64,000 bases of DNA. Origin: Larkinella rosea. Lineage in GTDB: Bacteria > Bacteroidota > Bacteroidia > Cytophagales > Spirosomataceae. The notes beneath the pieces were generated by a model. The model saw only the letters and a program-made list of their open reading frames with translations. It was not told where the DNA came from and ran no database searches. The DNA is taken from contig NZ_RQJO01000008.1 in NCBI RefSeq assembly GCF_003858635.1, positions 1 to 64,000 of the forward strand, in the 5' to 3' direction. Shown one piece after another: positions 1 through 64,000 of this stretch. Position 1 is the first letter of the stretch; the number at the start of each line of letters is the position of its first letter. The translations under genes and the position numbers were made by a program.

Positions 1-122
<122 letters not shown>

Positions 123-180
123 TAAATGATTTGTACTTGTACTTTACGCAGGAACTTTAGCTTCTTACTTACTTGGTCAA

Positions 181-192
181 ATTGTCAAAGAA
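181..192 (-). promoter_or_regulatory. boxA-like antitermination element in rRNA leader
   Basis: On the minus strand the rRNA leader contains TTCTTTGACAAT about 60 bases before the 16S start. It resembles the boxA element (TGCTCTTTGACAAT-type) bound by NusB/S10 in rRNA antitermination complexes. The match and position are seen directly; function is inferred from other bacteria. Confidence 0.55.
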
Positions 193-260
193 CGTGTTTT
201 CCTCGCTTGGAAAACTGTTGCTGAACGTTTCCGTCCAGCCGTATTATCTATTTGGGACTG

Positions 261-293
261 CAAAGATAGAGGTTTGTTTTGCTTAGCGCAAGT
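261..293 (-). promoter_or_regulatory. rRNA operon promoter (Bacteroidota -33/-7 type)
   Basis: On the minus strand a TTG (291-289) is followed, exactly 23 bases start to start, by TATCTTTG (268-261), a perfect match to the Bacteroidota -7 consensus TAnnTTTG. Transcription would start near 255 and give a leader of about 130 bases before 16S. The same spacing is seen at the 46.5 kb promoter and, with one mismatch, upstream of rpmB. Confidence 0.85.
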
Positions 294-375
294 CCTTTTT
301 CGAAAAAAGTTGATTTAGCACAACATTCTTTTTTCAATACAATTCTATCTCCTTATTGCTCATTTTAAACACCCT

Positions 376-2004
376 TTAACTATCCAAAAACGGATAGCGG
401 AAATCGGTTGGCGACACCAACGTCTCCTTGATGGTCCGGGCGGAAATCCAACGGTACAAATTCAGCAACGAACCGGCTTTGTCATTGGTACCGGATCCCC
501 GGGCGCCACCGAATGGTTGCTGACCCACCACGGCTCCCGTCGGTTTATCGTTGATGTAGAAATTGCCGGCGGCATTCGACAGTTTTTTGGTCACCAGATC
601 GATCGCATACCGGTCTTTAGCGAAAAATGCGCCCGTTAATGCATACGGCGAAGTCTGATCCACCAGTTCAATGGTTTGCTCGAAATTGTCGGGGTGATAG
701 ATATAAACTGTCAACACCGGGCCGAATATTTCTTCACACATGGTTATATACAGCGGATTGGCGGCTAATAGAATCGTCGGTTCCACAAAAAAACCGTTGG
801 TTTTATCCACATTTCCACCCGCAATTACCTCAACCGTCGGATCCTTTTTCGCATCGGAAATGTAGTTGCTGATTTTATCAAATGCTTTTTCATCAATAAC
901 CGCATTCACAAAATTCCCAAAGTCTTCCACACTTCCCATCTTAATAGCCTGTAAGTCAGCCAGAATGTATTCCCGAATCTGATCCCAAAGCGTCGACGGA
1001 ATATACGCTCGTGATGCCGCAGAGCATTTTTGCCCCTGGTATTCAAAGGCCCCGCGAACCAGTGCGGTGGCTGCGGCTTTGGGATCGGCAGATTCATGAA
1101 TCAAAACGAAGTCTTTCCCACCGGTTTCGCCAACAATGCGCGGATACGACTTAAACCGGTGAATGTTTTCGCCAATGGTTTTCCAGATTTGTTGAAAAAC
1201 GCCGGTACTTCCCGTAAAGTGAATGCCCGCAAAATCCGGGTGTTTGAAAATCACCTCGCCCGCCAGCGGACCATCGACATAAATCAGATTGATGACGCCT
1301 TCGGGCAAACCAGCTTCTTTCAGCACTTCCATAATCACCTGTGCCGAATAAATTTGCTGATAGGCCGGTTTCCAAACGACGGTATTTCCCAACATGGCGG
1401 GCGCTGTCGGCAAATTTCCGGCGATGGCCGTGAAGTTGAACGGCGTCAGTGCAAAAACGAATCCTTCCAGCGGCCGGTATTCCGAGCGGTTCCAGACTCC
1501 GGCCGACGAACGCGGCTGCTGGCTGTAGATTTCCGTCGCATAATGTACATTAAACCGAAGAAAATCAATTAGTTCGCACGCTGAATCGATTTCAGCCTGA
1601 TAGGCATTTTTCGACTGGCCCAGCATCGTTGCTGCATTGATTTTATAGCGATAGGGGCCGGCTAACAGTTCAGCAGCTTTTAAAAAGATGCTGGCGCGGT
1701 GTTCCCACGACATACTGGCCCATGATTCTTTTGCATTCAAAGCCGCCGTAATAGCCTGCTCAACGTGGGTTTGATCCCCTTCGTGGAAATATCCCAGAAT
1801 CTGATGGCGGTTATGGGGAGCTAGTAACTCTTTCTGAACGTCGGTTCGCACTTCTTCTCCGCCGATATACATTGGAATATCAATCGTTTTTGAAGACGCT
1901 TCGGCCAGAGCCGCTTTTAATTTCGCACGCTCGTCGGAACCGGGACGGTATTCTTTAACCGGCTCATTTTGTGGAATTGGTACCTGAAAAAAGCCTACTG
2001 ACAT
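376..2004 (-). CDS. pruA: L-glutamate gamma-semialdehyde (delta-1-pyrroline-5-carboxylate) dehydrogenase
   Basis: Oxidises glutamate semialdehyde/P5C to glutamate with NAD+, the last step of proline and ornithine catabolism in the cytoplasm. The 542-residue protein has the aldehyde dehydrogenase fold throughout: the NAD-binding FTGSTG at 263-268, the general-base Glu293 in VGETGGKD and the catalytic Cys327 in GQKCSA. Its length matches stand-alone P5C dehydrogenases rather than the bifunctional PutA. It is transcribed alone, divergent from thrC. The rocD gene at 36.8-38.1 kb makes its substrate from ornithine, so the two probably act in one pathway although they are far apart. Confidence 0.95.
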   Translation of the reverse strand: MSVGFFQVPIPQNEPVKEYRPGSDERAKLKAALAEASSKTIDIPMYIGGEEVRTDVQKELLAPHNRHQILGYFHEGDQTHVEQAITAALNAKESWASMSWEHRASIFLKAAELLAGPYRYKINAATMLGQSKNAYQAEIDSACELIDFLRFNVHYATEIYSQQPRSSAGVWNRSEYRPLEGFVFALTPFNFTAIAGNLPTAPAMLGNTVVWKPAYQQIYSAQVIMEVLKEAGLPEGVINLIYVDGPLAGEVIFKHPDFAGIHFTGSTGVFQQIWKTIGENIHRFKSYPRIVGETGGKDFVLIHESADPKAAATALVRGAFEYQGQKCSAASRAYIPSTLWDQIREYILADLQAIKMGSVEDFGNFVNAVIDEKAFDKISNYISDAKKDPTVEVIAGGNVDKTNGFFVEPTILLAANPLYITMCEEIFGPVLTVYIYHPDNFEQTIELVDQTSPYALTGAFFAKDRYAIDLVTKKLSNAAGNFYINDKPTGAVVGQQPFGGARGSGTNDKAGSLLNLYRWISARTIKETLVSPTDFRYPFLDS

Positions 2005-2162
2005 GTGTTTGTTGATTTTTGAAGCTTGCTAAATTAGATAATCGAAAGCAAACCATTAAGGTTCCTTACTAATTGTGACCCGGTTTTTGTCATTTGTCGG
2101 TTCATTTGTTCGGTTAACGGTTTGAGGTTTCGTAACTTGCGGCCATTTTTCAACTCTTTGCC

Positions 2163-3467
2163 ATGAAGTTTTACAGTACGAATAATCCTTCACTCCGGGT
2201 TTCGATGGAGGAAGCTTTGCTCCGCAGTTTGCCCGCAGACCGGGGCCTTTACATGCCGGAAACGATTCCTTTTATGGGAGCTGATTTCTTTAATTCCATT
2301 TCGGACGGTTCACTGTCAGATATTGGTTTTCAGGTTAGTAAGGCACTTTTCAAGGATTCGATTCCGTCCGATAAACTGGAAGAACTGGTCCATCACGCCT
2401 TTCCGTTCGACACGCCGGTTGTGACGCTGGAAGATGGAAAAACGCACGTTCTGGAGTTGTTTCATGGTCCGTCGCTGGCTTTTAAAGACGTCGGCGCCCG
2501 GTATATGGCAGCCATGATGGGCTATTATCTGGAAAAATCGAATCAGGAAGTTCACATTCTGGTGGCCACCTCCGGTGATACGGGTGGCGCCGTTGCGATG
2601 GGCTTTCTGGGCGTTCCCGGTATTAAAGTAACGATTCTGTACCCAAGCGGTCGGGTGAGCGATTTGCAGGAAAAACAGTTGACAACACTGGGTCAGAATA
2701 TTACGGCCATTGAAGTAGACGGTTCGTTTGACGATTGTCAGGCATTGGTAAAAACCGCCTTTACCGATAGTGAGTTGAATCGACAGTTTAGGTTGGCTTC
2801 GGCTAATTCGATCAATATTTTCCGGCTGATTCCGCAAAGTTTTTACTACGCCCGGGCCTATGGACAAGTGAAACAGTTCGGAAAACCGGTGGTTTTTTCG
2901 ACGCCCAGCGGCAATTTCGGTAATTTGAGTGCGGGTGCGCTGGCTTATAAAATGGGGTTGCCGGTTCAGCAATTTATTGCTTCGACAAACCTGAATTACG
3001 TAGTTCCGAAGTATCTGGAAACCGGTATTTACGAACCCAAACCGTCGGTTGAAACGATCTCGAACGCGATGGATGTGGGCAGTCCGAGCAATTTTGTGCG
3101 GTTAACTCACCTGTTTGACGACCATTATGAAACGTTAAAACAAATTTTAACCGGCTATTTCTTCAATGATGAACAGACCAAACAGGCTATGGAAGCTGTT
3201 TATCAACAATTTGACTACGTCATGTGCCCGCACACGGCAGTCGGTTATTTAGGGTTGACAAGTTATCAACAATCCAACCCGGGTGTATGTGGAATAACGC
3301 TGGCCACCGCGCATCCGGCGAAGTTTAAAGAACTGGTGGAGTCAGTTATCCACAAACCGGTGGAAATTCCGGCGGCTTTGGAAGAGCTGATGAATCGTCC
3401 GAAACACAGTTTCAAGATGAAAGCCGACTTCGACGAATTCAAGGAATTTCTTTTGCAAACGGCCTGA
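2163..3467 (+). CDS. thrC: threonine synthase
   Basis: PLP enzyme that converts O-phosphohomoserine to threonine. The 434-residue protein carries the PLP lysine (Lys108) in HGPSLAFKDVGAR and the phosphate-binding SGDTGGA loop, followed by the SGNFGN motif, all typical of the longer threonine synthases of Gram-negative bacteria. An ACTCTTTG stretch four bases upstream of the ATG resembles a -7 element, which would imply almost no 5' leader; this is weak. The gene ends at a 13-bp hairpin shared with the convergent TPR gene. No thrA or thrB lies next to it in this window. Confidence 0.95.
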   Translation: MKFYSTNNPSLRVSMEEALLRSLPADRGLYMPETIPFMGADFFNSISDGSLSDIGFQVSKALFKDSIPSDKLEELVHHAFPFDTPVVTLEDGKTHVLELFHGPSLAFKDVGARYMAAMMGYYLEKSNQEVHILVATSGDTGGAVAMGFLGVPGIKVTILYPSGRVSDLQEKQLTTLGQNITAIEVDGSFDDCQALVKTAFTDSELNRQFRLASANSINIFRLIPQSFYYARAYGQVKQFGKPVVFSTPSGNFGNLSAGALAYKMGLPVQQFIASTNLNYVVPKYLETGIYEPKPSVETISNAMDVGSPSNFVRLTHLFDDHYETLKQILTGYFFNDEQTKQAMEAVYQQFDYVMCPHTAVGYLGLTSYQQSNPGVCGITLATAHPAKFKELVESVIHKPVEIPAALEELMNRPKHSFKMKADFDEFKEFLLQTA

Positions 3468-3470
3468 AAA

Positions 3471-3505
3471 CGAAAGAGTCCCGCCAGATTGACGGGACTC
3501 TTTCG
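3471..3505. terminator. bidirectional terminator between thrC and the TPR gene
   Basis: Perfect 13-bp inverted repeat, CGAAAGAGTCCCG (3471-3483) and its complement (3493-3505), with a 9-base loop, filling the whole 38-base gap between two convergent stop codons. An A-run on the left and a T-containing stretch on the right suit termination in both directions. Confidence 0.85.
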
Positions 3506-5314
3506 TTAATTGATTGTATCTCCCCGCAAGGCCCGAAACCGCTTTCGGGCATCGGCACCGAAAATACTTCCCGGATATTTTTGCAAAAGCTGGTTGTAGA
3601 GTTCCATCGCCTTGGGTTTATCCTGCTTGTTTTCCTCATACGTTTTTGCGGTTAGAAAAAGCGCGTCGTCTCCCAGTACATCTTCGCCGTAATTGGCCGA
3701 GATTTTTTCCAAATCCTGCAAGGCTTCGTCAATTTTGTTTTGCTTGATGAGCGTATTAGCCCGCAACCACAGAATATTGTCGGCCAGGCTGTGATCCTTG
3801 TATTTGGCGTACATCTGGTTGAGAGCCAAAGCGGCCGAATCTACTTTGTTTTGAAATAACATCAATTCAATGGACGCAAACTCCTTCATGGCAGTTTCGT
3901 TGCTGTCCGAATCCATACCGGTATTATCCATAATGAGCAAACTAAGCGCCCCGGCATCGTTGGCAATCTCTCGACTGGTGGCCTGTTTCAAAATATCCAG
4001 TACCTCTTTCGACAACTCAAATTCGCCTTTGTAATAGTGTAGCCGGGCATTTCGCAGTTTCGCTTCATAGCCCAGCAGTTCTTCTTTCTGCGATTTTTCA
4101 ACCTGCGAATACAACAAAGTTGCTTCCCAGGGTTCCCCTTTCAGGAGATAGATATCGCCCATATCGAGTTTGCAGCGGTCGATGAACGCTTTTTCGTTTT
4201 TACTGATTTCGGTGGCCAGTTGCAGAATTGTTATCGCCGTATCCTTTTCATCCAGGTAAAAAGCGTACAGATTGGCCGTGCTCCGCAGCGCTTCGAGGGT
4301 ACGGTTATTTTTGCCCAGTTCCTGAAACATCTTCTGGTAATCGGCGATCAGCTTCCGGATTTCGGAATTATCCACCGGATAGGTGTTCTTGACCTGTTCC
4401 TCCCGCGCCTTGATCACCAGCCGACGGGCGAAGGCGTAGAGCTGCCCCTGCGGATACTCCTTCGCTACATACTCAAACATGGCCGCAGCGTTCTTGTAAT
4501 CTTTATTCTGGAGTGCAACCGCACCGAGATCATAAACGCGCACACCGGTCAATTTTAAGCGTTTGTCGAGGGCTCGTTCCTGAATGAATGCTTTATAGAA
4601 CTCTTTCTTTTGCGTTAAGTACCAAACGAGCATTTCAGTATAAAACATCTCGTTCGGATTTTCCTGCACTTTCTTGTACAAAACCGTCTCGAGCATTTTC
4701 TGATCGGCGTCTTTCAGATTGTCCTGCAACATGGCCTGCACGTTGTCCCGGTTCCCCGGTATCAGACCCCAATGCAGCAATTCGTCGATCATGTTTTCTT
4801 TCTGACCCACGGCGCCGTACAAGCGCGCCAGTTCGCCGGCGTAGGCTAGCGGCTCCCGGCTTTGCTCCCGGCCTTTCTTCAGCACCTTAATCGCCCAGGT
4901 TGCTTTGAGTTTTTCGGCAAAGTCCTGCGCCAGTTCGGGCAAACCGTTTACGTTGCTGCTGGCAACCGACATAGCCTTGTTAAAATAAACGTCTGCTTTA
5001 GCCGAGTCATTCCGGCTTTCTTCCAGAACACCGGCTTGCAGGAGCACGTACGGATTTTTATCGTCCGATTTGATCAGCCGTCGAATCACTTTTTCAGCGT
5101 CCGCGATTTTATTCAATTTTACCGCACTCTCCACATATTGACTGATGAGTTGTTTACTGGCACCGGTTTTCATCAGTTTCTGATAAATCGTGTACGCTTT
5201 TTCAAATTCGCCTTTTTTGAAATATTCATCCGCGAGATCCGGTCCTTCCTGGGCAAATCCATTTACCAAGCCGACTACCAGCAGCATAATCAGTACTCCC
5301 GTTATCTTCTTCAT
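3506..5314 (-). CDS. exported tetratricopeptide-repeat protein
   Basis: 602 residues starting with a signal peptide (hydrophobic core about residues 5-20, ending GFAQ). The rest is almost entirely helical with TPR-like repeats, including YFKKGEFEKAYTIYQKLM near the N-terminus and a last repeat with AMELYNQLLQKYPGSIFG near the C-terminus. Such proteins usually scaffold periplasmic or outer-membrane complexes; no partner can be read from the neighbours. It is transcribed alone, and its 5' end faces the DnaA-box cluster. No catalytic domain is visible, so a specific role is not assigned. Confidence 0.85.
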   Translation of the reverse strand: MKKITGVLIMLLVVGLVNGFAQEGPDLADEYFKKGEFEKAYTIYQKLMKTGASKQLISQYVESAVKLNKIADAEKVIRRLIKSDDKNPYVLLQAGVLEESRNDSAKADVYFNKAMSVASSNVNGLPELAQDFAEKLKATWAIKVLKKGREQSREPLAYAGELARLYGAVGQKENMIDELLHWGLIPGNRDNVQAMLQDNLKDADQKMLETVLYKKVQENPNEMFYTEMLVWYLTQKKEFYKAFIQERALDKRLKLTGVRVYDLGAVALQNKDYKNAAAMFEYVAKEYPQGQLYAFARRLVIKAREEQVKNTYPVDNSEIRKLIADYQKMFQELGKNNRTLEALRSTANLYAFYLDEKDTAITILQLATEISKNEKAFIDRCKLDMGDIYLLKGEPWEATLLYSQVEKSQKEELLGYEAKLRNARLHYYKGEFELSKEVLDILKQATSREIANDAGALSLLIMDNTGMDSDSNETAMKEFASIELMLFQNKVDSAALALNQMYAKYKDHSLADNILWLRANTLIKQNKIDEALQDLEKISANYGEDVLGDDALFLTAKTYEENKQDKPKAMELYNQLLQKYPGSIFGADARKRFRALRGDTIN

Positions 5315-5363
5315 TTTTCTTTTTTATTAATTTAAAGAATAAAGGATTTAAAGGATTGTTGTC

Positions 5364-5707
5364 TGTGGATATGTGGACAAGTTCTTTATGCACATTTATT
5401 CTTGAACGCTGTGGATAAGAAAATCAGGTTATCCACACTTGAATTTCATTTATCCACATGTAACTATCTGAAAATCAATTCAAATTTTGTTTATCCACAA
5501 TTGTTGTTTTAAACTACCACCGGATTTAAGCACATTTCCACAAGATAGGTGTTAAACATTTCCACGTGTTAATGGTTCGTAGAATAAGTTGTGGAAAATA
5601 TCGGAGTTGTACACTATCCACAGTCGACAAATTTTTTATCCACAGCGTTACCTGGGTTGTTCACAGCAACATTTGTACCCTTTCACATTTTGTCCACACT
5701 ATCCACA
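5364..5707. other. DnaA-box cluster, candidate oriC
   Basis: Gene-free AT-rich stretch (5315-5766) with five perfect DnaA boxes TTATCCACA: 5410-5418 (minus), 5429-5437, 5450-5458, 5491-5499 and 5636-5644 (plus). Six more have one mismatch: 5364-5372, 5372-5380 and 5590-5598 (minus), 5614-5622, 5690-5698 and 5699-5707 (plus). Further weak copies lie at 5534, 5558 and 5723. Fewer than 0.01 perfect boxes would be expected by chance here. The rRNA operon points away from it and mnmG (gidA), a common origin neighbour, is 2.6 kb away. A DnaA-titration site is the main alternative. Confidence 0.75.
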
Positions 5708-5766
5708 CGGTTTTCCACTTACTTTTCCACGGATTATTTGTGTTTTTTTAATTTCACATTGACCTT

Positions 5767-7374
5767 TCAAAAGGCGTCTAAATCTTCCGATATATCGAAG
5801 TTTGCTTTGATGGGTATAATCCCTTTATTTCGGGTGAAGAAATAGATGGGTTCGGGCAGGCGGTTTTCGGTCAGATTACCACTGTCCCACCGGCCATTGC
5901 CATTCTCATCGATGATAACGCGGAGCCGGTAGCGACCCGGTTTTATGTTAACGAAACGATAGGTCGGGTTGTTTGACTGCTTATCAACGAGCTTGAAATT
6001 CTCATCCAATAATTCCACAATAAACTGTTTTGCGGTTGTATTAACCTTGCCCGTCAGCACCCCATATTTTTCCGGATCACGGATAAAGTAGTTCAGTTCC
6101 GCGGCCGCCGTCGAGTCGTTCAAGACACTAATAAATGCTCCTCTTCCCAACCGAAGCACGACGCTATTTTTGGCAGTTGTTGTCTTTGTCAGAACGAAGC
6201 GGGTTTGATTGTTTTCCCACCGGTAGTCCTGCGTCGTTAAGGGGATGCGGTTTGTCGTGTCGCTGAAAAGCCGGAGCGAATCGGTGGTGATGTGTTTCAT
6301 TGGTTTCGAAAACTGAAGCACCACTTCCATCACCCGATCGACGTCGCCGTTGTCGGCGGGTTTGGCCGAAACGGTAACGGGCTCCGGTGTTTCACGGCGC
6401 GTGGGTGTTCGGAACTTAAATTTCTGAGTAAGCTCGGTTTTATTTTTTAAGGAATCCGTCACCGTAATCTTCAGTCGAACCGTATCCGTCGTTGCGCGGG
6501 CATTAAAAAAGGTGAGTTCCGTTGGCGTTCTAAAATAAGACGGAAGCGTATCCTGCGGATTGGTAAACTGCACCTGGTAGCTTTCTATACCTCTGTCAAA
6601 CACATATGTGTACGTGTTGACGAGCTGCTGCGTCCTCACGGAGCGTGGAGGAGTGTTGTAAAACGAAAATAATTGCAATTTTATCGTATCATTATTGGCT
6701 TTTAGATCAAGATCGCCTTTCAATAATGCCATTTTTTCGGTATTCGGATTTAGAATATAATTTAAATTTTTATCATCAAATGCGAAGATTTTATAGCGAC
6801 CATCCTTCACATTCTCCAACAAGAACACGCCGGAGGTATCGGTCCGTGTGAAATAGTACGGTTTTGTTTTGGTTGGCGTCAATGTGTCATTGAGTACGTA
6901 TAGACCGACCAGGGTGTTCAAGGTGGGCTGCCCGGTTTGCATATCCGTCACCTTCCCTCCTACCCGAATGGAGTCAATGGTACTGCCGGTACTGAAAACC
7001 AGTTTAAGACTCAAGGCCGGATTATTCTCCGTTACGTCTTTTACGGCGTCCGTAAAGTTGAACGTGTAGGTTGTATTCTCTTTGAACGGTTTATCGAATA
7101 CCAGTCGTAAACTCGTGGGCTTTATTTTAGGTTTAAACGGCGATTCCGGTTCGGGTGTGATCAGCACTTTCTGGTTAGCATTTTCCACCCGGATGTATTC
7201 ATTGAAGAAAAGTTCAATCGATTTTTCGTTGAAATTCTTCTGCTTATTAATGGGCGTACTTTTCACCAAAACCGGTGCCAGCGTGTCTTTTTTACCGCCA
7301 ATTGGAGCCGCGTATTGGGAACAGGAATTTAGAAAAACGCAGATAATGGCGAATAGTACGAGTGCTTGTTTCAT
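5767..7374 (-). CDS. lipoprotein with Ig-like (SbsA/Big_5-type) domain
   Basis: 535 residues with a lipoprotein signal peptide; the lipobox FLNSC puts the lipidated cysteine at residue 18. Residues about 30-115 match the bacterial Ig-like domain seen in SbsA-type proteins (APVLVKSTP...ENTTYTFNFTDAVKD). A second beta-rich module sits near 330-430, and the C-terminus resembles a carboxypeptidase-regulatory fold (GRYRLRVIIDENGNGRWDSG). The family is widespread in Bacteroidota and thought to be surface or periplasmic; no enzymatic function is known to me. The stop codon abuts the DnaA-box region. Separated from the upstream methyltransferase gene by a terminator. Confidence 0.85.
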   Translation of the reverse strand: MKQALVLFAIICVFLNSCSQYAAPIGGKKDTLAPVLVKSTPINKQKNFNEKSIELFFNEYIRVENANQKVLITPEPESPFKPKIKPTSLRLVFDKPFKENTTYTFNFTDAVKDVTENNPALSLKLVFSTGSTIDSIRVGGKVTDMQTGQPTLNTLVGLYVLNDTLTPTKTKPYYFTRTDTSGVFLLENVKDGRYKIFAFDDKNLNYILNPNTEKMALLKGDLDLKANNDTIKLQLFSFYNTPPRSVRTQQLVNTYTYVFDRGIESYQVQFTNPQDTLPSYFRTPTELTFFNARATTDTVRLKITVTDSLKNKTELTQKFKFRTPTRRETPEPVTVSAKPADNGDVDRVMEVVLQFSKPMKHITTDSLRLFSDTTNRIPLTTQDYRWENNQTRFVLTKTTTAKNSVVLRLGRGAFISVLNDSTAAAELNYFIRDPEKYGVLTGKVNTTAKQFIVELLDENFKLVDKQSNNPTYRFVNIKPGRYRLRVIIDENGNGRWDSGNLTENRLPEPIYFFTRNKGIIPIKANFDISEDLDAF

Positions 7375-7390
7375 TAGTTGGCATAAAAAA

Positions 7391-7415
7391 CCCTGAATAG
7401 TTGGGCTATTCAGGG
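7391..7415 (-). terminator. intrinsic terminator after the methyltransferase gene
   Basis: Perfect 10-bp stem, CCCTGAATAG (7391-7400) with CTATTCAGGG (7406-7415), 5-base loop. On the minus strand it is followed directly by TTTTTTATG, a proper U-tract. It lies just after the stop codon at 7432. Confidence 0.85.
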
Positions 7416-7431
7416 CGTGAGAATTAATTTA

Positions 7432-8324
7432 TTATTGTGCCTGAGCGACGTAAATCAAGCTTGAATAATTACCCCCATCCTGATAAGCTGCCCAATTAGA
7501 ACGAATTCCATTCCAAAAACTTTCAAGATAAGCGGGCTTTCCATCTCGGTTTTTCGTGCTGAGCATGTTCACATAGAACGCGTCGAACAGCATCGGCCGC
7601 TGTTCTTTCAACTCAAAACCGTATCTTTTCAGCAGTGTTTTCATGACGTCCGGAGAAAAGTGATAGAGATGTCGGGGCACATCATACGCGGCCCAGAATG
7701 GTTTATAATGCTGCGCATCCCACGAATGATAGTTAGGAACCGCGATCACTAAATGCCCATTTTGTCGACTGTGACTACGGATCCACTCCAGGGTTTCCGA
7801 TAATTCATGGACGTGTTCCAATACGTGCCACATCGTAATCACATCGTAGGGCTGATCATCATTCAGTTCAAAAATCGACTTTTTCAAGGGTACACTAGTC
7901 CGCTGAAAAGCTTGCTGTCGCGTGTTGGCATCCGGCTCAGTACCCGTTATTTTCCAACCCGCTTCCTGACTGGCTTCCAGAAAATAACCAGAACCGCAGC
8001 CAATATCCAGCAATTCTCCTTTCCGGGGTGAAAGACTGGTAATCAGTTTTACCTTCTGCTGCAGCGTAATTTTCCGGACAGAATGGTACAGTTGGCTGAT
8101 GATTCCCTGACGTGTATCACTGTGTGAAATGTAGTCTTCCGATTGATAATACTGCCCGATCTCCGCTTCTACCGGCCGCGGATTTGTGGCTTTAAAACCG
8201 CACTGCTCACAACTCTGAATCGTAAATTCCTTCTTCGAAACCAGGAAATCGGTACACGTCATCCAGTTTGAAAACGACTGATTTCCACAAACCGGGCACT
8301 CTCTAAGGTGTTCAACCGTCATCA

Positions 8325-8325
<1 letters not shown>
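7432..8325 (-). CDS. zinc-ribbon class I SAM-dependent methyltransferase
   Basis: 297 residues. The N-terminus has a zinc-ribbon-like pair of CxxC motifs (Cys10/13 and Cys39/42), followed by a Rossmann methyltransferase with motif I LLDIGCGSGYF at about 105-115, an acidic residue in TGTEPD, and the post-motif WHVLEHVHE. This architecture is common in Methyltransf_23-type enzymes acting on quinones, sugars or nucleotide-linked substrates; the substrate cannot be read here. The start codon overlaps the mnmG stop by one base (TAATG), so the two genes are translationally coupled. ATG is doubled at the start (MM), leaving a 3-base ambiguity. Confidence 0.85.
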
Positions 8326-10187
<1,862 letters not shown>

Positions 10188-10218
10188 AATGCGTGAAATT
10201 TTACAAAGTTTGAAAAAA

Positions 10219-10235
10219 TGTTCCACGTGGAAACA
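10219..10235. other. parS-like centromere site
   Basis: TGTTCCACGTGGAAACA contains the CACGTG core and a full left half of the ParB-binding parS consensus TGTTnCACGTGnAACA; the right half has one extra A, so 14 of 16 positions match the symmetric form. TTCCACGTGGAA alone is a perfect 12-bp palindrome. It lies in the mnmG leader, 4.5 kb from the DnaA-box cluster. parS sites usually cluster near oriC. A regulator binding an E-box-like palindrome is the alternative. Confidence 0.55.
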
Positions 10236-10350
10236 TTTCACAGCGCGCAACAGAAAAAACGCAAATACAAAAATAGGAAATAAAGTACGCGTAAAAGATG
10301 AGGATTGTTAAAATCAACGTAACTACAGACGAAAAGATTCAAAATAAAAA

Positions 10351-10368
10351 AAGGGGCCGAAGCCCCTT
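10351..10368 (-). terminator. intrinsic terminator after the DUF4175 gene
   Basis: On the minus strand AAGGGGC-TTCG-GCCCCTT is followed by TTTTTATTTTG: a 7-bp GC-rich stem with a stable UUCG tetraloop and a U-tract, three bases after the stop codon at 10372. Confidence 0.92.
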
Positions 10369-10371
10369 AAC

Positions 10372-13300
10372 TTACTTTAACTTTTTGAGATACGAATCAA
10401 CTTCGCGTTTGTAAAATGGTGAAAAATCAGGTGGAACAGAACGCAACAATTCAACTTGCTTTTGTTTGTCCTTCACCAATTGTTCGTACTGTGGTGGTGG
10501 TTTTCGCATCACCGGTTTCGCCTGTTCTGCTTTCCGTTGCAAATCTTCTTCCTGTTCCTTAATGGCTTTTTCGGATTCCAGCAAGCGAATCAGCATCTCC
10601 TGTTGGCGTTTAATGGTGTTCTGGGTGACCCGTTTATTGACCAGATCTGTTTCCGTCTCATCCATCTTATTCATAATATCATTCATTTCACCGCCCAATT
10701 TTTTGCCCAATTCCGTACCTTTTTGAGCATCCTGAAGTTCTTTCAGCATCCGGCGCATCATGGCTTGCTCGGCCGCTAGTCGGGAAAGTTCTTCGGACAT
10801 ACCACGTCCACCTTTGCCTCCCTGCCCCTCTTTCATGAGTTTTTGCATCCGCTCATTCAATTGCTTCTGCATTTCGCCCATCGACATCGCCTTGCCTTTG
10901 CCTTTTTTCTTGCCCTTACTTCCTTTGCCCGAAGCCGACATCTGGCTCATCTGCTGTTCCTGCATTTGCTTGAACACGTCACTCAGCATCAGGGCCAGGT
11001 TATTGATAGACGTCATGGCAAATTGCTGCTTCGATGTAGCAACATTTAATCGACGCTCGCGAATGTATTTGACGCTTTCGTCCATGTAGCCCTTCATATT
11101 ATTGAGCTCGCGAGTTACAAATGTCTGGATTTGAAGCACCCGGTTTGCCAACGCATACAGGCTGTCTTCGATGATTTTAGCATCATCCTGAAGCTTTAAT
11201 TGATCCTGAGCGAGCTTGACAAAGCGCGGATCCTGCAACGAAACCGCCTTGAAATCCTTCATGACGCGCTCCTGATCGAATGACAGTTGAATCAGATTCT
11301 CAAGTATGTCGCGCAGATCATCCATGTTTTCCTGGGACTCTTCCATCTCCGCCGACTGCTGTTGTTGCTCCAGTTGCTCACTGAGCTTCTTCATTTGCTT
11401 GGCGGCATTCTTCTGAGATTTCGAAGCTTTGTCGTTTTGCTTCTGATCCAGCTGCTTCTGGCTTTCCTGTTGCTCATTACTGATTTCCTGCTGAAGATCT
11501 TCGTGCGTATCTTGTTTCTCCGCATTTTTCATCTCCTCGGCCATCTTTTCAATGTCCTTCAAATCCTCACGCGTCTTTTCAAACTCTTTGTTAAGTTCTT
11601 CCTGCTTTTTGCTCAGCTCACCTTTCTCGTCTTTTTTGGCGTTGTCATCTTTCTTGGAGTCGCTGTTCTGATCCTTCTTATCGTCCTTTTCGTCCTTCTT
11701 GGATTGCTGATTTTCATCCTTCTTCGACTGCGCGTTTTCGTCTTTTTTCGACTTTGCATCCTCATCCTTTTTGGATTTAGCATCGTCTTTTTTCGGCTGC
11801 GCCTTATCGTCTTTGTCTTTCTGAGCTTCCTGCTTCTCGGTTTCGTTCGCTAATTTCTCTTGTTTTTCGGCTTGCTTTTCGAGGTCTTTGATGGCGTTTT
11901 CCATCTTCTGTTCCATCTGAAGCTGCTTGAAAAGTTCCAGCGCGCGCTCCAATTCCTTCTCCAGATTCTTCTCTTTATTCTTCAGCCGATCGAGCATGTC
12001 AATCATTTTATCGTCCTGCTTTTGCTCCAGCATCTTCTTCAATTCTTCGTAGAGCTTCTGCGTTTCAGGATCCATCAGCTCGTTCATCAGCTTTTGCAAT
12101 TGCTCGAATTTCTGGAGCATTTCCGGATTCTGATTGTTAAACCGCTGCTGACGTTCGTTGCTGGTTTTGTTCTGTTCCTGCAATTCTTTCAGCTCCTGCA
12201 TTAATTCTTCCCGCTTTTTCAGCAGATCTTCCGCCTGTTTCTTATCCTGGAAATCCAGGTTCTTCTTCGTTTGAAGGCGGTTTTCCAGCGTGTTCAGATC
12301 CTTTTTGAGTTGCTGGGCTTTCGTTAGTGTTTTGCTGATCTGGTTCTCGGTTTTCTGCGACGAACGTTCGGCTTCTTCCGCCAGCTTGGCCTGATCGGGA
12401 ACGGCAAACTGAGCAAAGGTCGAACGGGCACTTTTGAAGCCGTTAATAACATCGTTATCCCAAACCTGAACGAAATACTCGAGCCGATCGCCGGGTTGCA
12501 TTTTCAGGCTGTCGAGCCCCCATTGGTAATAAAAATTCTGGGTAGCCGCTGAGCGGTTGAACGGAATGGCGCGGGTCAGGAATTTATCCGGCGCATCCTG
12601 GCCCGCCCGAATCACTTTGTACTGGACTTTCAGGTTGGAAAAACCGTAGTCGTCGGTGATCGTTCCGCCCAGCATGACGTAGTTATAAAAGGTCGTATCC
12701 TTAAAGTTTTCCAGCGAAACCTGCGGGAATTTATCATTGACGACGTTCAACGTATACTGAATATTATCGCGGCTGGCAGCCACTTTGTTCTTCAGCGAAA
12801 CCGAATAATTCGACGATTTTTTTACTACCCGCGAAAATTCAAACTCGTCGGACGACTGTTTTTCGGCTACCAAACCGCGCGGTTCGCCCGCAAACCGAAT
12901 CAAAACCGAATCGGTATTGGCCGCCGAAAATCGCCAGGTAACCTGCGTTCCCTCCGGTACCAGCAAGTTGCCGACGTTCGAAAGTTGTTCAGACGGTTTG
13001 TTCAAATAGCCCGGATAAACCAAACTAACGTCAAAGGAAAGCAAACCCGGCCGATCCAGAACGACCAGTTCATAACTGGGCGATGCAAATCCGACGGATT
13101 CAAACCGGAATGGAATGTTCCGCTGAACATTATCGAAGGTATAGGAGAAGGTTCCTTTGCCGTCGTTGTTGAGCTTAAACCGGGTGTTATTCGAAACCAG
13201 ATAAACGTCCTGCGGCAGCGTATTTCCTTTCAGTTGGAGTTCGAGCGTATAGTCCTCATTCCGGAAAGCCTTCAGATTTTTATTTCGCAACTGAAACTGA

Positions 13301-13893
13301 AATGGGGCTTCTTCCGCAAATTCCTGATCGTAACTGATGATTCGCTTCGAGGTGCTGGTCAGAAAAGCCGGATACAACAACAGCAAACCACCAATGATAA
13401 AAGCCGGGATAACGGCGTATTTCACAAACCGGCGGTTTTGGTTGATCTGGATCGCGTCGGCAAACCGTACAATCAGGAGTTGTTTCGACCGCTGGTTGAT
13501 GCTGGCTTCGAGCAGATCGCTTTGCTGGCGGGTGAGCGCGCGCAATTGGAGCGTGTTCAGCAGCTTGTCCCCTACTTCCGGAAAAAACCGCCCGATCTGT
13601 TGCGCAGCTTCTTCGTTGGTCAGCGATTTGCCAATGCCGTACAGATGCACCAGTGGGTTAATCACCCAGTAGTATAAAGCCGTTAGCATAACCGCCAGAG
13701 AACCAAAAAACAAAATGCCCCGGACGGGTGAGCTAAAACGGCCAAAAAATTCAGCCGTGTTCATCAGCAAATAGACCGACAACGAAAAGGCAATGAAAAA
13801 AATGGCGCCTTTAGCCACCTGATTAATGTAAAACTTCTTTCGGTATTCTTCAATACGCAGCAGCAGCGTTTGAATCGATTCTTGCATCTGCAT
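10372..13893 (-). CDS. DUF4175 family membrane-anchored coiled-coil protein
   Basis: 1173 residues. Three hydrophobic segments near residues 29-44, 57-78 and 159-178 anchor the N-terminus in the inner membrane. A beta-rich periplasmic region (about 190-510) follows, then a very long helical part rich in Lys, Glu and Gln. This matches DUF4175, a Bacteroidota/Alphaproteobacteria family of unknown function often found near mnmG. Around residues 700-760 it carries tandem copies of SKKDE-type units (DNA about 11640-11800), and near 960-1000 a Gly/Lys/Met-rich patch (KGSKGKKKGKGKAMSMG). Starts MQM, so either of two Met codons could serve. It sits upstream of mnmG on the same strand but is separated from it by a strong terminator. 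Confidence 0.9.
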   Translation of the reverse strand: MQMQESIQTLLLRIEEYRKKFYINQVAKGAIFFIAFSLSVYLLMNTAEFFGRFSSPVRGILFFGSLAVMLTALYYWVINPLVHLYGIGKSLTNEEAAQQIGRFFPEVGDKLLNTLQLRALTRQQSDLLEASINQRSKQLLIVRFADAIQINQNRRFVKYAVIPAFIIGGLLLLYPAFLTSTSKRIISYDQEFAEEAPFQFQLRNKNLKAFRNEDYTLELQLKGNTLPQDVYLVSNNTRFKLNNDGKGTFSYTFDNVQRNIPFRFESVGFASPSYELVVLDRPGLLSFDVSLVYPGYLNKPSEQLSNVGNLLVPEGTQVTWRFSAANTDSVLIRFAGEPRGLVAEKQSSDEFEFSRVVKKSSNYSVSLKNKVAASRDNIQYTLNVVNDKFPQVSLENFKDTTFYNYVMLGGTITDDYGFSNLKVQYKVIRAGQDAPDKFLTRAIPFNRSAATQNFYYQWGLDSLKMQPGDRLEYFVQVWDNDVINGFKSARSTFAQFAVPDQAKLAEEAERSSQKTENQISKTLTKAQQLKKDLNTLENRLQTKKNLDFQDKKQAEDLLKKREELMQELKELQEQNKTSNERQQRFNNQNPEMLQKFEQLQKLMNELMDPETQKLYEELKKMLEQKQDDKMIDMLDRLKNKEKNLEKELERALELFKQLQMEQKMENAIKDLEKQAEKQEKLANETEKQEAQKDKDDKAQPKKDDAKSKKDEDAKSKKDENAQSKKDENQQSKKDEKDDKKDQNSDSKKDDNAKKDEKGELSKKQEELNKEFEKTREDLKDIEKMAEEMKNAEKQDTHEDLQQEISNEQQESQKQLDQKQNDKASKSQKNAAKQMKKLSEQLEQQQQSAEMEESQENMDDLRDILENLIQLSFDQERVMKDFKAVSLQDPRFVKLAQDQLKLQDDAKIIEDSLYALANRVLQIQTFVTRELNNMKGYMDESVKYIRERRLNVATSKQQFAMTSINNLALMLSDVFKQMQEQQMSQMSASGKGSKGKKKGKGKAMSMGEMQKQLNERMQKLMKEGQGGKGGRGMSEELSRLAAEQAMMRRMLKELQDAQKGTELGKKLGGEMNDIMNKMDETETDLVNKRVTQNTIKRQQEMLIRLLESEKAIKEQEEDLQRKAEQAKPVMRKPPPQYEQLVKDKQKQVELLRSVPPDFSPFYKREVDSYLKKLK
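11640..11800 (-). repeat. tandem SKKDE-coding repeat inside the DUF4175 gene
   Basis: About six imperfect units of 24-33 bases coding SKKDEDA, SKKDENAQ, SKKDENQQ and SKKDEKDD, ending in SKKDD. Low-complexity coding repeat likely to vary in copy number between strains by slippage; the frame is kept because each unit is a multiple of three. Confidence 0.75.
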
Positions 13894-14001
13894 CGGTCTG
13901 TTCGTAAAGGGTTAATACTGCTTCGATAAACGCAATTCGAGTATCCTAAAATGAAGATAATCAATTGATCACTAACTTCCTTATGCTAACGAAAAAGATC
14001 G

Positions 14002-14388
14002 TTAGACAATTTTATCCGCTGGCCCGGACCCGCGGTTTTCCGGCTCGTCGAGGTATTCGTTGAAATACGTAATGACGTGGAGTTTCAGAAAATTCTCCTG
14101 CGTCAGCAAATCGATGTACGGTACTTTCTGCACCAGCTTCCAGTGGGGCCAACCGTCCTGATCAGTGCCGACCAATTCATAATAACCGGACAAACTCAGC
14201 ACTTTGCAAATGGCAATGTGCATCAAATCCTGTTTCTGTTCTTTCGTGAAAATCTGTGTTCCACGACCCAATTCCTGCACGCCAATCAAAAACAGGACGC
14301 TGTTCAAATCGGCCGGGCGTTTGCCGACGGTTTTTTCCAGATAATCCAGCACCTGCTCCCACTCCTGTTCTATTTCCTGTGTAATCAT
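14002..14388 (-). CDS. conserved small cytoplasmic protein of unknown function
   Basis: 128 residues, no signal peptide or membrane segment, mostly helical by composition, with conserved-looking stretches LFLIGVQELGRG and EQKQDLMHIAICKVLS. It resembles a small family I recall as common in Bacteroidota genomes, but I cannot attach a function. It lies 108 bases upstream of the DUF4175 start on the same strand and may be co-transcribed with it, and is divergent from comF. Confidence 0.7.
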   Translation of the reverse strand: MITQEIEQEWEQVLDYLEKTVGKRPADLNSVLFLIGVQELGRGTQIFTKEQKQDLMHIAICKVLSLSGYYELVGTDQDGWPHWKLVQKVPYIDLLTQENFLKLHVITYFNEYLDEPENRGSGPADKIV

Positions 14389-14520
14389 ATTTCGTAATAA
14401 TTGTGAGTTTTTTACTCGTTTTTATGACTTTTTACGACCTCATTCGTCACATAGTACAGAATAAAAGAGGAGCGCAAAAACCGGTTTGTTGCATTTAAAC
14501 GTTTTCGGCTAACTAAGTTC

Positions 14521-15237
14521 GTGAAAATCATCGGAAAACTAATTGTAAGCGGCTTTCAGGACCTGCTAAATCTGTTCTACCCGAATCCGTGTTTGTTGTG
14601 TCAGAACACGTTGCAAAGCCAGGAAGAATTGGTCTGCACGACGTGTCGGCTTCAATTACCCGAAACCGGTCAGCACCGGGGCGAAGCGCTGGTGTCGGGA
14701 CAAATCAAGTTTGCCGGAAAAATTCCAGTGGAATTTGTGTATGCCTACTTGTATTTCAACAAGAAAGGAAAAACGCAAAAACTGATTCACGCGTTGAAAT
14801 ACCGCGGCCAGAAAGAAGTCGGCAGTTTGCTGGGACGCTGGTACGGTTTTCAGTTAAAAACCGAAATTCAATTACAGGAGCAAATCGATCTGATTGTGGG
14901 CGTGCCGTTGCATCCTGCCAAATTGCGGCAACGGGGCTACAACCAGAGCGACTGGTTTGCCAAAGGATTGTCGGAAATGCTGGAAGTCCCGTGGAGCGAC
15001 AAGGCGTTGATCCGGAATCAGTACACAATCAGTCAAACCGGAAAAGACCGGATTGAGCGCTGGCAGAACGTCAGCCACGTCTTTACCGTGAGCGAGCCCG
15101 ATTTAGTGGCAAATAAGCGGATTTTGCTCGTAGATGACGTCCTGACCACCGGAGCTACATTGGAGGCCTGTACGGCGACTTTATTGGCCTCCAACTGCCA
15201 ATCGGTTGGGATTATAACAATAGCGGCCACCCGATAG
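14521..15237 (+). CDS. comF: ComF family phosphoribosyltransferase-like protein
   Basis: 238 residues, GTG start. The N-terminus has a four-cysteine zinc site (Cys24, 27, 39, 42 in PNPCLLCQN and CTTCRL) and the C-terminus the type I phosphoribosyltransferase PRPP loop ILLVDDVLTTGAT (201-213). ComF proteins take part in natural DNA uptake, moving single-stranded DNA across the inner membrane with a helicase partner; in many non-competent bacteria the role is less clear. It is a single-gene unit, divergent from the 14.0 kb gene, and its stop codon lies within a 9-bp hairpin. Confidence 0.88.
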   Translation: MKIIGKLIVSGFQDLLNLFYPNPCLLCQNTLQSQEELVCTTCRLQLPETGQHRGEALVSGQIKFAGKIPVEFVYAYLYFNKKGKTQKLIHALKYRGQKEVGSLLGRWYGFQLKTEIQLQEQIDLIVGVPLHPAKLRQRGYNQSDWFAKGLSEMLEVPWSDKALIRNQYTISQTGKDRIERWQNVSHVFTVSEPDLVANKRILLVDDVLTTGATLEACTATLLASNCQSVGIITIAATR

Positions 15238-15250
15238 TCGAGTGGCCGCT
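15222..15250. terminator. hairpin between convergent comF and gldJ
   Basis: AGCGGCCAC (15222-15230) and GTGGCCGCT (15242-15250) form a perfect 9-bp stem with an 11-base loop that contains the comF stop codon. There is no clear U-tract on either side, so termination strength is uncertain. Confidence 0.55.
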
Positions 15251-15273
15251 GTAAGGGTCCAGGAAGTCAGGTC

Positions 15274-16539
15274 TTATTTGTTCCGTCCTCCGGCGATCAT
15301 TGCACAACGGAAACCGATCGTTGCCGTTGCCGAATCCTGCGCCATGAACCGACGGGTTCCCGGAGCCAGCCAGTAGGCTACGTCAGCCCACGAACCGCCT
15401 TTGTAAACCCGTAATTTATCGTTAATGAGCGAATTGCCATTTTTCGTGTCGTAGTTCTTCTCTTCATCCTGATACCCATCCCGACGCAGCGGGTTGAGGT
15501 CGTTCATGTCCTGATACGACAACGGACGATAGACGTCATACACCCATTCGTTCACGTTTCCGGCCATGTTGTATAGACCGAAATCGTTGGGCGGATACGT
15601 ATAGATTTCAGCCGTGATGATAGCCGCATCGTTCGATTTTCCGGCAATACCGGCGTAATCACCCCGACCGCGTTTGAAGTTGGCCAGCATCTGACCCTGT
15701 TTCCGGCCTTTCTTGGCATTCCGCACCGACGAACCATCCCAGGGATAAATTCGCTGATTCGACTGGTTTTCGTCGATGTATTGTGTACCGATCATCGCTT
15801 TGGAAGCATATTCCCATTCAGCTTCCGACGGCAGACGATAATTGGGCAACACATTTCCGCTTTCCATCGACGCCGTTGTCTGCGAATTTTTGGCAACCGC
15901 CTGTTCCGCTACCGGAGCGGCTTCTTCTTTTTTCTTGCGTTTCAGCGAGAAGCCTTTTTTCTTCTTGCCGGACGAACTGCCTTTCTGAGCCAGGTTGGCA
16001 TTGACCGCATCGGTCCGCCAGGTCGAATAATCGACGGCCTGCTCCCACGACACCCCAACCACCGGGTAATACCGGAAGCCCGGGAAACGCAGGTACTGCG
16101 TTACGTAAGGATCATTGTACGAAAGCGGATTTTTCCAGACGTTCGTGTCGGGCAACGCGCGGGTGTAAATTTCTTCCGACGAATCGCGCTGAATCGCGTC
16201 GAGGTATTCCAGGTAGTGAATGTTCGCAATTTCGGTTTCGTCCATGTAGAACGACTGGATACTAACGGTACGCTCGCGGTTATCGCGCGAGTTCATCACG
16301 TCCTCTTCCAGCGCGCCCATCGTAAAACGGCCGCCTTCAATGAACACCAGGTTCGGACCCGCCGACTGACCTCTGTACTTCGCTACCTGAAAACCATTCT
16401 CCTTGTTGTAGTTGATACCGGTGGCCGTACTTTCTTTTCCCGGCTTCACGCTGGTTGGGTGCTTGGGCTTACACGCGCCTAAAACTGCGGCAAAAGCCAG
16501 CAGGTAGACCATCGAGCGTAACGGTTGTTTTCGATTCAT
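15274..16539 (-). CDS. gldJ: gliding-motility/type IX secretion lipoprotein GldJ
   Basis: 421-residue lipoprotein (lipobox LGAC, Cys23) with a formylglycine-generating-enzyme (sulfatase-modifying) fold from about residue 60: FIEGGRFTMG, QSFYMDETEI, PVVGVSWEQAV, YRLPSEAEWEYA and a final RCAMI. The combination SFYMDETE, ALPDTNVWKN and YPVVGVSWEQAVDYSTWRTD matches GldJ rather than GldK. GldJ is an outer-membrane part of the gliding/T9SS machinery and stabilises GldK. A Lys-rich insertion at residues 187-228 (GKKKKGFSLKRKKKEE) interrupts the fold. It is downstream of mfd on the same strand. The T9SS-type protein at 63.3 kb could be a client. Confidence 0.88.
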   Translation of the reverse strand: MNRKQPLRSMVYLLAFAAVLGACKPKHPTSVKPGKESTATGINYNKENGFQVAKYRGQSAGPNLVFIEGGRFTMGALEEDVMNSRDNRERTVSIQSFYMDETEIANIHYLEYLDAIQRDSSEEIYTRALPDTNVWKNPLSYNDPYVTQYLRFPGFRYYPVVGVSWEQAVDYSTWRTDAVNANLAQKGSSSGKKKKGFSLKRKKKEEAAPVAEQAVAKNSQTTASMESGNVLPNYRLPSEAEWEYASKAMIGTQYIDENQSNQRIYPWDGSSVRNAKKGRKQGQMLANFKRGRGDYAGIAGKSNDAAIITAEIYTYPPNDFGLYNMAGNVNEWVYDVYRPLSYQDMNDLNPLRRDGYQDEEKNYDTKNGNSLINDKLRVYKGGSWADVAYWLAPGTRRFMAQDSATATIGFRCAMIAGGRNK

Positions 16540-16605
16540 TGTGATTAGGTAACTAATAGAAGTTCAAAATTACAGTATGTCAGGCAAACTTTCACGATTA
16601 AGAAC

Positions 16606-16628
16606 AACCGGAAAGGCAATTCCCGGTT
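16606..16628 (-). terminator. weak hairpin after mfd
   Basis: AACCGG (16606-16611) and CCGGTT (16623-16628) form a 6-bp stem directly after the mfd stop codon; on the minus strand it is followed by GTTCTTAATC, a poor U-tract. It could partly end transcription before gldJ. Confidence 0.4.
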
Positions 16629-16629
16629 A

Positions 16630-19600
16630 TTATTCCACCATCTGACTCAACACATCGTCCATCTGATCGACTGTATTTACGTCTCGTTGCGTAAAAATCA
16701 GTTTTCCTTTAAGGTCTTTTAATGAGCAGGTTGCCGAATTTTTCTTGACGTAATCAATTACTTTGCCAAACTGCCCGGAGTTGAAGAAAACGTCATTCCC
16801 AGAAGAAACGAAGGTTCCCTTCATGATATTATTTTTTAGTGTCAATTTTTCGAGCTGTAAACGCTCGGCTTTCCAGCGAACCGTCACTAATTTGATCAGG
16901 TTTTCGACTTCTTCCGGCATCGATCCAAACCGGTCGGTCACCGAATGTTGAAAACTTTCTAATTCCTTCTGGTTTTGGATGTTATCCAACTGATTATACA
17001 ACGACAAACGCTCCGAGATATTGGCTACGTATTTTTCGGGAATCAATACCTGTAAATCCGTCTCGATGAGTGTGTCCGGGAGCAGTGTTTTCAGGCTTTC
17101 CTCATTCGGCATGAAGAGGTTTTTGAACTCGGTTTCTTTCAGTTCCTGAACGGCTTCGTCCAGAATTTTGTGGTACATCTCAAAACCCAGGTCGTTGACA
17201 AAACCGCTTTGTTCGGCTCCCAGCAGGTTTCCCGCGCCCCGAATGTCAAGGTCACGCATCGCAATCTTGAATCCTTCACCCAGTTCCGAGAAGTCTTCCA
17301 GCGTTTGCAGCCGTTTGCGGGCGTCGGTTGTGATGGCCGAAATCGGGGGCGTCATTAAATAACAGAACGCTTTTTTGTTGGAACGCCCCACCCGCCCGCG
17401 CATCTGGTGAAGATCCGACAGACCAAACATGTGTGCCTGATTGATGATAATGGTGTTGGCGTTCGGAATATCCAAACCGGATTCGATGATGTTGGTCGAA
17501 ACCAATACGTCGGATTCTCCTTCGATAAACCGAGTCATGACGCGTTCCAGCCGATCGCCTTCCATCTGGCCGTGGGCCACCGACACCCGGGCGTCGGGCA
17601 CCAGCCGCATAATCAGATTCGCAATTGACTCGATGTCACTCACGCGGTTGTGGACAAAAAATACCTGGCCACCCCGCCGGACTTCGTAGCTCACGGCATC
17701 GCGAATGACGGCTTCACTGAACGTATGAACTTCGGTGGTTACCGGTTGTCGGTTGGCCGGTGGCGTGGCGATGACGGAAAGATCGCGGGCACCCATCAGG
17801 GAAAAATGCAGCGTTCGTGGGATGGGCGTTGCGGTTAAGGTCAGAACATCGACATCGACCCGCATTTCCTTCAGCCGATCTTTCGTTTTAACGCCAAATT
17901 TTTGTTCCTCGTCGATGATCAGCAGACCTAAATCCTTGAATTTGATGTCTTTATTGACAATACGGTGCGTTCCGATCAGAATACCGGTTTCGCCGGAAGC
18001 CACCCGTTTCAACGTTTCCTTGATCTGAGCGGCCGTTCGAAACCGGTTGATGTATTCGATTTTGACGGGAAAGTCGGCCAGCCGCTCCTTAAAGGTATTG
18101 TGGTGTTGCATTGCCAGGATGGTCGTTGGCACCAAAACCGCCACCTGTTTATTGTCCGTAACCGCTTTAAAAGCCGCCCGAATGGCCACCTCCGTCTTCC
18201 CAAAACCGACATCTCCGCACACCAGCCGGTCCATCGGGTGCGACTGTTCCATGTCCACTTTTACGTCGGCGGTTGCCTTGGCCTGATCGGGCGTGTCTTC
18301 GTAAATGAACGACGATTCGAGTTCGGCCTGGAGAAAACTATCGGGTGAAAACGCAAAACCGGGTGCCTGCCGCCGTTTGGCGTAGAGGGCAATCAGTTCT
18401 TTCGCAATGTCTTTGACCTGCTTCTTGACCCGCGATTTTTTCAGTTCCCACTCTTGCGAACCCAGTTTGCTCATCACCGGTGGCGTTCCTTCCTTGCCGG
18501 TATACTTCGCAATTTTGTGCAAACTGTGGATGCTGACGAGCAGAATATCGTTGTCACGGTAGATCAGCCGGATGGCTTCCTGTTCGCGTCCACCCACATC
18601 GACTTTTTCCAGACCCGCAAACCGCCCGATGCCGTAATCGACATGCGTGACATAATCGCCGGCTTGCAGGGTTTTCAGTTCGCGCAGGGTCAGGGCTTTC
18701 GATTTGGAGAATTTATCCCGAACGCGGTATTTGTAATAGCGGTCAAAAATCTGGTGATCGGTATAACAAACGACTTTCGTCTGCTCATCAATGAATCCTT
18801 CCTTCAGCGAAATGCCCAGCGTCTGGAATTTCAGGAACGGATCGAGCTCTTCAAAAATGGTTTTTAGCCGTTCCTGCTGTTTGTAAGACTCGGCCGCAAT
18901 GATGTTGGTATAGCCCTTCGACTGGTTTTCGGCCAGATTTTCGACCAACCGCTTGAAATCTTTGTTGAACGACGGCTGCGCCTTAGACGTGTAATTCAGT
19001 TTCTCGTCAACTTTAAAATAAAACCGACGGCCAAATTCAACGGTCCGAAAGGGCTTGATTTGATTCAAAAAACCGCGCCGGGTTTCAAACAACTTGTCCG
19101 GGTCGGAAACAATCTGAATGGCACCTTTCCCTCCTACCAGCGTGGCCAGACTTTCTTCGGCTTTTTCGAAACTCTTCTCAACGATTTCGAGCGTCAGTTC
19201 CACGTCTTTAAACCAGAGCGTGGTATTGTCCGGAAAAAACTCCAGAAACGGCTCCCGACTTTCGTGCGTCAGTTTGTTTTCGATGTTGGGAATGATGCTG
19301 ATGCGTTCCACCGGGTCGGTCGAGAGCTGGCTTTCGGGATTGAATAACCGAATGCTCTCGATTTCATCTCCGAACAACTCGATGCGGTACGGAAACTCAC
19401 TGGCAAACGAAAACACGTCGATAATTCCCCCGCGAATGGAGAATTGGCCAGCTTCATACACAAAGTCGGTTTTCTCGAAATCGTAACTATTCAGGAGTTC
19501 GTTGATGAAATTGGCGTCCAGTTTATCACCGGTTTGCACCGACAGCGTATTGGCCCGCAACGACCGTTTATTGATTACTTTTTCAGATAAAGCTTCCGGA

Positions 19601-19983
19601 TACGTAACCACAATGACATTGCCCTTCGCGTCCTGATTCAGTTTATTCAGCACTTCCGCCCGCATCAGCACGTTGGCATTCTCGATTTCTTCGTACTGAT
19701 ACGGTTTTTTATACGACATCGGGAAAAACAGCACATCCTCTCCGAGCAGATTTTGCAGGTCGTTGTAAAAGAAAGATGCTTCTTCGCGGTCGCTTAAAAT
19801 AAACAGAAAAGTAGCCGGGTTCATGCGGTAAACCGCAGCCGCCAGAACGGCATCCAGACTACCCGTAATGCCTTTCAATTGAACGCGGGAAGAGTCGGCG
19901 GTGTGCGGCTGGCGAAACTGTTCACCAATGATTTTGATGAAACTATCTTCGGTATATAAGGTAATTAAATCGGCTACTTTCAT
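16630..19983 (-). CDS. mfd: transcription-repair coupling factor Mfd
   Basis: Mfd removes RNA polymerase stalled at DNA lesions and recruits UvrA. The 1117-residue protein has the UvrB-like N-terminal part (DFEKTDFVYEAGQFSIRGGI), the RNA-polymerase-binding domain (LQAGDYVTHVDYGIGRF), the SF2 translocase with Walker A GDVGFGKTE, DEEQKFGVK (motif II), TATPIPRTLH and QMRGRVGRS, and the C-terminal TRCF domain. The start is set at the Met before KVADLITLY; a longer reading adds 19 unrelated residues. It follows barstar on the same strand across a small terminator. Confidence 0.96.
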   Translation of the reverse strand: MKVADLITLYTEDSFIKIIGEQFRQPHTADSSRVQLKGITGSLDAVLAAAVYRMNPATFLFILSDREEASFFYNDLQNLLGEDVLFFPMSYKKPYQYEEIENANVLMRAEVLNKLNQDAKGNVIVVTYPEALSEKVINKRSLRANTLSVQTGDKLDANFINELLNSYDFEKTDFVYEAGQFSIRGGIIDVFSFASEFPYRIELFGDEIESIRLFNPESQLSTDPVERISIIPNIENKLTHESREPFLEFFPDNTTLWFKDVELTLEIVEKSFEKAEESLATLVGGKGAIQIVSDPDKLFETRRGFLNQIKPFRTVEFGRRFYFKVDEKLNYTSKAQPSFNKDFKRLVENLAENQSKGYTNIIAAESYKQQERLKTIFEELDPFLKFQTLGISLKEGFIDEQTKVVCYTDHQIFDRYYKYRVRDKFSKSKALTLRELKTLQAGDYVTHVDYGIGRFAGLEKVDVGGREQEAIRLIYRDNDILLVSIHSLHKIAKYTGKEGTPPVMSKLGSQEWELKKSRVKKQVKDIAKELIALYAKRRQAPGFAFSPDSFLQAELESSFIYEDTPDQAKATADVKVDMEQSHPMDRLVCGDVGFGKTEVAIRAAFKAVTDNKQVAVLVPTTILAMQHHNTFKERLADFPVKIEYINRFRTAAQIKETLKRVASGETGILIGTHRIVNKDIKFKDLGLLIIDEEQKFGVKTKDRLKEMRVDVDVLTLTATPIPRTLHFSLMGARDLSVIATPPANRQPVTTEVHTFSEAVIRDAVSYEVRRGGQVFFVHNRVSDIESIANLIMRLVPDARVSVAHGQMEGDRLERVMTRFIEGESDVLVSTNIIESGLDIPNANTIIINQAHMFGLSDLHQMRGRVGRSNKKAFCYLMTPPISAITTDARKRLQTLEDFSELGEGFKIAMRDLDIRGAGNLLGAEQSGFVNDLGFEMYHKILDEAVQELKETEFKNLFMPNEESLKTLLPDTLIETDLQVLIPEKYVANISERLSLYNQLDNIQNQKELESFQHSVTDRFGSMPEEVENLIKLVTVRWKAERLQLEKLTLKNNIMKGTFVSSGNDVFFNSGQFGKVIDYVKKNSATCSLKDLKGKLIFTQRDVNTVDQMDDVLSQMVE

Positions 19984-20033
19984 AGAATCGTAAAATACCA
20001 AAAGCCGCAGGGATCGAAATCTCCATGCGGCAA

Positions 20034-20064
20034 ACAGCAAAAAAATAACCGTTTGTAAGCGGTT
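20034..20064 (-). terminator. terminator after the barstar gene
   Basis: On the minus strand AACCG-CTTACAAA-CGGTT is followed by ATTTTTTTG. The stem is only 5 bp but the U-tract is good. It lies 13 bases after the barstar stop codon and before the mfd start. Confidence 0.55.
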
Positions 20065-20076
20065 TTTGTTGCAACA

Positions 20077-20514
20077 TTAAATGGCGCGATCGTAGGCAAA
20101 ATCCTCTTTATCGAACAGAGCAATCAACGTATCGGCGGGCTGGAACAGGATCACTAACTGGCGGGGTGTTACGCCCTCTTCTTCCTCATCGACCCACTTC
20201 CAATCTTCGGCGGCTACGTCCAGTATATTCAATAATTCGACTTTCTTGGCTTCACTTTTTTCCTGCGACAGAAACGCATCCGAATGCGTGATATACACCG
20301 CAATTTTATCGTCGTCGAGCCAATCCAGGTCGTTCAGCGCTTCATCAAGCGACTCCAGGTTGAACTCGAAATGATCGGGAAACCGGAGTTCGCGGGCGAT
20401 TTGCTCGTAAAATTGTTTCAGGGTTTGCGCCTTTTGGCCGTCGATTCGGGCCATTCGAAAATCAGCGTACGGTTTCAGGTCCGAATCCGACTGAACGAAT
20501 CTAAAATTTGCCAT
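20077..20514 (-). CDS. barstar-family (ribonuclease inhibitor) protein, orphan
   Basis: 145 residues. Residues about 23-66 match barstar, the small inhibitor that plugs barnase-type ribonucleases: RIDGQKAQTLKQFYEQIA, then FPDHFEFNLESLDEAL and NDLDWL. The C-terminal half is acidic (WVDEEEEGVTP), as expected for a protein that binds a basic RNase. No ribonuclease toxin gene is near, so this is an orphan copy: it may protect against toxins delivered by other cells or inhibit a remote partner. It lies 31 bases after the muconolactone-isomerase-like gene and may be the last gene of that operon. Confidence 0.82.
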   Translation of the reverse strand: MANFRFVQSDSDLKPYADFRMARIDGQKAQTLKQFYEQIARELRFPDHFEFNLESLDEALNDLDWLDDDKIAVYITHSDAFLSQEKSEAKKVELLNILDVAAEDWKWVDEEEEGVTPRQLVILFQPADTLIALFDKEDFAYDRAI

Positions 20515-20545
20515 GAAATAGCGGAAAATGAGACGGCAAAATTAG

Positions 20546-20842
20546 TTAATTCAACGAAAACAAGGGCATCCGTAACGAAACGATATTATTGAACATCAGT
20601 TCCGTAATGGTCGGGTCCATGTACTTGATCAGCGGAAATTCCGAAATGATTTCCATCGCTTCGAACTCCGATTGGGCTTTCACGACGCACCATAATTTCT
20701 GACGGTCGTAGGACAAAGCATACGTCAATAATTTTCCGCTTTCCATCAACTCATTCACTTTGAGCCGCTGCAGCGGAATTTTGACCGTGAACTCTTCCGT
20801 CATCTCGGCCGGAAGATCAAATTCTACCATAAACTGGCTCAT
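20546..20842 (-). CDS. muconolactone delta-isomerase-like protein
   Basis: 98 residues in a ferredoxin-like fold matching muconolactone isomerase: MSQFMVEFDLPAEMT at the start, a middle helix IPLQRLKVNELMESGKL and the C-terminal FPLIKYMDPTITEL. Classical enzymes isomerise muconolactone in the ortho-cleavage pathway; whether this one does is unproven. The start is the Met before SQFMVEF; a longer frame adds 21 residues that overlap the upstream gene. It is 13 bases after the carboxylesterase gene, so it belongs to the same operon as the ring-cleaving dioxygenase, which supports a role in aromatic or quinone handling. Confidence 0.75.
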   Translation of the reverse strand: MSQFMVEFDLPAEMTEEFTVKIPLQRLKVNELMESGKLLTYALSYDRQKLWCVVKAQSEFEAMEIISEFPLIKYMDPTITELMFNNIVSLRMPLFSLN

Positions 20843-20855
20843 GGCGTGGTCTTTT

Positions 20856-21521
20856 TTAGGTGTACAATTCTCGGACAGTGGCACCGGCCGTTGGCGAACC
20901 GGCAATTAACTGGTTAACAATCTTTAGCTCATCTTCGTTGACGGAATGCGGAAAATTTGGATATAATTTCATCTTTACCTCTGCGCCCATCGCCCGGAAC
21001 ACCCCTTCCGACTCGATAACGCGCTCTTTCGGGATGTGCGGGTCGATATCGCTGCACCCCAGAAAAACCGGTGTTTCTTCCAGTTCGCCTTCGTAAAGCC
21101 GGGGCGTTCCCGGCGGGCCGATCAAACCGCCACTCAGGCCAAAAACACCGCCGTAGGGCATCGCGTTCCGGGCCACATACTCGAGCGCCAGACAGGCGCC
21201 CTGTGAAAAACCGAGCCAGAAAATCTGGGGCGTTTTGAAATTATAATCGGCTTGCAAGCGGGCGCGAATGCTGCTCAGTACCTGCAATGCCGATGACAAA
21301 TACGGCTCGTTCTGTTCCAGCGGGCTCAGAAACGAATACGGATACCATGTACTCTGACTGGCCTGTGGCGCAATAAAGGCAAATTCTTTGTCCTCGATGT
21401 GATTCGAAAGCGATAAAATGTCCCGGGCCGGAGCGCCCCGCCCGTGAATCATCACCATCACTTTCGTGGCTTTTTCCAGCGGTTTTCCGGCGGTTACAAA
21501 ATTGTTCGGATCGTGTATCAT
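20856..21521 (-). CDS. phospholipase/carboxylesterase-type hydrolase (MhqD-like)
   Basis: 221-residue alpha/beta hydrolase of the dienelactone-hydrolase/carboxylesterase-2 group: oxyanion HGRGAPARD near the N-terminus, nucleophile elbow GFSQGACL, catalytic Asp in GCSDIDPHIP and His in NFPHSVNEDE. Together with the upstream ring-cleaving dioxygenase it reproduces the mhqO-mhqD pair known from Bacillus, where it is induced by hydroquinones and catechols. An 80-base gap with a 14-bp hairpin (21541-21587) separates the two genes; it may tune the ratio of products. Confidence 0.8.
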   Translation of the reverse strand: MIHDPNNFVTAGKPLEKATKVMVMIHGRGAPARDILSLSNHIEDKEFAFIAPQASQSTWYPYSFLSPLEQNEPYLSSALQVLSSIRARLQADYNFKTPQIFWLGFSQGACLALEYVARNAMPYGGVFGLSGGLIGPPGTPRLYEGELEETPVFLGCSDIDPHIPKERVIESEGVFRAMGAEVKMKLYPNFPHSVNEDELKIVNQLIAGSPTAGATVRELYT

Positions 21522-21540
21522 GGCGGCTTTTAAAGATTAT

Positions 21541-21587
21541 TCCGGTTTTGTCATGCCAATTCAGACAACTGAAATGACAAAACCGGA
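21541..21587. repeat. 14-bp inverted repeat between mhqO-like and mhqD-like genes
   Basis: TCCGGTTTTGTCAT (21541-21554) and its exact complement ATGACAAAACCGGA (21574-21587) flank a 19-base loop in the intercistronic gap. No U-tract follows on the minus strand (AATAATCTTT). Could be an attenuator or an mRNA stabiliser. It contains the CGGTTTT word seen in many other intergenic palindromes here. Confidence 0.7.
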
Positions 21588-21600
21588 CTGGAAAAGGCAC

Positions 21601-22542
21601 TTATTTCACTTCAATTTTCGGTAAAGCCGCTTCGATTTTTGCGCGACGGGGTTCGTACCACTCCGGCAATTTAAGCGTTTTACCCAATTCTGCAACCGGT
21701 TCATCCACGGAGAATCCCGGAGGATTGGTGGCCACTTCGAATAAAATACCGCCCGGTTCGCGGAAATAAATGCTGTGGAAATAATTCCGGTCCTGAACGG
21801 GCGTCACCTGATAACCAGCTTCCAGGAGTTGATGCTGGAGAACCAGTTGCGACTCGTCGGTATCCGTCGAGAACGCGACGTGGTGAACCGATCCCCCACC
21901 CTGCTGTCCGCGGACGTCGTTGGGCGAATGCAGTACGTCCACATAATTGCCCGAACCGCCTTTACCGGCCTGAAACCGGAATCGACCGGCTTCTTCCACT
22001 ACCAACGTATGACCGAGCGATTCGGTTAATAATTTTACCGTATCGTCGACATTGAACTCGTTTAAGGTAACGGTATGAAAGCCTTTCACCGCATGTTCGG
22101 CCGGAATAAAACCGTTCGACCAGCCCGGTCTTTCGTCACCATCATTGGCCACCAGTTCAATGCCCATGCCGTCGAAATCTTCAAACCTCAGGTACGTTTC
22201 ATTAAACCGTTGCAGTGGTTCGGTGTGCGCAATGTCGAATTCGTTCAGCCGATTGATCCAGTAATTCAGCGACGCACTCGGAATGGAAAAGGCCGTGTAG
22301 GTCAGTTGTCCCCCACCCTTACGGCCCCGGTGGATGTTTTTCCCATACGGAAAGAACGTCAAAATGCTGCCCGGAGAACCGGTTTCGTCACCGTAATACA
22401 GGTGATAGACGTCCGGCGCATCGAAATTGATGGTTTTTTTGACTAGCCGTAAACCCAGAATATGAGTATAAAAATCGACGTTACGTTGGGCTTCTCCGGC
22501 CAGTGCCGTAACGTGGTGTAATCCATTGACGAGCGTTTCCAT
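21601..22542 (-). CDS. ring-cleaving dioxygenase (VOC family, MhqO-like)
   Basis: 313 residues with two vicinal-oxygen-chelate domains: the first starts with GLHHVTALAGEAQRNVDFY (metal-binding His), the second with GFHTVTLNEF, followed by SVHHVAFST and the metal-binding Glu in FREPGGILFEVAT. This matches extradiol-type dioxygenases of the MhqO/MhqE/LinE group that open hydroquinone or catechol rings. First gene of a minus-strand operon with an esterase, a muconolactone-isomerase-like protein and possibly barstar. The 14-bp palindrome upstream suggests control by a MarR- or HxlR-type repressor, which is not encoded here. Confidence 0.85.
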   Translation of the reverse strand: METLVNGLHHVTALAGEAQRNVDFYTHILGLRLVKKTINFDAPDVYHLYYGDETGSPGSILTFFPYGKNIHRGRKGGGQLTYTAFSIPSASLNYWINRLNEFDIAHTEPLQRFNETYLRFEDFDGMGIELVANDGDERPGWSNGFIPAEHAVKGFHTVTLNEFNVDDTVKLLTESLGHTLVVEEAGRFRFQAGKGGSGNYVDVLHSPNDVRGQQGGGSVHHVAFSTDTDESQLVLQHQLLEAGYQVTPVQDRNYFHSIYFREPGGILFEVATNPPGFSVDEPVAELGKTLKLPEWYEPRRAKIEAALPKIEVK

Positions 22543-22585
22543 GATTGACTATCAGTTAATTGGGATAATGAGTTTTGGTTTGATC

Positions 22586-22621
22586 TTTAAATGTTGTTAC
22601 ATTTAATGTATATACATTTAA
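22586..22621 (-). promoter_or_regulatory. palindromic operator upstream of the ring-cleaving dioxygenase
   Basis: Three copies of an 8-base half site: TTAAATGT (22586-22593), ACATTTAA (22598-22605) and ACATTTAA (22613-22620). The first two form an inverted repeat with a 4-base spacer, and AATGTATATACATT (22604-22617) is a perfect 14-bp palindrome. Such symmetry about 45-80 bases before the start codon is typical of MarR/HxlR-type repressor sites that control quinone-detoxification genes. Confidence 0.65.
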
Positions 22622-22697
22622 AAATCCAATTGAGTTCATCCATTTTAAATAATTCGGTAAAGATGCCTTTTTCATGAATAGGATCGGTTTTATGCAT

Positions 22698-22705
22698 TAC
22701 CTTTG
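22698..22705 (+). promoter_or_regulatory. -7 element for the riboswitch-controlled TonB receptor
   Basis: TACCTTTG matches the Bacteroidota -7 consensus TAnnTTTG and lies about 15 bases before the TPP aptamer. No TTG occurs at the usual distance upstream, so the -33 part is not supported. Confidence 0.55.
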
Positions 22706-22715
22706 CATCGCTAAT

Positions 22716-22800
22716 CTTAATAAGGGGTGCCTTAAAACAACGGGCTGAGATTATACCCATTGAACCTGCACCGGGTAATGCCGGCGAAGGGAAACGTACC
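22716..22800 (+). ncRNA. TPP (THI-box) riboswitch
   Basis: Contains all conserved TPP aptamer blocks in order: AGGGGTGCC (22723-22731), GGGCTGAGATTATACCC, TTGAACCTG, CGGGTAATGCCGGCGAAGG (ending about 22791). The aptamer binds thiamine pyrophosphate and normally represses the downstream gene. A perfect hairpin CACGGACT-TT-AGTCCGTG (22801-22818) follows immediately but lacks a U-tract. Further down GTAGG (22858-22862) can pair with CCTAC (22874-22878) just before the start codon, so control at the level of translation is plausible. Confidence 0.95.
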
Positions 22801-22895
22801 CACGGACTTTAGTCCGTGATCAGTGTACTTCATACATTCAACCAAAACAACCAAAAGGTAGGTTGGCCCCTTGCCTACGTAAATTTTTCATACAT

Positions 22896-25277
22896 ATGAA
22901 AAAGATTACAGCCTATCTTCTTGGTGTGGCAGCATTACTTTGTCTGTCATGCCTGCCCGCCTGGGCTCAATTCTCCATTTCCGGAACCGTCAGCGATGCC
23001 GAGGGTGGCACCTTGCCCGGCGCGGCAATCACCGTCGATGGCACATTCAAAGGCACGTTTGCCGACGCCAGCGGAGCTTTTCGCCTGACCAATCTCAAAC
23101 CGGGTTCCGCGCAACTTCGCATTTCCCTGCTGGGCTACGAACCGGTTTTAAAAACCGTCGAACTCAATCAGAATGAGCAAATTACGATTTCTCTGACGAA
23201 AACCGCTGTTGTTATGGATGAGGTGGTAGTCAGCGCGACGCGGGCGAATCAGAAATCGGCCATTGCCTACACGAACGTTTCGGGCCGGGAACTGAACAAG
23301 CAAAATCTGGGTCAGGACATTCCGTTGCTTCTCAATTTTACGCCGTCTTTAGTCACGACTTCCGATGCGGGTGCGGGCGTTGGCTACACCGGTTTTCGGA
23401 TTCGGGGCTCGGATGCAACGCGGATTAACGTGACGGTCAACGGAATACCGTACAACGATGCTGAGTCGCAGGGAACCTATTGGGTCAATATGCCGGATCT
23501 GGCGTCGTCGGTCAGCAGCATTCAGATTCAACGGGGCGTCGGCACTTCGACCAACGGCGCGGGTGCTTTCGGCGCGTCGGTCAATGTGCAAACCAACAGT
23601 TTTGAAAAAAATCCCTACGGCGAAGTGGACATTTCGGCAGGATCATTCAACACCTTGAAAACCACTGTAAAAGCGGGCTCCGGACTATTGAACGAGCATT
23701 TTGTAGTTGACGCCCGGCTTTCCCGAATCACGTCCGACGGTTTTGTCGATCGGGCGTCGTCCAATCTGAAGTCGTTTTACGTGTCGGGTGGCTGGTACGG
23801 CAAGAAAAGTTTTGTCCGCCTGAATGTGTTTTCGGGAATGGAAAAAACGTATCAGTCCTGGAATGGCGTTCCGGAGAACCTGCTGAAAACCAATCGTACC
23901 TACAATTCGTACACCTACGACAACGAAGTTGACAATTACCAACAAGATCATTATCAGTTGATTAGTTCGCATGAATTGAGCAAAAACTGGCGGTTGAATG
24001 CTTCGCTGCATTACACGCAGGGCCGCGGGTATTACGAACAATTCCGGGCCGGCAACAAACTGGCGGATTACGGTTTGCCGCCAATCGTGATTCGCGATTC
24101 GACCATCAGCCGAACCGATCTGATTCGTCGACAATGGCTCGACAACGATTTTTACGGAACGGTTTTTTCGCTGGATTACAACAGTTTCGGGAAACTGACG
24201 GCCAACATCGGCGGTGGCTGGAATAAATACCAGGGAAAGCATTACGGCGAGGTCATCTGGGCGCGGTTTGCCAGCACGGGCGACATCCGGCACCGGTATT
24301 ATGACAACGACGCGACCAAAACCGATTTTAACCTGTACGCCAAAGCGTTTTATCAGTTCACATCCAGGCTGAATGCGTTTGTCGATTTGCAGGTTCGGAA
24401 GGTCGATTATTCGTTTCTGGGTTTTAACCAGCAGGCTCAAAATGTGCAGCAGGATGCTAATCTGACGTTTTTTAACCCCAAAGCGGGGCTTACCTATACG
24501 TTAAATGACCGCAGCAACGTGTATGTTTCCTACGGCGTGGGCCACCGCGAACCAAACCGCAATGATTACACACAATCGACGCCCGCCAGTCGCCCGAAAG
24601 CCGAGATGTTGAATGATTGGGAAGCCGGGTACAAACTGCAAACCCAGCGGATGGCTTTTTCGGCGAATTTGTATTACATGAAGTACAAAAACGAACTGGT
24701 GTTGACCGGACAGATCAACGATGTGGGAGCCTATAACCGCGTCAATATTCCGAGCAGTTACCGCGCCGGAATCGAACTGGAGCTTGGAACGGTTTTGGCA
24801 AAAAATCTGCGCTGGAACGTAAACGCAGCATTTAGCCAGAATAAAGTCAAGACCTTCACGGAGTTTCTGGACAATTACGACAATGGCGAACAGAAGGTGA
24901 ACCACTATTCCAACACCGACATTGCCTTCGCACCTAACACCATTGTAGGCTCGCAATTGCTGTACACACCCGCGAAAGGGCTGGAAATCGGACTGTTATC
25001 GAAATTTGTCGGGAAGCAATACCTGGACAATACGTCCAGCGAAAACCGCAAACTGGACGCGTATTTTGTCAATGACCTGCGGTTTATTTACACCATCAAA
25101 CCGAAGAAAATGAACGAAATTTCGTTCACGTTTCTGCTGAATAATGTGCTGAGTGAATTGTACGAATCGAATGGTTACACGTTCAGTTACATTTCCGAAG
25201 GGAAAACCGCTACGGAGAATTTTTACTTTCCGCAAGCGGGGCGGAATTTTCTGGCGGGAGTGAGAATTAGACTATGA
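22896..25277 (+). CDS. TonB-dependent receptor, probable thiamine importer
   Basis: 794-residue outer-membrane protein: signal peptide (cleavage near WAQ, residue 25), a carboxypeptidase-regulatory-like domain (about 26-105, ISGTVSDAEGGTLPGAA), a plug domain (VVVSATRANQKSA to QTNSFEKN) and a beta-barrel ending in the C-terminal aromatic/Leu pattern RNFLAGVRIRL. The TPP riboswitch upstream points to thiamine or a thiamine precursor as substrate. No inner-membrane PnuT-type transporter or thiamine kinase is adjacent. The start is the Met before KKITAYLLG; 11 codons upstream are open but do not extend the signal peptide sensibly. The stop codon lies in the left arm of a 40-bp inverted repeat. 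Confidence 0.9.
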   Translation: MKKITAYLLGVAALLCLSCLPAWAQFSISGTVSDAEGGTLPGAAITVDGTFKGTFADASGAFRLTNLKPGSAQLRISLLGYEPVLKTVELNQNEQITISLTKTAVVMDEVVVSATRANQKSAIAYTNVSGRELNKQNLGQDIPLLLNFTPSLVTTSDAGAGVGYTGFRIRGSDATRINVTVNGIPYNDAESQGTYWVNMPDLASSVSSIQIQRGVGTSTNGAGAFGASVNVQTNSFEKNPYGEVDISAGSFNTLKTTVKAGSGLLNEHFVVDARLSRITSDGFVDRASSNLKSFYVSGGWYGKKSFVRLNVFSGMEKTYQSWNGVPENLLKTNRTYNSYTYDNEVDNYQQDHYQLISSHELSKNWRLNASLHYTQGRGYYEQFRAGNKLADYGLPPIVIRDSTISRTDLIRRQWLDNDFYGTVFSLDYNSFGKLTANIGGGWNKYQGKHYGEVIWARFASTGDIRHRYYDNDATKTDFNLYAKAFYQFTSRLNAFVDLQVRKVDYSFLGFNQQAQNVQQDANLTFFNPKAGLTYTLNDRSNVYVSYGVGHREPNRNDYTQSTPASRPKAEMLNDWEAGYKLQTQRMAFSANLYYMKYKNELVLTGQINDVGAYNRVNIPSSYRAGIELELGTVLAKNLRWNVNAAFSQNKVKTFTEFLDNYDNGEQKVNHYSNTDIAFAPNTIVGSQLLYTPAKGLEIGLLSKFVGKQYLDNTSSENRKLDAYFVNDLRFIYTIKPKKMNEISFTFLLNNVLSELYESNGYTFSYISEGKTATENFYFPQAGRNFLAGVRIRL

Positions 25278-25400
25278 TTACGGTGATTTACATGATTACG
25301 GTGATTAAATTGGGTCGACAGGGTTTTATCGCAGCGAGCATTTAAATCAATAAAATCCTTTTTAATCACCGTAATCATGTAAATCACCGTAATCATAGTC
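25270..25400. repeat. perfect 40-bp inverted repeat at convergent gene ends
   Basis: Left arm 25270-25309 and right arm 25361-25400 are exact reverse complements over 40 bases, with a 51-base spacer. Each arm holds two direct copies of the 15-mer ATGATTACGGTGATT, giving four copies in total. The arms overlap both stop codons, so the TonB-receptor gene and the cystathionine synthase gene end in the same words (CTATGATTACGG). A second imperfect stem (25321-25329 with 25350-25358) sits in the spacer. It can act as a bidirectional terminator but is far longer than needed. Confidence 0.95.
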
Positions 25401-26535
25401 CGATTGCCTGCTTCAGATCCTCGATCAAATCCTCAACATCTTCAATCCCAACGCTTAAACGAATCAGCGTATCCTTCAGGCCGTTCTTTTCGCGTTCTTC
25501 TTTCGGAATGCTGGCGTGGGTCATGGAAGCCGGGTGCGTGCAGAGCGACTCGACACCGCCGAGCGATTCGCCCAGTGAAAAGACTTTAAAACTTTCCATC
25601 ACGTTGATGGCTTCCGGCAGTGAATCGCCGTGGAGTTCGAACGACACCATACCGCCAAAACCGCGCATTTGCTGCTTCGCCAGTTCGTGCTGCGGATGGG
25701 TTTCCAGACCGGGGTAATTTACCTGACTAACTTTCGGATGCTGGCTCAGGTATTGAGCAATTTGCAGCGCGTTTTCGCAATGCCGCTGCATCCGGATGTG
25801 CAGCGTTTTGATGCCGCGAAGCACCAGAAAACAATCCTGTGGCCCCGGCACCGCCCCACACGCATTCTGGATAAATTCGAGTCGTTTAGTCAATTCGTCG
25901 TCGTTCAGAACAATGGCGCCCATGACCGTATCCGAATGACCGCCGAGGTATTTCGTCACCGAGTGCATCACAAGATCGGCACCCAGATCCAGCGGATTTT
26001 GCAGATAGGGCGACGCAAACGTATTATCGACCGCCAGCAGCGTATTTTTTGCTTTGGTGATTTTGGCAATGGCCTCAATATCAACGATTCTCAGCAACGG
26101 ATTCGTCGGCGTTTCGATCCAGACCATCTTCGTTTCGGGCGTAATCGCGGTTTCCAGCGCGGCCGGATTTTCCAGCCCGATGAACTTGAATTTCAAGCCG
26201 TATTCCTGAAATACCCGCACCATGATTCGGTAGGTTCCGCCATACAGATCGTTGCTGGCAATAATCTCGTCGCCGGGTTTGAAAAGCTTCAGAATGGCGT
26301 CGGTGGCCGCCAGTCCGGACGCGTAGCAAATACCGTGTTTGCCGTTTTCGAGCGCAGCCAGGTTATTTTGCAAAACCGTCCGGGTCGGGTTTTGCGTCCG
26401 GGCGTATTCGTAGCCTTTGTGTTTGCCCGGCGATTCCTGCACGTAGGTCGAAGTCTGGTAAATCGGCGTCATGATGGCGCCTGTCGTGGGGTCCGGTTCG
26501 ATGCCGGCGTGGATGGCTTTGGTTGCGAATTTCAT
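25393..26535 (-). CDS. metB: cystathionine gamma-synthase / trans-sulfuration PLP enzyme
   Basis: 380 residues of the Cys/Met-metabolism PLP family. Visible motifs: IYQTSTYVQ and YEYARTQNPTR near the N-terminus, ASGLAATDAI, NDLYGGTYR, VDNTFASPYLQ, the PLP lysine in HSVTKYLGGH, and C-terminal SLGGVESLCTHPASMTH. This set fits cystathionine gamma-synthase or gamma-lyase; the two cannot be separated from sequence alone. The start is the Met before KFATKAIHAG; the frame stays open 27 codons further, but those codons run into the divergent gene's promoter. The 3' end lies in the right arm of the 40-bp inverted repeat. Confidence 0.88.
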   Translation of the reverse strand: MKFATKAIHAGIEPDPTTGAIMTPIYQTSTYVQESPGKHKGYEYARTQNPTRTVLQNNLAALENGKHGICYASGLAATDAILKLFKPGDEIIASNDLYGGTYRIMVRVFQEYGLKFKFIGLENPAALETAITPETKMVWIETPTNPLLRIVDIEAIAKITKAKNTLLAVDNTFASPYLQNPLDLGADLVMHSVTKYLGGHSDTVMGAIVLNDDELTKRLEFIQNACGAVPGPQDCFLVLRGIKTLHIRMQRHCENALQIAQYLSQHPKVSQVNYPGLETHPQHELAKQQMRGFGGMVSFELHGDSLPEAINVMESFKVFSLGESLGGVESLCTHPASMTHASIPKEEREKNGLKDTLIRLSVGIEDVEDLIEDLKQAIGL

Positions 26536-26547
26536 ACCCGAATGTAA

Positions 26548-26566
26548 CACGGTTTTGCAAACCGTG
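26548..26566. repeat. CACGGTTT-TGC-AAACCGTG palindrome in divergent promoter region
   Basis: Perfect 8-bp stem with a 3-base centre between two divergent start codons. It belongs to the CGGTTT...AAACCG family found in several other intergenic regions and could be an operator or just a member of that repeat class. Confidence 0.6.
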
Positions 26567-26601
26567 CCAGTCATTGCCGCAAAAAGCGGTAAGTTTGGCG
26601 C

Positions 26602-27276
26602 GTGAAGAAGGGACAATTCAAAGCATTTTCGGGTCCGGCGCTGGCGGGGTTGGTTCTGTCGGTTGCCCCACTCCTGTTCAGTTCAGCGCTAACCTACCTG
26701 ACGATTTCGAATGAAGCGGTTGTTGCGCAGTTCAATGCCTGGGAATGGCTGCTTTTGACAGTGGCGTGTTGCCTGACATCGACCTTTGCGCTGACACCAC
26801 CGACTTTTTTAGCCTTGATTTTCGGCTATTTTTTAGGCTGGAATTCGCTGTTACCGCTATTTGCGCTGAACATGGCGGCTATTTTGTTGGTGAACAGATT
26901 GATCAACTGGCTTGATCAGGACCGGTTTGTGCGGTTTATTGAGCAAAATCCGAAGGCCAAAAACGTGTTGGAACGCATTCGGGGGCAGGAATTGAAAGTG
27001 ATTTTCTTTACAAAATTATCACCGGTTTTGCCGTTTGCCGTTACCAATCTGGTTTTTGCGCTGTCGGGCGCTCGGCTGCGGAATATTCTGTTGGGCGGTT
27101 TTCTGGGGATGATTCCACGGACGCTGATCGCGGTTTGGACGGCACAACAAGCCAAAGAAATCCGGACGCTGGTCGAGAATCCGAATGCCGGAAACGAGAC
27201 GCAATTGTTAATTGGCGTTCTGTTGCTGGCGTCCGTTCTTGGGCTGTTTGCGGTTTTGAACCGAACGTTAAAATAG
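26602..27276 (+). CDS. TVP38/TMEM64 (VTT-domain) membrane protein
   Basis: 224 residues, GTG start, with about five hydrophobic segments and the VTT/SNARE-associated core: LTPPTFLALIFGYFLGW, then KVIFFTKLSPVLPFAVTN and GGFLGMIPRTLIAVW. Family members are inner-membrane proteins related to DedA and are implicated in lipid scrambling or polyprenyl-phosphate recycling; the role here is unknown. TAAGTTTG (26590-26597), a perfect -7 element, ends five bases before the GTG, so the mRNA may be leaderless. The stop codon overlaps the end of the convergent hydrolase by 9 bases. Confidence 0.85.
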   Translation: MKKGQFKAFSGPALAGLVLSVAPLLFSSALTYLTISNEAVVAQFNAWEWLLLTVACCLTSTFALTPPTFLALIFGYFLGWNSLLPLFALNMAAILLVNRLINWLDQDRFVRFIEQNPKAKNVLERIRGQELKVIFFTKLSPVLPFAVTNLVFALSGARLRNILLGGFLGMIPRTLIAVWTAQQAKEIRTLVENPNAGNETQLLIGVLLLASVLGLFAVLNRTLK

Positions 27277-28032
27277 CTTCGCCACTTTCTCGATCAATCG
27301 ATTATGACCGGTTTTCAAAACCGTCAGTTCGTAGGATTGCAACCGACGAGTTAAAGGCTTAATGAACGAAACGGGCAAAACCTGATCGAAAAAACCGACA
27401 AAAAACCGAATCCGCACGGGATGATTGTTCAGTGATTCGGCGAGTTTTGGATGGTTAAAATGGAGTTTTCGGAAATAGCTCCAGGAGTTATATACCGATT
27501 CGCGTTGCTCTGGTGTGGCCAATGTGCTTTCGGCAAACCGCAAGACACTACGATTGAGCAGGCCAAGCGACAGAAAAACCATTCCAAACCGGTGCAGCAG
27601 CGGCATGTGTTTCAGAAAATACCGGAAAAGTTGCCGACCGAAACCGGTGCTCGTCGCCATCCGAAACCAGGGACTGATTGTAATTCCGTCGGGCGCTAAT
27701 AAAATTAATTCATCCAATTGCTGCGTAAAAGTTTCGGCCGTGGCCAGCGCAAACCGGCCGCCCATGCTGAAACCGATTACCGCAAACCGCCCAATCTGAT
27801 GCTGATCTAAAAAAGACCGAATAATTTCCTGAAACCGGGTTTTGGTGAGTACGTCGTCGGTAACCTGAGCGGTGTGGGCGCCGTGAAAAAACAGATCGAA
27901 GGCATAAATGGCATACCGCCCTTCCAGAGCCTGCGCCAGGGGTTTAAAGGCCCGGTGATCCTGACCAATTCCGTGAAAAGCCAATAAAGGAATGGGGCCG
28001 TTTGACAGCTTGAAAACCGGAAGCATCGCCAA
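27268..28032 (-). CDS. alpha/beta hydrolase
   Basis: 254 residues, soluble. Oxyanion/lid region FHGIGQDHRAFKPLAQAL, nucleophile elbow GFSMGGRFAL, and the catalytic His in LKTGHNRLIEKV near the C-terminus. These are general alpha/beta-fold hydrolase features; the substrate cannot be deduced. It lies after prfB on the same strand, separated by a hairpin (28050-28079), and its 3' end overlaps the convergent VTT gene by 9 bases, so read-through from either side would make antisense RNA. Confidence 0.8.
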   Translation of the reverse strand: MAMLPVFKLSNGPIPLLAFHGIGQDHRAFKPLAQALEGRYAIYAFDLFFHGAHTAQVTDDVLTKTRFQEIIRSFLDQHQIGRFAVIGFSMGGRFALATAETFTQQLDELILLAPDGITISPWFRMATSTGFGRQLFRYFLKHMPLLHRFGMVFLSLGLLNRSVLRFAESTLATPEQRESVYNSWSYFRKLHFNHPKLAESLNNHPVRIRFFVGFFDQVLPVSFIKPLTRRLQSYELTVLKTGHNRLIEKVAKLF

Positions 28033-28049
28033 ACATACAATAAACGAAT

Positions 28050-28079
28050 GTCCCCGACAAGCCAGAAACCGTCGGGGAC
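28050..28079 (-). terminator. terminator after prfB
   Basis: GTCCCCGAC (28050-28058) and GTCGGGGAC (28071-28079) form a perfect 9-bp GC-rich stem with a 12-base loop just after the prfB stop; on the minus strand ATTCGTTTATT follows, a modest U-tract. Confidence 0.7.
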
Positions 28080-28086
28080 TTTGCTA

Positions 28087-29164
28087 TTAATCCTGCATCA
28101 GCAGGTATGATTTGATAAAACCGTCCAGATCGCCGTTCAAAACCGCTTCGGTATTGGACGTCTGAAAACCGGTGCGGTGATCTTTCACCCGACGGTCGTC
28201 CAAAACGTAACTGCGGATTTGCGAGCCCCACTCGATTTTCTTCTTGCTGGCTTCCACTTCCGCCCGGGCCGCATTGCGTTTTTCAACCTCAATCTGGTAT
28301 AATTTCGATTTCAACAAGCGCATGGCCACTTCCTTATTCTGCAACTGGCTCCGCTCCTGCTGACATTCGATGATCAAACCGGATGGTTTGTGACGCAGAC
28401 GAACGGCGGTTTCTACCTTGTTAACATTTTGACCACCAGCTCCTCCTGATCGGAAAGTATCCCAGTCGATGTCCGCCGGATTGACTTCAATCTCGATCGA
28501 ATCGTCGATGAGCGGATAGGCGTAAACGGAAGCAAATGAGGTGTGCCGACGGGCGTTGGCGTCGTAGGGCGAAATCCGAACCAGCCGGTGAACGCCGTTC
28601 TCCGATTTCAGAAACCCGTAGGCCAGCGGTCCGTCCACTTCGAGCGTGGCTGACTTGATGCCCGCGCCGTCGCCGGGCTGGTAATCCACCTGCTTGACTT
28701 TGTAGCCGTGTTTTTCGGACCACATCAGGTACATGCGGTAGAGCATATCGGCCCAGTCCTGGCTTTCGGTTCCACCGGCACCGGAGTTGATTTCCAACAC
28801 CGCACTGAGCTGATCTTCCTCGTTGCTGAGCATTTTTTTCAGCTCCAGATCGTCGAGGGCGGCTTTCACTTTTTCACCTTCCGCGTCGACTTCTTCTTCC
28901 GTCACGTCACCGGCTTCGTAGAATTCGTACAACGTTTCGAGGTCACTTACCAGCGAATCCACCTGTTCGTAACCGTTCGTCCAGCCTTTCAGAGCGCGGA
29001 CCTGCTTCATGGTTTTCTCGGCCCCTTCGGCGTCCTGCCAGAATTCGGGCTGGGTGGTACGGTCTTCTAAATCAGCGAGTTGTTCTTTCTTGCTATCGTA
29101 GTCAAAGATACCCCCTCAGGGCCTCTACTCTGGCCCTCACGTCCTTTAATTGGTCGGTCGTCAT
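28087..29164 (-). CDS. prfB: peptide chain release factor 2, with programmed +1 frameshift
   Basis: RF2 reads UGA and UAA stop codons. The gene is split over two frames: a 20-codon first part from the ATG at 29164 ends ...CTGAGGGGGTATCTT followed by an in-frame TGA; ribosomes slip +1 at CTT-T (29107-29104) and continue with GAC TAC GAT into the main frame (from 29103). Together they give 358 residues. The Shine-Dalgarno-like AGGGGG sits just before the slip site, as in the classical prfB autoregulation. The main frame carries GGQ ([11 protein letters not shown]) and the SPF-equivalent loop [13 protein letters not shown]. An annotation starting at the internal Met (29010) would miss the first 51 residues. 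Confidence 0.96.
29104..29119 (-). promoter_or_regulatory. programmed +1 frameshift site of prfB
   Basis: On the minus strand AGGGGGTATCTTTGA: internal Shine-Dalgarno-like AGGGGG, then CTT TGA. The slippery CTT is at 29107-29105, the skipped T at 29104 and the zero-frame stop TGA at 29104-29102. When RF2 is scarce, slow termination at TGA favours the shift and more RF2 is made. Confidence 0.93.
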
Positions 29165-29210
29165 ATGCGTGAAACAATAATTGAATGATGAAATTCTGCT
29201 TTATAGCCTG

Positions 29211-29218
29211 CAAAGATA
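29211..29218 (-). promoter_or_regulatory. -7 element of the prfB promoter
   Basis: TATCTTTG on the minus strand is a perfect TAnnTTTG match 46 bases before the prfB ATG. At the -33 position (29241-29239) the sequence is TCG rather than TTG. The palindrome CGGTTT-TGT-AAACCG (29219-29233) fills the spacer and could place a regulator on the promoter. Confidence 0.65.
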
Positions 29219-29251
29219 CGGTTTTGTAAACCGCTATCCGAACCCAACAAA

Positions 29252-29275
29252 AAAGCGGATGAAATCATCCGCTTT
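29252..29275 (-). terminator. terminator after the Rpn-type nuclease gene
   Basis: AAAGCGGATGA-AA-TCATCCGCTTT (29252-29275) is a perfect 11-bp stem; on the minus strand TTTGTTGGG follows with a run of six T including the stem end. It lies 21 bases after the stop codon at 29296. Confidence 0.85.
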
Positions 29276-29295
29276 CGATTTGAATAGAAAACCGG

Positions 29296-30141
29296 TTAAA
29301 TGCCTTTTTGTTGCACGTCGAGAACCAGCTTTAGCGGAACATCGAGGAGTTCGGCAATCTGCTCGATGGATAACAACTTTTTTTGAAGAGCCGAGAGAAT
29401 TAATTTTCGCTGTGCCTGCTCTTGCCCAAGTCGGACTCCCCTTTCGGTTCCCTCCCGAACCCCTTCTTTTATCCCTTCCTCGCGGCCTTTTTTATAAAGC
29501 CGATCAATAGTAATATCGAATCCGTGTGCCATGGTTTCTGCTTCTTCTGAAACGATTGATTGAAAATTACGGAGTTGTGACAAAATTTCCAACTGTCGGA
29601 TGAATTTGCCCAATTGCAAATGGTCGGGCGCTGCCTGGTGTAGTTTCTGCAAAATCTGACCGACGATTTCGCGCGGTTCTTCGGCCTGGAAATCGGCTAA
29701 AACCGTCAGAATCAGTTCTTCCGGTTTCGTGGAGTTAATAAATTGCTGATACGGTATTTCGCTCAGGTTGACCAGTGTATAGCTAAAATGAACTGCTCCA
29801 GTCTCTAACCGAACGGGCATTCGGGCGTGACCTTCGCCAATGTAAAAGACATATTGCCGAACCAGTATTTTATATTTCCGCAACATCATTGCGGCATATT
29901 CCAGCATCCGGTACACCATGTCAGGTGTGTCGCTGGTTTGAATCTCGATGTGCAGAATGTACGGATCGCTGTCAGAATCAACGACTTTCTTTAAAAAATC
30001 GGGAATCCGCTCGACGGTTCGCTGTAATTTCTCCGGCAGATTTTCGATGTGTATGGGATTTAATCCTACGGTTTTTCGAACCAGTGGCAAAATGATTGCC
30101 GCCAGATTCTCCCGGAAAATCTTATCATAATCCTGCGACAT
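29296..30141 (-). CDS. Rpn-family PD-(D/E)XK nuclease / putative transposase
   Basis: 281 residues. The N-terminal half matches the Rpn (recombination-promoting nuclease) PD-(D/E)XK fold: FLKKVVDSDSDPYILHIEIQ gives the catalytic Asp59, Glu66 and Gln68 of the D-ExQ variant. The C-terminal part is helical with repeated Gly/Glu turns (KKGREEGIKEGVREGTERG) and a final helical hairpin QIAELLDVPLKLVLDV. Rpn proteins cleave DNA without sequence specificity, and some have a role in phage defence with an inhibitor translated from the 3' part of the same gene. Met204 (ATG at 29532) is a possible internal start. Single-gene unit. Confidence 0.85.
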   Translation of the reverse strand: MSQDYDKIFRENLAAIILPLVRKTVGLNPIHIENLPEKLQRTVERIPDFLKKVVDSDSDPYILHIEIQTSDTPDMVYRMLEYAAMMLRKYKILVRQYVFYIGEGHARMPVRLETGAVHFSYTLVNLSEIPYQQFINSTKPEELILTVLADFQAEEPREIVGQILQKLHQAAPDHLQLGKFIRQLEILSQLRNFQSIVSEEAETMAHGFDITIDRLYKKGREEGIKEGVREGTERGVRLGQEQAQRKLILSALQKKLLSIEQIAELLDVPLKLVLDVQQKGI

Positions 30142-30261
30142 ACGTCCGTGTTTTGAAACGTGCTTCTACCTTAGACGGGAGCAGACGAAGAAAGTAATGC
30201 CGGAAAATGGGTTTGAAAACCGGAGCGGAGTAGAAGTGGGTGGTAAATCAACTTTTCAGGC

Positions 30262-30269
30262 TAACTTTG
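30262..30269 (+). promoter_or_regulatory. -7 element upstream of lpd
   Basis: TAACTTTG is a perfect TAnnTTTG match 72 bases before the lpd start. No TTG is present at the expected -33 distance (30239), so only the -7 part is supported. Confidence 0.5.
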
Positions 30270-30341
30270 CGTTCCCCTAATGGAGTTCACTCGGGATCGC
30301 CCGTGCGGGTAATTCTTCCTATTCATTAACATTCCTCAAAT

Positions 30342-31742
30342 ATGGCATCACAATATGATGTAATTGTTCTTGGCAGCGGCCCCGGTGGCTACGTTGCTGC
30401 CATTCGTGCGTCGCAATTAGGTATGAAAACCGCCATTGTCGAACGCGAAAGTCTGGGTGGAATTTGCCTGAACTGGGGCTGTATTCCCACCAAAGCCTTG
30501 CTGAAAAGCGCCCAGGTTTTTGAATACATCAAACATTCTGAAAATTACGGAATTACGATAAACGGCGAAGCCAAACCGGATTTTCCGGCGGTGATCAAGC
30601 GCAGCCGCGGGGTGGCCGACTCCATGAGCAAAGGGATTGCGTTCCTGATGCGGAAAAACAAAATCGATGTACTGCTCGGCAATGGAAAGGTAAAACCGGG
30701 TAAGAAAATCGACGTGACGGATGCAGACGGCAAAACCACCGAATACGAAGCGAAACACATCATCATTGCCACCGGTGGCCGTGCCCGCGCCCTGCCCGCC
30801 GTTCCGATCGATGGCGAAAAAGTGATCGAATACCGTAAGGCCATGTCATTGGCGAAACAGCCCGAATCGTTGCTGGTGATCGGTTCCGGCGCCATTGGTG
30901 TCGAGTTTGCGTACGTCTATGCGTCAATGGGTACGAAGGTAACCATCGTCGAGTTTATGCCACGAATTGTGCCGGTCGAAGACGAGGAAATCTCGAAAGA
31001 ACTGGCCAAAAACTACAAGAAACTAGGCGTCGATATTTACACGAGTTCGGAAGTAACGAAGGTCGATACGAGCGGCAAACTGAGCAAAGTGTACGTCAAG
31101 ACACCGGATGGTGAGAAGACGTTCGAAGTGGAAACCGTGTTGTCGGCGGCTGGCGTGGTGGCCAACATCGAAAACATCGGTCTGGAAGAAACCGGCATCA
31201 AAACCGAGCGTGGTAAAATCACGACGGACGACTATTACCGCACGAACGTGGACGGCTATTACGCCATCGGCGACTGTACGAAAGGCCAGGCATTGGCCCA
31301 CGTAGCGTCGGCAGAAGCCATCATTTGTGTCGAAAAAATCGCCGGGCTGGATCATGTCGAACCAATGAATTACAACAACATTCCAGGTTGTACGTATTGT
31401 ACTCCGGAAATTGCCTCCGTTGGTTATACGGAAGCGGCTGCCAAAGAAGCCGGTTATGACATTCTGGTCGGTAAATTCCCGTTATCGGCTTCGGGGAAAG
31501 CCAAGGCCGCCGGAGCACCGGAAGGGTTTGTGAAGGTGATTTTCGACAAAAAATACGGCGAGTGGCTGGGCGCTCACTTCATCGGCTATAACGTGACGGA
31601 AATCGTGGCGGAAGTCGTTGCAGCTCGTCGTCTGGAAACCACCGGTCACGAAATCCTGAAAGCGGTTCACCCCCACCCGACCATTTCAGAGTCCATCAAA
31701 GACGCGACGGAAGCGGCTTACGGCGAAGCGATTCACCTCTAA
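30342..31742 (+). CDS. lpdA: dihydrolipoyl dehydrogenase (E3)
   Basis: FAD enzyme that reoxidises dihydrolipoamide in the 2-oxoacid dehydrogenase complexes and glycine cleavage. 466 residues: FAD motif GSGPGGYVAA (11-20), the redox disulfide Cys42/Cys47 in GGICLNWGCIPTK, the NAD motif GSGAIGVEFAYVYASMG, and the dimer-interface HPHPTISE with the catalytic His-Glu near the C-terminus. No E1 or E2 genes adjoin it, so it probably serves several complexes. A strong terminator follows. Confidence 0.96.
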   Translation: MASQYDVIVLGSGPGGYVAAIRASQLGMKTAIVERESLGGICLNWGCIPTKALLKSAQVFEYIKHSENYGITINGEAKPDFPAVIKRSRGVADSMSKGIAFLMRKNKIDVLLGNGKVKPGKKIDVTDADGKTTEYEAKHIIIATGGRARALPAVPIDGEKVIEYRKAMSLAKQPESLLVIGSGAIGVEFAYVYASMGTKVTIVEFMPRIVPVEDEEISKELAKNYKKLGVDIYTSSEVTKVDTSGKLSKVYVKTPDGEKTFEVETVLSAAGVVANIENIGLEETGIKTERGKITTDDYYRTNVDGYYAIGDCTKGQALAHVASAEAIICVEKIAGLDHVEPMNYNNIPGCTYCTPEIASVGYTEAAAKEAGYDILVGKFPLSASGKAKAAGAPEGFVKVIFDKKYGEWLGAHFIGYNVTEIVAEVVAARRLETTGHEILKAVHPHPTISESIKDATEAAYGEAIHL

Positions 31743-31768
31743 GTCAATTACATAAAGTCTTGTTTTTG

Positions 31769-31799
31769 AAAACCCCGCAACACTCGTTGTGGGGTTTTT
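31769..31799 (+). terminator. terminator after lpdA
   Basis: AAAACCCC-G-CAAC-ACTC-GTTG-T-GGGGTTTTT: an interrupted 12-bp stem with a U-run at its 3' side, 27 bases after the stop codon. Confidence 0.85.
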
Positions 31800-31902
31800 G
31801 CTTTTACGATTCAGTCGGCAAAATGCACAGTTGATAAGGCGGTTTTTCCGTTTGCCGATAAGTCACCTTTCCTACGGCGCCGGGTCGTTTACTTTTGTTG
31901 TA

Positions 31903-31917
31903 CGGTTTTCAAAACCG
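31903..31917. repeat. CGGTTTTCAAAACCG palindrome
   Basis: Perfect 7-bp palindrome around a single C in the leader of the four-repeat secreted protein, just after a TACTTTTG (31890-31897) that matches the -7 consensus. The identical 15-mer occurs again inside the hydrolase gene at 27309-27323. Confidence 0.65.
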
Positions 31918-31947
31918 CCCATTAACAACAAATACGACTAAACGATC

Positions 31948-33633
31948 ATGAAAAAACCAGTACTGTTCTGGTTGGCGGTTACGTTCTCCGTAGCGGCCAA
32001 TGCCCAAGACCTCATGACCGGCCCGCTGGCCGGCGTCTCGACCCAACTCCAACCGGTCAAAACCGGTAATGCCCAGTTCGTTCAGAAAATCGAAGCTTCC
32101 CAGCCGAATTACCGGGCTACGTTTTCGGTCACCAAAACCAGCGATAAAGGCAAAGGCGACGAAAATACGTACTTTTTGAATCTGTCGGATCTGGACGTTT
32201 CAACGGTGACGTATAAGGTGGAGCGCGACGTGATTGCGGTTATGGCGGACACAAAACAGCACCGGAAATTTGTCCGCTACAGCGAAAATGGCGAACTGAA
32301 AAACCTGACGGATCGGGTCAAACTCTACGCCGATAATCCGGACATCGCCAAAGCCCTGGTCGAGTCCCTGAAAAAAGTGATTCAGGCGGCTGAAAAAGCC
32401 TACAAACCGGCCCGGACGCCGGAAACGCTGGACGAGTTGCGGACCTGGCTGAAAACCAATATCGGCAACGAAGCCATTGGCAATGACAAATATGAACAGG
32501 CCCTGACGTTTGACTACGACAATCCGTTGCGGGCGGTTTTTCGCCGGAGCGAAGTGAGCGCGAAAGGCTCGGCTTCTTCCGAAACGTATTCGTTCAACCT
32601 CGGCGACCTGGCGCTGGAGGGCTTGCAGATTGAAACCAAAGGCAAACGGCTGGAACTGTCGCTGGTGACGCAGCAGAAGCAAAAGCTGATGGGGTATGCC
32701 AAAGATGGCAAGCTGGATAATGTCGTTCAGACGTTTGAAATCATCAGCGGGGATGCAGACAAAATTCGCGATATGGCCGCAGCCTGGCGCAAACTGATTC
32801 CCCTGGCGGTTAAACAGCTGGAGTCCCGGAAACCGGTTTTTGCCAACATGGCGAGTGCTCAGAAATACCTGGAATCGAGCTTGCAGGCAGCCAAAACGAA
32901 CGACCGCACGATTGAGCAAACGCTGAAACCGGATTGCATCTGTACCTATACCCGGCGCGAAACATACAATAAAAACAATACGGAGGAAGTCTACGAATTC
33001 AATCTGGCCGATCTGGCCGAAAAAGGCGCGAAACTGGGCGTCGATAAAGAGCTGTATACCATCGAGTTGAAAACGCGCGACAACCGCCGGTTTATCGGAT
33101 ACACCAAAAACGGCGTTCGTCAGAATTATGTCTCTCAAATGGAATTAGCGGCTGATAACCTGGAGAATGTCCGGTATATGTCGCAGGCGTTTGAGAAAGC
33201 TGTGCAGTTGTGTGCGCTTTCCCGGAAAAGCCCGGTGCCGACCGGCAGCCAGCAGGCCCGACTGGATTGGATCAAGGAACAACTGCCGAAAGACCTGGGC
33301 GAAAAAGAACCTACCTCGTACGCGCTGACCACCGACAACGGTACCTGCGACCTGAAATTGACGGTAACGCAGGGCGGCAAGAAAGTATCGGAGCTCGTGT
33401 ACGATCTGGCGTTGAAAGACCTGAACGCTGACGCAACTAACTTTGATGTGGATGGCAAGCACGTCTACGTCAGCCTGGTGACCAAAGGCAAGGAGAAACT
33501 GGTTAAAACCTACAAAGACGGAAAGCCTTCCGATTATGTCCACACCGTAAAAATCCAGATTGGTGATATTGAAAAAGGCCGCTATGTGGCCGAAGCCTTC
33601 AGGCAGTTGATTCGGAACTGCGTATCGAATTAA
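31948..33633 (+). CDS. exported protein of four tandem repeats, function unknown
   Basis: 561 residues with a signal peptide (VTFSVAANAQ, cleavage near residue 19). The mature chain is four repeats of about 130 residues (about 25-155, 156-295, 296-425, 430-561). Each has a helical lead, a strand pair ending in Y-x-[FL]-x-L-x-[DA]-L (FLNLSDL, FNLGDL, FNLADL, DLALKDL), a strand containing [KR]-x-[FL]-[VIM]-x-Y-[ST]-[EK]-[ND]-G, and a final helix (LVESLKKVIQAAEKAY, AFRQLIRN). Repeats 3 and 4 carry extra cysteines. I do not recognise the family. Single-gene unit between two terminators. Confidence 0.85.
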   Translation: MKKPVLFWLAVTFSVAANAQDLMTGPLAGVSTQLQPVKTGNAQFVQKIEASQPNYRATFSVTKTSDKGKGDENTYFLNLSDLDVSTVTYKVERDVIAVMADTKQHRKFVRYSENGELKNLTDRVKLYADNPDIAKALVESLKKVIQAAEKAYKPARTPETLDELRTWLKTNIGNEAIGNDKYEQALTFDYDNPLRAVFRRSEVSAKGSASSETYSFNLGDLALEGLQIETKGKRLELSLVTQQKQKLMGYAKDGKLDNVVQTFEIISGDADKIRDMAAAWRKLIPLAVKQLESRKPVFANMASAQKYLESSLQAAKTNDRTIEQTLKPDCICTYTRRETYNKNNTEEVYEFNLADLAEKGAKLGVDKELYTIELKTRDNRRFIGYTKNGVRQNYVSQMELAADNLENVRYMSQAFEKAVQLCALSRKSPVPTGSQQARLDWIKEQLPKDLGEKEPTSYALTTDNGTCDLKLTVTQGGKKVSELVYDLALKDLNADATNFDVDGKHVYVSLVTKGKEKLVKTYKDGKPSDYVHTVKIQIGDIEKGRYVAEAFRQLIRNCVSN

Positions 33634-33653
33634 AAACCGCAATCTTTCATTTT

Positions 33654-33692
33654 GTCCTATTCGGGTAACAAAAACCGTTACCCGAATAGGAC
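33654..33692 (+). terminator. 16-bp terminator hairpin
   Basis: GTCCTATTCGGGTAAC (33654-33669) and GTTACCCGAATAGGAC (33677-33692) form a perfect 16-bp stem with a 7-base loop, followed by GTTTTAAC. It lies 21 bases after the stop codon of the four-repeat protein. Confidence 0.85.
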
Positions 33693-33781
33693 GTTTTAAC
33701 TATTTAGCCATCAGGAGCAGTTTCTATGCCTTAATTCGAGCATATTTGCTACCTGATACGGACAGAACACTATACCTACTT

Positions 33782-34285
33782 ATGAATTTTTCCGCCCAAT
33801 ACTGGATAGATGCGTACCGGATGCTGGCCCATCCCGAAGGGGGTTATTTTGCGGAAACCTACCGATCTACCGAGAAAATACCGCACGAAGCATTGCCCGA
33901 CCGGTTTTCCGGCGACCGGAGTTTCAGCACCGGTATTTACTTTTTACTGGAAAACCACCATATCTCGGCTTTACACCGGATTCAGGCTGACGAAATGTGG
34001 CATTTTTACGCCGGTGGTCCGCTAAATGTGTACGTCATTCATCCGTCGGGCGAATTGGAAACCATTCGGTTGGGCAACGATCCGACCCGGGGTGAGGTGT
34101 TTCAGGCGGTGGTTCCGGCCGGGTGCTGGTTTGGCTCGAAACCAGCCGCAGACTCGGTTTATTCGCTGGTAGGCTGCACCGTGGCGCCGGGGTTCGATTT
34201 TGCGGATTTTGAACTGGCAAACCGCGCAGACTTCGCGGAAGCGTACCCGCAGCATCGGGAAGTAATTGAGTTATTGACCCATTAA
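33782..34285 (+). CDS. DUF985 cupin-domain protein
   Basis: 167-residue single-domain cupin. Family signatures: LAHPEGGYFAETYRS near the N-terminus, then IYFLLENHHISALHRIQADEMWHFYAGGPL in the middle (metal-binding-type His/Glu positions) and WFGSKPAADSVYSLVGCTVAPGFDFADFEL near the end. DUF985 proteins resemble sugar-epimerase-like cupins but their reaction is unsettled. The start is the Met before NFSAQYW; 12 upstream codons lack family similarity. Convergent with the DUF4097-like gene, 8 bases apart with no hairpin between. Confidence 0.85.
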   Translation: MNFSAQYWIDAYRMLAHPEGGYFAETYRSTEKIPHEALPDRFSGDRSFSTGIYFLLENHHISALHRIQADEMWHFYAGGPLNVYVIHPSGELETIRLGNDPTRGEVFQAVVPAGCWFGSKPAADSVYSLVGCTVAPGFDFADFELANRADFAEAYPQHREVIELLTH

Positions 34286-34293
34286 TCAGCGAC

Positions 34294-35352
34294 TTACTGG
34301 AATTTTACTTCGCCAAATTTTGAGGTGACGCGCACTTTGGTGGCCGTGCCTTTGCCTACTTTACCACTGTATTGCTTCGTCAGTTTAGGGCCCCGATTAT
34401 CATCTTCGCTGGGTTGAGCGGTCATCATGATCCGGCCATCGGAAGGATACTTAAAACCGCCGTAGCTGACCGTCACGTCGAAATTATAGTCATTGACGTC
34501 GGCCATCGGTAACACCACCGACGAGTAACTGGCCTGAATGTCAACGTTATCGACGGATTTATTCAGTTGGTCGATTTTAAAACCGCCCGAGAAATCCAGC
34601 TTGATGTTGCAGGACTGTTTGACGGTGCCGATTTTGGCGCCTGAGTAACCGATTTTTCCGTCCAGCCGACCCACTTCGCCGATCCACATCCCGCCGAACT
34701 GGTTGTTCAGGTTGATGTTCTTGGCTTTTTCCAACTGAAGTTTGGAATACTGAATGTTCAATTTTCCGTCTTCCATTTCGTGGATATCGGCTTTTCCGAA
34801 CCGTACATCCACATCGACCTGATTGCCGTTCAGTTCGGTTGTCGAGAAATTACCGTATTGCTGGTTAATGGTTAAAGGCGCGCTAAACGTCGGAATGGTG
34901 GTGTTGCCGAACGAATTTTTGACGGCCAGTGCATTGGTTTTCGGCATAGATACCTGATAATCAATCTGAACGTAGTTTTTATCCCCGTCTTTGTTGCGAT
35001 TCATAATCCAGTTGCCGCCAAAACCACTTTTGTCGATGTTGGTTTTCAGGACAATCTGGTCGCCATTGCGTTTTTCGCTGATTTCAACGGCATCAAGGTA
35101 CTTCTGAACACGTTCGTCCGAGCTGGAACTCGCTTTGATGGTGATATCTACCCGGATTTCATCCCGGTTCCACAAATTAATATTGACGTTACCGAACTGA
35201 TTTTCAATCATTAAGTGATCTTTAGACGTCACGTCGTAGACTTTGACGATCGTCTTTTTCCGCTCACTCTGGACTTCATTGTCGGCGGTTGCGATGCCGA
35301 CGGTTACAATGCCGATGAACAGAAAATTAAACAGGAATTTTATTCGTTTCAT
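34294..35352 (-). CDS. exported DUF4097-like beta-helical protein
   Basis: 352 residues with a signal peptide (FLFIGIVTVGIATA). The mature part is repetitive beta structure with recurring N-x-F-G-N/G motifs (ENQFGNVNINLW, NSFGNTTIP, QQYGNFSTTEL, NQFGGMWIG, TSKFGEVKF), the hallmark of DUF4097/adhesin-like right-handed beta-solenoids. Third gene of an ECF sigma - anti-sigma - DUF4097 operon; its start overlaps the anti-sigma gene by 26 bases. Such proteins often accompany extracytoplasmic stress sigma factors, perhaps as the periplasmic or surface output, but no substrate is known. Confidence 0.82.
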   Translation of the reverse strand: MKRIKFLFNFLFIGIVTVGIATADNEVQSERKKTIVKVYDVTSKDHLMIENQFGNVNINLWNRDEIRVDITIKASSSSDERVQKYLDAVEISEKRNGDQIVLKTNIDKSGFGGNWIMNRNKDGDKNYVQIDYQVSMPKTNALAVKNSFGNTTIPTFSAPLTINQQYGNFSTTELNGNQVDVDVRFGKADIHEMEDGKLNIQYSKLQLEKAKNINLNNQFGGMWIGEVGRLDGKIGYSGAKIGTVKQSCNIKLDFSGGFKIDQLNKSVDNVDIQASYSSVVLPMADVNDYNFDVTVSYGGFKYPSDGRIMMTAQPSEDDNRGPKLTKQYSGKVGKGTATKVRVTSKFGEVKFQ

Positions 35353-35908
35353 TGCTTTGTTGCTTAATACGTTGAATAATCATCAACTGCTGGTTGAGCA
35401 AGTCGATCTGGGTTTTCAGGTTCTCGACCATCGCCTGAATCATCATTTCCTGATTGGGCGTTTTCGGAAGTTCCTGCTTTAAGCTTTGATAGGTTTTTTC
35501 CAGCCGATCGAAATCAGACGCAAACTGTTGATACAGAGCCGGATTATTTTCCGTTACGGTTTTTAATTCGCCCCGTTTGTCCTCAATCAGACGGGTATAT
35601 TGCTGTACCGTACGAGCGTAGGTTGGGTTAAAAGCCACCACATCGGGCTGTTCGGTCACGCCGTACTGGTGATTGAAATACCAGAAACCGCCCAGACCGA
35701 CAATCAGCGCAATGGATGCGGCAATCTGCCAGACCATTCGGCGGGAGGTCGAAAAGCCCGATCCCAATGGTCGTTGCCACAACGGACGTTCTTTGTGTCC
35801 GAGTCCTTTCTCCAAATCTTTCCACAAATCCGCTCTCGGCTCAAATACATCGAAATCTTCCCGGTTGTCCCGGACAAATCGTTCTAATTTGTCTTTCATC
35901 ATTTTCAT
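35327..35908 (-). CDS. membrane-anchored anti-sigma-factor-like protein
   Basis: 193 residues with one transmembrane helix at about 59-78 (VWQIAASIALIVGLGGFWYF), a cytoplasmic N-terminus starting KDKLERFVRDNREDFDVFEP and a periplasmic coiled coil (TRLIEDKRGELKTVTE, MVENLKTQIDLLNQQ). The N-terminal pattern and its place directly after an ECF sigma gene identify it as the probable anti-sigma factor. Several Met codons (35908, 35902, 35899) could start it; upstream ones have no similarity. It overlaps the next gene by 26 bases, indicating coupled translation. Confidence 0.8.
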   Translation of the reverse strand: MKMMKDKLERFVRDNREDFDVFEPRADLWKDLEKGLGHKERPLWQRPLGSGFSTSRRMVWQIAASIALIVGLGGFWYFNHQYGVTEQPDVVAFNPTYARTVQQYTRLIEDKRGELKTVTENNPALYQQFASDFDRLEKTYQSLKQELPKTPNQEMMIQAMVENLKTQIDLLNQQLMIIQRIKQQSNETNKIPV

Positions 35909-35921
35909 TGAGTGAATTCGC

Positions 35922-35968
35922 GATTGAGCGGATGAGTGAATATCACTCAATCACTCGTTCGCTCAATC
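35922..35968. repeat. nested inverted repeat between sigma and anti-sigma genes
   Basis: Outer arms GATTGAGCG (35922-35930) and CGCTCAATC (35960-35968), inner arms TGAGTGA (35933-35939) and TCACTCA (35943-35949). Built from a repeated GATTGAGTGA-like word. On the minus strand it follows the sigma stop codon and could attenuate the anti-sigma gene. Confidence 0.7.
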
Positions 35969-35973
35969 ACAAT

Positions 35974-36606
35974 TTATTTTAACATCTCCAAAAGCCGCTT
36001 TTTGGCCCGCATGTACTGTGTTCGGGAAGTGGTTTCACTGATGCCCAGCACGGCTCCGATTTCCTCATGATCATAGCCTTCGAACAAATACAGCGATAAA
36101 ACCACCCGATAGCCTTCCGGCAGCCCCTGCATGGTTTGGCGCACCCGATCCACTTCCAGCTGGATACCTTCCTCGTCGTACGGTTCCGTATCGGCCACAT
36201 CCAGGCCGTCCTCCTCGCCCAGATGCTGCGAGTCGAAATCGACCCACTGCAATCCGGAGCGGCTTTTCCGGCTCCGAAGGTGATTAATAGCCCGATTGAC
36301 CACGATTTGCTTCAACCACGCTCCAAACGTCGATTGATTCCGGAACGAATGAAGGTTATTGAAGGCATCTAAAAAAGCTTCCTGCAACACATCCTCGGCC
36401 TCGGCTACGTGGTTCAGGATGCGCATACAGACGTTAAACATGGCTTTTGAATAATGCTTATACAACTCGTATTGAGCACGTCTTTCACCTTGTTTACACC
36501 TTTCTACGAGTTCGACATGTCGGTCTATATACAACTTTGTTTCCAAGCGGCCTGAGGAATCGGATGCGGCTAATTTTCTTCTCAATGACACAGTGATTGA
36601 TAGCAA
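35974..36606 (-). CDS. ECF RNA polymerase sigma factor
   Basis: 210 residues in the longest frame. Sigma region 2 is clear (ELVERCKQGERRAQYELYKHYSKAMFNVCMRI, then AEDVLQEAFLDAF and FGAWLKQIVVNRAINHLR), as is region 4 (LPEGYRVVLSLYLFEGYDHEEIGAVLGI, TTSRTQYMRAKKRLLEML). The first 20-25 residues look unlike the family, so the true start may be a later TTG before ETKLYIDRH; I keep the Met start. Followed by its anti-sigma gene and a DUF4097-like gene, so it likely answers an envelope signal. Confidence 0.9.
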   Translation of the reverse strand: MLSITVSLRRKLAASDSSGRLETKLYIDRHVELVERCKQGERRAQYELYKHYSKAMFNVCMRILNHVAEAEDVLQEAFLDAFNNLHSFRNQSTFGAWLKQIVVNRAINHLRSRKSRSGLQWVDFDSQHLGEEDGLDVADTEPYDEEGIQLEVDRVRQTMQGLPEGYRVVLSLYLFEGYDHEEIGAVLGISETTSRTQYMRAKKRLLEMLK

Positions 36607-36811
36607 CGTTGCACAGATTTTTATTTTTTTTCAGGAAGTTGTACTAAAACCGGTGTTGTGGCCGTTTTTTGCGAATTTTACCGGAACGTAAGCACGTTGG
36701 AATCACGCTATGGGGCCGGTATTCCCAGTCCCGCAGGCAGTGGTTGCAGAAAGTAAGTAAGAAAATTAAAATTTTCGATGAACCGTTAGCCGGTTTTTTG
36801 AAATAGCGGGT

Positions 36812-38062
36812 TTACGCAAACGCCAGAATCGTCTGCTCAATCAGGTCGCAGGCTTCGTGCATTTGCTCTTCCGTAATCACCAGGGGCGGAGCAAAACGGA
36901 TTTTGTCGCCGTGGGTCGGTTTGCAAAGCAAGCCTTTGTCTTTCAGCCGGAGGCAGATTTCCCAGGATGTTTTTTCGCCGTAAGCCGGGTGTTCACCGAT
37001 TACAATCGCATTGAGCAGACCTTTGCCGCGCACCAGTTTCACCATCCCGGTTTTAGCGATCAACGCGTTCATGCGATCGCGAAACACCTCCCCCATTGCC
37101 GCGGCATTTTCGGCCAGCTTTTCATCCTCAACCACCCGCAACGCTTCCATCGTGACGGCGCAGGCCAGCGGATTGCCGCCGTACGTCGAACCGTGTTCAC
37201 CCGGTTTGATGGTCAGCATCACCTCATTGCTCGCCAGAACGGCCGAAACCGGCATGGTGCCGCCGGAGAGAGCCTTGCCCAGCACGAGCAGATCCGGTTT
37301 TACCCCTTCGTGGTCGCAGGCCAACCGTTTGCCCGTTCGACCAATCCCGGTTTGCACTTCGTCGGCAATGAACAGCACATTGTACTTCGTACACAATTCC
37401 CGAACGCCTTTCAGATAACCTTCGTCGGGCACCACAACCCCGGCTTCGCCCTGAATCGGCTCCACCATAAAACCGGCAATGTTTGGTTCACTGCGGAAAA
37501 TAGTCTCCAGCGCATTCAGATCGTTATACGGAATCAGGAGATAGCCCGGCAAGAGTGGCCCGTAATCGTTCGTACTTTCCGGGTCCGTTGAGGATGAAAT
37601 GGCCGCCAGCGTCCGGCCCCAGAAATTACCGGTGGCATAGACGGTTTTCGCCTGGTTCTGCGGAATGCCTTTTACTTTATAGGCCCATTTCCGGGTCAGT
37701 TTCAGGGCCGTTTCTCCCCCTTCTGCGCCCGAATTCATGAGCAGTACTTTATCATACCCGAAATAATCACACAGGTATTTTTCGCACACGCCCAGCAAAT
37801 CCGTATGAAAAGCCCGCGACGTCAGCGTCAAACGCTGCGCCTGTTCGATGAGCGCATTGATAATCCGTGGGTGGCAATGGCCCTGACTAACGGCGCTGTA
37901 GGCCGACAGAAAATCAAAGTATTTCCGGCCTTCCACATCCCAGAGAAAAATGCCTTCCCCACGGTTTAGCACCACCGGAACCGGTTTATAATTATGCGCG
38001 CCGTAGTGCCATTCCAGGCCAATGGCCTGTTGAGTCGCCGTTACCGAAGGTAGAGTTTCCAT
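36812..38062 (-). CDS. rocD: ornithine-oxo-acid aminotransferase
   Basis: Transfers the delta-amino group of ornithine to 2-oxoglutarate, giving glutamate semialdehyde, the substrate of PruA at the left end of the window. 416 residues of class-III aminotransferase: [21 protein letters not shown], the Asp in [14 protein letters not shown] that contacts PLP, the PLP lysine in [10 protein letters not shown], and [13 protein letters not shown]. The sequence signature [23 protein letters not shown] is that of ornithine aminotransferases rather than acetylornithine aminotransferase. Single-gene unit. Confidence 0.93.
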
Positions 38063-38175
38063 AGTCGTAGTCGGGAAGTAGTGGGTAAATTGGCCGCAGA
38101 TGCGTACTTTTCGGGCAAAGCTGATGGGTAGCCAATGGCTTCAAAAATACAACTCCTTGCTCAGTTCGACAAACA

Positions 38176-38343
38176 ATGCCCGATACGAATCCCAAAAAGC
38201 CCCAAGTCGACGGTCTGAACGACGCCGATTATTACTTCAATGAACAGGGTTATCTGGTTTTTACGAGGTCGTATCACCTCAAGCGCGGTTATTGCTGCAA
38301 AAATGGCTGCAAACATTGCCCCTGGAGGGGAGTTAAGAATTAA
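38176..38343 (+). CDS. DUF5522 small cysteine-rich protein
   Basis: 55 codons: starts MPDTNPKKPQVDG, continues YYFNEQGYLVFTRSYHLKRG and ends with the cysteine knot YCCKNGCKHCPWRG. This matches the DUF5522 family, small proteins seen across Bacteroidota with a C-C-x3-C-x2-C cluster that probably binds zinc or iron. It fills the gap between rocD (divergent) and rpmB. Its last codons and stop lie in the left arm of a 30-bp hairpin. Function unknown. Confidence 0.85.
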   Translation: MPDTNPKKPQVDGLNDADYYFNEQGYLVFTRSYHLKRGYCCKNGCKHCPWRGVKN

Positions 38344-38410
38344 GCGTGCCGAGTTGGCGGGCGCGTTCGGTTTTGTGCGTCCGCCAACTCGGCATGCTTA
38401 ATTCTTAACT
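38331..38410. repeat. 30-bp near-perfect inverted repeat at the DUF5522 stop
   Basis: Left arm 38331-38360 (starting AGTTAAGAATTAAGC, then GTGCCGAGTTGGCGG) pairs with 38381-38410 with one G-T mismatch over 30 bp; the loop is 20 bases. Followed by TTTAACTCC. It serves as a terminator for the small gene, and its AT-rich half is an iterated AGTTAA/GAATTAA word. Confidence 0.9.
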
Positions 38411-38425
38411 TTTAACTCCTTAGGG

Positions 38426-38456
38426 TTGTATTTGAATAAATTATTTCCCAATTTTG
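38426..38456 (+). promoter_or_regulatory. rpmB promoter
   Basis: TTG at 38426 and CAATTTTG at 38449-38456 (one mismatch to TAnnTTTG), 23 bases start to start, exactly as in the rRNA promoter at the left edge. The start codon follows 28 bases later. Confidence 0.65.
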
Positions 38457-38483
38457 CAGGCTCATTCAGAAACAGGTATTGTC

Positions 38484-38723
38484 ATGGCACGAGTTTGTCA
38501 AATTACAGGAAAGCGGACGCGGGTTGGTAATAACGTATCACACGCTAACAATAGAACAAAGCGGAAGTTTTATCCCAACTTGCAGAAGAAACGCTTCTTC
38601 CTGGAGTCACAGGGAGCATGGGTTACGCTGAGGGTTGCTACTTCGGCCATGCGGACCATCAACAAGAAAGGTCTTGAAGCCGTATTGAAAGATGCCCACA
38701 ACAAAGGCACGCTGACGGTATAA
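38484..38723 (+). CDS. rpmB: 50S ribosomal protein L28
   Basis: 79 residues, basic: [20 protein letters not shown] at the start, then [17 protein letters not shown] and [17 protein letters not shown]. The start is the Met before ARVCQ, supported by the promoter at 38426-38456; ten open codons upstream (from 38454) would begin inside the -7 element. In many Bacteroidota rpmB is followed by rpmG and a DUF4295 gene; here it stands alone and ends at a long inverted repeat. Confidence 0.95.
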
Positions 38724-38780
38724 ATCGACGCTGGTTGACGGTTTTACGAGTGGTTTTTCCCGATGGATGAAATCACTTTG

Positions 38781-38860
38781 TAGTAAAATGCGAAATGCAG
38801 ACGAATAAATGTAAAGTTTCGGCTTTCACATTCATTCGTCTGCATTTCGCATTTGCACTA
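38781..38860. repeat. 36-bp near-perfect inverted repeat between convergent genes
   Basis: Left arm 38781-38816 and right arm 38823-38860 pair over about 35 bp with a few mismatches around a 6-base loop (TTTCGG). The core word AAATGCGAAATGCAGACGAA is exact in both arms. It fills the gap between the rpmB and aspartic-protease stop codons and would terminate both transcripts. Confidence 0.9.
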
Positions 38861-38862
38861 TT

Positions 38863-40116
38863 TTAGATCATTCTCTTTAAGGCAAATTGGGCAAAAATGA
38901 TGTTGCCGTTGCGCCGGACGAGGATGCTGATCTCCTTGCCTTCGCCCTTTTGCAGCATCTTGTAGATTTCGCTCACGTTCAGATCACCGGCGGGCATGTT
39001 GTTGATAAACAGCACTTCATCACCGTCTTTCAGACCCGACCGGCTGGCCGGCGAATCATCGATCACCTTCTCGATGTAATAATTCCGGAAGTTGTCTCCC
39101 CGCGCTTTCAGCTCCAAACCGCTCATGTCATGCTCGAACGATTGTTTCAGAATGCGTTTGATGGGTTTCAACACCATGTATTTGTCCTGATAATTAAACG
39201 TCACCCGAAACCGGCGCAGGATTTCACAGCCCAGATTGCCGTTACGCTCCGCGGCATGTTCCGCGATTTTTAACCCAAACGACGTACTGTCGGGAAACGA
39301 CGCGACGACATTATCCATCTCAAAATTACCCAGCCGAATTTTCTCGATCCGCCCCAGGCTCCCATTAATAACGCCACTCAAACCACGGCCCAACTGCGCC
39401 CGGATCACTTTATCTGGCAGCCGAATATCGTCGCCATTGCTGCGATTGATGAGCAACGCGTGCCCCGCTCCTGTATCAATCACTACCCGGATCGGCAGCG
39501 TTTTGCCATTTTCGAGCAGCGCCATTACGTCGGTATACGGTTTGGTATCCTGAATGGCAATCGGATAACGCGTGCCGTGTGACCGGCGGTATCGGTAGTT
39601 TTTGGGCGTGTTTAAAACCAGTTCCTTCCGCTGAAAATCAATAGTTACCACGAAATTGTTGAAGATTTCGTAGCCGAAAATACCGTGAATCGGGACGCCG
39701 ACGTATTCTGATAATTTGAGAATGTCGTCATCCAGAACGACGATGTTCTGGTGCGTGGCCCGCATCTGTCCCATCATCAGCAGGTTGTCGATGGCGACTG
39801 ATGCCATCAATTGCCCTCCTTCGCCCGCGCCGGAGAGTTTTACTTTCCGGGTATACCGCAGCGGTTGCCGACGTACGGCCGCCGGATCGGTAATAATAAC
39901 CGAGCTAACACCCGTATCCAGAATAAAATGCAGCGTATCGGAATTGTTGATCTGAATCGGAATAATGATCAGATTGGAATGCAGCTGGAAGGGAATTCGG
40001 GTCTGTTTGCGGTTATTCGTGATGAAATAACCATATCGTTCGCTCTGCTCGTCGTTGCCCGCTGACACCTCCTGCCAGCAAAGCAATATTCCGAAGAAAA
40101 TAACAAACAGCTTCAT
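38863..40116 (-). CDS. exported aspartic protease-like protein with two DTG sites and a PDZ domain
   Basis: 417 residues: signal peptide (LFVIFFGILLCWQ), then two retropepsin-like halves, each with the active-site triad and hydrophobic flanks (FILDTGVSSV, DTG at 67-69; VVIDTGAGHA, DTG at 214-216), a GIFGYEIF between them, and a C-terminal PDZ domain from about 340 (YIEKVIDDSPASRSGLKDGDEVLFINN). Two DTG sites in one chain suggest a self-contained active site, as in pepsins. Members of this aspartyl-protease/PDZ family are common in Bacteroidota with no well-known substrate. The start is the Met before KLFVIFF. Confidence 0.87.
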   Translation of the reverse strand: MKLFVIFFGILLCWQEVSAGNDEQSERYGYFITNNRKQTRIPFQLHSNLIIIPIQINNSDTLHFILDTGVSSVIITDPAAVRRQPLRYTRKVKLSGAGEGGQLMASVAIDNLLMMGQMRATHQNIVVLDDDILKLSEYVGVPIHGIFGYEIFNNFVVTIDFQRKELVLNTPKNYRYRRSHGTRYPIAIQDTKPYTDVMALLENGKTLPIRVVIDTGAGHALLINRSNGDDIRLPDKVIRAQLGRGLSGVINGSLGRIEKIRLGNFEMDNVVASFPDSTSFGLKIAEHAAERNGNLGCEILRRFRVTFNYQDKYMVLKPIKRILKQSFEHDMSGLELKARGDNFRNYYIEKVIDDSPASRSGLKDGDEVLFINNMPAGDLNVSEIYKMLQKGEGKEISILVRRNGNIIFAQFALKRMI

Positions 40117-40352
40117 AGCCTCTTTTGTGAATACGTAAGAAAGGTACAACTAATTTGTCTAATAACACAATTTTTTTCAATTCGTTGCTTAACAATTCTG
40201 ATACTTTTTATCTGAATGGAAAATGATGCTGAAAAACCGCTAATTTCGCCCCGCGAGTGGTGGAACGTGAAACGAAATAGTAAAGTTTGTAGATGCTGTT
40301 TCTTTTTGTATTTCACTCGTAATCAGGGTTTATAACCATAAACTATTTACTA

Positions 40353-41111
40353 ATGCGGAAGAAAATTGTTGCCGGAAACTGGAAGATGAACAAGACGCTC
40401 GACGAGGCTGTCGCGCTGGTTTCGGAAGTGGTCAATATGATTAAAGACGAGGTAACGGGCGATGTTCAGGTCGTTCTCTGCACGCCGTCAATTTATCTGA
40501 CAACGCTTAAACCGTATCTGGAAGGTCAGACGCGGGTGGCACTGGGCGCACAGAATTGCCACGAAAAGGCTTCCGGTGCGTATACCGGCGAAATTTCCGC
40601 TCCGATGCTGAAGTCAATCGGGATCAATTACGTCATTCTGGGCCACAGCGAACGGCGGCAGTATTTCGGAGAAACCAATGCGCAACTGGCGGAGAAAGTA
40701 AATAGTGCGCTGGCAAATGGCCTAACACCGATTTTCTGTTGTGGCGAATCGCTGGAACAACGCCAGAGTGGAGTTCATTTTGATTTTGTACGGACGCAGC
40801 TGACCGAAAGTCTGTTCCATCTCACGCCCGAACAGTTTGCAAGTGTTGTCATTGCCTACGAACCCATCTGGGCTATCGGCACGGGATTAACCGCTTCGTC
40901 GGAACAGGCGCAGGAAATGCACGCAGCGTTGCGAGAACATCTGGCCGGAAAATACGGTCAGGAAGTAGCCAACGACACGTCCATCCTATACGGTGGTAGC
41001 GCCAACGAGAAAAATGCCGCCGAACTCTTCGCCCAACCCGACGTCGATGGCGGTCTGATTGGCGGAGCCTCGCTGAAATCGCGGGAATTCACGATTGTAG
41101 TGAAGAGCTAG
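40353..41111 (+). CDS. tpiA: triosephosphate isomerase
   Basis: Interconverts dihydroxyacetone phosphate and glyceraldehyde 3-phosphate in glycolysis. 252 residues with all active-site elements: GNWKMNKT (Asn/Lys), ILGHSERRQYFGE (catalytic His), AYEPIWAIGTG (catalytic Glu), and the phosphate-binding YGGSANEKN and GGLIGGASL. Single-gene unit, ending at a 14-bp hairpin shared with the convergent DUF5723 gene. Confidence 0.97.
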   Translation: MRKKIVAGNWKMNKTLDEAVALVSEVVNMIKDEVTGDVQVVLCTPSIYLTTLKPYLEGQTRVALGAQNCHEKASGAYTGEISAPMLKSIGINYVILGHSERRQYFGETNAQLAEKVNSALANGLTPIFCCGESLEQRQSGVHFDFVRTQLTESLFHLTPEQFASVVIAYEPIWAIGTGLTASSEQAQEMHAALREHLAGKYGQEVANDTSILYGGSANEKNAAELFAQPDVDGGLIGGASLKSREFTIVVKS

Positions 41112-41131
41112 AAAAAGAATGATGGATTATA

Positions 41132-41179
41132 AATGATGAACGATGGATGGGTTGACACATTAATTCATCGTTCATCATT
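41132..41179. repeat. 14-bp inverted repeat between tpiA and DUF5723 genes
   Basis: AATGATGAACGATG (41132-41145) and CATCGTTCATCATT (41166-41179), perfect, 20-base loop. Preceded by a degenerate copy of the same word (GAATGATGGATTATAA). Bidirectional terminator of the iterated-word type. Confidence 0.85.
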
Positions 41180-41182
41180 ACG

Positions 41183-42586
41183 TTACTCCTTCTGCCTCCA
41201 CTTCCAAACCGAGAGGCCGATCCAGGCGAGCGAACTGCGATTATCACCTTTTTTACTGAAAAGCCGCCCCATGTCGCTGAAACCGAGGGTAATCGGGCCG
41301 AGCCGGGTCGACATACCGACGGCCACCCGGCTATCGGGGCCAATGATGGAAATCGGTAAACCAAATTCGACATCCTCATCTTCAAAGCGGGGCGTAATAA
41401 TCAGCATATCCGGCATCTGAACCAGCGCAGCCGATGATAAATTTTTCATCAGCAAACCGTTGACGTAAAAAGACGGCACCAGCCGCATATCGGCTTCCAG
41501 GTGCAGCATCCGCGAAAGAGCGACTTTGCCAGGATTGTAGGTTTGCGGTTTTGTGTCGGCTTTGGTGGTCAGGTAATCCGTTGGCGCATCGCCAAATTTT
41601 TCCAGTTCTTCCTGTTGAAACGTCAATGGGCCGCTGCCAGTCACCGACTGCCCTGCCGGGTAAGTAATGCTTCCACCATTCATCAAAGCCGCCGATAAGC
41701 GGAGCCAGTACGCCGGACGCGGGTCTTTCATCGGCGTTTCAGAATTATAGCCCCGACCGGTGGTTCGGCGGCCGATTTCGTACGTAGCGCCCAGATCAAA
41801 TCCCCAGCCGCTGCCGTAGGCACTGGAAAAAACCGATCCCAGGCTAAAATCTTTGCGGGGTGTGGTCTGGCTCAACCCGTAGTCCAGGTTGGTGATATCC
41901 AGCGTTTTTTCCGTATCACCGTTGGTCTGCCGAATGGCGTAGTTGCCTTGTGCGTTGAAATACGTCAGTTGCGCGCCCACGAGCCGCCGAACCGTTGCCC
42001 CGATATTCAGCCGGTGCCATTGTCCGTCGAAAACCTGCAAACCGTACGTCAGGCCGATTTCGCTATAACTGTTGTGCGCCAGATTAAAATCAAAACTTCC
42101 TGAGGATGGCTGTAAGTTTTTATAAAAAAGGCGGTTTCGATAGGCTTCCGTCAGATTTTCGGGCAACGACGACCCGTAGAGGAAACTTTTCAGCCGCGTG
42201 TGTAGCGCAATAGTCTGGTTACCATCGATATTGAGCAATACGGACGGCCCCAGGATTTCGGAGTACGAAGTTGTTTTGGGCGCATTCGTAATGGAGCCTA
42301 ATGTCCGAAGTGGTAAGCTAAGACTTTGGCTGTAAGGCAATTGAAGCGATTGGAAAAAGCCTTTCGATACGTATTTTGTGTATAACGAATTGACGGAAGA
42401 CGTGCCGGTAAAGGCGATGACCTGAAACTTGTACCGCGACCCGGCAATGGACGATGGATTCTGGAGCATCCGGTGAATACCGCCGTAGTTGCTGCTGACC
42501 AAACCCGGCTGATACTGCGCCAAAACCGTCAGCGAACCTGAACCCACCAAACCGGTCAGGGCTAAACGCAAAAAATAGTTCTTCAT
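41183..42586 (-). CDS. DUF5723 family outer-membrane-like protein
   Basis: 467 residues with a signal peptide (ALTGLVGSGSLTVLAQY). The mature protein is rich in alternating hydrophobic beta strands and begins NYGGIHRMLQNPSSIAGSRYKFQV, a signature of DUF5723, a family of predicted outer-membrane beta-barrels in Bacteroidota. Central strands include LNIGATVRRLVGAQLTYF and FDLGATYEIGRR. Function unknown; a role in surface transport or gliding would be speculation. It begins 4 bases after the recQ stop, so the two are probably co-transcribed. Confidence 0.8.
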   Translation of the reverse strand: MKNYFLRLALTGLVGSGSLTVLAQYQPGLVSSNYGGIHRMLQNPSSIAGSRYKFQVIAFTGTSSVNSLYTKYVSKGFFQSLQLPYSQSLSLPLRTLGSITNAPKTTSYSEILGPSVLLNIDGNQTIALHTRLKSFLYGSSLPENLTEAYRNRLFYKNLQPSSGSFDFNLAHNSYSEIGLTYGLQVFDGQWHRLNIGATVRRLVGAQLTYFNAQGNYAIRQTNGDTEKTLDITNLDYGLSQTTPRKDFSLGSVFSSAYGSGWGFDLGATYEIGRRTTGRGYNSETPMKDPRPAYWLRLSAALMNGGSITYPAGQSVTGSGPLTFQQEELEKFGDAPTDYLTTKADTKPQTYNPGKVALSRMLHLEADMRLVPSFYVNGLLMKNLSSAALVQMPDMLIITPRFEDEDVEFGLPISIIGPDSRVAVGMSTRLGPITLGFSDMGRLFSKKGDNRSSLAWIGLSVWKWRQKE

Positions 42587-42590
42587 GTAC

Positions 42591-44510
42591 TTATCGTTGA
42601 TTCATTGTGCTTCTTGTGTGCAAATTTCCGGCAGCATCGATGCGCAGTTGCTCATCAGCCAGCATGTGCCGGATAACGTCGCCCAGCCGCTCGGGAGTCA
42701 GATTCAGTTGGTCGGCCAACTGGCGGGGCGCAAGTCCCTGCCCGTTGGTGGCATCGAGGTATTGAAAAATTCGTTGCCGGAGCGCAATGCTGTCCAGCGA
42801 ATTCGACTGTTGCCGTAAACAATGGTCGCAAATACCGCAGGCTTCGCCCGGTTCTTCGCCAAAATAGGCCTGTAGCAACCGCGTCCGGCACTGCACCGGG
42901 TTCTGAACGTAGTCGACCATTGCCCGCACTTTTGCCAGATTCCGCTGTTTGCTCCGCTCCAGTGCCATGACGTCGATGGGCAGATTTCGGGCATCGAAAC
43001 GCGGGGTCAGAAACGTCAGCTGCGGTTTATCCTTTTGTTTTTCGTAAATCAGAATCGACCGCTGCGTCAGTTGTTCCAGCAAAGCCAGCACCTCATTTTC
43101 CGGCATCCGCGTGGTTTTGGCAATCGAACTTTCCGAAATGCTGACGAACGTGGTAAACAATTCACCGCCGTAAATTCGCAATAACAACTTCAGAAAGGCG
43201 TCGTAATGCGGATTCATGACCTGAAATTCGTACAACGCCCGGTTATCCACCGCAATCATCACTTTCGACGGGCTGAAATACGCTTCGCTCAATTCGATAA
43301 AACCCTCTAACTGCAACTGTTTCAGGGCGTAATGCGTATCCGTAACCGGTAATTGAAACGCCTGACAAAAGGCGTTCAGGTCGAAATCGATGTCCAGAAA
43401 TTCCCCCCCGCCGACCGCCAGATTGGCATAATTTGCCAGCGCCTGATACACCCGTTTGAGCATTTCGACCGGCTGGTATTGCTGGATCACCCGCTGTTCG
43501 ATGTCGCTCAGGTCTTTGTGGTTATAGAGCAAAACCGCATACGCCTTTTTCTCGTCGCGCCCCGCGCGCCCGGCTTCCTGGTAATAGGCTTCCAGGCTAT
43601 CGGGTACATCGAGGTGAACCACCGTCCGGACATCCGGTTTATCGATTCCCATCCCAAACGCATTCGTTGCCACAATTACCCGTATCCGGTTATGAATCCA
43701 GGAATCCTGTTTATCCGAGCGTTGTTTCGCCGTCAAACCGGCGTGGTAATAATCGGCGCGGATGTTCTGGTGGTGCAGCCATTCGGCCAGATCCTGCGTT
43801 TGCCGCCGACTCCGCACGTACACAATCGCCGAACCCGGAACGCCCTGCAACACTTTCAGCAAGCGGGCTTCCTTATTCTCTTCGTAGAACGCAGAATACG
43901 ATAAATTCTTGCGGGCAAACGTTTGCCGAAACACCTGCGGTTGCCGCATTTCCAGTTTTTCGACGATATCGCGCTGTACTTCCGGCGTAGCCGAAGCCGT
44001 CAGCGCAACCACCGGAACACCTTTTAATAACTCACGAAAAACCGCAATCTGGAGGTAAGGAGGGCGAAAATCGTAGCCCCAGGCCGAAATACAGTGTGCT
44101 TCGTCGACAGCCAGCAAACTCACTTTCATCTGCTTGACCCGTTCAATCAATAATTCGGTCTGGAGCCGCTCGGGCGAAACGTAGAGAAACTTGATGTTGC
44201 CGTAAATGCAATTGTCGAGCGCCCGGTCGATTTCCCGCCAGTGCATGCCGGAATAAATCGCCACCGCCGGAATCCCGCGTCGGCGCAACTGCTCGATCTG
44301 ATCTTTCATCAGAGCAATCAGGGGCGTTATGACGAGGCAAACGCCGTCGATGGCCAGGGCCGGAAGCTGGAAACAAAGTGATTTGCCGCCACCGGTTGGC
44401 AGCAGCACGAGTGTATCCTGCCGACCGAGTACGGAGCGAATAATATCCTCCTGCAAGGGCCGGAACGACTCGTACCCCCAGAATTGTTTAAGAATTTGGT
44501 GGATGGTCAT
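42591..44510 (-). CDS. recQ: RecQ-family ATP-dependent DNA helicase
   Basis: 3'-5' DNA helicase used in recombination repair. 639 residues: Walker A LLPTGGGKSLCFQLP (36-50), DEAHCISAWGYDFRP, the motif IV-VI region YYHAGLTAKQRS, GMGIDKPDVR and QEAGRAGRDEKK, a zinc-binding RQC segment (CRTRLLQAYFGEEP...CGICDHC) and a C-terminal winged-helix-like stretch PRQLADQLNLTPERLGDVIRH. No HRDC domain is obvious. Followed closely by the DUF5723 gene. Confidence 0.95.
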   Translation of the reverse strand: MTIHQILKQFWGYESFRPLQEDIIRSVLGRQDTLVLLPTGGGKSLCFQLPALAIDGVCLVITPLIALMKDQIEQLRRRGIPAVAIYSGMHWREIDRALDNCIYGNIKFLYVSPERLQTELLIERVKQMKVSLLAVDEAHCISAWGYDFRPPYLQIAVFRELLKGVPVVALTASATPEVQRDIVEKLEMRQPQVFRQTFARKNLSYSAFYEENKEARLLKVLQGVPGSAIVYVRSRRQTQDLAEWLHHQNIRADYYHAGLTAKQRSDKQDSWIHNRIRVIVATNAFGMGIDKPDVRTVVHLDVPDSLEAYYQEAGRAGRDEKKAYAVLLYNHKDLSDIEQRVIQQYQPVEMLKRVYQALANYANLAVGGGEFLDIDFDLNAFCQAFQLPVTDTHYALKQLQLEGFIELSEAYFSPSKVMIAVDNRALYEFQVMNPHYDAFLKLLLRIYGGELFTTFVSISESSIAKTTRMPENEVLALLEQLTQRSILIYEKQKDKPQLTFLTPRFDARNLPIDVMALERSKQRNLAKVRAMVDYVQNPVQCRTRLLQAYFGEEPGEACGICDHCLRQQSNSLDSIALRQRIFQYLDATNGQGLAPRQLADQLNLTPERLGDVIRHMLADEQLRIDAAGNLHTRSTMNQR

Positions 44511-44624
44511 AACCGACAGTAAAGATAAATCAATCCCAAATTAGTTTACGCTTGTAAGAGAACTTTCGCCCGATGACTTTTGGTGTTTTCGGACGACAAT
44601 TTTGCTTACGACCAATCAAAAACC

Positions 44625-45020
44625 ATGATCACGAAAGTCATTAAAACCGACGAAGAATGGCGTCAGCAACTGACGCCGGAACAATACCGGGTGACGCGCC
44701 AAAAAGGAACCGAACGGGCTTTTACGGGCGAATACTGCCAGAGCCACGACCCCGGCATTTACCAGTGCATTTGCTGCGGCACCGACCTCTTTGAGTCCAA
44801 ACAAAAGTTCGATTCCGGCACGGGCTGGCCCAGTTTTACCGATCCGATCGACCCGGAATTGGTCAAGCTCGAAAACGATTACAGCTACGGAATGGTACGC
44901 GTGGAAGTGTTGTGTGCGGTTTGCGATGCGCACCTCGGCCACGTTTTCAACGACGGACCCCGGCCTTCGGGCATGCGCTACTGTCTGAATTCCGTCGCGT
45001 TAAAATTAAAACCGGAATAA
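44625..45020 (+). CDS. msrB: peptide-methionine (R)-S-oxide reductase MsrB
   Basis: Repairs methionine-R-sulfoxide in proteins. 131 residues: two zinc CxxC pairs ([10 protein letters not shown] and [12 protein letters not shown]), [10 protein letters not shown], and the catalytic Cys in [11 protein letters not shown]. The start is the Met before [11 protein letters not shown]; a longer frame of 15 codons begins before a CAATTTTG (44597-44604) that could be the -7 element. Single-gene unit with its own terminator; no msrA is nearby. Confidence 0.94.
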
Positions 45021-45029
45021 GTTTTTAGA

Positions 45030-45064
45030 AAAACCGCCCAAATCGCATCGGTTCGGGCGGTTTT
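45030..45064 (+). terminator. terminator after msrB
   Basis: AAAACCGCCC (45030-45039) and GGGCGGTTTT (45055-45064) form a perfect 10-bp stem, loop 15 bases, U-run at the 3' end. Another example of an AAAACCG-containing palindrome. Confidence 0.85.
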
Positions 45065-45099
45065 CGCTTTTGATACGGCAAAAAACCGTATTTTGGGAT

Positions 45100-46380
45100 A
45101 TGAGATCCTTCATCTATCCCCTGCTCCTTTTCGTATTTTTGTCCGGTTGCGCAACCTATCGCCCGCTCCAGCGCGAACTCCGTCAAAATCCCCAACTGAC
45201 CGACCACGCCATTGGTTTTGCGCTTTACGATTGGGAGAGACAGGAAATGGTCGTTCAGCACAACGCCAGCCACTATTTTACGCCCGCGTCCAACACCAAA
45301 CTTTTCAGTTTTTACGCCGGATTGGTTACGCTGGGCGATTCGATTCCGGCGTTGCGCTACCTTACCCGCGCGGATTCGCTGGTCTTCTGGGGAACCGGCG
45401 ATCCACTCTTACTCAACCAAAACCAGCCCGACACGACGGTTTTGCGGTTTTTGCGAAATCGACCCGAAAAACTGGTTTTTTCACCGGCTAATTTCAGCGG
45501 CTCACGCCTGGGCCCTGGTTGGGCGTGGGATGATTTCAACGACGATTATTCCGCCGAAGTGGTGCCGCTGCCGCTCTACGGTAACTTCGTCCGTTTCATT
45601 TCGCCCGACCGTGTGGCGCGTCTGGACGTCGAACCCCGGTTTTTTCGGGACAGCTTGTCAGCGGTTTCTGCACGGAAGTTTTCAAAAAGCATTCAGCGCG
45701 ACGAGAACAGCAACCGCTTCGACCGGCCCGCGGCCATTCGCCCTTTTATGCAGGATGTTCCGTTCCGCTGGTCGCCCGAACTGGCCGCGCGTTTATTAAG
45801 CGACACGCTGCACCGGACGGTTTCGACGGCCCCCATCCGGTTCGATCGTGCGGCCAAAACACTCTACAGCCAGCCCGCCGATTCGCTTTACAAACGAATG
45901 TTACAGGTCAGCGACAATACTTTGGCCGAACACCTGATGTTGCTCTGCTCGTCGATGCAGGATACGCTCAATACAACGGTCGGCATTCAAACCATATTGA
46001 AAACCCACCTGGCGGATTTGCCAGATAAGCCTTTGTGGGTCGATGGGTCGGGCTTATCGCGCTATAATCTGGTTACGCCACGGTCGATTATTAGTTTGCT
46101 GCAGAAAATTTACCGCAAGGTTCCGCAGGAACGATTGTTTCAATTGCTGGCGATCGGCGGCTCGACAGGCACGATTCAGCGAGTTTACAAAACCGATCGG
46201 CCGTTTGTGTTTGCCAAATCCGGCTCGATGACCGGCGTCTACAATCTGAGCGGTTATCTGATCACGAAAAAAGGCAAGTTGCTGCTGTTCAGTCTGATGA
46301 ATAACAATTTTGCCGGATCGGTTTCGGACATGCGGAACCGGACGGCGGCCTTTCTGACGAAAATTTACCAAAAATACTGA
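45100..46380 (+). CDS. dacB: D-alanyl-D-alanine carboxypeptidase/endopeptidase (PBP4 type, S13)
   Basis: 426 residues, lipoprotein signal (lipobox LSGC, Cys17). Trims peptidoglycan peptides in the periplasm. The three penicillin-binding motifs are present: SNTK (Ser64-Lys67 in TPASNTKLFSF), SDN in LQVSDNTLAEH and KSG in VFAKSGSMTGVYN. The order and spacing fit class C PBP4/DacB. The start is the Met before RSFIYPLLL; ten extra upstream codons would spoil the lipoprotein signal. Ends at a 14-bp hairpin. Confidence 0.9.
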   Translation: MRSFIYPLLLFVFLSGCATYRPLQRELRQNPQLTDHAIGFALYDWERQEMVVQHNASHYFTPASNTKLFSFYAGLVTLGDSIPALRYLTRADSLVFWGTGDPLLLNQNQPDTTVLRFLRNRPEKLVFSPANFSGSRLGPGWAWDDFNDDYSAEVVPLPLYGNFVRFISPDRVARLDVEPRFFRDSLSAVSARKFSKSIQRDENSNRFDRPAAIRPFMQDVPFRWSPELAARLLSDTLHRTVSTAPIRFDRAAKTLYSQPADSLYKRMLQVSDNTLAEHLMLLCSSMQDTLNTTVGIQTILKTHLADLPDKPLWVDGSGLSRYNLVTPRSIISLLQKIYRKVPQERLFQLLAIGGSTGTIQRVYKTDRPFVFAKSGSMTGVYNLSGYLITKKGKLLLFSLMNNNFAGSVSDMRNRTAAFLTKIYQKY

Positions 46381-46422
46381 GCCACCGCTGACAGCAGCCC
46401 AATAGACCCTGTCAGCGGTGGC
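46381..46422 (+). terminator. terminator hairpin after dacB
   Basis: GCCACCGCTGACAG (46381-46394) and CTGTCAGCGGTGGC (46409-46422), perfect 14-bp stem starting right after the stop codon; followed by TATAAAAATG, so no U-tract. Confidence 0.75.
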
Positions 46423-46540
46423 TATAAAAATGATGTCTGACAACAGTTACTTTCCTTTCCAAAAAGTAAGACAAGGGCGTGTCCGATAGTTCTGCTCAAT
46501 CAAAAACGGTAAATTTCTTCAAAAAAACGGGGTTTTCCCG

Positions 46541-46571
46541 TTGAAAACGAAAGCAACGGGAACTACTTTTG
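46541..46571 (+). promoter_or_regulatory. promoter of the alpha-CTD-like gene
   Basis: TTG at 46541-46543 and TACTTTTG at 46564-46571, 23 bases apart start to start: a complete Bacteroidota promoter. Transcription should begin near 46576, downstream of the first in-frame ATG (46573), which supports the later start at 46642. Confidence 0.8.
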
Positions 46572-46641
46572 TATGTCAAACCGCGTAACCAGTTTCAGGG
46601 TGCATCGCGGTTCTGAACCCCACCGTTTCTTACGTTTGCAC

Positions 46642-47115
46642 ATGCAGGAGGACTTCAATCTTGAACGATTACGCCAGAAAATCACAACGGTTTCCGGGGC
46701 GGAGCTGATCCGGTTGCAGTCGTTTCTGGAAAGTGAAATTCAGCGCCGAAAACAGATTCTTAGCGAAATTCCCGCCATTACGCTGGACCAAATACCGCTG
46801 CGAGTGCAGACCCGGATGACGTTTTATTCCATCGTTCGACGTCGGAAAATCTGCAACCTGGCCGAGGTGGGCCGACTGACGCTGACGGAAACGCTGGCAA
46901 TCCTGAAACCGGCGGACCTGCAGAGCATGAAAAGCCTGAATCAGAAGTCGTATAACGAGCTGATTACTGAGCTGGGCAAACTGAAAATTCCGCACGAATC
47001 CATTGCCCTCTGGGACTTGAAAATGATGGACGGCAAGCCGGTCATCGCCATTCCCGTGCAAATTGCGGGCTCCGTCGAACCTGCCAACAAACGCGATCAC
47101 GCGGACACCTTGTAA
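46642..47115 (+). CDS. free-standing protein resembling the RNA polymerase alpha C-terminal domain
   Basis: 157 residues. A helical N-terminus (about 5-40, LERLRQKITTVSGAELIRLQ) is followed at about 48-116 by IPLRVQTRMTFYSIVRRR, CNLAEVGRLTLTETLAILK and MKSLNQKSYNELITELGKL. This follows the alpha-CTD pattern (LSVRxxNCLKRAGI, xTVGELL, LLxIKNxGKKSLxEIxxKL) of two helix-hairpin-helix units, although the usual DNA-contact Arg/Asn residues are not all kept. The rest of RpoA is absent. It may bind UP-element-like DNA or RNA polymerase, or be an unrelated HhH protein. The ATG at 46573 is ruled out by the promoter. Strong terminator follows. Confidence 0.65.
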   Translation: MQEDFNLERLRQKITTVSGAELIRLQSFLESEIQRRKQILSEIPAITLDQIPLRVQTRMTFYSIVRRRKICNLAEVGRLTLTETLAILKPADLQSMKSLNQKSYNELITELGKLKIPHESIALWDLKMMDGKPVIAIPVQIAGSVEPANKRDHADTL

Positions 47116-47146
47116 GTCATACAGCGAGTGTCACAAACGAATACCA

Positions 47147-47190
47147 AAAGCCGTCGGGGCGCATCAGTAGTTGATGTGCCCCGACGGCTT
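47147..47190 (+). terminator. strong intrinsic terminator
   Basis: AAAGCCGTCGGGGC-GCATCA-GTAG-TTGATGT-GCCCCGACGGC followed by TTTTTA; about 20 bp of stem with one wobble, 32 bases after the stop codon of the alpha-CTD-like gene. Confidence 0.92.
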
Positions 47191-47248
47191 TTTAGGGTGT
47201 AAGTTTTTACTGTACAGTACGTTCCGACTACTTCCTAACTCTCATTGC

Positions 47249-48994
47249 ATGGACCTTTTTCAGATTAAAAAAGCCCCAACGGTTTACGACGCCATCGTTG
47301 TCGGGTCGGGCGCGGGGGGCGGTATGGCAGCTTACATGCTGACCAAAGCCGGGGCTAAAGTGCTGCTGCTCGAAGCCGGTGGCTATTTCGACCCGGCCGA
47401 CCCAAAGTACATGACGCAGCTCAAGTGGCCCTATGAATCACCCCGTCGCGGGGCCAGCACCACGCGGGCGGGTGGCGATTTCGACGCGGCCTGGGGCGGC
47501 TGGGAAATTGAAGGCGAACCGTATTCCTCCAAACCGGGTGGCGATTTCTTCTGGTTCCGTTCCCGGATGCTGGGCGGACGCACCAATCACTGGGGCCGGA
47601 TTTCAATGCGGTTTGGTCCCGACGATTTCCGACGGAAAACCCTTTCCGGTATCGGCGACGACTGGCCGATTACTTACGACGACATGAAACCGTTCTACGA
47701 TCGGGTCGATAAACTGATCGGGGTTTTTGGGTCGGTCGAAAATATACACAACGAACCCGACGGCCATTTTCTGCCGCCACCGAAACCGCGTTTGCACGAG
47801 CTGATGCTCAAAAAAGCCGCGACCGGTATTGGTATTCCGGTGATTCCGTCACGCTTATCGATTCTGACGCAACCGATTAACAAAGAACGCGGGCAGTGCT
47901 TTTACTGCCGTCAGTGCAATCGGGGCTGTTCGGCCTACGCCGATTTCTCATCCTCGTCGGTGCTGTGTATTCCGGCGGTAAAAACCGGTAATCTGACGCT
48001 GCAAAACAACGCGATGGTGCGGGAAGTGCTGACCGACGCCAAAACCGGTCTGGCAACGGGCGTTTCCTACGTCGATACGATCAGCATGCAGGAAATGTCG
48101 GTCTACGCCAAAACCGTCATTCTCGGCGCCAGCACCTGCGAATCGGCGCGGCTGCTGCTGAACTCCAAATCGGCCCGTTTCCCGAACGGTCTGGCCAATT
48201 CAAGTGGTGTGGTGGGCAAATACCTGAACGATTCGACGGGGGCGTCGCGCTCCGGTTTTGTGCCCGCGCTGATGGACCGGAAACGCTACAACGAAGACGG
48301 CGTGGGCGGGATGCACGTTTTTACGCCCTGGTGGCTCGACAACAGCAAACTCGATTTCCCGCGCGGCTACCACATCGAATACGGCGGTGGCATGGGCATG
48401 CCGGGCTACGGTTTTGGGGGCGGTATTGAAGCCCTGAACGGGAAAATTCCCGGGCGCGACGGCAAAATGAAACCCGCCGGGGGATACGGCGCCGGTTTGA
48501 AAGACGATATGCGCCGGTTTTACGGGGCCTACGTCAGCATGTCGGGCCGGGGCGAACCGATTCCGCTGGAGAGCAATTACTGCGAAATTGATCCGAACAC
48601 GGTCGATAAATACGGGATTCCGACGCTGCGGTTTCACTACAAATGGTCCGACAACGAGATCAAACAGGCGAAGCACATGCAGGACACGTTTGAGCAGATT
48701 ATCGAAGCAATGGGCGGAATGCCGACGGGCAACAAACCGGGCAAAGAGCAGAACTACGGGTTGGCCGCTCCCGGCCGGATCATCCACGAAGTCGGTACGG
48801 TCCGGATGGGCAACGACCCCGGCAAGTCGGCCCTGAACAAATTTCAGCAGGCCCATGACGTCAAGAATCTGTTCGTGGTCGATGCGGCTCCCTTCGTAAC
48901 CCAGGGCGACAAAAACGTCACCTGGACCATCCTGGCCGCATCCATGCGCACGAGCGAATACTTGATCGATCAGGTGAAGAAAAAGAATATTTGA
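47249..48994 (+). CDS. GMC-family FAD dehydrogenase (gluconate/glucoside dehydrogenase-type large subunit)
   Basis: 581 residues: FAD motif VGSGAGGGMAAYML (19-25 for the glycines), GGRTNHWGRIS, and the GMC C-terminal GTVRMG...HDVKNLFVVDAAPF. A cysteine cluster C-x2-C-x2-C-x3-C (217, 220, 223, 227 in CFYCRQCNRGCSAYAD) may hold an iron-sulfur cluster, as in bacterial FAD sugar dehydrogenases. With the following subunit-3 gene it fits a periplasmic sugar or glucoside-3-dehydrogenase; no own signal peptide is seen, so export would ride on the Tat signal of the partner. The start is the Met before DLFQIKK; a longer frame runs through the terminator upstream. Confidence 0.88.
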   Translation: MDLFQIKKAPTVYDAIVVGSGAGGGMAAYMLTKAGAKVLLLEAGGYFDPADPKYMTQLKWPYESPRRGASTTRAGGDFDAAWGGWEIEGEPYSSKPGGDFFWFRSRMLGGRTNHWGRISMRFGPDDFRRKTLSGIGDDWPITYDDMKPFYDRVDKLIGVFGSVENIHNEPDGHFLPPPKPRLHELMLKKAATGIGIPVIPSRLSILTQPINKERGQCFYCRQCNRGCSAYADFSSSSVLCIPAVKTGNLTLQNNAMVREVLTDAKTGLATGVSYVDTISMQEMSVYAKTVILGASTCESARLLLNSKSARFPNGLANSSGVVGKYLNDSTGASRSGFVPALMDRKRYNEDGVGGMHVFTPWWLDNSKLDFPRGYHIEYGGGMGMPGYGFGGGIEALNGKIPGRDGKMKPAGGYGAGLKDDMRRFYGAYVSMSGRGEPIPLESNYCEIDPNTVDKYGIPTLRFHYKWSDNEIKQAKHMQDTFEQIIEAMGGMPTGNKPGKEQNYGLAAPGRIIHEVGTVRMGNDPGKSALNKFQQAHDVKNLFVVDAAPFVTQGDKNVTWTILAASMRTSEYLIDQVKKKNI

Positions 48995-49015
48995 AAACGT
49001 TTGAGTCGTCTTCCT

Positions 49016-49170
49016 GGTCGCGTAGCGACCTAATGTTTGTAGAAAAAGGAGAAATAGTAAGGTCTTGTGGTCGCGTAGCGACCTAACATCCAAGCTAATT
49101 GGTTTGATCGCTACGCGACCACAAGAAACAGAGAAGACTTTAGGCTACAAACATTAAGTCGCTACGCGAC
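49016..49170. repeat. REP-like nested palindrome cluster
   Basis: Four copies of the palindrome GTCGCGTAGCGAC (49017-49029, 49070-49082, 49107-49119 with one change, 49158-49170). The outer pair extends as GTCGCGTAGCGAC(C)TAATGTTTGTAG (49017-49042) and its inverted copy 49145-49170; the inner pair as TCTTGTGGTCGCGTAGCGACC (49063-49083) and 49106-49126. The whole is a 155-bp imperfect palindrome made of two direct and two inverted units, lying between two subunit genes. It resembles REP/REPIN sequences spread by RAYT-type transposases. Confidence 0.9.
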
Positions 49171-49189
49171 ATTAACTCTTTTCAATGAC

Positions 49190-49825
49190 ATGAAACGCAG
49201 AGATACACTTAAAGCTATATCGGTCGCGTCATTTGGTATGGCGGTCGGACCAGTCGAAGCCGCTGTTCCCGAGCCACCAGAACCCAAACCCGCCGTTAAA
49301 CTGCTGCCCGGGCGGCAGAAATTTGAGGCTGAACGCGATGCCAAATTGCTTGCATCCGAGAAGTTTTTTACCCCGGCGGAATTGCAAACCGTTACCGTGC
49401 TGAGCGACATCATCATTCCGGCGGATGCCAAATCGGGGAGCGCGTCGCAGGCGGGTGTCCCGGCTTTTATCGATTTCATGATGCGCGACCAGCCCCGGAG
49501 CCAGACGCCGATGCGCGGGGGACTGCGCTGGCTCGACCGAAAATGCGTCAGCCGCTACGGGAATCCGTTTGCGAAGTGTACCAAGGAACAGCAAATTGAC
49601 ATGGTGGAGCAGATTGCTTATCCTGGCAAACAGGTGCCGTCCGACATGACGCAGGGCGTGGCCTTTTTCACGATGATGCGCAACTTCGTGCTGGGCGGTT
49701 TTTACACCAGCAAAATGGGCATCGACGACCTGGGCTACGTGGGCAATACGCCGAATAAGTGGGACGGTGTGCCGGAAGATGTGCTGAAACAGTACGGACT
49801 GAGCTACGACGAACCGAAGAAGTAA
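49190..49825 (+). CDS. gluconate 2-dehydrogenase subunit 3-family protein (Tat-exported)
   Basis: 211 residues starting MKRRDTLKAISVASFGMAVG, a twin-arginine signal. The mature part has the subunit-3 signature KFFTPAELQTVTVLSDIIIPADAKSGSASQAGVPAFIDFMM and a C-terminal GGFYTSKMGIDDLGYVGN. Such subunits escort a folded GMC flavoprotein through the Tat pathway and form the small subunit of the dehydrogenase. Its partner is the upstream GMC gene, 195 bases away across a REP-like cluster; no cytochrome subunit is present in the window. Confidence 0.9.
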   Translation: MKRRDTLKAISVASFGMAVGPVEAAVPEPPEPKPAVKLLPGRQKFEAERDAKLLASEKFFTPAELQTVTVLSDIIIPADAKSGSASQAGVPAFIDFMMRDQPRSQTPMRGGLRWLDRKCVSRYGNPFAKCTKEQQIDMVEQIAYPGKQVPSDMTQGVAFFTMMRNFVLGGFYTSKMGIDDLGYVGNTPNKWDGVPEDVLKQYGLSYDEPKK

Positions 49826-49843
49826 GTCGGTCGATCATGTACG

Positions 49844-49880
49844 CAACGGGCAGCCACGAAAACCGGTTTTGTAGCTGCCC
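49844..49880 (+). terminator. terminator after the dehydrogenase small subunit
   Basis: CAACGGGCAGC and GCTGCCCGTTG form an 11-bp stem with a loop that is itself palindromic (AAAACCGGTTTT, 49859-49870); TGGTTTTTAATAAA follows. Confidence 0.8.
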
Positions 49881-49926
49881 GTTGTGGTTTTTAATAAAAT
49901 GAATAAGGGTGCAAAACCGGGACCGG

Positions 49927-50316
49927 TTATTTGTCAGTCAATAATTCCCTTAATTTCTCCGCCAGTTTTTTAAACCGGCCCAGCGCTTTTTCAGGATTCC
50001 GTTTCTTATCGAATTTGATGAGCAGGTTACCGGGCGACGATTTGATGTAAAAAATCGTCTTGTCGTTCAACGTCATGGTGGCGTCGATTTGCGCATTCTT
50101 GAAAGAAGCGTCTCCACTTCGGGTCAGGTATTCATCCAGATAATGCTGTACTTTCCGGGTTTTATCCGGATCGTATGTCGCCGAAATCTGATACGAATTG
50201 TCCGATTCTTTCACGCTGAATGACGTACGGCCTGATTTGGGCGCAACGACGGCCTTCGTAATAACGACCAGGCTGACAAGCAGGCAAAAGGCCAGTAGAA
50301 AATGGGACGGTTTCAT
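49927..50316 (-). CDS. small exported protein of unknown function
   Basis: 129 residues with an N-terminal signal sequence (HFLLAFCLLVSLVVITKAVVAP). The mature part contains SYQISATYDPDKTRKVQHYLDEYL and a basic C-terminus (RNPEKALGRFKKLAEKLREL). No known domain recognised. Single-gene unit, convergent with the dehydrogenase small-subunit gene. Confidence 0.65.
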   Translation of the reverse strand: MKPSHFLLAFCLLVSLVVITKAVVAPKSGRTSFSVKESDNSYQISATYDPDKTRKVQHYLDEYLTRSGDASFKNAQIDATMTLNDKTIFYIKSSPGNLLIKFDKKRNPEKALGRFKKLAEKLRELLTDK

Positions 50317-50444
50317 AGAATTGTTGTTTTTGTTGAACTGTTTGTAAAGTTGAGTCTAGTTTGTATTGCAAGGTACATGGTTATGCACTACCGAGGGATA
50401 AATTTTTACATAAGGCTAAATAGTTGGATAAAAGGAAAAAGCAT

Positions 50445-50894
50445 TTACGGCTTTCTGTCCAGCAATCGGCGGTGGTAATTGATCTGGCCGAGATGGTAGG
50501 TTAAATGGGTGGTCAGGTGGGTCAGAAAGTATTCGGTGGAGGTTTTTTCTTCAAATACCAGCATCGGATATTCTTCCGGAAGCTGCTCTTCGGTCATTTT
50601 ATTCAGGGAAGTTAAGACGACATCAAGCGTATCGTCCACTTTCTGAAGCAACTCACTTCGGGGAACATTGCGAAGCAAAAACTCAAGTTCGCGGTTTCTA
50701 ACGTAGCCCGACTGGCCCAAAACCGCTCCAATGTACGTATTCAGATTGCCGACCAGATGCAGACACAGGTTCCCCGCCGGGTTGGTAATGCCCGGGGCGG
50801 CAATCCAGATTTTTGCTTCGTCCTGGTAAAGCTCAATTTCACGTCTCAGTTTTTTGAGATCCCGGGTGAAGAGCGATTTTAGCGTTTGTAGCAT
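50445..50894 (-). CDS. DinB/DUF1572-type four-helix protein
   Basis: 149 residues from the Met before LQTLKSLFTRDLKKL. Helical, with the metal-binding histidines of the DinB-like fold: LCLHLVGNLNTYIGA in helix 2 and HLTTHLTYHLGQINYHR in helix 4. Many relatives are thiol-dependent (bacillithiol) transferases or hydrolases; the exact function is unknown. A longer frame from 50936 adds 14 residues with no family similarity. Divergent from the DUF6528 gene. Confidence 0.8.
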   Translation of the reverse strand: MLQTLKSLFTRDLKKLRREIELYQDEAKIWIAAPGITNPAGNLCLHLVGNLNTYIGAVLGQSGYVRNRELEFLLRNVPRSELLQKVDDTLDVVLTSLNKMTEEQLPEEYPMLVFEEKTSTEYFLTHLTTHLTYHLGQINYHRRLLDRKP

Positions 50895-51010
50895 GGAAGG
50901 AAGTGTTTTCGACAGTAAACCGCTCGTAATCGCCACTTTTATGGATTAAGAGCGGCAACGGGCGCTGCCGGAATAAGGGGAAGTACCCGATTTTTTATCC
51001 TTGCGAAGAT

Positions 51011-51898
51011 ATGAAAGGAATCATTGCGTTCATTGCGCTGACGGTTGGTTCGTTTGCGGGTTTTGCCCAGTCGGCGGCAGAAAAACTACTGCTGGTTTGT
51101 GGCGACAGCCAAGTGTTGCTGGTGGATTATAAAAACGGCAAAGACAGCATTCCGCACGTCGTCTGGAACTGGGATGCGCACGAAGCAATGGATTTGCCGG
51201 CGGAATTCCGCACGAAGAAATTCAACACCATGGACGATTGCAAAGCCATTCGGGGAGGTGAGCAGATCCTGGTTTCGTCGTCGGGCGGGGCCATTGCCAT
51301 CCTGAACCGCAAGGACAAAAAAGTGCTTTTTGTCGCCAGTGTGCCCAACGCGCATTCCATCGAGTTGCTGCCCGGCGATCTGATCGCGGCTGCGGCTTCT
51401 ACGCACAAAGAGGGCAACCGGATTATGCTGTTCGACCGTCGGCAACCCGAAAAACCGCTCTACAGCGACAGCCTGTTTTCGGCGCACGGCGTGGTTTGGG
51501 ATGAAAAACGCCAAAGCCTGTTCGCGCTCGGCTTAACGGTTTTGCGGGAATACAAACTGATTACAACCGGTCAAAAATCCCTGAAACACGTGCAGGAATG
51601 GAAAATTCCGGGCAACAGCGGCCATGATTTGCAGCCGACGCTGGACGGTGATCGCCTGTTTCTGACCGAAACGACCGGTGCCTGGCAGTTCGATCTGAAC
51701 GCCCACACGTTTACCAAAATACCCGGTTTTACGGAAGCTCCGCACACCAAAAGCGTCGGGCAGGATCGCTCCGGTCAGTTCATTTACACGGTTCCGGAAG
51801 AAAGTTGGTGGACATTCCACGTGCGGTTTCAGAATCCGGTTCACGCGCTGAGTTTTCCGACTATGAAGGTGTATAAAGCCCGCTGGTTTCGGCGGTAA
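51011..51898 (+). CDS. DUF6528-like exported beta-propeller protein
   Basis: 295 residues with a signal peptide (FIALTVGSFAGFAQS). The mature chain reads like a single-chain propeller: LLLVCGDSQVLLVDY, NTMDDCKAIRGGEQILVSSSGGAIAIL, PNAHSIELLPGDLIAAAAS, ALGLTVLREYKL, GNSGHDLQPTLDGDRLFLTE. It matches the DUF6528 family. Its stop is 4 bases from the convergent beta-helix gene. Function unknown; its place at the end of the SusCD locus hints at carbohydrate binding. Confidence 0.75.
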   Translation: MKGIIAFIALTVGSFAGFAQSAAEKLLLVCGDSQVLLVDYKNGKDSIPHVVWNWDAHEAMDLPAEFRTKKFNTMDDCKAIRGGEQILVSSSGGAIAILNRKDKKVLFVASVPNAHSIELLPGDLIAAAASTHKEGNRIMLFDRRQPEKPLYSDSLFSAHGVVWDEKRQSLFALGLTVLREYKLITTGQKSLKHVQEWKIPGNSGHDLQPTLDGDRLFLTETTGAWQFDLNAHTFTKIPGFTEAPHTKSVGQDRSGQFIYTVPEESWWTFHVRFQNPVHALSFPTMKVYKARWFRR

Positions 51899-51902
51899 CC
51901 GG

Positions 51903-53591
51903 CTAATGAGATGGGCCGGACTGAACCACTTTCTGAACCGTTCCACCCTTGTTTTGCCCCACCGTAACATCGGTGTTTTCGCCGACCAGAATCGTGGAAG
52001 TATTCCCTCTGAAAAAATTGCCTTCCACCAGAATATCGAAGCCTTTGGGGTAAAATTCAATCACGCTTTTGGCTTCCGGGCCGGTCACGAAAATGTTGTC
52101 GCGCAGAATGATAGGGCCATAGCGCCCATCAGGCTCATAAGTCGTGAAATACATTTCCGAATAAGTTTCCCATTCGCCGGTATGAAAACTTCGCCGACCG
52201 CGCCACGGATCGTGTTCGCATTTGGTGGTGTTATTGATGAAAATATTCCCCTGAATGATGAGGTTTTTTGGCTGATTGATCCAGCTACCCCGTCCGCCGT
52301 TACGAAACGTATTGCCGATAACTGTCACGTCTTCGTTCGACCGTTCGATACTGACAACCCGCGACCCATTGGTACCATCGACGGTATTGCCCGTAATGGT
52401 GGAGTTTTTGCAGTATTCGGCCAGGAAAAAAGCCCCCATTCTTGCACCCAGAATCTGATTATTGGCAAACACGTTGTTGTGGCTGCTGTGAATGTGCATG
52501 GCGTCGCCCAGCGCCGAAATCTTGCAACCCGTAATGCGGGTGTTTTTGCAGGCCATCAGATCGATACAGCCTTTGCCCGATCCGGCCCCAACGGGTGCGT
52601 ACAAGGCCGAAAAGGCCGATTGTAGGTTATATATTAATTTGGTTTCGGGTCCGGCAGAGCCCGAAAAAACAAGCGGTTTTCCGCCAAATGTTTCACTGAC
52701 CTGGATGTGATCGGCCGCGGAGGCCACTACGTAATACTTGCGGCCGCGTCGGATGTTGGCGGGCAATTTGTCCCCGTAAAAACAAACCACGTGGTGGGGG
52801 GAGTCCTGTTTGCTGACCGGAATCGGTTGCTGGGTGTTGGCAAACCGCACCTGCGTGGTGCCATCGGCCAGACTGACGCCGGAACGGATCAGGTCATTCC
52901 GGAAGTATTTTTGGGCCATCGCCTGATCGGTAGACGAATAATCTTCCGGCCAGACCAGGATTTGCCACAGCAGGCCGTAATCCCACATGAATTTACCGCT
53001 GTTCAGGAGTGTACAATTTTCGACGGTTACGTTGGTGGCAAAGTTCTGCACCTCCGATTCTGAGCCTTCCCGGTGTAGCCCCTGCACGGTGATAACGGCG
53101 CCCGCAACCTTGCTGGACTGAATATCCCGAAACAGCAAATTGTCGGTTTTCCCGGTGGCCGACGTTGTAATCACGATCATGCGGGTGGTTACGTTCGGCT
53201 CCCAGGTGTTGGGCGGGTTGCGGTGGTCGAAACAATACCCCTCGAAATAACCGCCGAACCACGAAAAGTCCTGAATATCAATCCCGGAAAAGACGACAAT
53301 ACGGGCTTTATCGCCCAGCGTCTTCGGCAGGTAAAACCGCGCACCGTAGGCCGAAACGGTGGTATGGGCCGAAACCGGGATGGGCGTCTCGCCTTTCAGA
53401 AAGTAATTTCCGACCGGAATGGTGACAGTTCCGCCCCCGGCTTTGGCCACATCGGCAAAAAGCCGTCGGAAGGCCGGGCTGTCATCGGTTTTGCCATCGG
53501 CGACGGGTTTGTACGTACTCAGATTAAACGATTGTCCCAGAACGTGAAGGGTCAGATGCAGGCAAAAAAGCAGGTTAAGCAGGAGTCTCAT
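51903..53591 (-). CDS. exported right-handed beta-helix (pectate-lyase-3-like) protein
   Basis: 562 residues: signal peptide (LLLNLLFCLHLTLHVLGQS), a Pectate_lyase_3-type start (YKPVADGKTDDSPAFRRLF, GGGTVTIPVGNYFLKG) and a long right-handed parallel beta-helix with repeated N-x-[IV]-x-[GN]-N steps (NTRITGCKISALGD, NSTITGNTVDG, DVTVIGNTFRNGG, NLIIQGNIFINN). Likely a polysaccharide lyase or glycosidase acting on an acidic glycan, but catalytic residues cannot be assigned. Last gene of the SusCD operon; overlaps the esterase gene by 4 bases. Confidence 0.85.
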   Translation of the reverse strand: MRLLLNLLFCLHLTLHVLGQSFNLSTYKPVADGKTDDSPAFRRLFADVAKAGGGTVTIPVGNYFLKGETPIPVSAHTTVSAYGARFYLPKTLGDKARIVVFSGIDIQDFSWFGGYFEGYCFDHRNPPNTWEPNVTTRMIVITTSATGKTDNLLFRDIQSSKVAGAVITVQGLHREGSESEVQNFATNVTVENCTLLNSGKFMWDYGLLWQILVWPEDYSSTDQAMAQKYFRNDLIRSGVSLADGTTQVRFANTQQPIPVSKQDSPHHVVCFYGDKLPANIRRGRKYYVVASAADHIQVSETFGGKPLVFSGSAGPETKLIYNLQSAFSALYAPVGAGSGKGCIDLMACKNTRITGCKISALGDAMHIHSSHNNVFANNQILGARMGAFFLAEYCKNSTITGNTVDGTNGSRVVSIERSNEDVTVIGNTFRNGGRGSWINQPKNLIIQGNIFINNTTKCEHDPWRGRRSFHTGEWETYSEMYFTTYEPDGRYGPIILRDNIFVTGPEAKSVIEFYPKGFDILVEGNFFRGNTSTILVGENTDVTVGQNKGGTVQKVVQSGPSH

Positions 53592-54409
53592 GGGAGGTTT
53601 TTCTGGAAAAAATCAAGGAGCAAGGGAATCGATTTCCGCACCATCTCAAAATCATGTTTTCCGTCGAGTTCAAGATACGTATGGTCAATGGGAAATTGTT
53701 GTAGCTTCCGGTGAAAATTCTGGTTCATTCGGTAATCAAATGCCTGCGTTCCGGCAATGAATAACAGGTGTTTGCCGCGTAAAACCGCTGCGTTGTTCCG
53801 GCAGTTCACCCGCGCCCAATCCGTTGTATCCGTACCAAAAACCGCCGAAACCGGATAGTTCTGATCGGCGGGTAATTGCGGATTCGGGTAATCGAGCAGG
53901 CCAATTGTGGTGGCCACTGCTCCTATTTCCTCCGGAAACGTTTCCGCAAAATGAACCGCCCCAAAACCGCCCATGCTCCACCCGCAAATACCGGTATACC
54001 GCGAAGATTTGTAAACCGGAAACCTTGACCGGACATGGTCCAATAATTCCCGCAGCATCGATTGATAATGACTTTTTCGATCGGTTTTACTGTCCAGATA
54101 CCAGGAGCGGTCGCCGTTGGGGAAGATAATGGCAAAATTCCGTTTCAGAATTTCCCGACGGCAAACCGAATCGTCGGCGATGGTGCGGTGCGTTCGCCCG
54201 TCGCCGTGCAGCAACAATAAAACCGGGAAACTATCCCGCCGACTCCCTTCGGACTTCGGTAAAAAGAGCGAGTAAGGTACTTCCCGACCGAGAGCTTTGC
54301 AGAAAAACCGGTATTCTTTAATTAGCACATCATCCGGCGAAGAAACCGCGTTCGGTTTCGCCAATTCCCCGAAAACCGGTAAAGCAAAAATTAGCCAATA
54401 ATACATCAT
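53588..54409 (-). CDS. exported esterase (esterase D/feruloyl-esterase-like)
   Basis: 273 residues with a hydrophobic N-terminus (YYWLIFALPVFGELA) that may be a signal peptide. Alpha/beta hydrolase of the PF00756 type: FPVLLLLHGDGRTHRTI, nucleophile elbow GWSMGGFGAVHFAE, and a C-terminal HDFEMV. It could remove acyl groups from the glycan imported by the SusCD system. Overlaps the beta-helix gene by 4 bases and lies 6 bases after the FAD oxidoreductase gene, so the three are co-translated. Confidence 0.83.
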   Translation of the reverse strand: MMYYWLIFALPVFGELAKPNAVSSPDDVLIKEYRFFCKALGREVPYSLFLPKSEGSRRDSFPVLLLLHGDGRTHRTIADDSVCRREILKRNFAIIFPNGDRSWYLDSKTDRKSHYQSMLRELLDHVRSRFPVYKSSRYTGICGWSMGGFGAVHFAETFPEEIGAVATTIGLLDYPNPQLPADQNYPVSAVFGTDTTDWARVNCRNNAAVLRGKHLLFIAGTQAFDYRMNQNFHRKLQQFPIDHTYLELDGKHDFEMVRKSIPLLLDFFQKNLP

Positions 54410-54415
54410 ACGCCT

Positions 54416-55828
54416 TTACACTTCCGAAAAAGGTCCGGCTCCCCGCTGCGCCAGCCGTTCGCGCACTTTTACGCCGTCGAAAAGCGCCACTTCGGTTCGG
54501 GCTTTGACGGCCAGTGCGGCAGCCGTTCCGGCGGCTTCGCCCAATACCATCGCCGTGGCCGTCACCCGCGAGGACGCAGCCGCGTCGGCGCTGGCAGAAT
54601 GGCAACGCCCGGCCACCAGCAGGTTGGATAATTTCTGCGGAACCAGCGAACGGTACGAAATGTCGTACGGTTTGGGCTGAAAACCGGAACCCGCAAAAGG
54701 CTTGTCCGTCGTAATTTTATTCGGGTGAATATCGACAAACCAGCAGCCAGTTGCCACCGCGTCGGCATGCTGGCGGGTTATTCGTAAATCGTCTACCGAC
54801 AGAACGTGTTGTCCGATAATCCGCCGGCTTTCGCGCACCCCGATGTACGGTCCGCTGGTGATGAAATAACTGTCTTCAAAACCGGGTACGGACTTTTTCC
54901 AGTGGCTGAACATCGTCCAGGCATCTTTTCGCCCCTGCATTTCGGCGCGGGTGAGGTCGGCAGCATTGCTCGCATCGGCCGCCACCCGCACCGCGTGAAC
55001 GTACGCTTCGTCTTTGGCAAAAGCGAAAATGAGCCCCGGACCGTAAAACAACGGCAACTCACCGCGCTGATTGGCTTTGATCATTTCCTGCTTGGCGGCT
55101 TCGGTCATTTCGGGATTTCGTTTCACATTTCCGATCCGAAAATGCAGCGTTAACGGCATGAGCGGGGTGGTTTTTTCAACCGGTGCTCCCGACCAGGTGG
55201 CTACGTCCGCATCGCCCGTACAGTCGATGACCTGTTTGGCTTCGATGCGCGTAATGCCATCTTTGTTGGCAATCATCACCGCCGAAATCCGGCCATCTTT
55301 CACCTCCGTATCGCAAACCGTGGTGTGATACAACACGCTCAAGTGGTCCGATTGCTGCTGAATCAGGTCGTCGCACAACACCTTGAACTGTTCGGTGTTA
55401 TCGATCAGGACTGAGCCCCAGTATTTTGTAATCAAATCGGGTCGGCAATCGTCGATGTGTTTGGCACCGGGTTTGGCGACGCCCATTTTCTGGAGAAATT
55501 CGGCAACAATCCCGAAGGTGACAAACCGCCCCGTTGGCTTATCGATGAGTCCGTCGAAATAAGGCAGCCCGACGCAGGTGATGATGCCACCGGCAAAACC
55601 GGCCCGTTCGACCAGAACGGTTTTGGCCCCGCTCCGGGCCGATGCCAAGGCCGCAGCAATACCGGCACAGCCGCCCCCGCACACCAGCACCTCGGTTTTT
55701 ACGGTTTTCAGCGGTAGCCGCGACAACGACGAATGGGTCGACAGCAAGGGGGTGGCAAGCGTTAACGTGCCCGTTGCCGCTACGGTATTTTTGACAAACT
55801 CGCGACGCGTATTCTTGGAAGAAGCCAT
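54416..55828 (-). CDS. Tat-exported FAD-dependent oxidoreductase
   Basis: 470 residues with a twin-arginine-like signal (NTRREFVKNTVAATG). FAD-binding Rossmann fold right after it (VLVCGGGCAGIAAALASARSGAKTVLVERAGFAGG) and the second FAD segment near the C-terminus (LLVAGRCHSASADAAASSRVTA, MVLGEAAGTAAALA). This is the FAD_oxidored family (PF12831), found in Bacteroidota and Planctomycetes sugar-degradation loci; possible substrates are sugars or sugar acids. In the middle of the SusCD operon, preceded by a 114-base gap holding a 14-bp inverted repeat. Confidence 0.85.
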   Translation of the reverse strand: MASSKNTRREFVKNTVAATGTLTLATPLLSTHSSLSRLPLKTVKTEVLVCGGGCAGIAAALASARSGAKTVLVERAGFAGGIITCVGLPYFDGLIDKPTGRFVTFGIVAEFLQKMGVAKPGAKHIDDCRPDLITKYWGSVLIDNTEQFKVLCDDLIQQQSDHLSVLYHTTVCDTEVKDGRISAVMIANKDGITRIEAKQVIDCTGDADVATWSGAPVEKTTPLMPLTLHFRIGNVKRNPEMTEAAKQEMIKANQRGELPLFYGPGLIFAFAKDEAYVHAVRVAADASNAADLTRAEMQGRKDAWTMFSHWKKSVPGFEDSYFITSGPYIGVRESRRIIGQHVLSVDDLRITRQHADAVATGCWFVDIHPNKITTDKPFAGSGFQPKPYDISYRSLVPQKLSNLLVAGRCHSASADAAASSRVTATAMVLGEAAGTAAALAVKARTEVALFDGVKVRERLAQRGAGPFSEV

Positions 55829-55841
55829 AAATCAGTTGAAG

Positions 55842-55932
55842 GTTTATGGTTTAAAGTTTATGGTTCCAATAGTAAAGTCGCTGGTAATAAATACAATACG
55901 CGCTTTTAAGCTATCCATTTTAAACCATAAAC
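55842..55932. repeat. 14-bp inverted repeat in the SusD-FAD gap
   Basis: GTTTATGGTTTAAA (55842-55855) and TTTAAACCATAAAC (55919-55932), perfect, with degenerate copies around both arms (AAGTTTATGG, AACTCTAAACT). Same iterated-word class as at 25.3, 38.3, 38.8 and 41.1 kb, here between two genes on one strand, so it may reduce expression of the enzymes relative to SusCD. Confidence 0.8.
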
Positions 55933-55942
55933 TCTAAACTAA

Positions 55943-57382
55943 TTAATACCCCGGATTCTGTTTGAGAGCCGGGTTAACATCGATTTCGTTTTGGGGAATG
56001 GGATAGAGCAGGTTTTTCTCGGCGACGGGAATTCCGGCTTTCTGGAGGGTTTCGAGAAACTTGCCCGTCCGCAGTAAATCCCACCGGCGATGGCCTTCAA
56101 AACACAGTTCCCAGCTTCGTTCCTGCAAAACCGCATCGCGGAACTGCGCTTGCGTGAGTCCTTTCAAATCCTGTGGTTCGGCCGTCGCAACGCCGTTTCG
56201 TGCCCGCGCCCGGATCTGGTTGATGGCGGCATAGGCGTCGGTACCCGGGCCATTCAGTTCGTTGAGGGCTTCGGCGTACATCAGCAATACGTCGGCGTAG
56301 CGAATGACCATGAAGTTATTCCGAGCCTGCGAGCGGCCACAGGGCGCAGAATCCCAGTATTTGTCGTTTGCGGGTCCCTGGTCGGCCCCGGGTTTGATGA
56401 TGGCGCCCGTCGCGATGTTCTTTTTCTCGGTCACTACGTTGATTTCCTGCCGCGCATCGCCGGGCAAGTAGGTTTTGATGTGGTACGGCGTAACGTATAA
56501 AAAACCACCGGCCTGCTGAACGGGATACGTGAAGACCATGGCAAAGGCTTCAGCCATCGGGCTTCCGTAGGTGTTCAGCACGCAGCTGAATTGAACCGAG
56601 AAAATGTGCTCCGGGCCGTTTTTCTTTTCGGGCGGAAAAATATCCTTGTAATTGGGTACCAGGCTGTAGGCTTTGGAGTCGATGACTTCTTTGGCTTTAG
56701 CGGCCGCGTTCGTCCAGTCTTTCCGGGTCAGATACACTTTCGCCAGCATGGCTTTGGCTGCTCCAGAAGTGGCCCGGCCAATTTCGGCCACAACGGTATA
56801 CTTCGCGGGCAAAACCGCTTCGGCCTCTTTCAGATCCTGAATAACTTGCTGATAGACTTTCTCCGTTTCGTCGCGCGGGCGTTGTACGTTGGTCACATCC
56901 GTGGTCGGACTCGTCACCAGCGGCACGTCGCCGAAGGTTCGCACGAGGTTGAAATACACCAGCGCCCGCAGAAACCGGGCTTCCCCAACGATCTGATCCC
57001 GTAATTTAGCGTCCATCGCGATGGCGGGCACGTTGGCAATCACCCGATTGGCCCGGTCGATGAGGATGTAGGAGTTGGTATAAAAACCGTCGAAAATGGT
57101 GGTACCCGAAGTGTAGCGGTTTAAATCAATATCGCGGGCTTCGGCCAGAACCGGATTCGCTTCGAGCTCTTCGCCACTGACGTCGGACAGGTGAAACCAG
57201 CTCATGTTATAAACACTTCGCAGCCGGTTATAAACGCCGTTGATAGCCGAGGTAGCGTCCTTGCCGGTTTGGAAGGCGTTTCCTTCCTCAAAAAAACTTT
57301 TGGGCGTTTCTTCCAGAATCTGCTCGCAACTGACCGAAGCTAGTAGAATGACGCCAAGCAGACAAATCGTACGGAGTTTCAT
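55943..57382 (-). CDS. susD: SusD/RagB-family outer-membrane lipoprotein
   Basis: 479 residues, lipoprotein signal (VILLASVSCEQ, lipid Cys about residue 19). SusD-like from EETPKSFFEEGNAFQTGKDATSAINGVYNRLRS through VYFNLVRTFGDVPLVT to the C-terminal AEALNELNG and ELCFEGHRRWDLLRTGK. SusD proteins sit on the outside of the SusC barrel as a lid and bind the glycan. Follows SusC with a 20-base gap. The gene symbol is by analogy with the starch system; the substrate here is unknown. Confidence 0.93.
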   Translation of the reverse strand: MKLRTICLLGVILLASVSCEQILEETPKSFFEEGNAFQTGKDATSAINGVYNRLRSVYNMSWFHLSDVSGEELEANPVLAEARDIDLNRYTSGTTIFDGFYTNSYILIDRANRVIANVPAIAMDAKLRDQIVGEARFLRALVYFNLVRTFGDVPLVTSPTTDVTNVQRPRDETEKVYQQVIQDLKEAEAVLPAKYTVVAEIGRATSGAAKAMLAKVYLTRKDWTNAAAKAKEVIDSKAYSLVPNYKDIFPPEKKNGPEHIFSVQFSCVLNTYGSPMAEAFAMVFTYPVQQAGGFLYVTPYHIKTYLPGDARQEINVVTEKKNIATGAIIKPGADQGPANDKYWDSAPCGRSQARNNFMVIRYADVLLMYAEALNELNGPGTDAYAAINQIRARARNGVATAEPQDLKGLTQAQFRDAVLQERSWELCFEGHRRWDLLRTGKFLETLQKAGIPVAEKNLLYPIPQNEIDVNPALKQNPGY

Positions 57383-57402
57383 GGTTTAGGACGGTAAGAC
57401 GT

Positions 57403-60400
57403 TTAGAATGTGAAATTTCCTCCCAGGGTAAAGGTGCGGGAAGCCGGATACGCAAACCGGTCGAAACCGTACAGCGTGTTGCTGTTGAAATCGGAATTTA
57501 CTTCCGGATCATACCCTTTGTAGCGCGTAAACGTCAGCAGATTCTGGCCGCTCACATAAACCCGAACGCGCTTGATGTACCTGGTTTTCAGCGGAAGCTG
57601 GTAGCTCAGGGACACATTTTTCAGCCGCAGAAATGAACCGTCTTCCACGTAAAACGAGTTGACGCCCAGATCCCACTGCCGGATGGCGTAGTACGTGTTG
57701 GACGGGCTGTTGGCGCGCCAGGCACCTTCGGCGTATTCCCGTAATTTGTTCCCGCCGGGATCGCCCCCGACGATCTGCCGGAAGGTGGAGTTGAAAATCT
57801 TGTTGCCCTGCACTCCCTGGAAGAAAATCGAGAGATCGAACCCTTTGAAAGAGAGGTTGTTGGTTAACCCAAAGATGAATTTGGGAAGACCGTTGCCCAG
57901 AATGGTTCGGTCGGTCGCCTGGTTGTAGAGGCCATCACCGTTGACGTCTTTAAACTTGGGTGCCCCCGGCAGCGCGCCCGTAATGGCCCGGTTGCCAGCC
58001 GCTTTGATTTCCTCCGCCGTTTGCCAGATGCCGTCGAACACCGTCCCGTAGAACGACCCCAGTGGCTGACCGACCTTCACAATAACCTCGCTTTCACTCC
58101 CGACGAAAAACTGGGTGGCATCGGCCAGTTTCAACACTTTGTTCTGGTTGAAGGAAACATTGCCCGAAGTCGTCCACTTGAAGCCGCCCCGATTGAGGTT
58201 GGTGGTGTTGATGCCCAATTCAAAGCCCCGGTTTTCGACGCTGCCAATGTTCCGCAGGACGTTTGTAAAACCGGTCGTCGACGGCAATTCGACGCCGAGC
58301 AGCAGGTCGCTGGTGGTTTTTACGTAATAGTCGGCAGTAAGCTGGATGCGGTTATTGAGTAAACCGACATCGACTCCGGCGTCGAATTGAGCGGTTTTTT
58401 CCCACCGCAAGTCAGGATTTGCAATCCGGGATGCTTCGATATAGAGTTGTTCCTGATCATTGAGCACCATCCGGCCCGTGCCATACTGCGACAGGGAATT
58501 GTATAAACCAATGCCGTCGTTCCCCGTAATGCCGTAGCTAAGCCGGAATTTGAGGTCGCTGATGACCTTGTTGTTGCGCAGAAAGGCTTCGTCGGAAACC
58601 CGCCAGGCAAACGCACCCGACGGGAAAAAACCGTATTTATTATTGGCGCCAAACCGCGATGATCCATCGATCCGCCCCGTCGCCGTGAACAGATACCGGT
58701 CTTTCAGGCGGTAATTGACCCGACCGATGTACGATGCCAGGCCCCATTCGGCCGTGGAGCCGGAAGGCGCCAGCAATTTGTTACCCAGTCCCAGATTGCC
58801 CGCACCCAGCGAGTAGTTCGGGAAATCCTGGGCTTCCGAATACGCCCGAACCTCCTTGTTTTTCTGGAAGGTAATCCCCGCCAGCAGATCGATGCCGTGG
58901 TCGTTGCCAATCGTCCGGGAGTAGCTTAAAGTGTTTTCGTTCAGGATGTTGGTGTTGACCGCGTTGCCCACACTGCCGTAGCCGTTGGTGGCATTGGCAA
59001 TCAGCGTTTGCGGAGTGAAAAAGACGTTCCGGCGGGAGTTGATGATGTCGGCCCCGACGCTGACGCGCCCCGTCAGCCCGTCGGCCAGTTTAATTTCGCC
59101 GAATAACGTACCCAGCATGCGGTCGCTTTGCAGTGTATTGGTGCTGGTTCGGAGCAGCGCAATCGGATTGGGAATGGCCTGCATGCCTAAAAAATCGAGC
59201 GTATAGGTCCCATCCGCATTAAAAACCGTCTGGGCGGGCGTCTTCTGGAGGGCGGTTTGTACCGGCGATGCTGAGGAACTTTCCGTCACCATCCGGTTGT
59301 CGCTGCGGGTCATCGTGAAATTGGTACCCACCTTGATTCGTTCGCTGAGCTTGGCGTCCAGATTCAGGCGGGCCGAATACCGCTTGAAATTGTTGGTAAT
59401 GATGATTCCGTCCTGATTGAAATAATTGCCACTGATGAGATACCGGAGTTTATCGTTACCACCCGAAAACGTGAGCTGGTAATTTTGCGTCGGAGCATCG
59501 TGGTAAATGGCTCGTTGCCAATCGGTTCCAGGTAAATACTCATCCGGTTTTTTGGTGCCGTAAGCCGGATCGGTTCCAAACCGCTCGGGGCGACCCAGGT
59601 TCACGAGTTGTTCGTTTTTGAGTTTCAGCGATTCCGACGCGTTGATCATTTCGTGGAGTTTGGTGATCCGGGAAACGCTGTAATAGGTTTCAAATTCAAT
59701 GCTGGACTGGCCTTCCTTGCCGCGCCGGGTCGTAATCAACACCACGCCGTTGGCTCCCCGTGAACCATAAATGGCGGTCGCCGACGCATCTTTCAAAACT
59801 TCCATCGACTCGATGTCGTTGGGGTTCAATGTGGCCAGCACGTTGGGAAAGGCGTTCGAATTGCTGGCTCCGCTGGCGGGCGTCGGGTTCGTCACCGGAA
59901 AACCGTCGATGACATACAACGGATCGTTACTGGCCGAAATGGAGTTGCCCCCGCGAATCCGGATCTGGACACCCCCACCCGCCGAATTGGAAGCCTGCGT
60001 GACCTGAACGCCCGAAACCCGCCCCTGCAAAGCCTGATTCATCCCCGAAATCGGTTGCGCCCGGATTTCCGACGAACCGATCGAGGCCACCGAACCGGTC
60101 AGATCCCGCTTTTTTACCGTTCCGTAACCCACGACGACGACTTCGTTCAACGCTTTAAAATCGGCCTTCATCGAAACGGTAAGCTGACTCTGGTTCGTCA
60201 CCGGAATATCCTGGGGTTCATAACCGACGTAGGAAAAGACCAGAACCGCTCCCCCATCCGGCACGATCAGCCGAAATTTTCCGTCGGCGCCGGTCGTTGT
60301 TCCGCGCGACGTGCCTTTCACGACAATGCTGACACCCGGCAACACTTCGCCATTTTCGGCCGTTACCTTCCCGCTGATTTCATTTTCCGTGATTTTGGGG

Positions 60401-60861
60401 GCAACGGGAAGAGCAGCGGTTTTTTCACCGGATTCATTTGATATTGGCGTAGTTGCGGTTTCCGTAGAAACCGCATTTTTATCCGGAGAAGATCGGGGCG
60501 CCGGATTCACGGAAGGTTGTTTGGGAACCGGCGAAATCACATACGACCCACCTTTTTGCCGCGAAAATTCCAGCCCGAACGGACTCAGCAGATTGGTCAG
60601 GTTATTTTCCAGACTATGGCTCCAGTTGATGGCCGGTGCGGCAACCACAATGTTTTTCACCAACCGGTCGGCATACAGCAAATCGACGCCGTAATGCGCT
60701 TTCAGCTCCTGTAAAATCGATTTGAGTTTAACCGCACCCGATTGGCCGGTTTTTGGCTGTTTTTGTCGCATGGTGGCCAGCGTTTGGGCCGAACCAACGG
60801 AAACCAGCAAAACCGCCAGCGACACGAGGAACGCCCGCAGAAAGAAGGTAAAGGTTTTCAT
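57403..60861 (-). CDS. susC: SusC/RagA TonB-linked outer-membrane transporter with STN signalling domain
   Basis: 1152 residues: signal peptide (to about residue 25), an STN domain at about 45-110 (LKSILQELKAHYGVDLLYADR, ...GLEFSRQKGGSYVISP), a carboxypeptidase-regulatory domain at 160-235 (EISGKVTAENGEVLPGVSIVVKG), a plug (VVVVGYGTVKKRDLTGSVASI) and a large barrel ending FTLGGNFTF. The STN domain touches FecR, so the barrel both imports and reports its substrate. Downstream of the ECF sigma and FecR genes and 20 bases upstream of SusD. Confidence 0.95.
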   Translation of the reverse strand: MKTFTFFLRAFLVSLAVLLVSVGSAQTLATMRQKQPKTGQSGAVKLKSILQELKAHYGVDLLYADRLVKNIVVAAPAINWSHSLENNLTNLLSPFGLEFSRQKGGSYVISPVPKQPSVNPAPRSSPDKNAVSTETATTPISNESGEKTAALPVAPKITENEISGKVTAENGEVLPGVSIVVKGTSRGTTTGADGKFRLIVPDGGAVLVFSYVGYEPQDIPVTNQSQLTVSMKADFKALNEVVVVGYGTVKKRDLTGSVASIGSSEIRAQPISGMNQALQGRVSGVQVTQASNSAGGGVQIRIRGGNSISASNDPLYVIDGFPVTNPTPASGASNSNAFPNVLATLNPNDIESMEVLKDASATAIYGSRGANGVVLITTRRGKEGQSSIEFETYYSVSRITKLHEMINASESLKLKNEQLVNLGRPERFGTDPAYGTKKPDEYLPGTDWQRAIYHDAPTQNYQLTFSGGNDKLRYLISGNYFNQDGIIITNNFKRYSARLNLDAKLSERIKVGTNFTMTRSDNRMVTESSSASPVQTALQKTPAQTVFNADGTYTLDFLGMQAIPNPIALLRTSTNTLQSDRMLGTLFGEIKLADGLTGRVSVGADIINSRRNVFFTPQTLIANATNGYGSVGNAVNTNILNENTLSYSRTIGNDHGIDLLAGITFQKNKEVRAYSEAQDFPNYSLGAGNLGLGNKLLAPSGSTAEWGLASYIGRVNYRLKDRYLFTATGRIDGSSRFGANNKYGFFPSGAFAWRVSDEAFLRNNKVISDLKFRLSYGITGNDGIGLYNSLSQYGTGRMVLNDQEQLYIEASRIANPDLRWEKTAQFDAGVDVGLLNNRIQLTADYYVKTTSDLLLGVELPSTTGFTNVLRNIGSVENRGFELGINTTNLNRGGFKWTTSGNVSFNQNKVLKLADATQFFVGSESEVIVKVGQPLGSFYGTVFDGIWQTAEEIKAAGNRAITGALPGAPKFKDVNGDGLYNQATDRTILGNGLPKFIFGLTNNLSFKGFDLSIFFQGVQGNKIFNSTFRQIVGGDPGGNKLREYAEGAWRANSPSNTYYAIRQWDLGVNSFYVEDGSFLRLKNVSLSYQLPLKTRYIKRVRVYVSGQNLLTFTRYKGYDPEVNSDFNSNTLYGFDRFAYPASRTFTLGGNFTF

Positions 60862-60888
60862 AAAAGGGTAGGAATAGGGTACGGTTTT

Positions 60889-61890
60889 TTACTCGGTACG
60901 GGCGGAAAACGTAACTTTGTTGCCCCGGCGGACGGCCTGAACATCGAGGGCTTTCGACAGGGATTGCAACAATTCGTTGGCGTTGGTAGCGGTAAAGGAT
61001 CCGGATACGGTCCACTGGGCAATTTCCGGTTCCGCAATTTCGACCGTCAGCCCGTAGTTTTCCTTGAGCAGTTTGGCAATCTGGCTGAGGGGCGTTGCGT
61101 CAAAGACAAACCGGTGATCTTTCCAGGCGGCATACTGTTCGGGATCGGTTACGTGTCGGCGCTGGAGTTGGTCGCCGTCGACCGTGATCTGATCGCCGGG
61201 GAGCAGCGTAAGTTGGTTCGCCGGTTTTCCGGTTGGCCGTTGAATCCGGATTTTGCCCCGGTTCAGGACGATCTGGGTTCGCTGAGCCCGCGAATACACC
61301 GTAAATTCAGTCCCCAAAACGACCACATCCAGGCTTTGATCCGTCTTGACCACAAATTGCTGGTCGTTGCGCGTGTGGGTCACCGAAAACTCGGCTTCAC
61401 CCGTTAAGCGAACTTCCCGGCTGTAATTTCCAAATCCGATGCGCGGAACCCGAAGCGACGAGTTGGCATTCAGGGTAACCCGGCTGCCATCGTCCAGGAC
61501 CCAGGAACGAATCTCGCCGGGACGGGTGGCGTAGGTCTGGTAGCGGATTTCGGATCGTAACAGCCAGCCCACCAGCAACAGGAGAACGACGGAAGCGGCC
61601 CCGTACCACCGTAGACCGGGCGACCAGAATCGGGCTATGGCGGGTTCGGCGGGAAGAATAACCGGTTCATTCTGCGACCGGTTGGCAACAAACCGACGGT
61701 ATTGCTCAATGGCGGCTGGCACATCGACGGCATATTGGGGGTGCTGGAGCTCCCATTCGACCAGACAGGCGTAGAAAAACTCTTCATTTTCCGGTTTGGT
61801 GGCCCATTCATCGATCTGCCGCTTTTGCAGCGCCGACGCGTGCCCACCGAAGTAATCGGAAAGGAGTTCTTTCGTGATTGGGAAATTCAT
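60889..61890 (-). CDS. fecR: FecR-family anti-sigma regulator
   Basis: 333 residues: cytoplasmic N-terminus, one transmembrane helix at about 96-111 (YGAASVVLLLLVGWLL) and a periplasmic FecR domain (RSWVLDDGSRVTLNANSSLRVP, FGNYSREVRLTGEAEFSV, TEFTVYSRAQRTQIVLNRGKIRI) with a C-terminal DUF4974-like part (FDATPLSQIAKLLKENYGLTVEI). It holds its ECF sigma until SusC reports substrate. The start is the Met before NFPITKELL. It lies 27 bases before susC. Confidence 0.93.
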   Translation of the reverse strand: MNFPITKELLSDYFGGHASALQKRQIDEWATKPENEEFFYACLVEWELQHPQYAVDVPAAIEQYRRFVANRSQNEPVILPAEPAIARFWSPGLRWYGAASVVLLLLVGWLLRSEIRYQTYATRPGEIRSWVLDDGSRVTLNANSSLRVPRIGFGNYSREVRLTGEAEFSVTHTRNDQQFVVKTDQSLDVVVLGTEFTVYSRAQRTQIVLNRGKIRIQRPTGKPANQLTLLPGDQITVDGDQLQRRHVTDPEQYAAWKDHRFVFDATPLSQIAKLLKENYGLTVEIAEPEIAQWTVSGSFTATNANELLQSLSKALDVQAVRRGNKVTFSARTE

Positions 61891-61948
61891 GGTAACATCT
61901 TTTTTGAGTGGATAAGTAACCCGACAGAATGTGCGTGTGAGCAGGACG

Positions 61949-62626
61949 TTATTTGGGTAGAAACAGACCAAACAGGATTGAAATCAACCATTTTTCCTTC
62001 AACAGTTGCCGAATGGCCTTGCTGGCGCGGTAAATCTGGACTTCGACGGTTCGCACGGAAATCTGCAATTCACCCGCGATTTCTTTAAACCGCTTGCCTT
62101 CAAATTGGTGGAGCAGGTAGATTTTCCGTCGCTGAATGGGGAGGGTGTTCAGGGCTTTTTCCACATCCTGATACAGTTCTTCGTACTGCGTAATCGCGTC
62201 GGGCAGCTGCGATTCCTGCCAGTTGGGATGATCGGTTTCTTCCAGGGGCATTTTCCGGCTCAATTCCCAGCGGAGGTAATTATATGCGCGGTTGCGGGCG
62301 GTTTTGAAGAGATACGCCCGGTAGGAACTCGTGATTTTCTGAAAAATCTGTTCGGTATAAAACTGGTAGAAAATCTCCGAAACGAGGTCTTCGGCCACCT
62401 CGCGCGAGCCAACAAATCGCACTGTGTGGGTGCAAAGGGGCTGAAAATACCGACTATACAGGAGTTCGACTCCGCGCTCGGGCTCCTGCTCCAGGGTTTT
62501 CCGGATAAAAAACTCGTCGTCCGATGGCATCGCCCCTGCCGCTTGCGGATCATCCGGATCGGAATGAGGCAGCACAGGCCCGTCAGACTGTTGAAAACTG
62601 GTAGAAGCTTGCCCCATATCGGTCAA
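61949..62626 (-). CDS. ECF sigma factor of the SusCD locus
   Basis: 225 residues. Sigma region 2 (LLYSRYFQPLCTHTVRFVGSREVAEDLVSEIFYQFY) and region 4 (LNTLPIQRRKIYLLHQFEGKRFKEIAGEL, ISVRTVEVQIYRASKAIRQ) are clear, with an Asp/Gln-rich N-terminal tail of about 35 residues that may be a mis-set start; Met33 (PSDDEFFI) is the likeliest alternative. The pattern RTVEVQIYRA is that of Bacteroidota FecI-like sigma factors. First gene of the operon. Confidence 0.92.
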   Translation of the reverse strand: MTDMGQASTSFQQSDGPVLPHSDPDDPQAAGAMPSDDEFFIRKTLEQEPERGVELLYSRYFQPLCTHTVRFVGSREVAEDLVSEIFYQFYTEQIFQKITSSYRAYLFKTARNRAYNYLRWELSRKMPLEETDHPNWQESQLPDAITQYEELYQDVEKALNTLPIQRRKIYLLHQFEGKRFKEIAGELQISVRTVEVQIYRASKAIRQLLKEKWLISILFGLFLPK

Positions 62627-62799
62627 TCGGGAAAAAATGGCTGAACAGTTTCATTTTCGATTCCGATGACAAGACAAGTAAACACCGCCGGATTACTTAC
62701 AGCCGTATTGAATTATTTCCTGTTTTTTTTGAAATAGGTCAATATACAAGCTGTAATGTACTTAGCAAGCAAAAAAAGGCGTTTGGGGCAAGCGGTTTT

Positions 62800-63105
62800 T
62801 TAAGGCTGAATAACTTTAACGGGCAGGTCTCCGGTCAGATTTTTGAGCAACTCCGCCACGTGAACAACGGTTTTTTCCATTTCTTCTTTCGAGGGCGCAT
62901 CGACCTCCGGTATTAATCCCAGGCTCATGATAAGCTGGTCGTTTTCTATCGCGATCGAAAACCGGAAATCCGGCAGTTCTACCGTGACTTCATCATCGGA
63001 AGGCATTGCCACAGACTGAATGATCCGGTGGCCGGGGTTCAATTCATATTCATCATTCCAGAACTGTCGTACTCGTTGATAAACCTTTTCTGTCGTCGTA
63101 ATCAT
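62800..63105 (-). CDS. small acidic protein of unknown function
   Basis: 101 residues from the Met before ITTTEKVYQRVRQF. Mixed alpha/beta by composition: VAMPSDDEVTVELPDFRFSIAIENDQLIMSLGLIPEV, then an acidic helix KEEMEKTVVHVAELLKNL. No signal peptide or membrane segment, no recognised domain; the fold is faintly like type III secretion chaperones, which is speculation. A longer frame from 63141 adds 12 residues with no obvious meaning. It lies 173 bases upstream of the ECF sigma gene and may share its promoter region. Confidence 0.6.
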   Translation of the reverse strand: MITTTEKVYQRVRQFWNDEYELNPGHRIIQSVAMPSDDEVTVELPDFRFSIAIENDQLIMSLGLIPEVDAPSKEEMEKTVVHVAELLKNLTGDLPVKVIQP

Positions 63106-63292
63106 CGTAGGAGATTGTCGTTGCCTTGCAATATCTAACACCAGAATGCTAATTTGGTTGCAAATACTGCCGAAAGATGGATGACGAAATCAATACGGTT
63201 GTAGCGGCACGAGAATCAATGTTGTAAAAAGCGATTCGGTGGTATGCAAAAACCACATGATCAGCCGTTTATATGAGACACACGATCTCAGT

Positions 63293-64000
63293 ATGAAAAC
63301 GTATCTACTTCTGACTTTCTGGGCAATCCTGAATTTAGTAGCGGTTTCGGATGTGCTGGCCACGCACGTTCGGGCGGGCGAAATTACGACCCGCCGGGTT
63401 TCATCGACGGAGCTTACCTATGAGATTACGCTGACGGTGTATTTTGATGTCAACAGAGGTCCGGGTGGAGGCTACAACGCAGCTCTGAATCAACGCGACG
63501 TCAACTTCTGTTTTGGGGTTGGCCAGCAAATGCGCCGGGTACTACGGGTCGATGCCGAAACCCGGAATATCAATGCCAATACCACAATCAATATTTACCG
63601 AACAACTTACACCTATCCCGGGCCCGGAACCTACGACATCAGTTGCACCATTACCAACCGGAATGAAGGAACCCGCAACATTCCCAATTCGGTATTAACC
63701 AGCTTCAAATTACGAACCACCATCGTCGTCAATGCCGGTTTGGGACTCAACAGCACCCCGGTTTTGCTGAATCCGCCGTTGGATTCGGCCCGCGTCGGCC
63801 AGAAGTGGTGCCACAATCCGGCGGCTTTCGATGCCGACGGCGACAGCCTGGCCTACCGGCTTTATACGCCCTCCGGAAAATTGAGCGAAACCGATGATGC
63901 GAACTGCAATCTGGGCTTTGTGGCTGGCTATTCCGACCCGACGACGATCGGTTTAAACCGCGTTAACGAAGCCAATACCGGCCCGGCGACGCTGACGGTC
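63293..64000 (+). CDS. large exported protein of the T9SS/gliding-associated type (N-terminal part)
   Basis: 236 codons, open to the window edge. Signal peptide MKTYLLLTFWAILNLVAVSDVLA, then ATHVRAGEITTRRV and ELTYEITLTVYFDVNRG, CFGVGQQMRRVLRVD, TYTYPGPGTYDISCTITNRNEG, ALNPPLDSARVGQKWCHNPAAFDADGDSLAYRL. These are hallmarks of the long Bacteroidota surface proteins whose C-termini carry a gliding-motility-associated or type B T9SS sorting domain; that end is outside the window. Cargo for the machinery containing GldJ is plausible. Promoter not identified. Confidence 0.8.
   Translation, partial: MKTYLLLTFWAILNLVAVSDVLATHVRAGEITTRRVSSTELTYEITLTVYFDVNRGPGGGYNAALNQRDVNFCFGVGQQMRRVLRVDAETRNINANTTINIYRTTYTYPGPGTYDISCTITNRNEGTRNIPNSVLTSFKLRTTIVVNAGLGLNSTPVLLNPPLDSARVGQKWCHNPAAFDADGDSLAYRLYTPSGKLSETDDANCNLGFVAGYSDPTTIGLNRVNEANTGPATLTV

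Follow-up and report, generated by a model that had tools for sequence, protein, structure and literature searches.

The window analysed here is a 64,000-nucleotide stretch of the Larkinella rosea genome that opens contig C11 of the assembly. The contig starts inside a 16S rRNA gene, whose 3' end is cut off by the contig end and whose remainder occupies the minus strand at positions 1-123, pointing away from the features described below, as the earlier note on this DNA had said. No tRNA genes were found in the window. Between the ORFs at 3506-5314 and 5767-7374 lies a gap of 452 bp (5315-5766) with a G+C content of 33%, the gene-free, AT-rich setting that the same note had described, and this gap holds a dense array of DnaA boxes that was proposed as a candidate chromosomal replication origin. 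On recounting, the 344 bp of the array (5364-5707) contain 12 TTATCCACA boxes, five perfect and seven with one mismatch; the five perfect boxes of the note were recovered and its six one-mismatch boxes became seven, a difference that leaves the odds for an origin unchanged. The features of the locus are as follows.

3506..5314, minus strand: gene for a TPR protein, with a leader that overlaps the predicted unwinding region
5315..5363, minus strand: predicted unwinding region, a short spacer followed by A+T-rich sequence as far as the TPR start codon (from position and composition only)
5364..5707, no strand: DnaA-box array, the predicted DnaA assembly region of oriC, conserved in nine Larkinella genomes
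5364..5380, minus strand: two overlapping boxes in tandem (TTGTCCACA/ATATCCACA), oriented towards the A+T-rich flank
5364 and 5372, both minus strand: the one-mismatch DnaA boxes of the overlapping tandem pair
5386, plus strand: one-mismatch DnaA box
5410..5418, minus strand: perfect DnaA box
5429..5437, plus strand: perfect DnaA box
5450..5458, plus strand: perfect DnaA box
5491..5499, plus strand: perfect DnaA box
5528..5545, plus strand: non-canonical conserved element with a TTTCCAC core (nine Larkinella genomes; chosen visually in the alignment)
5553..5568, plus strand: second TTTCCAC element, conserved (by eye from the alignment)
5590..5598, minus strand: one-mismatch DnaA box TTTTCCACA
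5614, plus strand: one-mismatch DnaA box
5636..5644, plus strand: perfect DnaA box
5690..5707, plus strand: abutting one-mismatch DnaA boxes at 5690 and 5699
5711..5731, plus strand: two more TTTTCCAC elements, each differing from the box at two positions, on the Big_5-gene side
5767..7374, minus strand: gene for a Big_5/DUF2141-domain protein, adjoining the array
8325..10187, minus strand: mnmG (gidA; TIGR00136, 838.7 bits), start codon placed by alignment at the ATG at 10187
10219..10235, no strand: parS-like palindrome TGTTCCACGTGGAAACA directly upstream of mnmG (ATG 10187), the same in 9/9 Larkinella sequences

Read from the array, the gene order is the Big_5/DUF2141 gene, a methyltransferase gene and mnmG, the end of which lies at the 2.6 kb given by the earlier note. 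The closest mnmG relatives place the genome in Larkinella, the protein being 84-97% identical to those of seven Larkinella loci, and the Big_5 gene is present in 56 of the 59 genomes searched, its own genome counted. The note had also remarked, as a point against an origin, that the genes to the right of the array face it. By length, 94% of the long ORFs in 5767-20000 are on the minus strand, so that they do run towards the array; the mostly head-on stretch of long ORFs covers about 17 kb (5767-22542) and is the same in the collinear stretch of the complete congener genome G001.

A concentration of boxes of this kind is far beyond what base composition would produce. The note's chance expectation of fewer than 0.01 perfect boxes in the gap holds across models, with 0.0025 expected from the dinucleotides of the window, 0.0035 from the genome-wide rate and a mean of 0.0095 (maximum two) in 2000 shuffles of the gap itself. 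The 8.17-Mb assembly contains 63 perfect boxes in total. No second group of at least three within 400 bp occurs in it, and elsewhere a single pair of perfect boxes no more than 400 bp apart was found, on contig C13, with no third box. No second candidate origin of such strength showed among perfect boxes; the genome-wide count covers this class of box, and an origin of weaker boxes elsewhere stays compatible with it. Chance clustering of the boxes was ruled out by the expected counts, the gap shuffles and the recurrence of the array in relatives. An origin linked to dnaA was likewise ruled out: dnaA is on contig C12, apart from the array, with only one perfect box, inside the gene.

In 72 of 80 related loci the strongest box cluster falls 3.4-5.2 kb beyond the start of the mnmG match, against 7.3 expected by position, the interval having been chosen after the positions of box clusters in relatives had been inspected. 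The cluster score is at least 4 in 70 of those 72 loci and in 0/80 reversed-sequence controls; in the other eight loci the best cluster is not at the mnmG-linked place. The strength of the array varies: Larkinella, Dyadobacter and Runella have strong ones, whereas Rufibacter, Parachryseolinea and genome G028 are among those with weak ones. G028 has just four one-mismatch boxes by the Big_5 gene; a small group that includes two perfect boxes lies about 6 kb further on. Genome G012 has its Big_5 gene at 4.32 Mb, far from the box array; in this genome an array of two perfect and eight one-mismatch boxes (about 350 bp) adjoins mnmG (6.6256-6.6275 Mb), and four further perfect boxes lie in the next 2 kb or so.

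In an alignment of 5358-5734 from nine Larkinella genomes only one of 377 columns is gapped, so the spacing of the boxes is kept as well as the boxes themselves. Invariant columns make up 77/107 of the box positions as against 33/209 of the spacers, and pairwise identity is 0.88 in the boxes versus 0.55 in the spacers. In the extra elements, mostly of the TTTCCAC type and chosen by eye from the same alignment, 45/61 columns are invariant, and the element at 5528..5545 is a possible low-affinity DnaA site.

The boxes at 5364 and 5372, which share one base, form the edge of the array on the side of the TPR gene. Over the 60 nt that follow this pair the A+T content is 80%, and the A+T-rich stretch at which the pair points ends at the TPR start codon. 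A check for a nearby AT-rich unwinding element, as the earlier note had advised, therefore finds by composition a flank of the expected kind adjoining the pair. The pair and the stretch together suggest an unwinding module, of which the pair is the probable anchor. With up to two mismatches and on the mnmG strand, the pair occurs in 58/80 loci, always 3.5-5.2 kb away from where the mnmG match starts. It is on the opposite strand in four loci, absent from 19 of the 77 long enough to include its place and found in 0/80 reversed-sequence controls. It was first spotted in some of the same loci that were later counted.

In many relatives the pair is followed by YTAAT, which is present within the next 16 nt in 30/51 non-Larkinella loci (500 shuffles: mean 7.3, maximum 15), a motif picked after those sequences had been read. 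Neither this count nor that of the pair is made up of independent observations, because the rows are related species. The motif fits the 3'-GAT-5' trio of the basal unwinding system, the trio most frequently found beside a DnaA box (PMC8287927), and Larkinella shares with that system the tandem boxes, the short spacer and the A+T-rich stretch. It differs in that the Larkinella stretch lacks YTAAT: the window has GACAACAATCCTTTAAATCC at the place where the motif stands in relatives, and other Larkinella are similar. A formal rule of at least three NAN DnaA-trios within 16 nt gave 26/51 non-Larkinella loci, not above shuffles (mean 22.6, maximum 32); at least three trios were counted, without a shuffle control, in 6/7 Larkinella loci.

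The parS-like site reported 4.5 kb from the array is present at 10219-10235, with the caveat that it exceeds the canonical 16-mer by one base and has two mismatches to it. On the mnmG strand it reads TGTTTCCACGTGGAACA and is identical in 9/9 Larkinella sequences. Because of the extra base, a canonical parS search allowing up to three mismatches missed it, and it was found via its CACGTG core. With TGTTNCACGTGNAACA, which we take to be the parS consensus, matches of at most one mismatch fall within -200 to +100 of the mnmG match start in 56/80 loci, often in pairs (perfect in 48/80), and there are four in the other 1.6 Mb of these loci. Two other places in the L. rosea assembly match the 16-mer better, with one mismatch each; one of them, at 21.1 kb on C13, has the same 16 letters as a site in G001 that lies 43 kb beyond the cluster. 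A ParB gene is on contig C10.

Cumulative GC skew, one of the checks proposed in the earlier note, was run in relatives. In G001 (6.56 Mb), where the cluster is at 2.042 Mb, 39 of 40 samples of 20 kb were readable: 18/18 between 2.30 and 5.12 Mb are positive, 21/21 on the other arm are negative, and all 39 fit a skew switch near the cluster. Sampling 1.974-2.094 Mb every 2 kb puts the raw cumulative minimum near 2.018 Mb, 24 kb from the cluster. A gene-strand-corrected fit at fourfold sites, whose grid spacing is about 110 kb, accepts only 1.86-1.97 Mb, a distance of 70-180 kb. Since both are offset, the agreement between skew and cluster in G001 is one within 24-180 kb and is inexact. The window and G001 are collinear over window positions 2.7-29.2 kb, and the 29.2-kb end coincides with the raw skew minimum, which may for that reason reflect a rearrangement.

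In G033, with its cluster at 2.786 Mb, 11/11 samples before the cluster are negative and 8/9 from the cluster on are positive; the corrected fit is broad, accepting grid points between 1.49 and 2.98 Mb, and the grid point closest to the cluster fails while both its neighbours pass. The cumulative minimum of G028 is in the 4.10-4.12 Mb sample and its cluster locus at 4.16 Mb; here the corrected fit is best at 4.21 Mb and accepts 4.12-4.21 Mb together with nine other grid points at 0.09-1.43 Mb. In the distant relative G040 raw skew disagrees, its switch lying at 2.27-2.70 Mb, 1.0-1.4 Mb from the cluster (3.67 Mb). After correction for gene strand the best origin position in G040 is 3.74 Mb, with 3.29-3.74 Mb accepted. 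All corrected fits exclude samples that are more than half masked.

Within the L. rosea assembly itself, the first 35 kb of C13 are collinear with a G001 stretch that starts 23 kb beyond the cluster on its other side, and C13 begins with a short repeat, presumably rRNA, of which the G001 origin region has two copies; C13 is the probable other flank of the origin. Read outward, with the contig order taken from the collinearity with G001, its skew is +0.036 over 80 kb (5/6 samples positive). On C11 the outward skew is +0.016 in 180 kb of samples beyond the window and +0.009 with the window included (8/13 pieces positive), four of the five pieces up to 0.41 Mb being zero or negative, and the support that C11 skew gives to an origin is weak.

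The strand marker AAGGAGGG, chosen in G001 samples, is unpolarised on C11 (14 plus and 11 minus of 25) and lends no support on this contig, although it separates two arms in G012. Among the places listed there (100 of 109), in intervals set after the places had been viewed, it stands at 28 plus and 11 minus over 0.8-3.0 Mb and at 3 plus and 30 minus over 3.0-5.2 Mb; it is mixed on both sides of the predicted origin, at 6 to 7 over 0-0.8 Mb and 9 to 6 over 5.2-6.11 Mb. Its switch of polarity at about 3.0 Mb places the terminus of G012 there and the predicted origin at about 6.5 of 7.03 Mb, and the mnmG-side array (6.62 Mb) is roughly opposite the switch.

Taken together, the rarity of the boxes, the place kept beside mnmG and the nearness to the skew switch of a congener make it very probable that the array is the chromosomal replication origin (oriC) of Larkinella rosea. 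The reading put forward in the earlier note is thus upheld by the only perfect-box cluster of this kind in the assembly, by its recurrence in 72/80 loci and by the G001 skew. A model for how such an origin might work follows, in which the binding of DnaA and of ParB, the exact site of opening and initiation itself are all inferred. According to this model, DnaA, whose gene lies elsewhere, would occupy both the strong boxes and the weaker sites of the TTTCCAC type. Starting at the tandem pair (5364-5380), it would spread over the A+T-rich flank (5315-5363). The duplex would open within the TPR leader, with replication proceeding bidirectionally, while ParB, bound to the parS-like site upstream of mnmG, would mark the origin region and segregate it.

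Clusters of DnaA boxes also mark titration loci of the datA type, and the array could in principle be such a DnaA-titrating or inactivating locus, with the true origin elsewhere. Smaller box groups do occur in relatives: G001 has a second group of four perfect boxes at 2010135-2010244, 32 kb from its cluster and, by eye, adjoining a symporter-like gene, and G033 has three perfect boxes exactly 21 bp apart at about 2.758 Mb, 28 kb from its cluster and apparently within coding sequence (again by eye). Against titration stand the absence of any other group of at least three perfect boxes within 400 bp in the L. rosea assembly, which speaks for perfect boxes only, the position of the array near the skew switch and the A+T-rich flank that adjoins the conserved tandem pair; although datA-type loci are alike in their clustered boxes, the proximity to the skew switch and the unwinding flank argue here for an origin, and we regard titration as very unlikely.

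Since the array is directly upstream of the TPR start codon, it might instead be a DnaA-controlled promoter of that gene and no origin at all. Twelve boxes at fixed spacing in 344 bp would be more than a promoter needs, and no sigma-70-like match was found on the TPR strand upstream of the start codon in 5315-6000, although promoters of this phylum may deviate from that consensus; this alternative is more improbable still. The G001 group near 2.010 Mb offers a further reading, in which the main Larkinella origin is of that type and the present cluster is auxiliary. The raw skew minimum of G001 falls between the two groups and its corrected fit leans towards the 2.010-Mb side, but a counterpart of that perfect-box group is missing from the assembly that contains the window, and it is the present cluster that recurs beside mnmG, which leaves this reading with a probability close to negligible. 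The identification of the array as oriC is accordingly the one that we retain.

The separation of oriC from dnaA is said to be common in Bacteroidetes, and chromosome 1 of Prevotella intermedia resembles the present case in having an oriC with a box cluster at the skew transition, far from dnaA (PMC4755523). Among the genes often found near primary origins, the ancestral origin gene cluster includes gidA (mnmG), as here; dnaA is on the same list, yet in L. rosea it is on another contig (PMC2099444). In the Flavobacteriaceae an oriC at or beside mnmG has been predicted from Ori-Finder and GC skew for Mariniflexile litorale, expressly not at dnaA (PMC11278836, where a figure legend swaps ori and ter relative to the text), and for Algorimicrobium (PMC12843772). 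These predictions are like ours in position, and differ in concerning another order and in the lack, within the text compared, of a box map or an unwinding module. Because mnmG-side origins had already been predicted in related groups, the origin itself is a sound but ordinary find, and its order-wide anatomy is the more interesting side. No study of a Larkinella origin was among the matches listed in the open-licence PMC literature, and narrow searches of open-licence literature listed no description of the tandem pair or of the parS position in Cytophagales.

We tentatively put forward, as a possibility that is on balance unlikely, an origin plan common to the Cytophagales, in which a directional pair keeps a fixed distance to mnmG, the TPR leader carries YTAAT trios and parS sits at the start of mnmG. 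Larkinella would depart from this plan in having a rigid 377-bp lattice and extra TTTCCAC sites in place of the YTAAT trios. The papers compared do not describe such a plan; if it is true, the opening step may differ in Larkinella, with the trios dropped and the lattice in use. The conserved pair and parS make the evolution of Cytophagales origins testable by sequence, and a defined 452-bp candidate origin could be of use in Larkinella for replicating plasmids, for the orientation of assemblies and when growth rates are estimated from read depth.

Cytophaga hutchinsonii presumably belongs to the same order, the Cytophagales. The use of oriC plasmids in C. hutchinsonii, recorded in a strain table (PMC5288383), suggests a working origin in that order.

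Some minor features were noted in passing. A perfect box and two boxes with one mismatch lie within the 3' end of thrC (window 3200-3354), at a spacing that recurs in G001. A TPP riboswitch lies at window 22713-22809, directly upstream of an 804-aa ORF (22863-25277). A palindrome of two facing perfect boxes six bases apart, at C13:248360-248383 and also present in G001 and G033, could represent either a terminator hairpin or a site under DnaA control.
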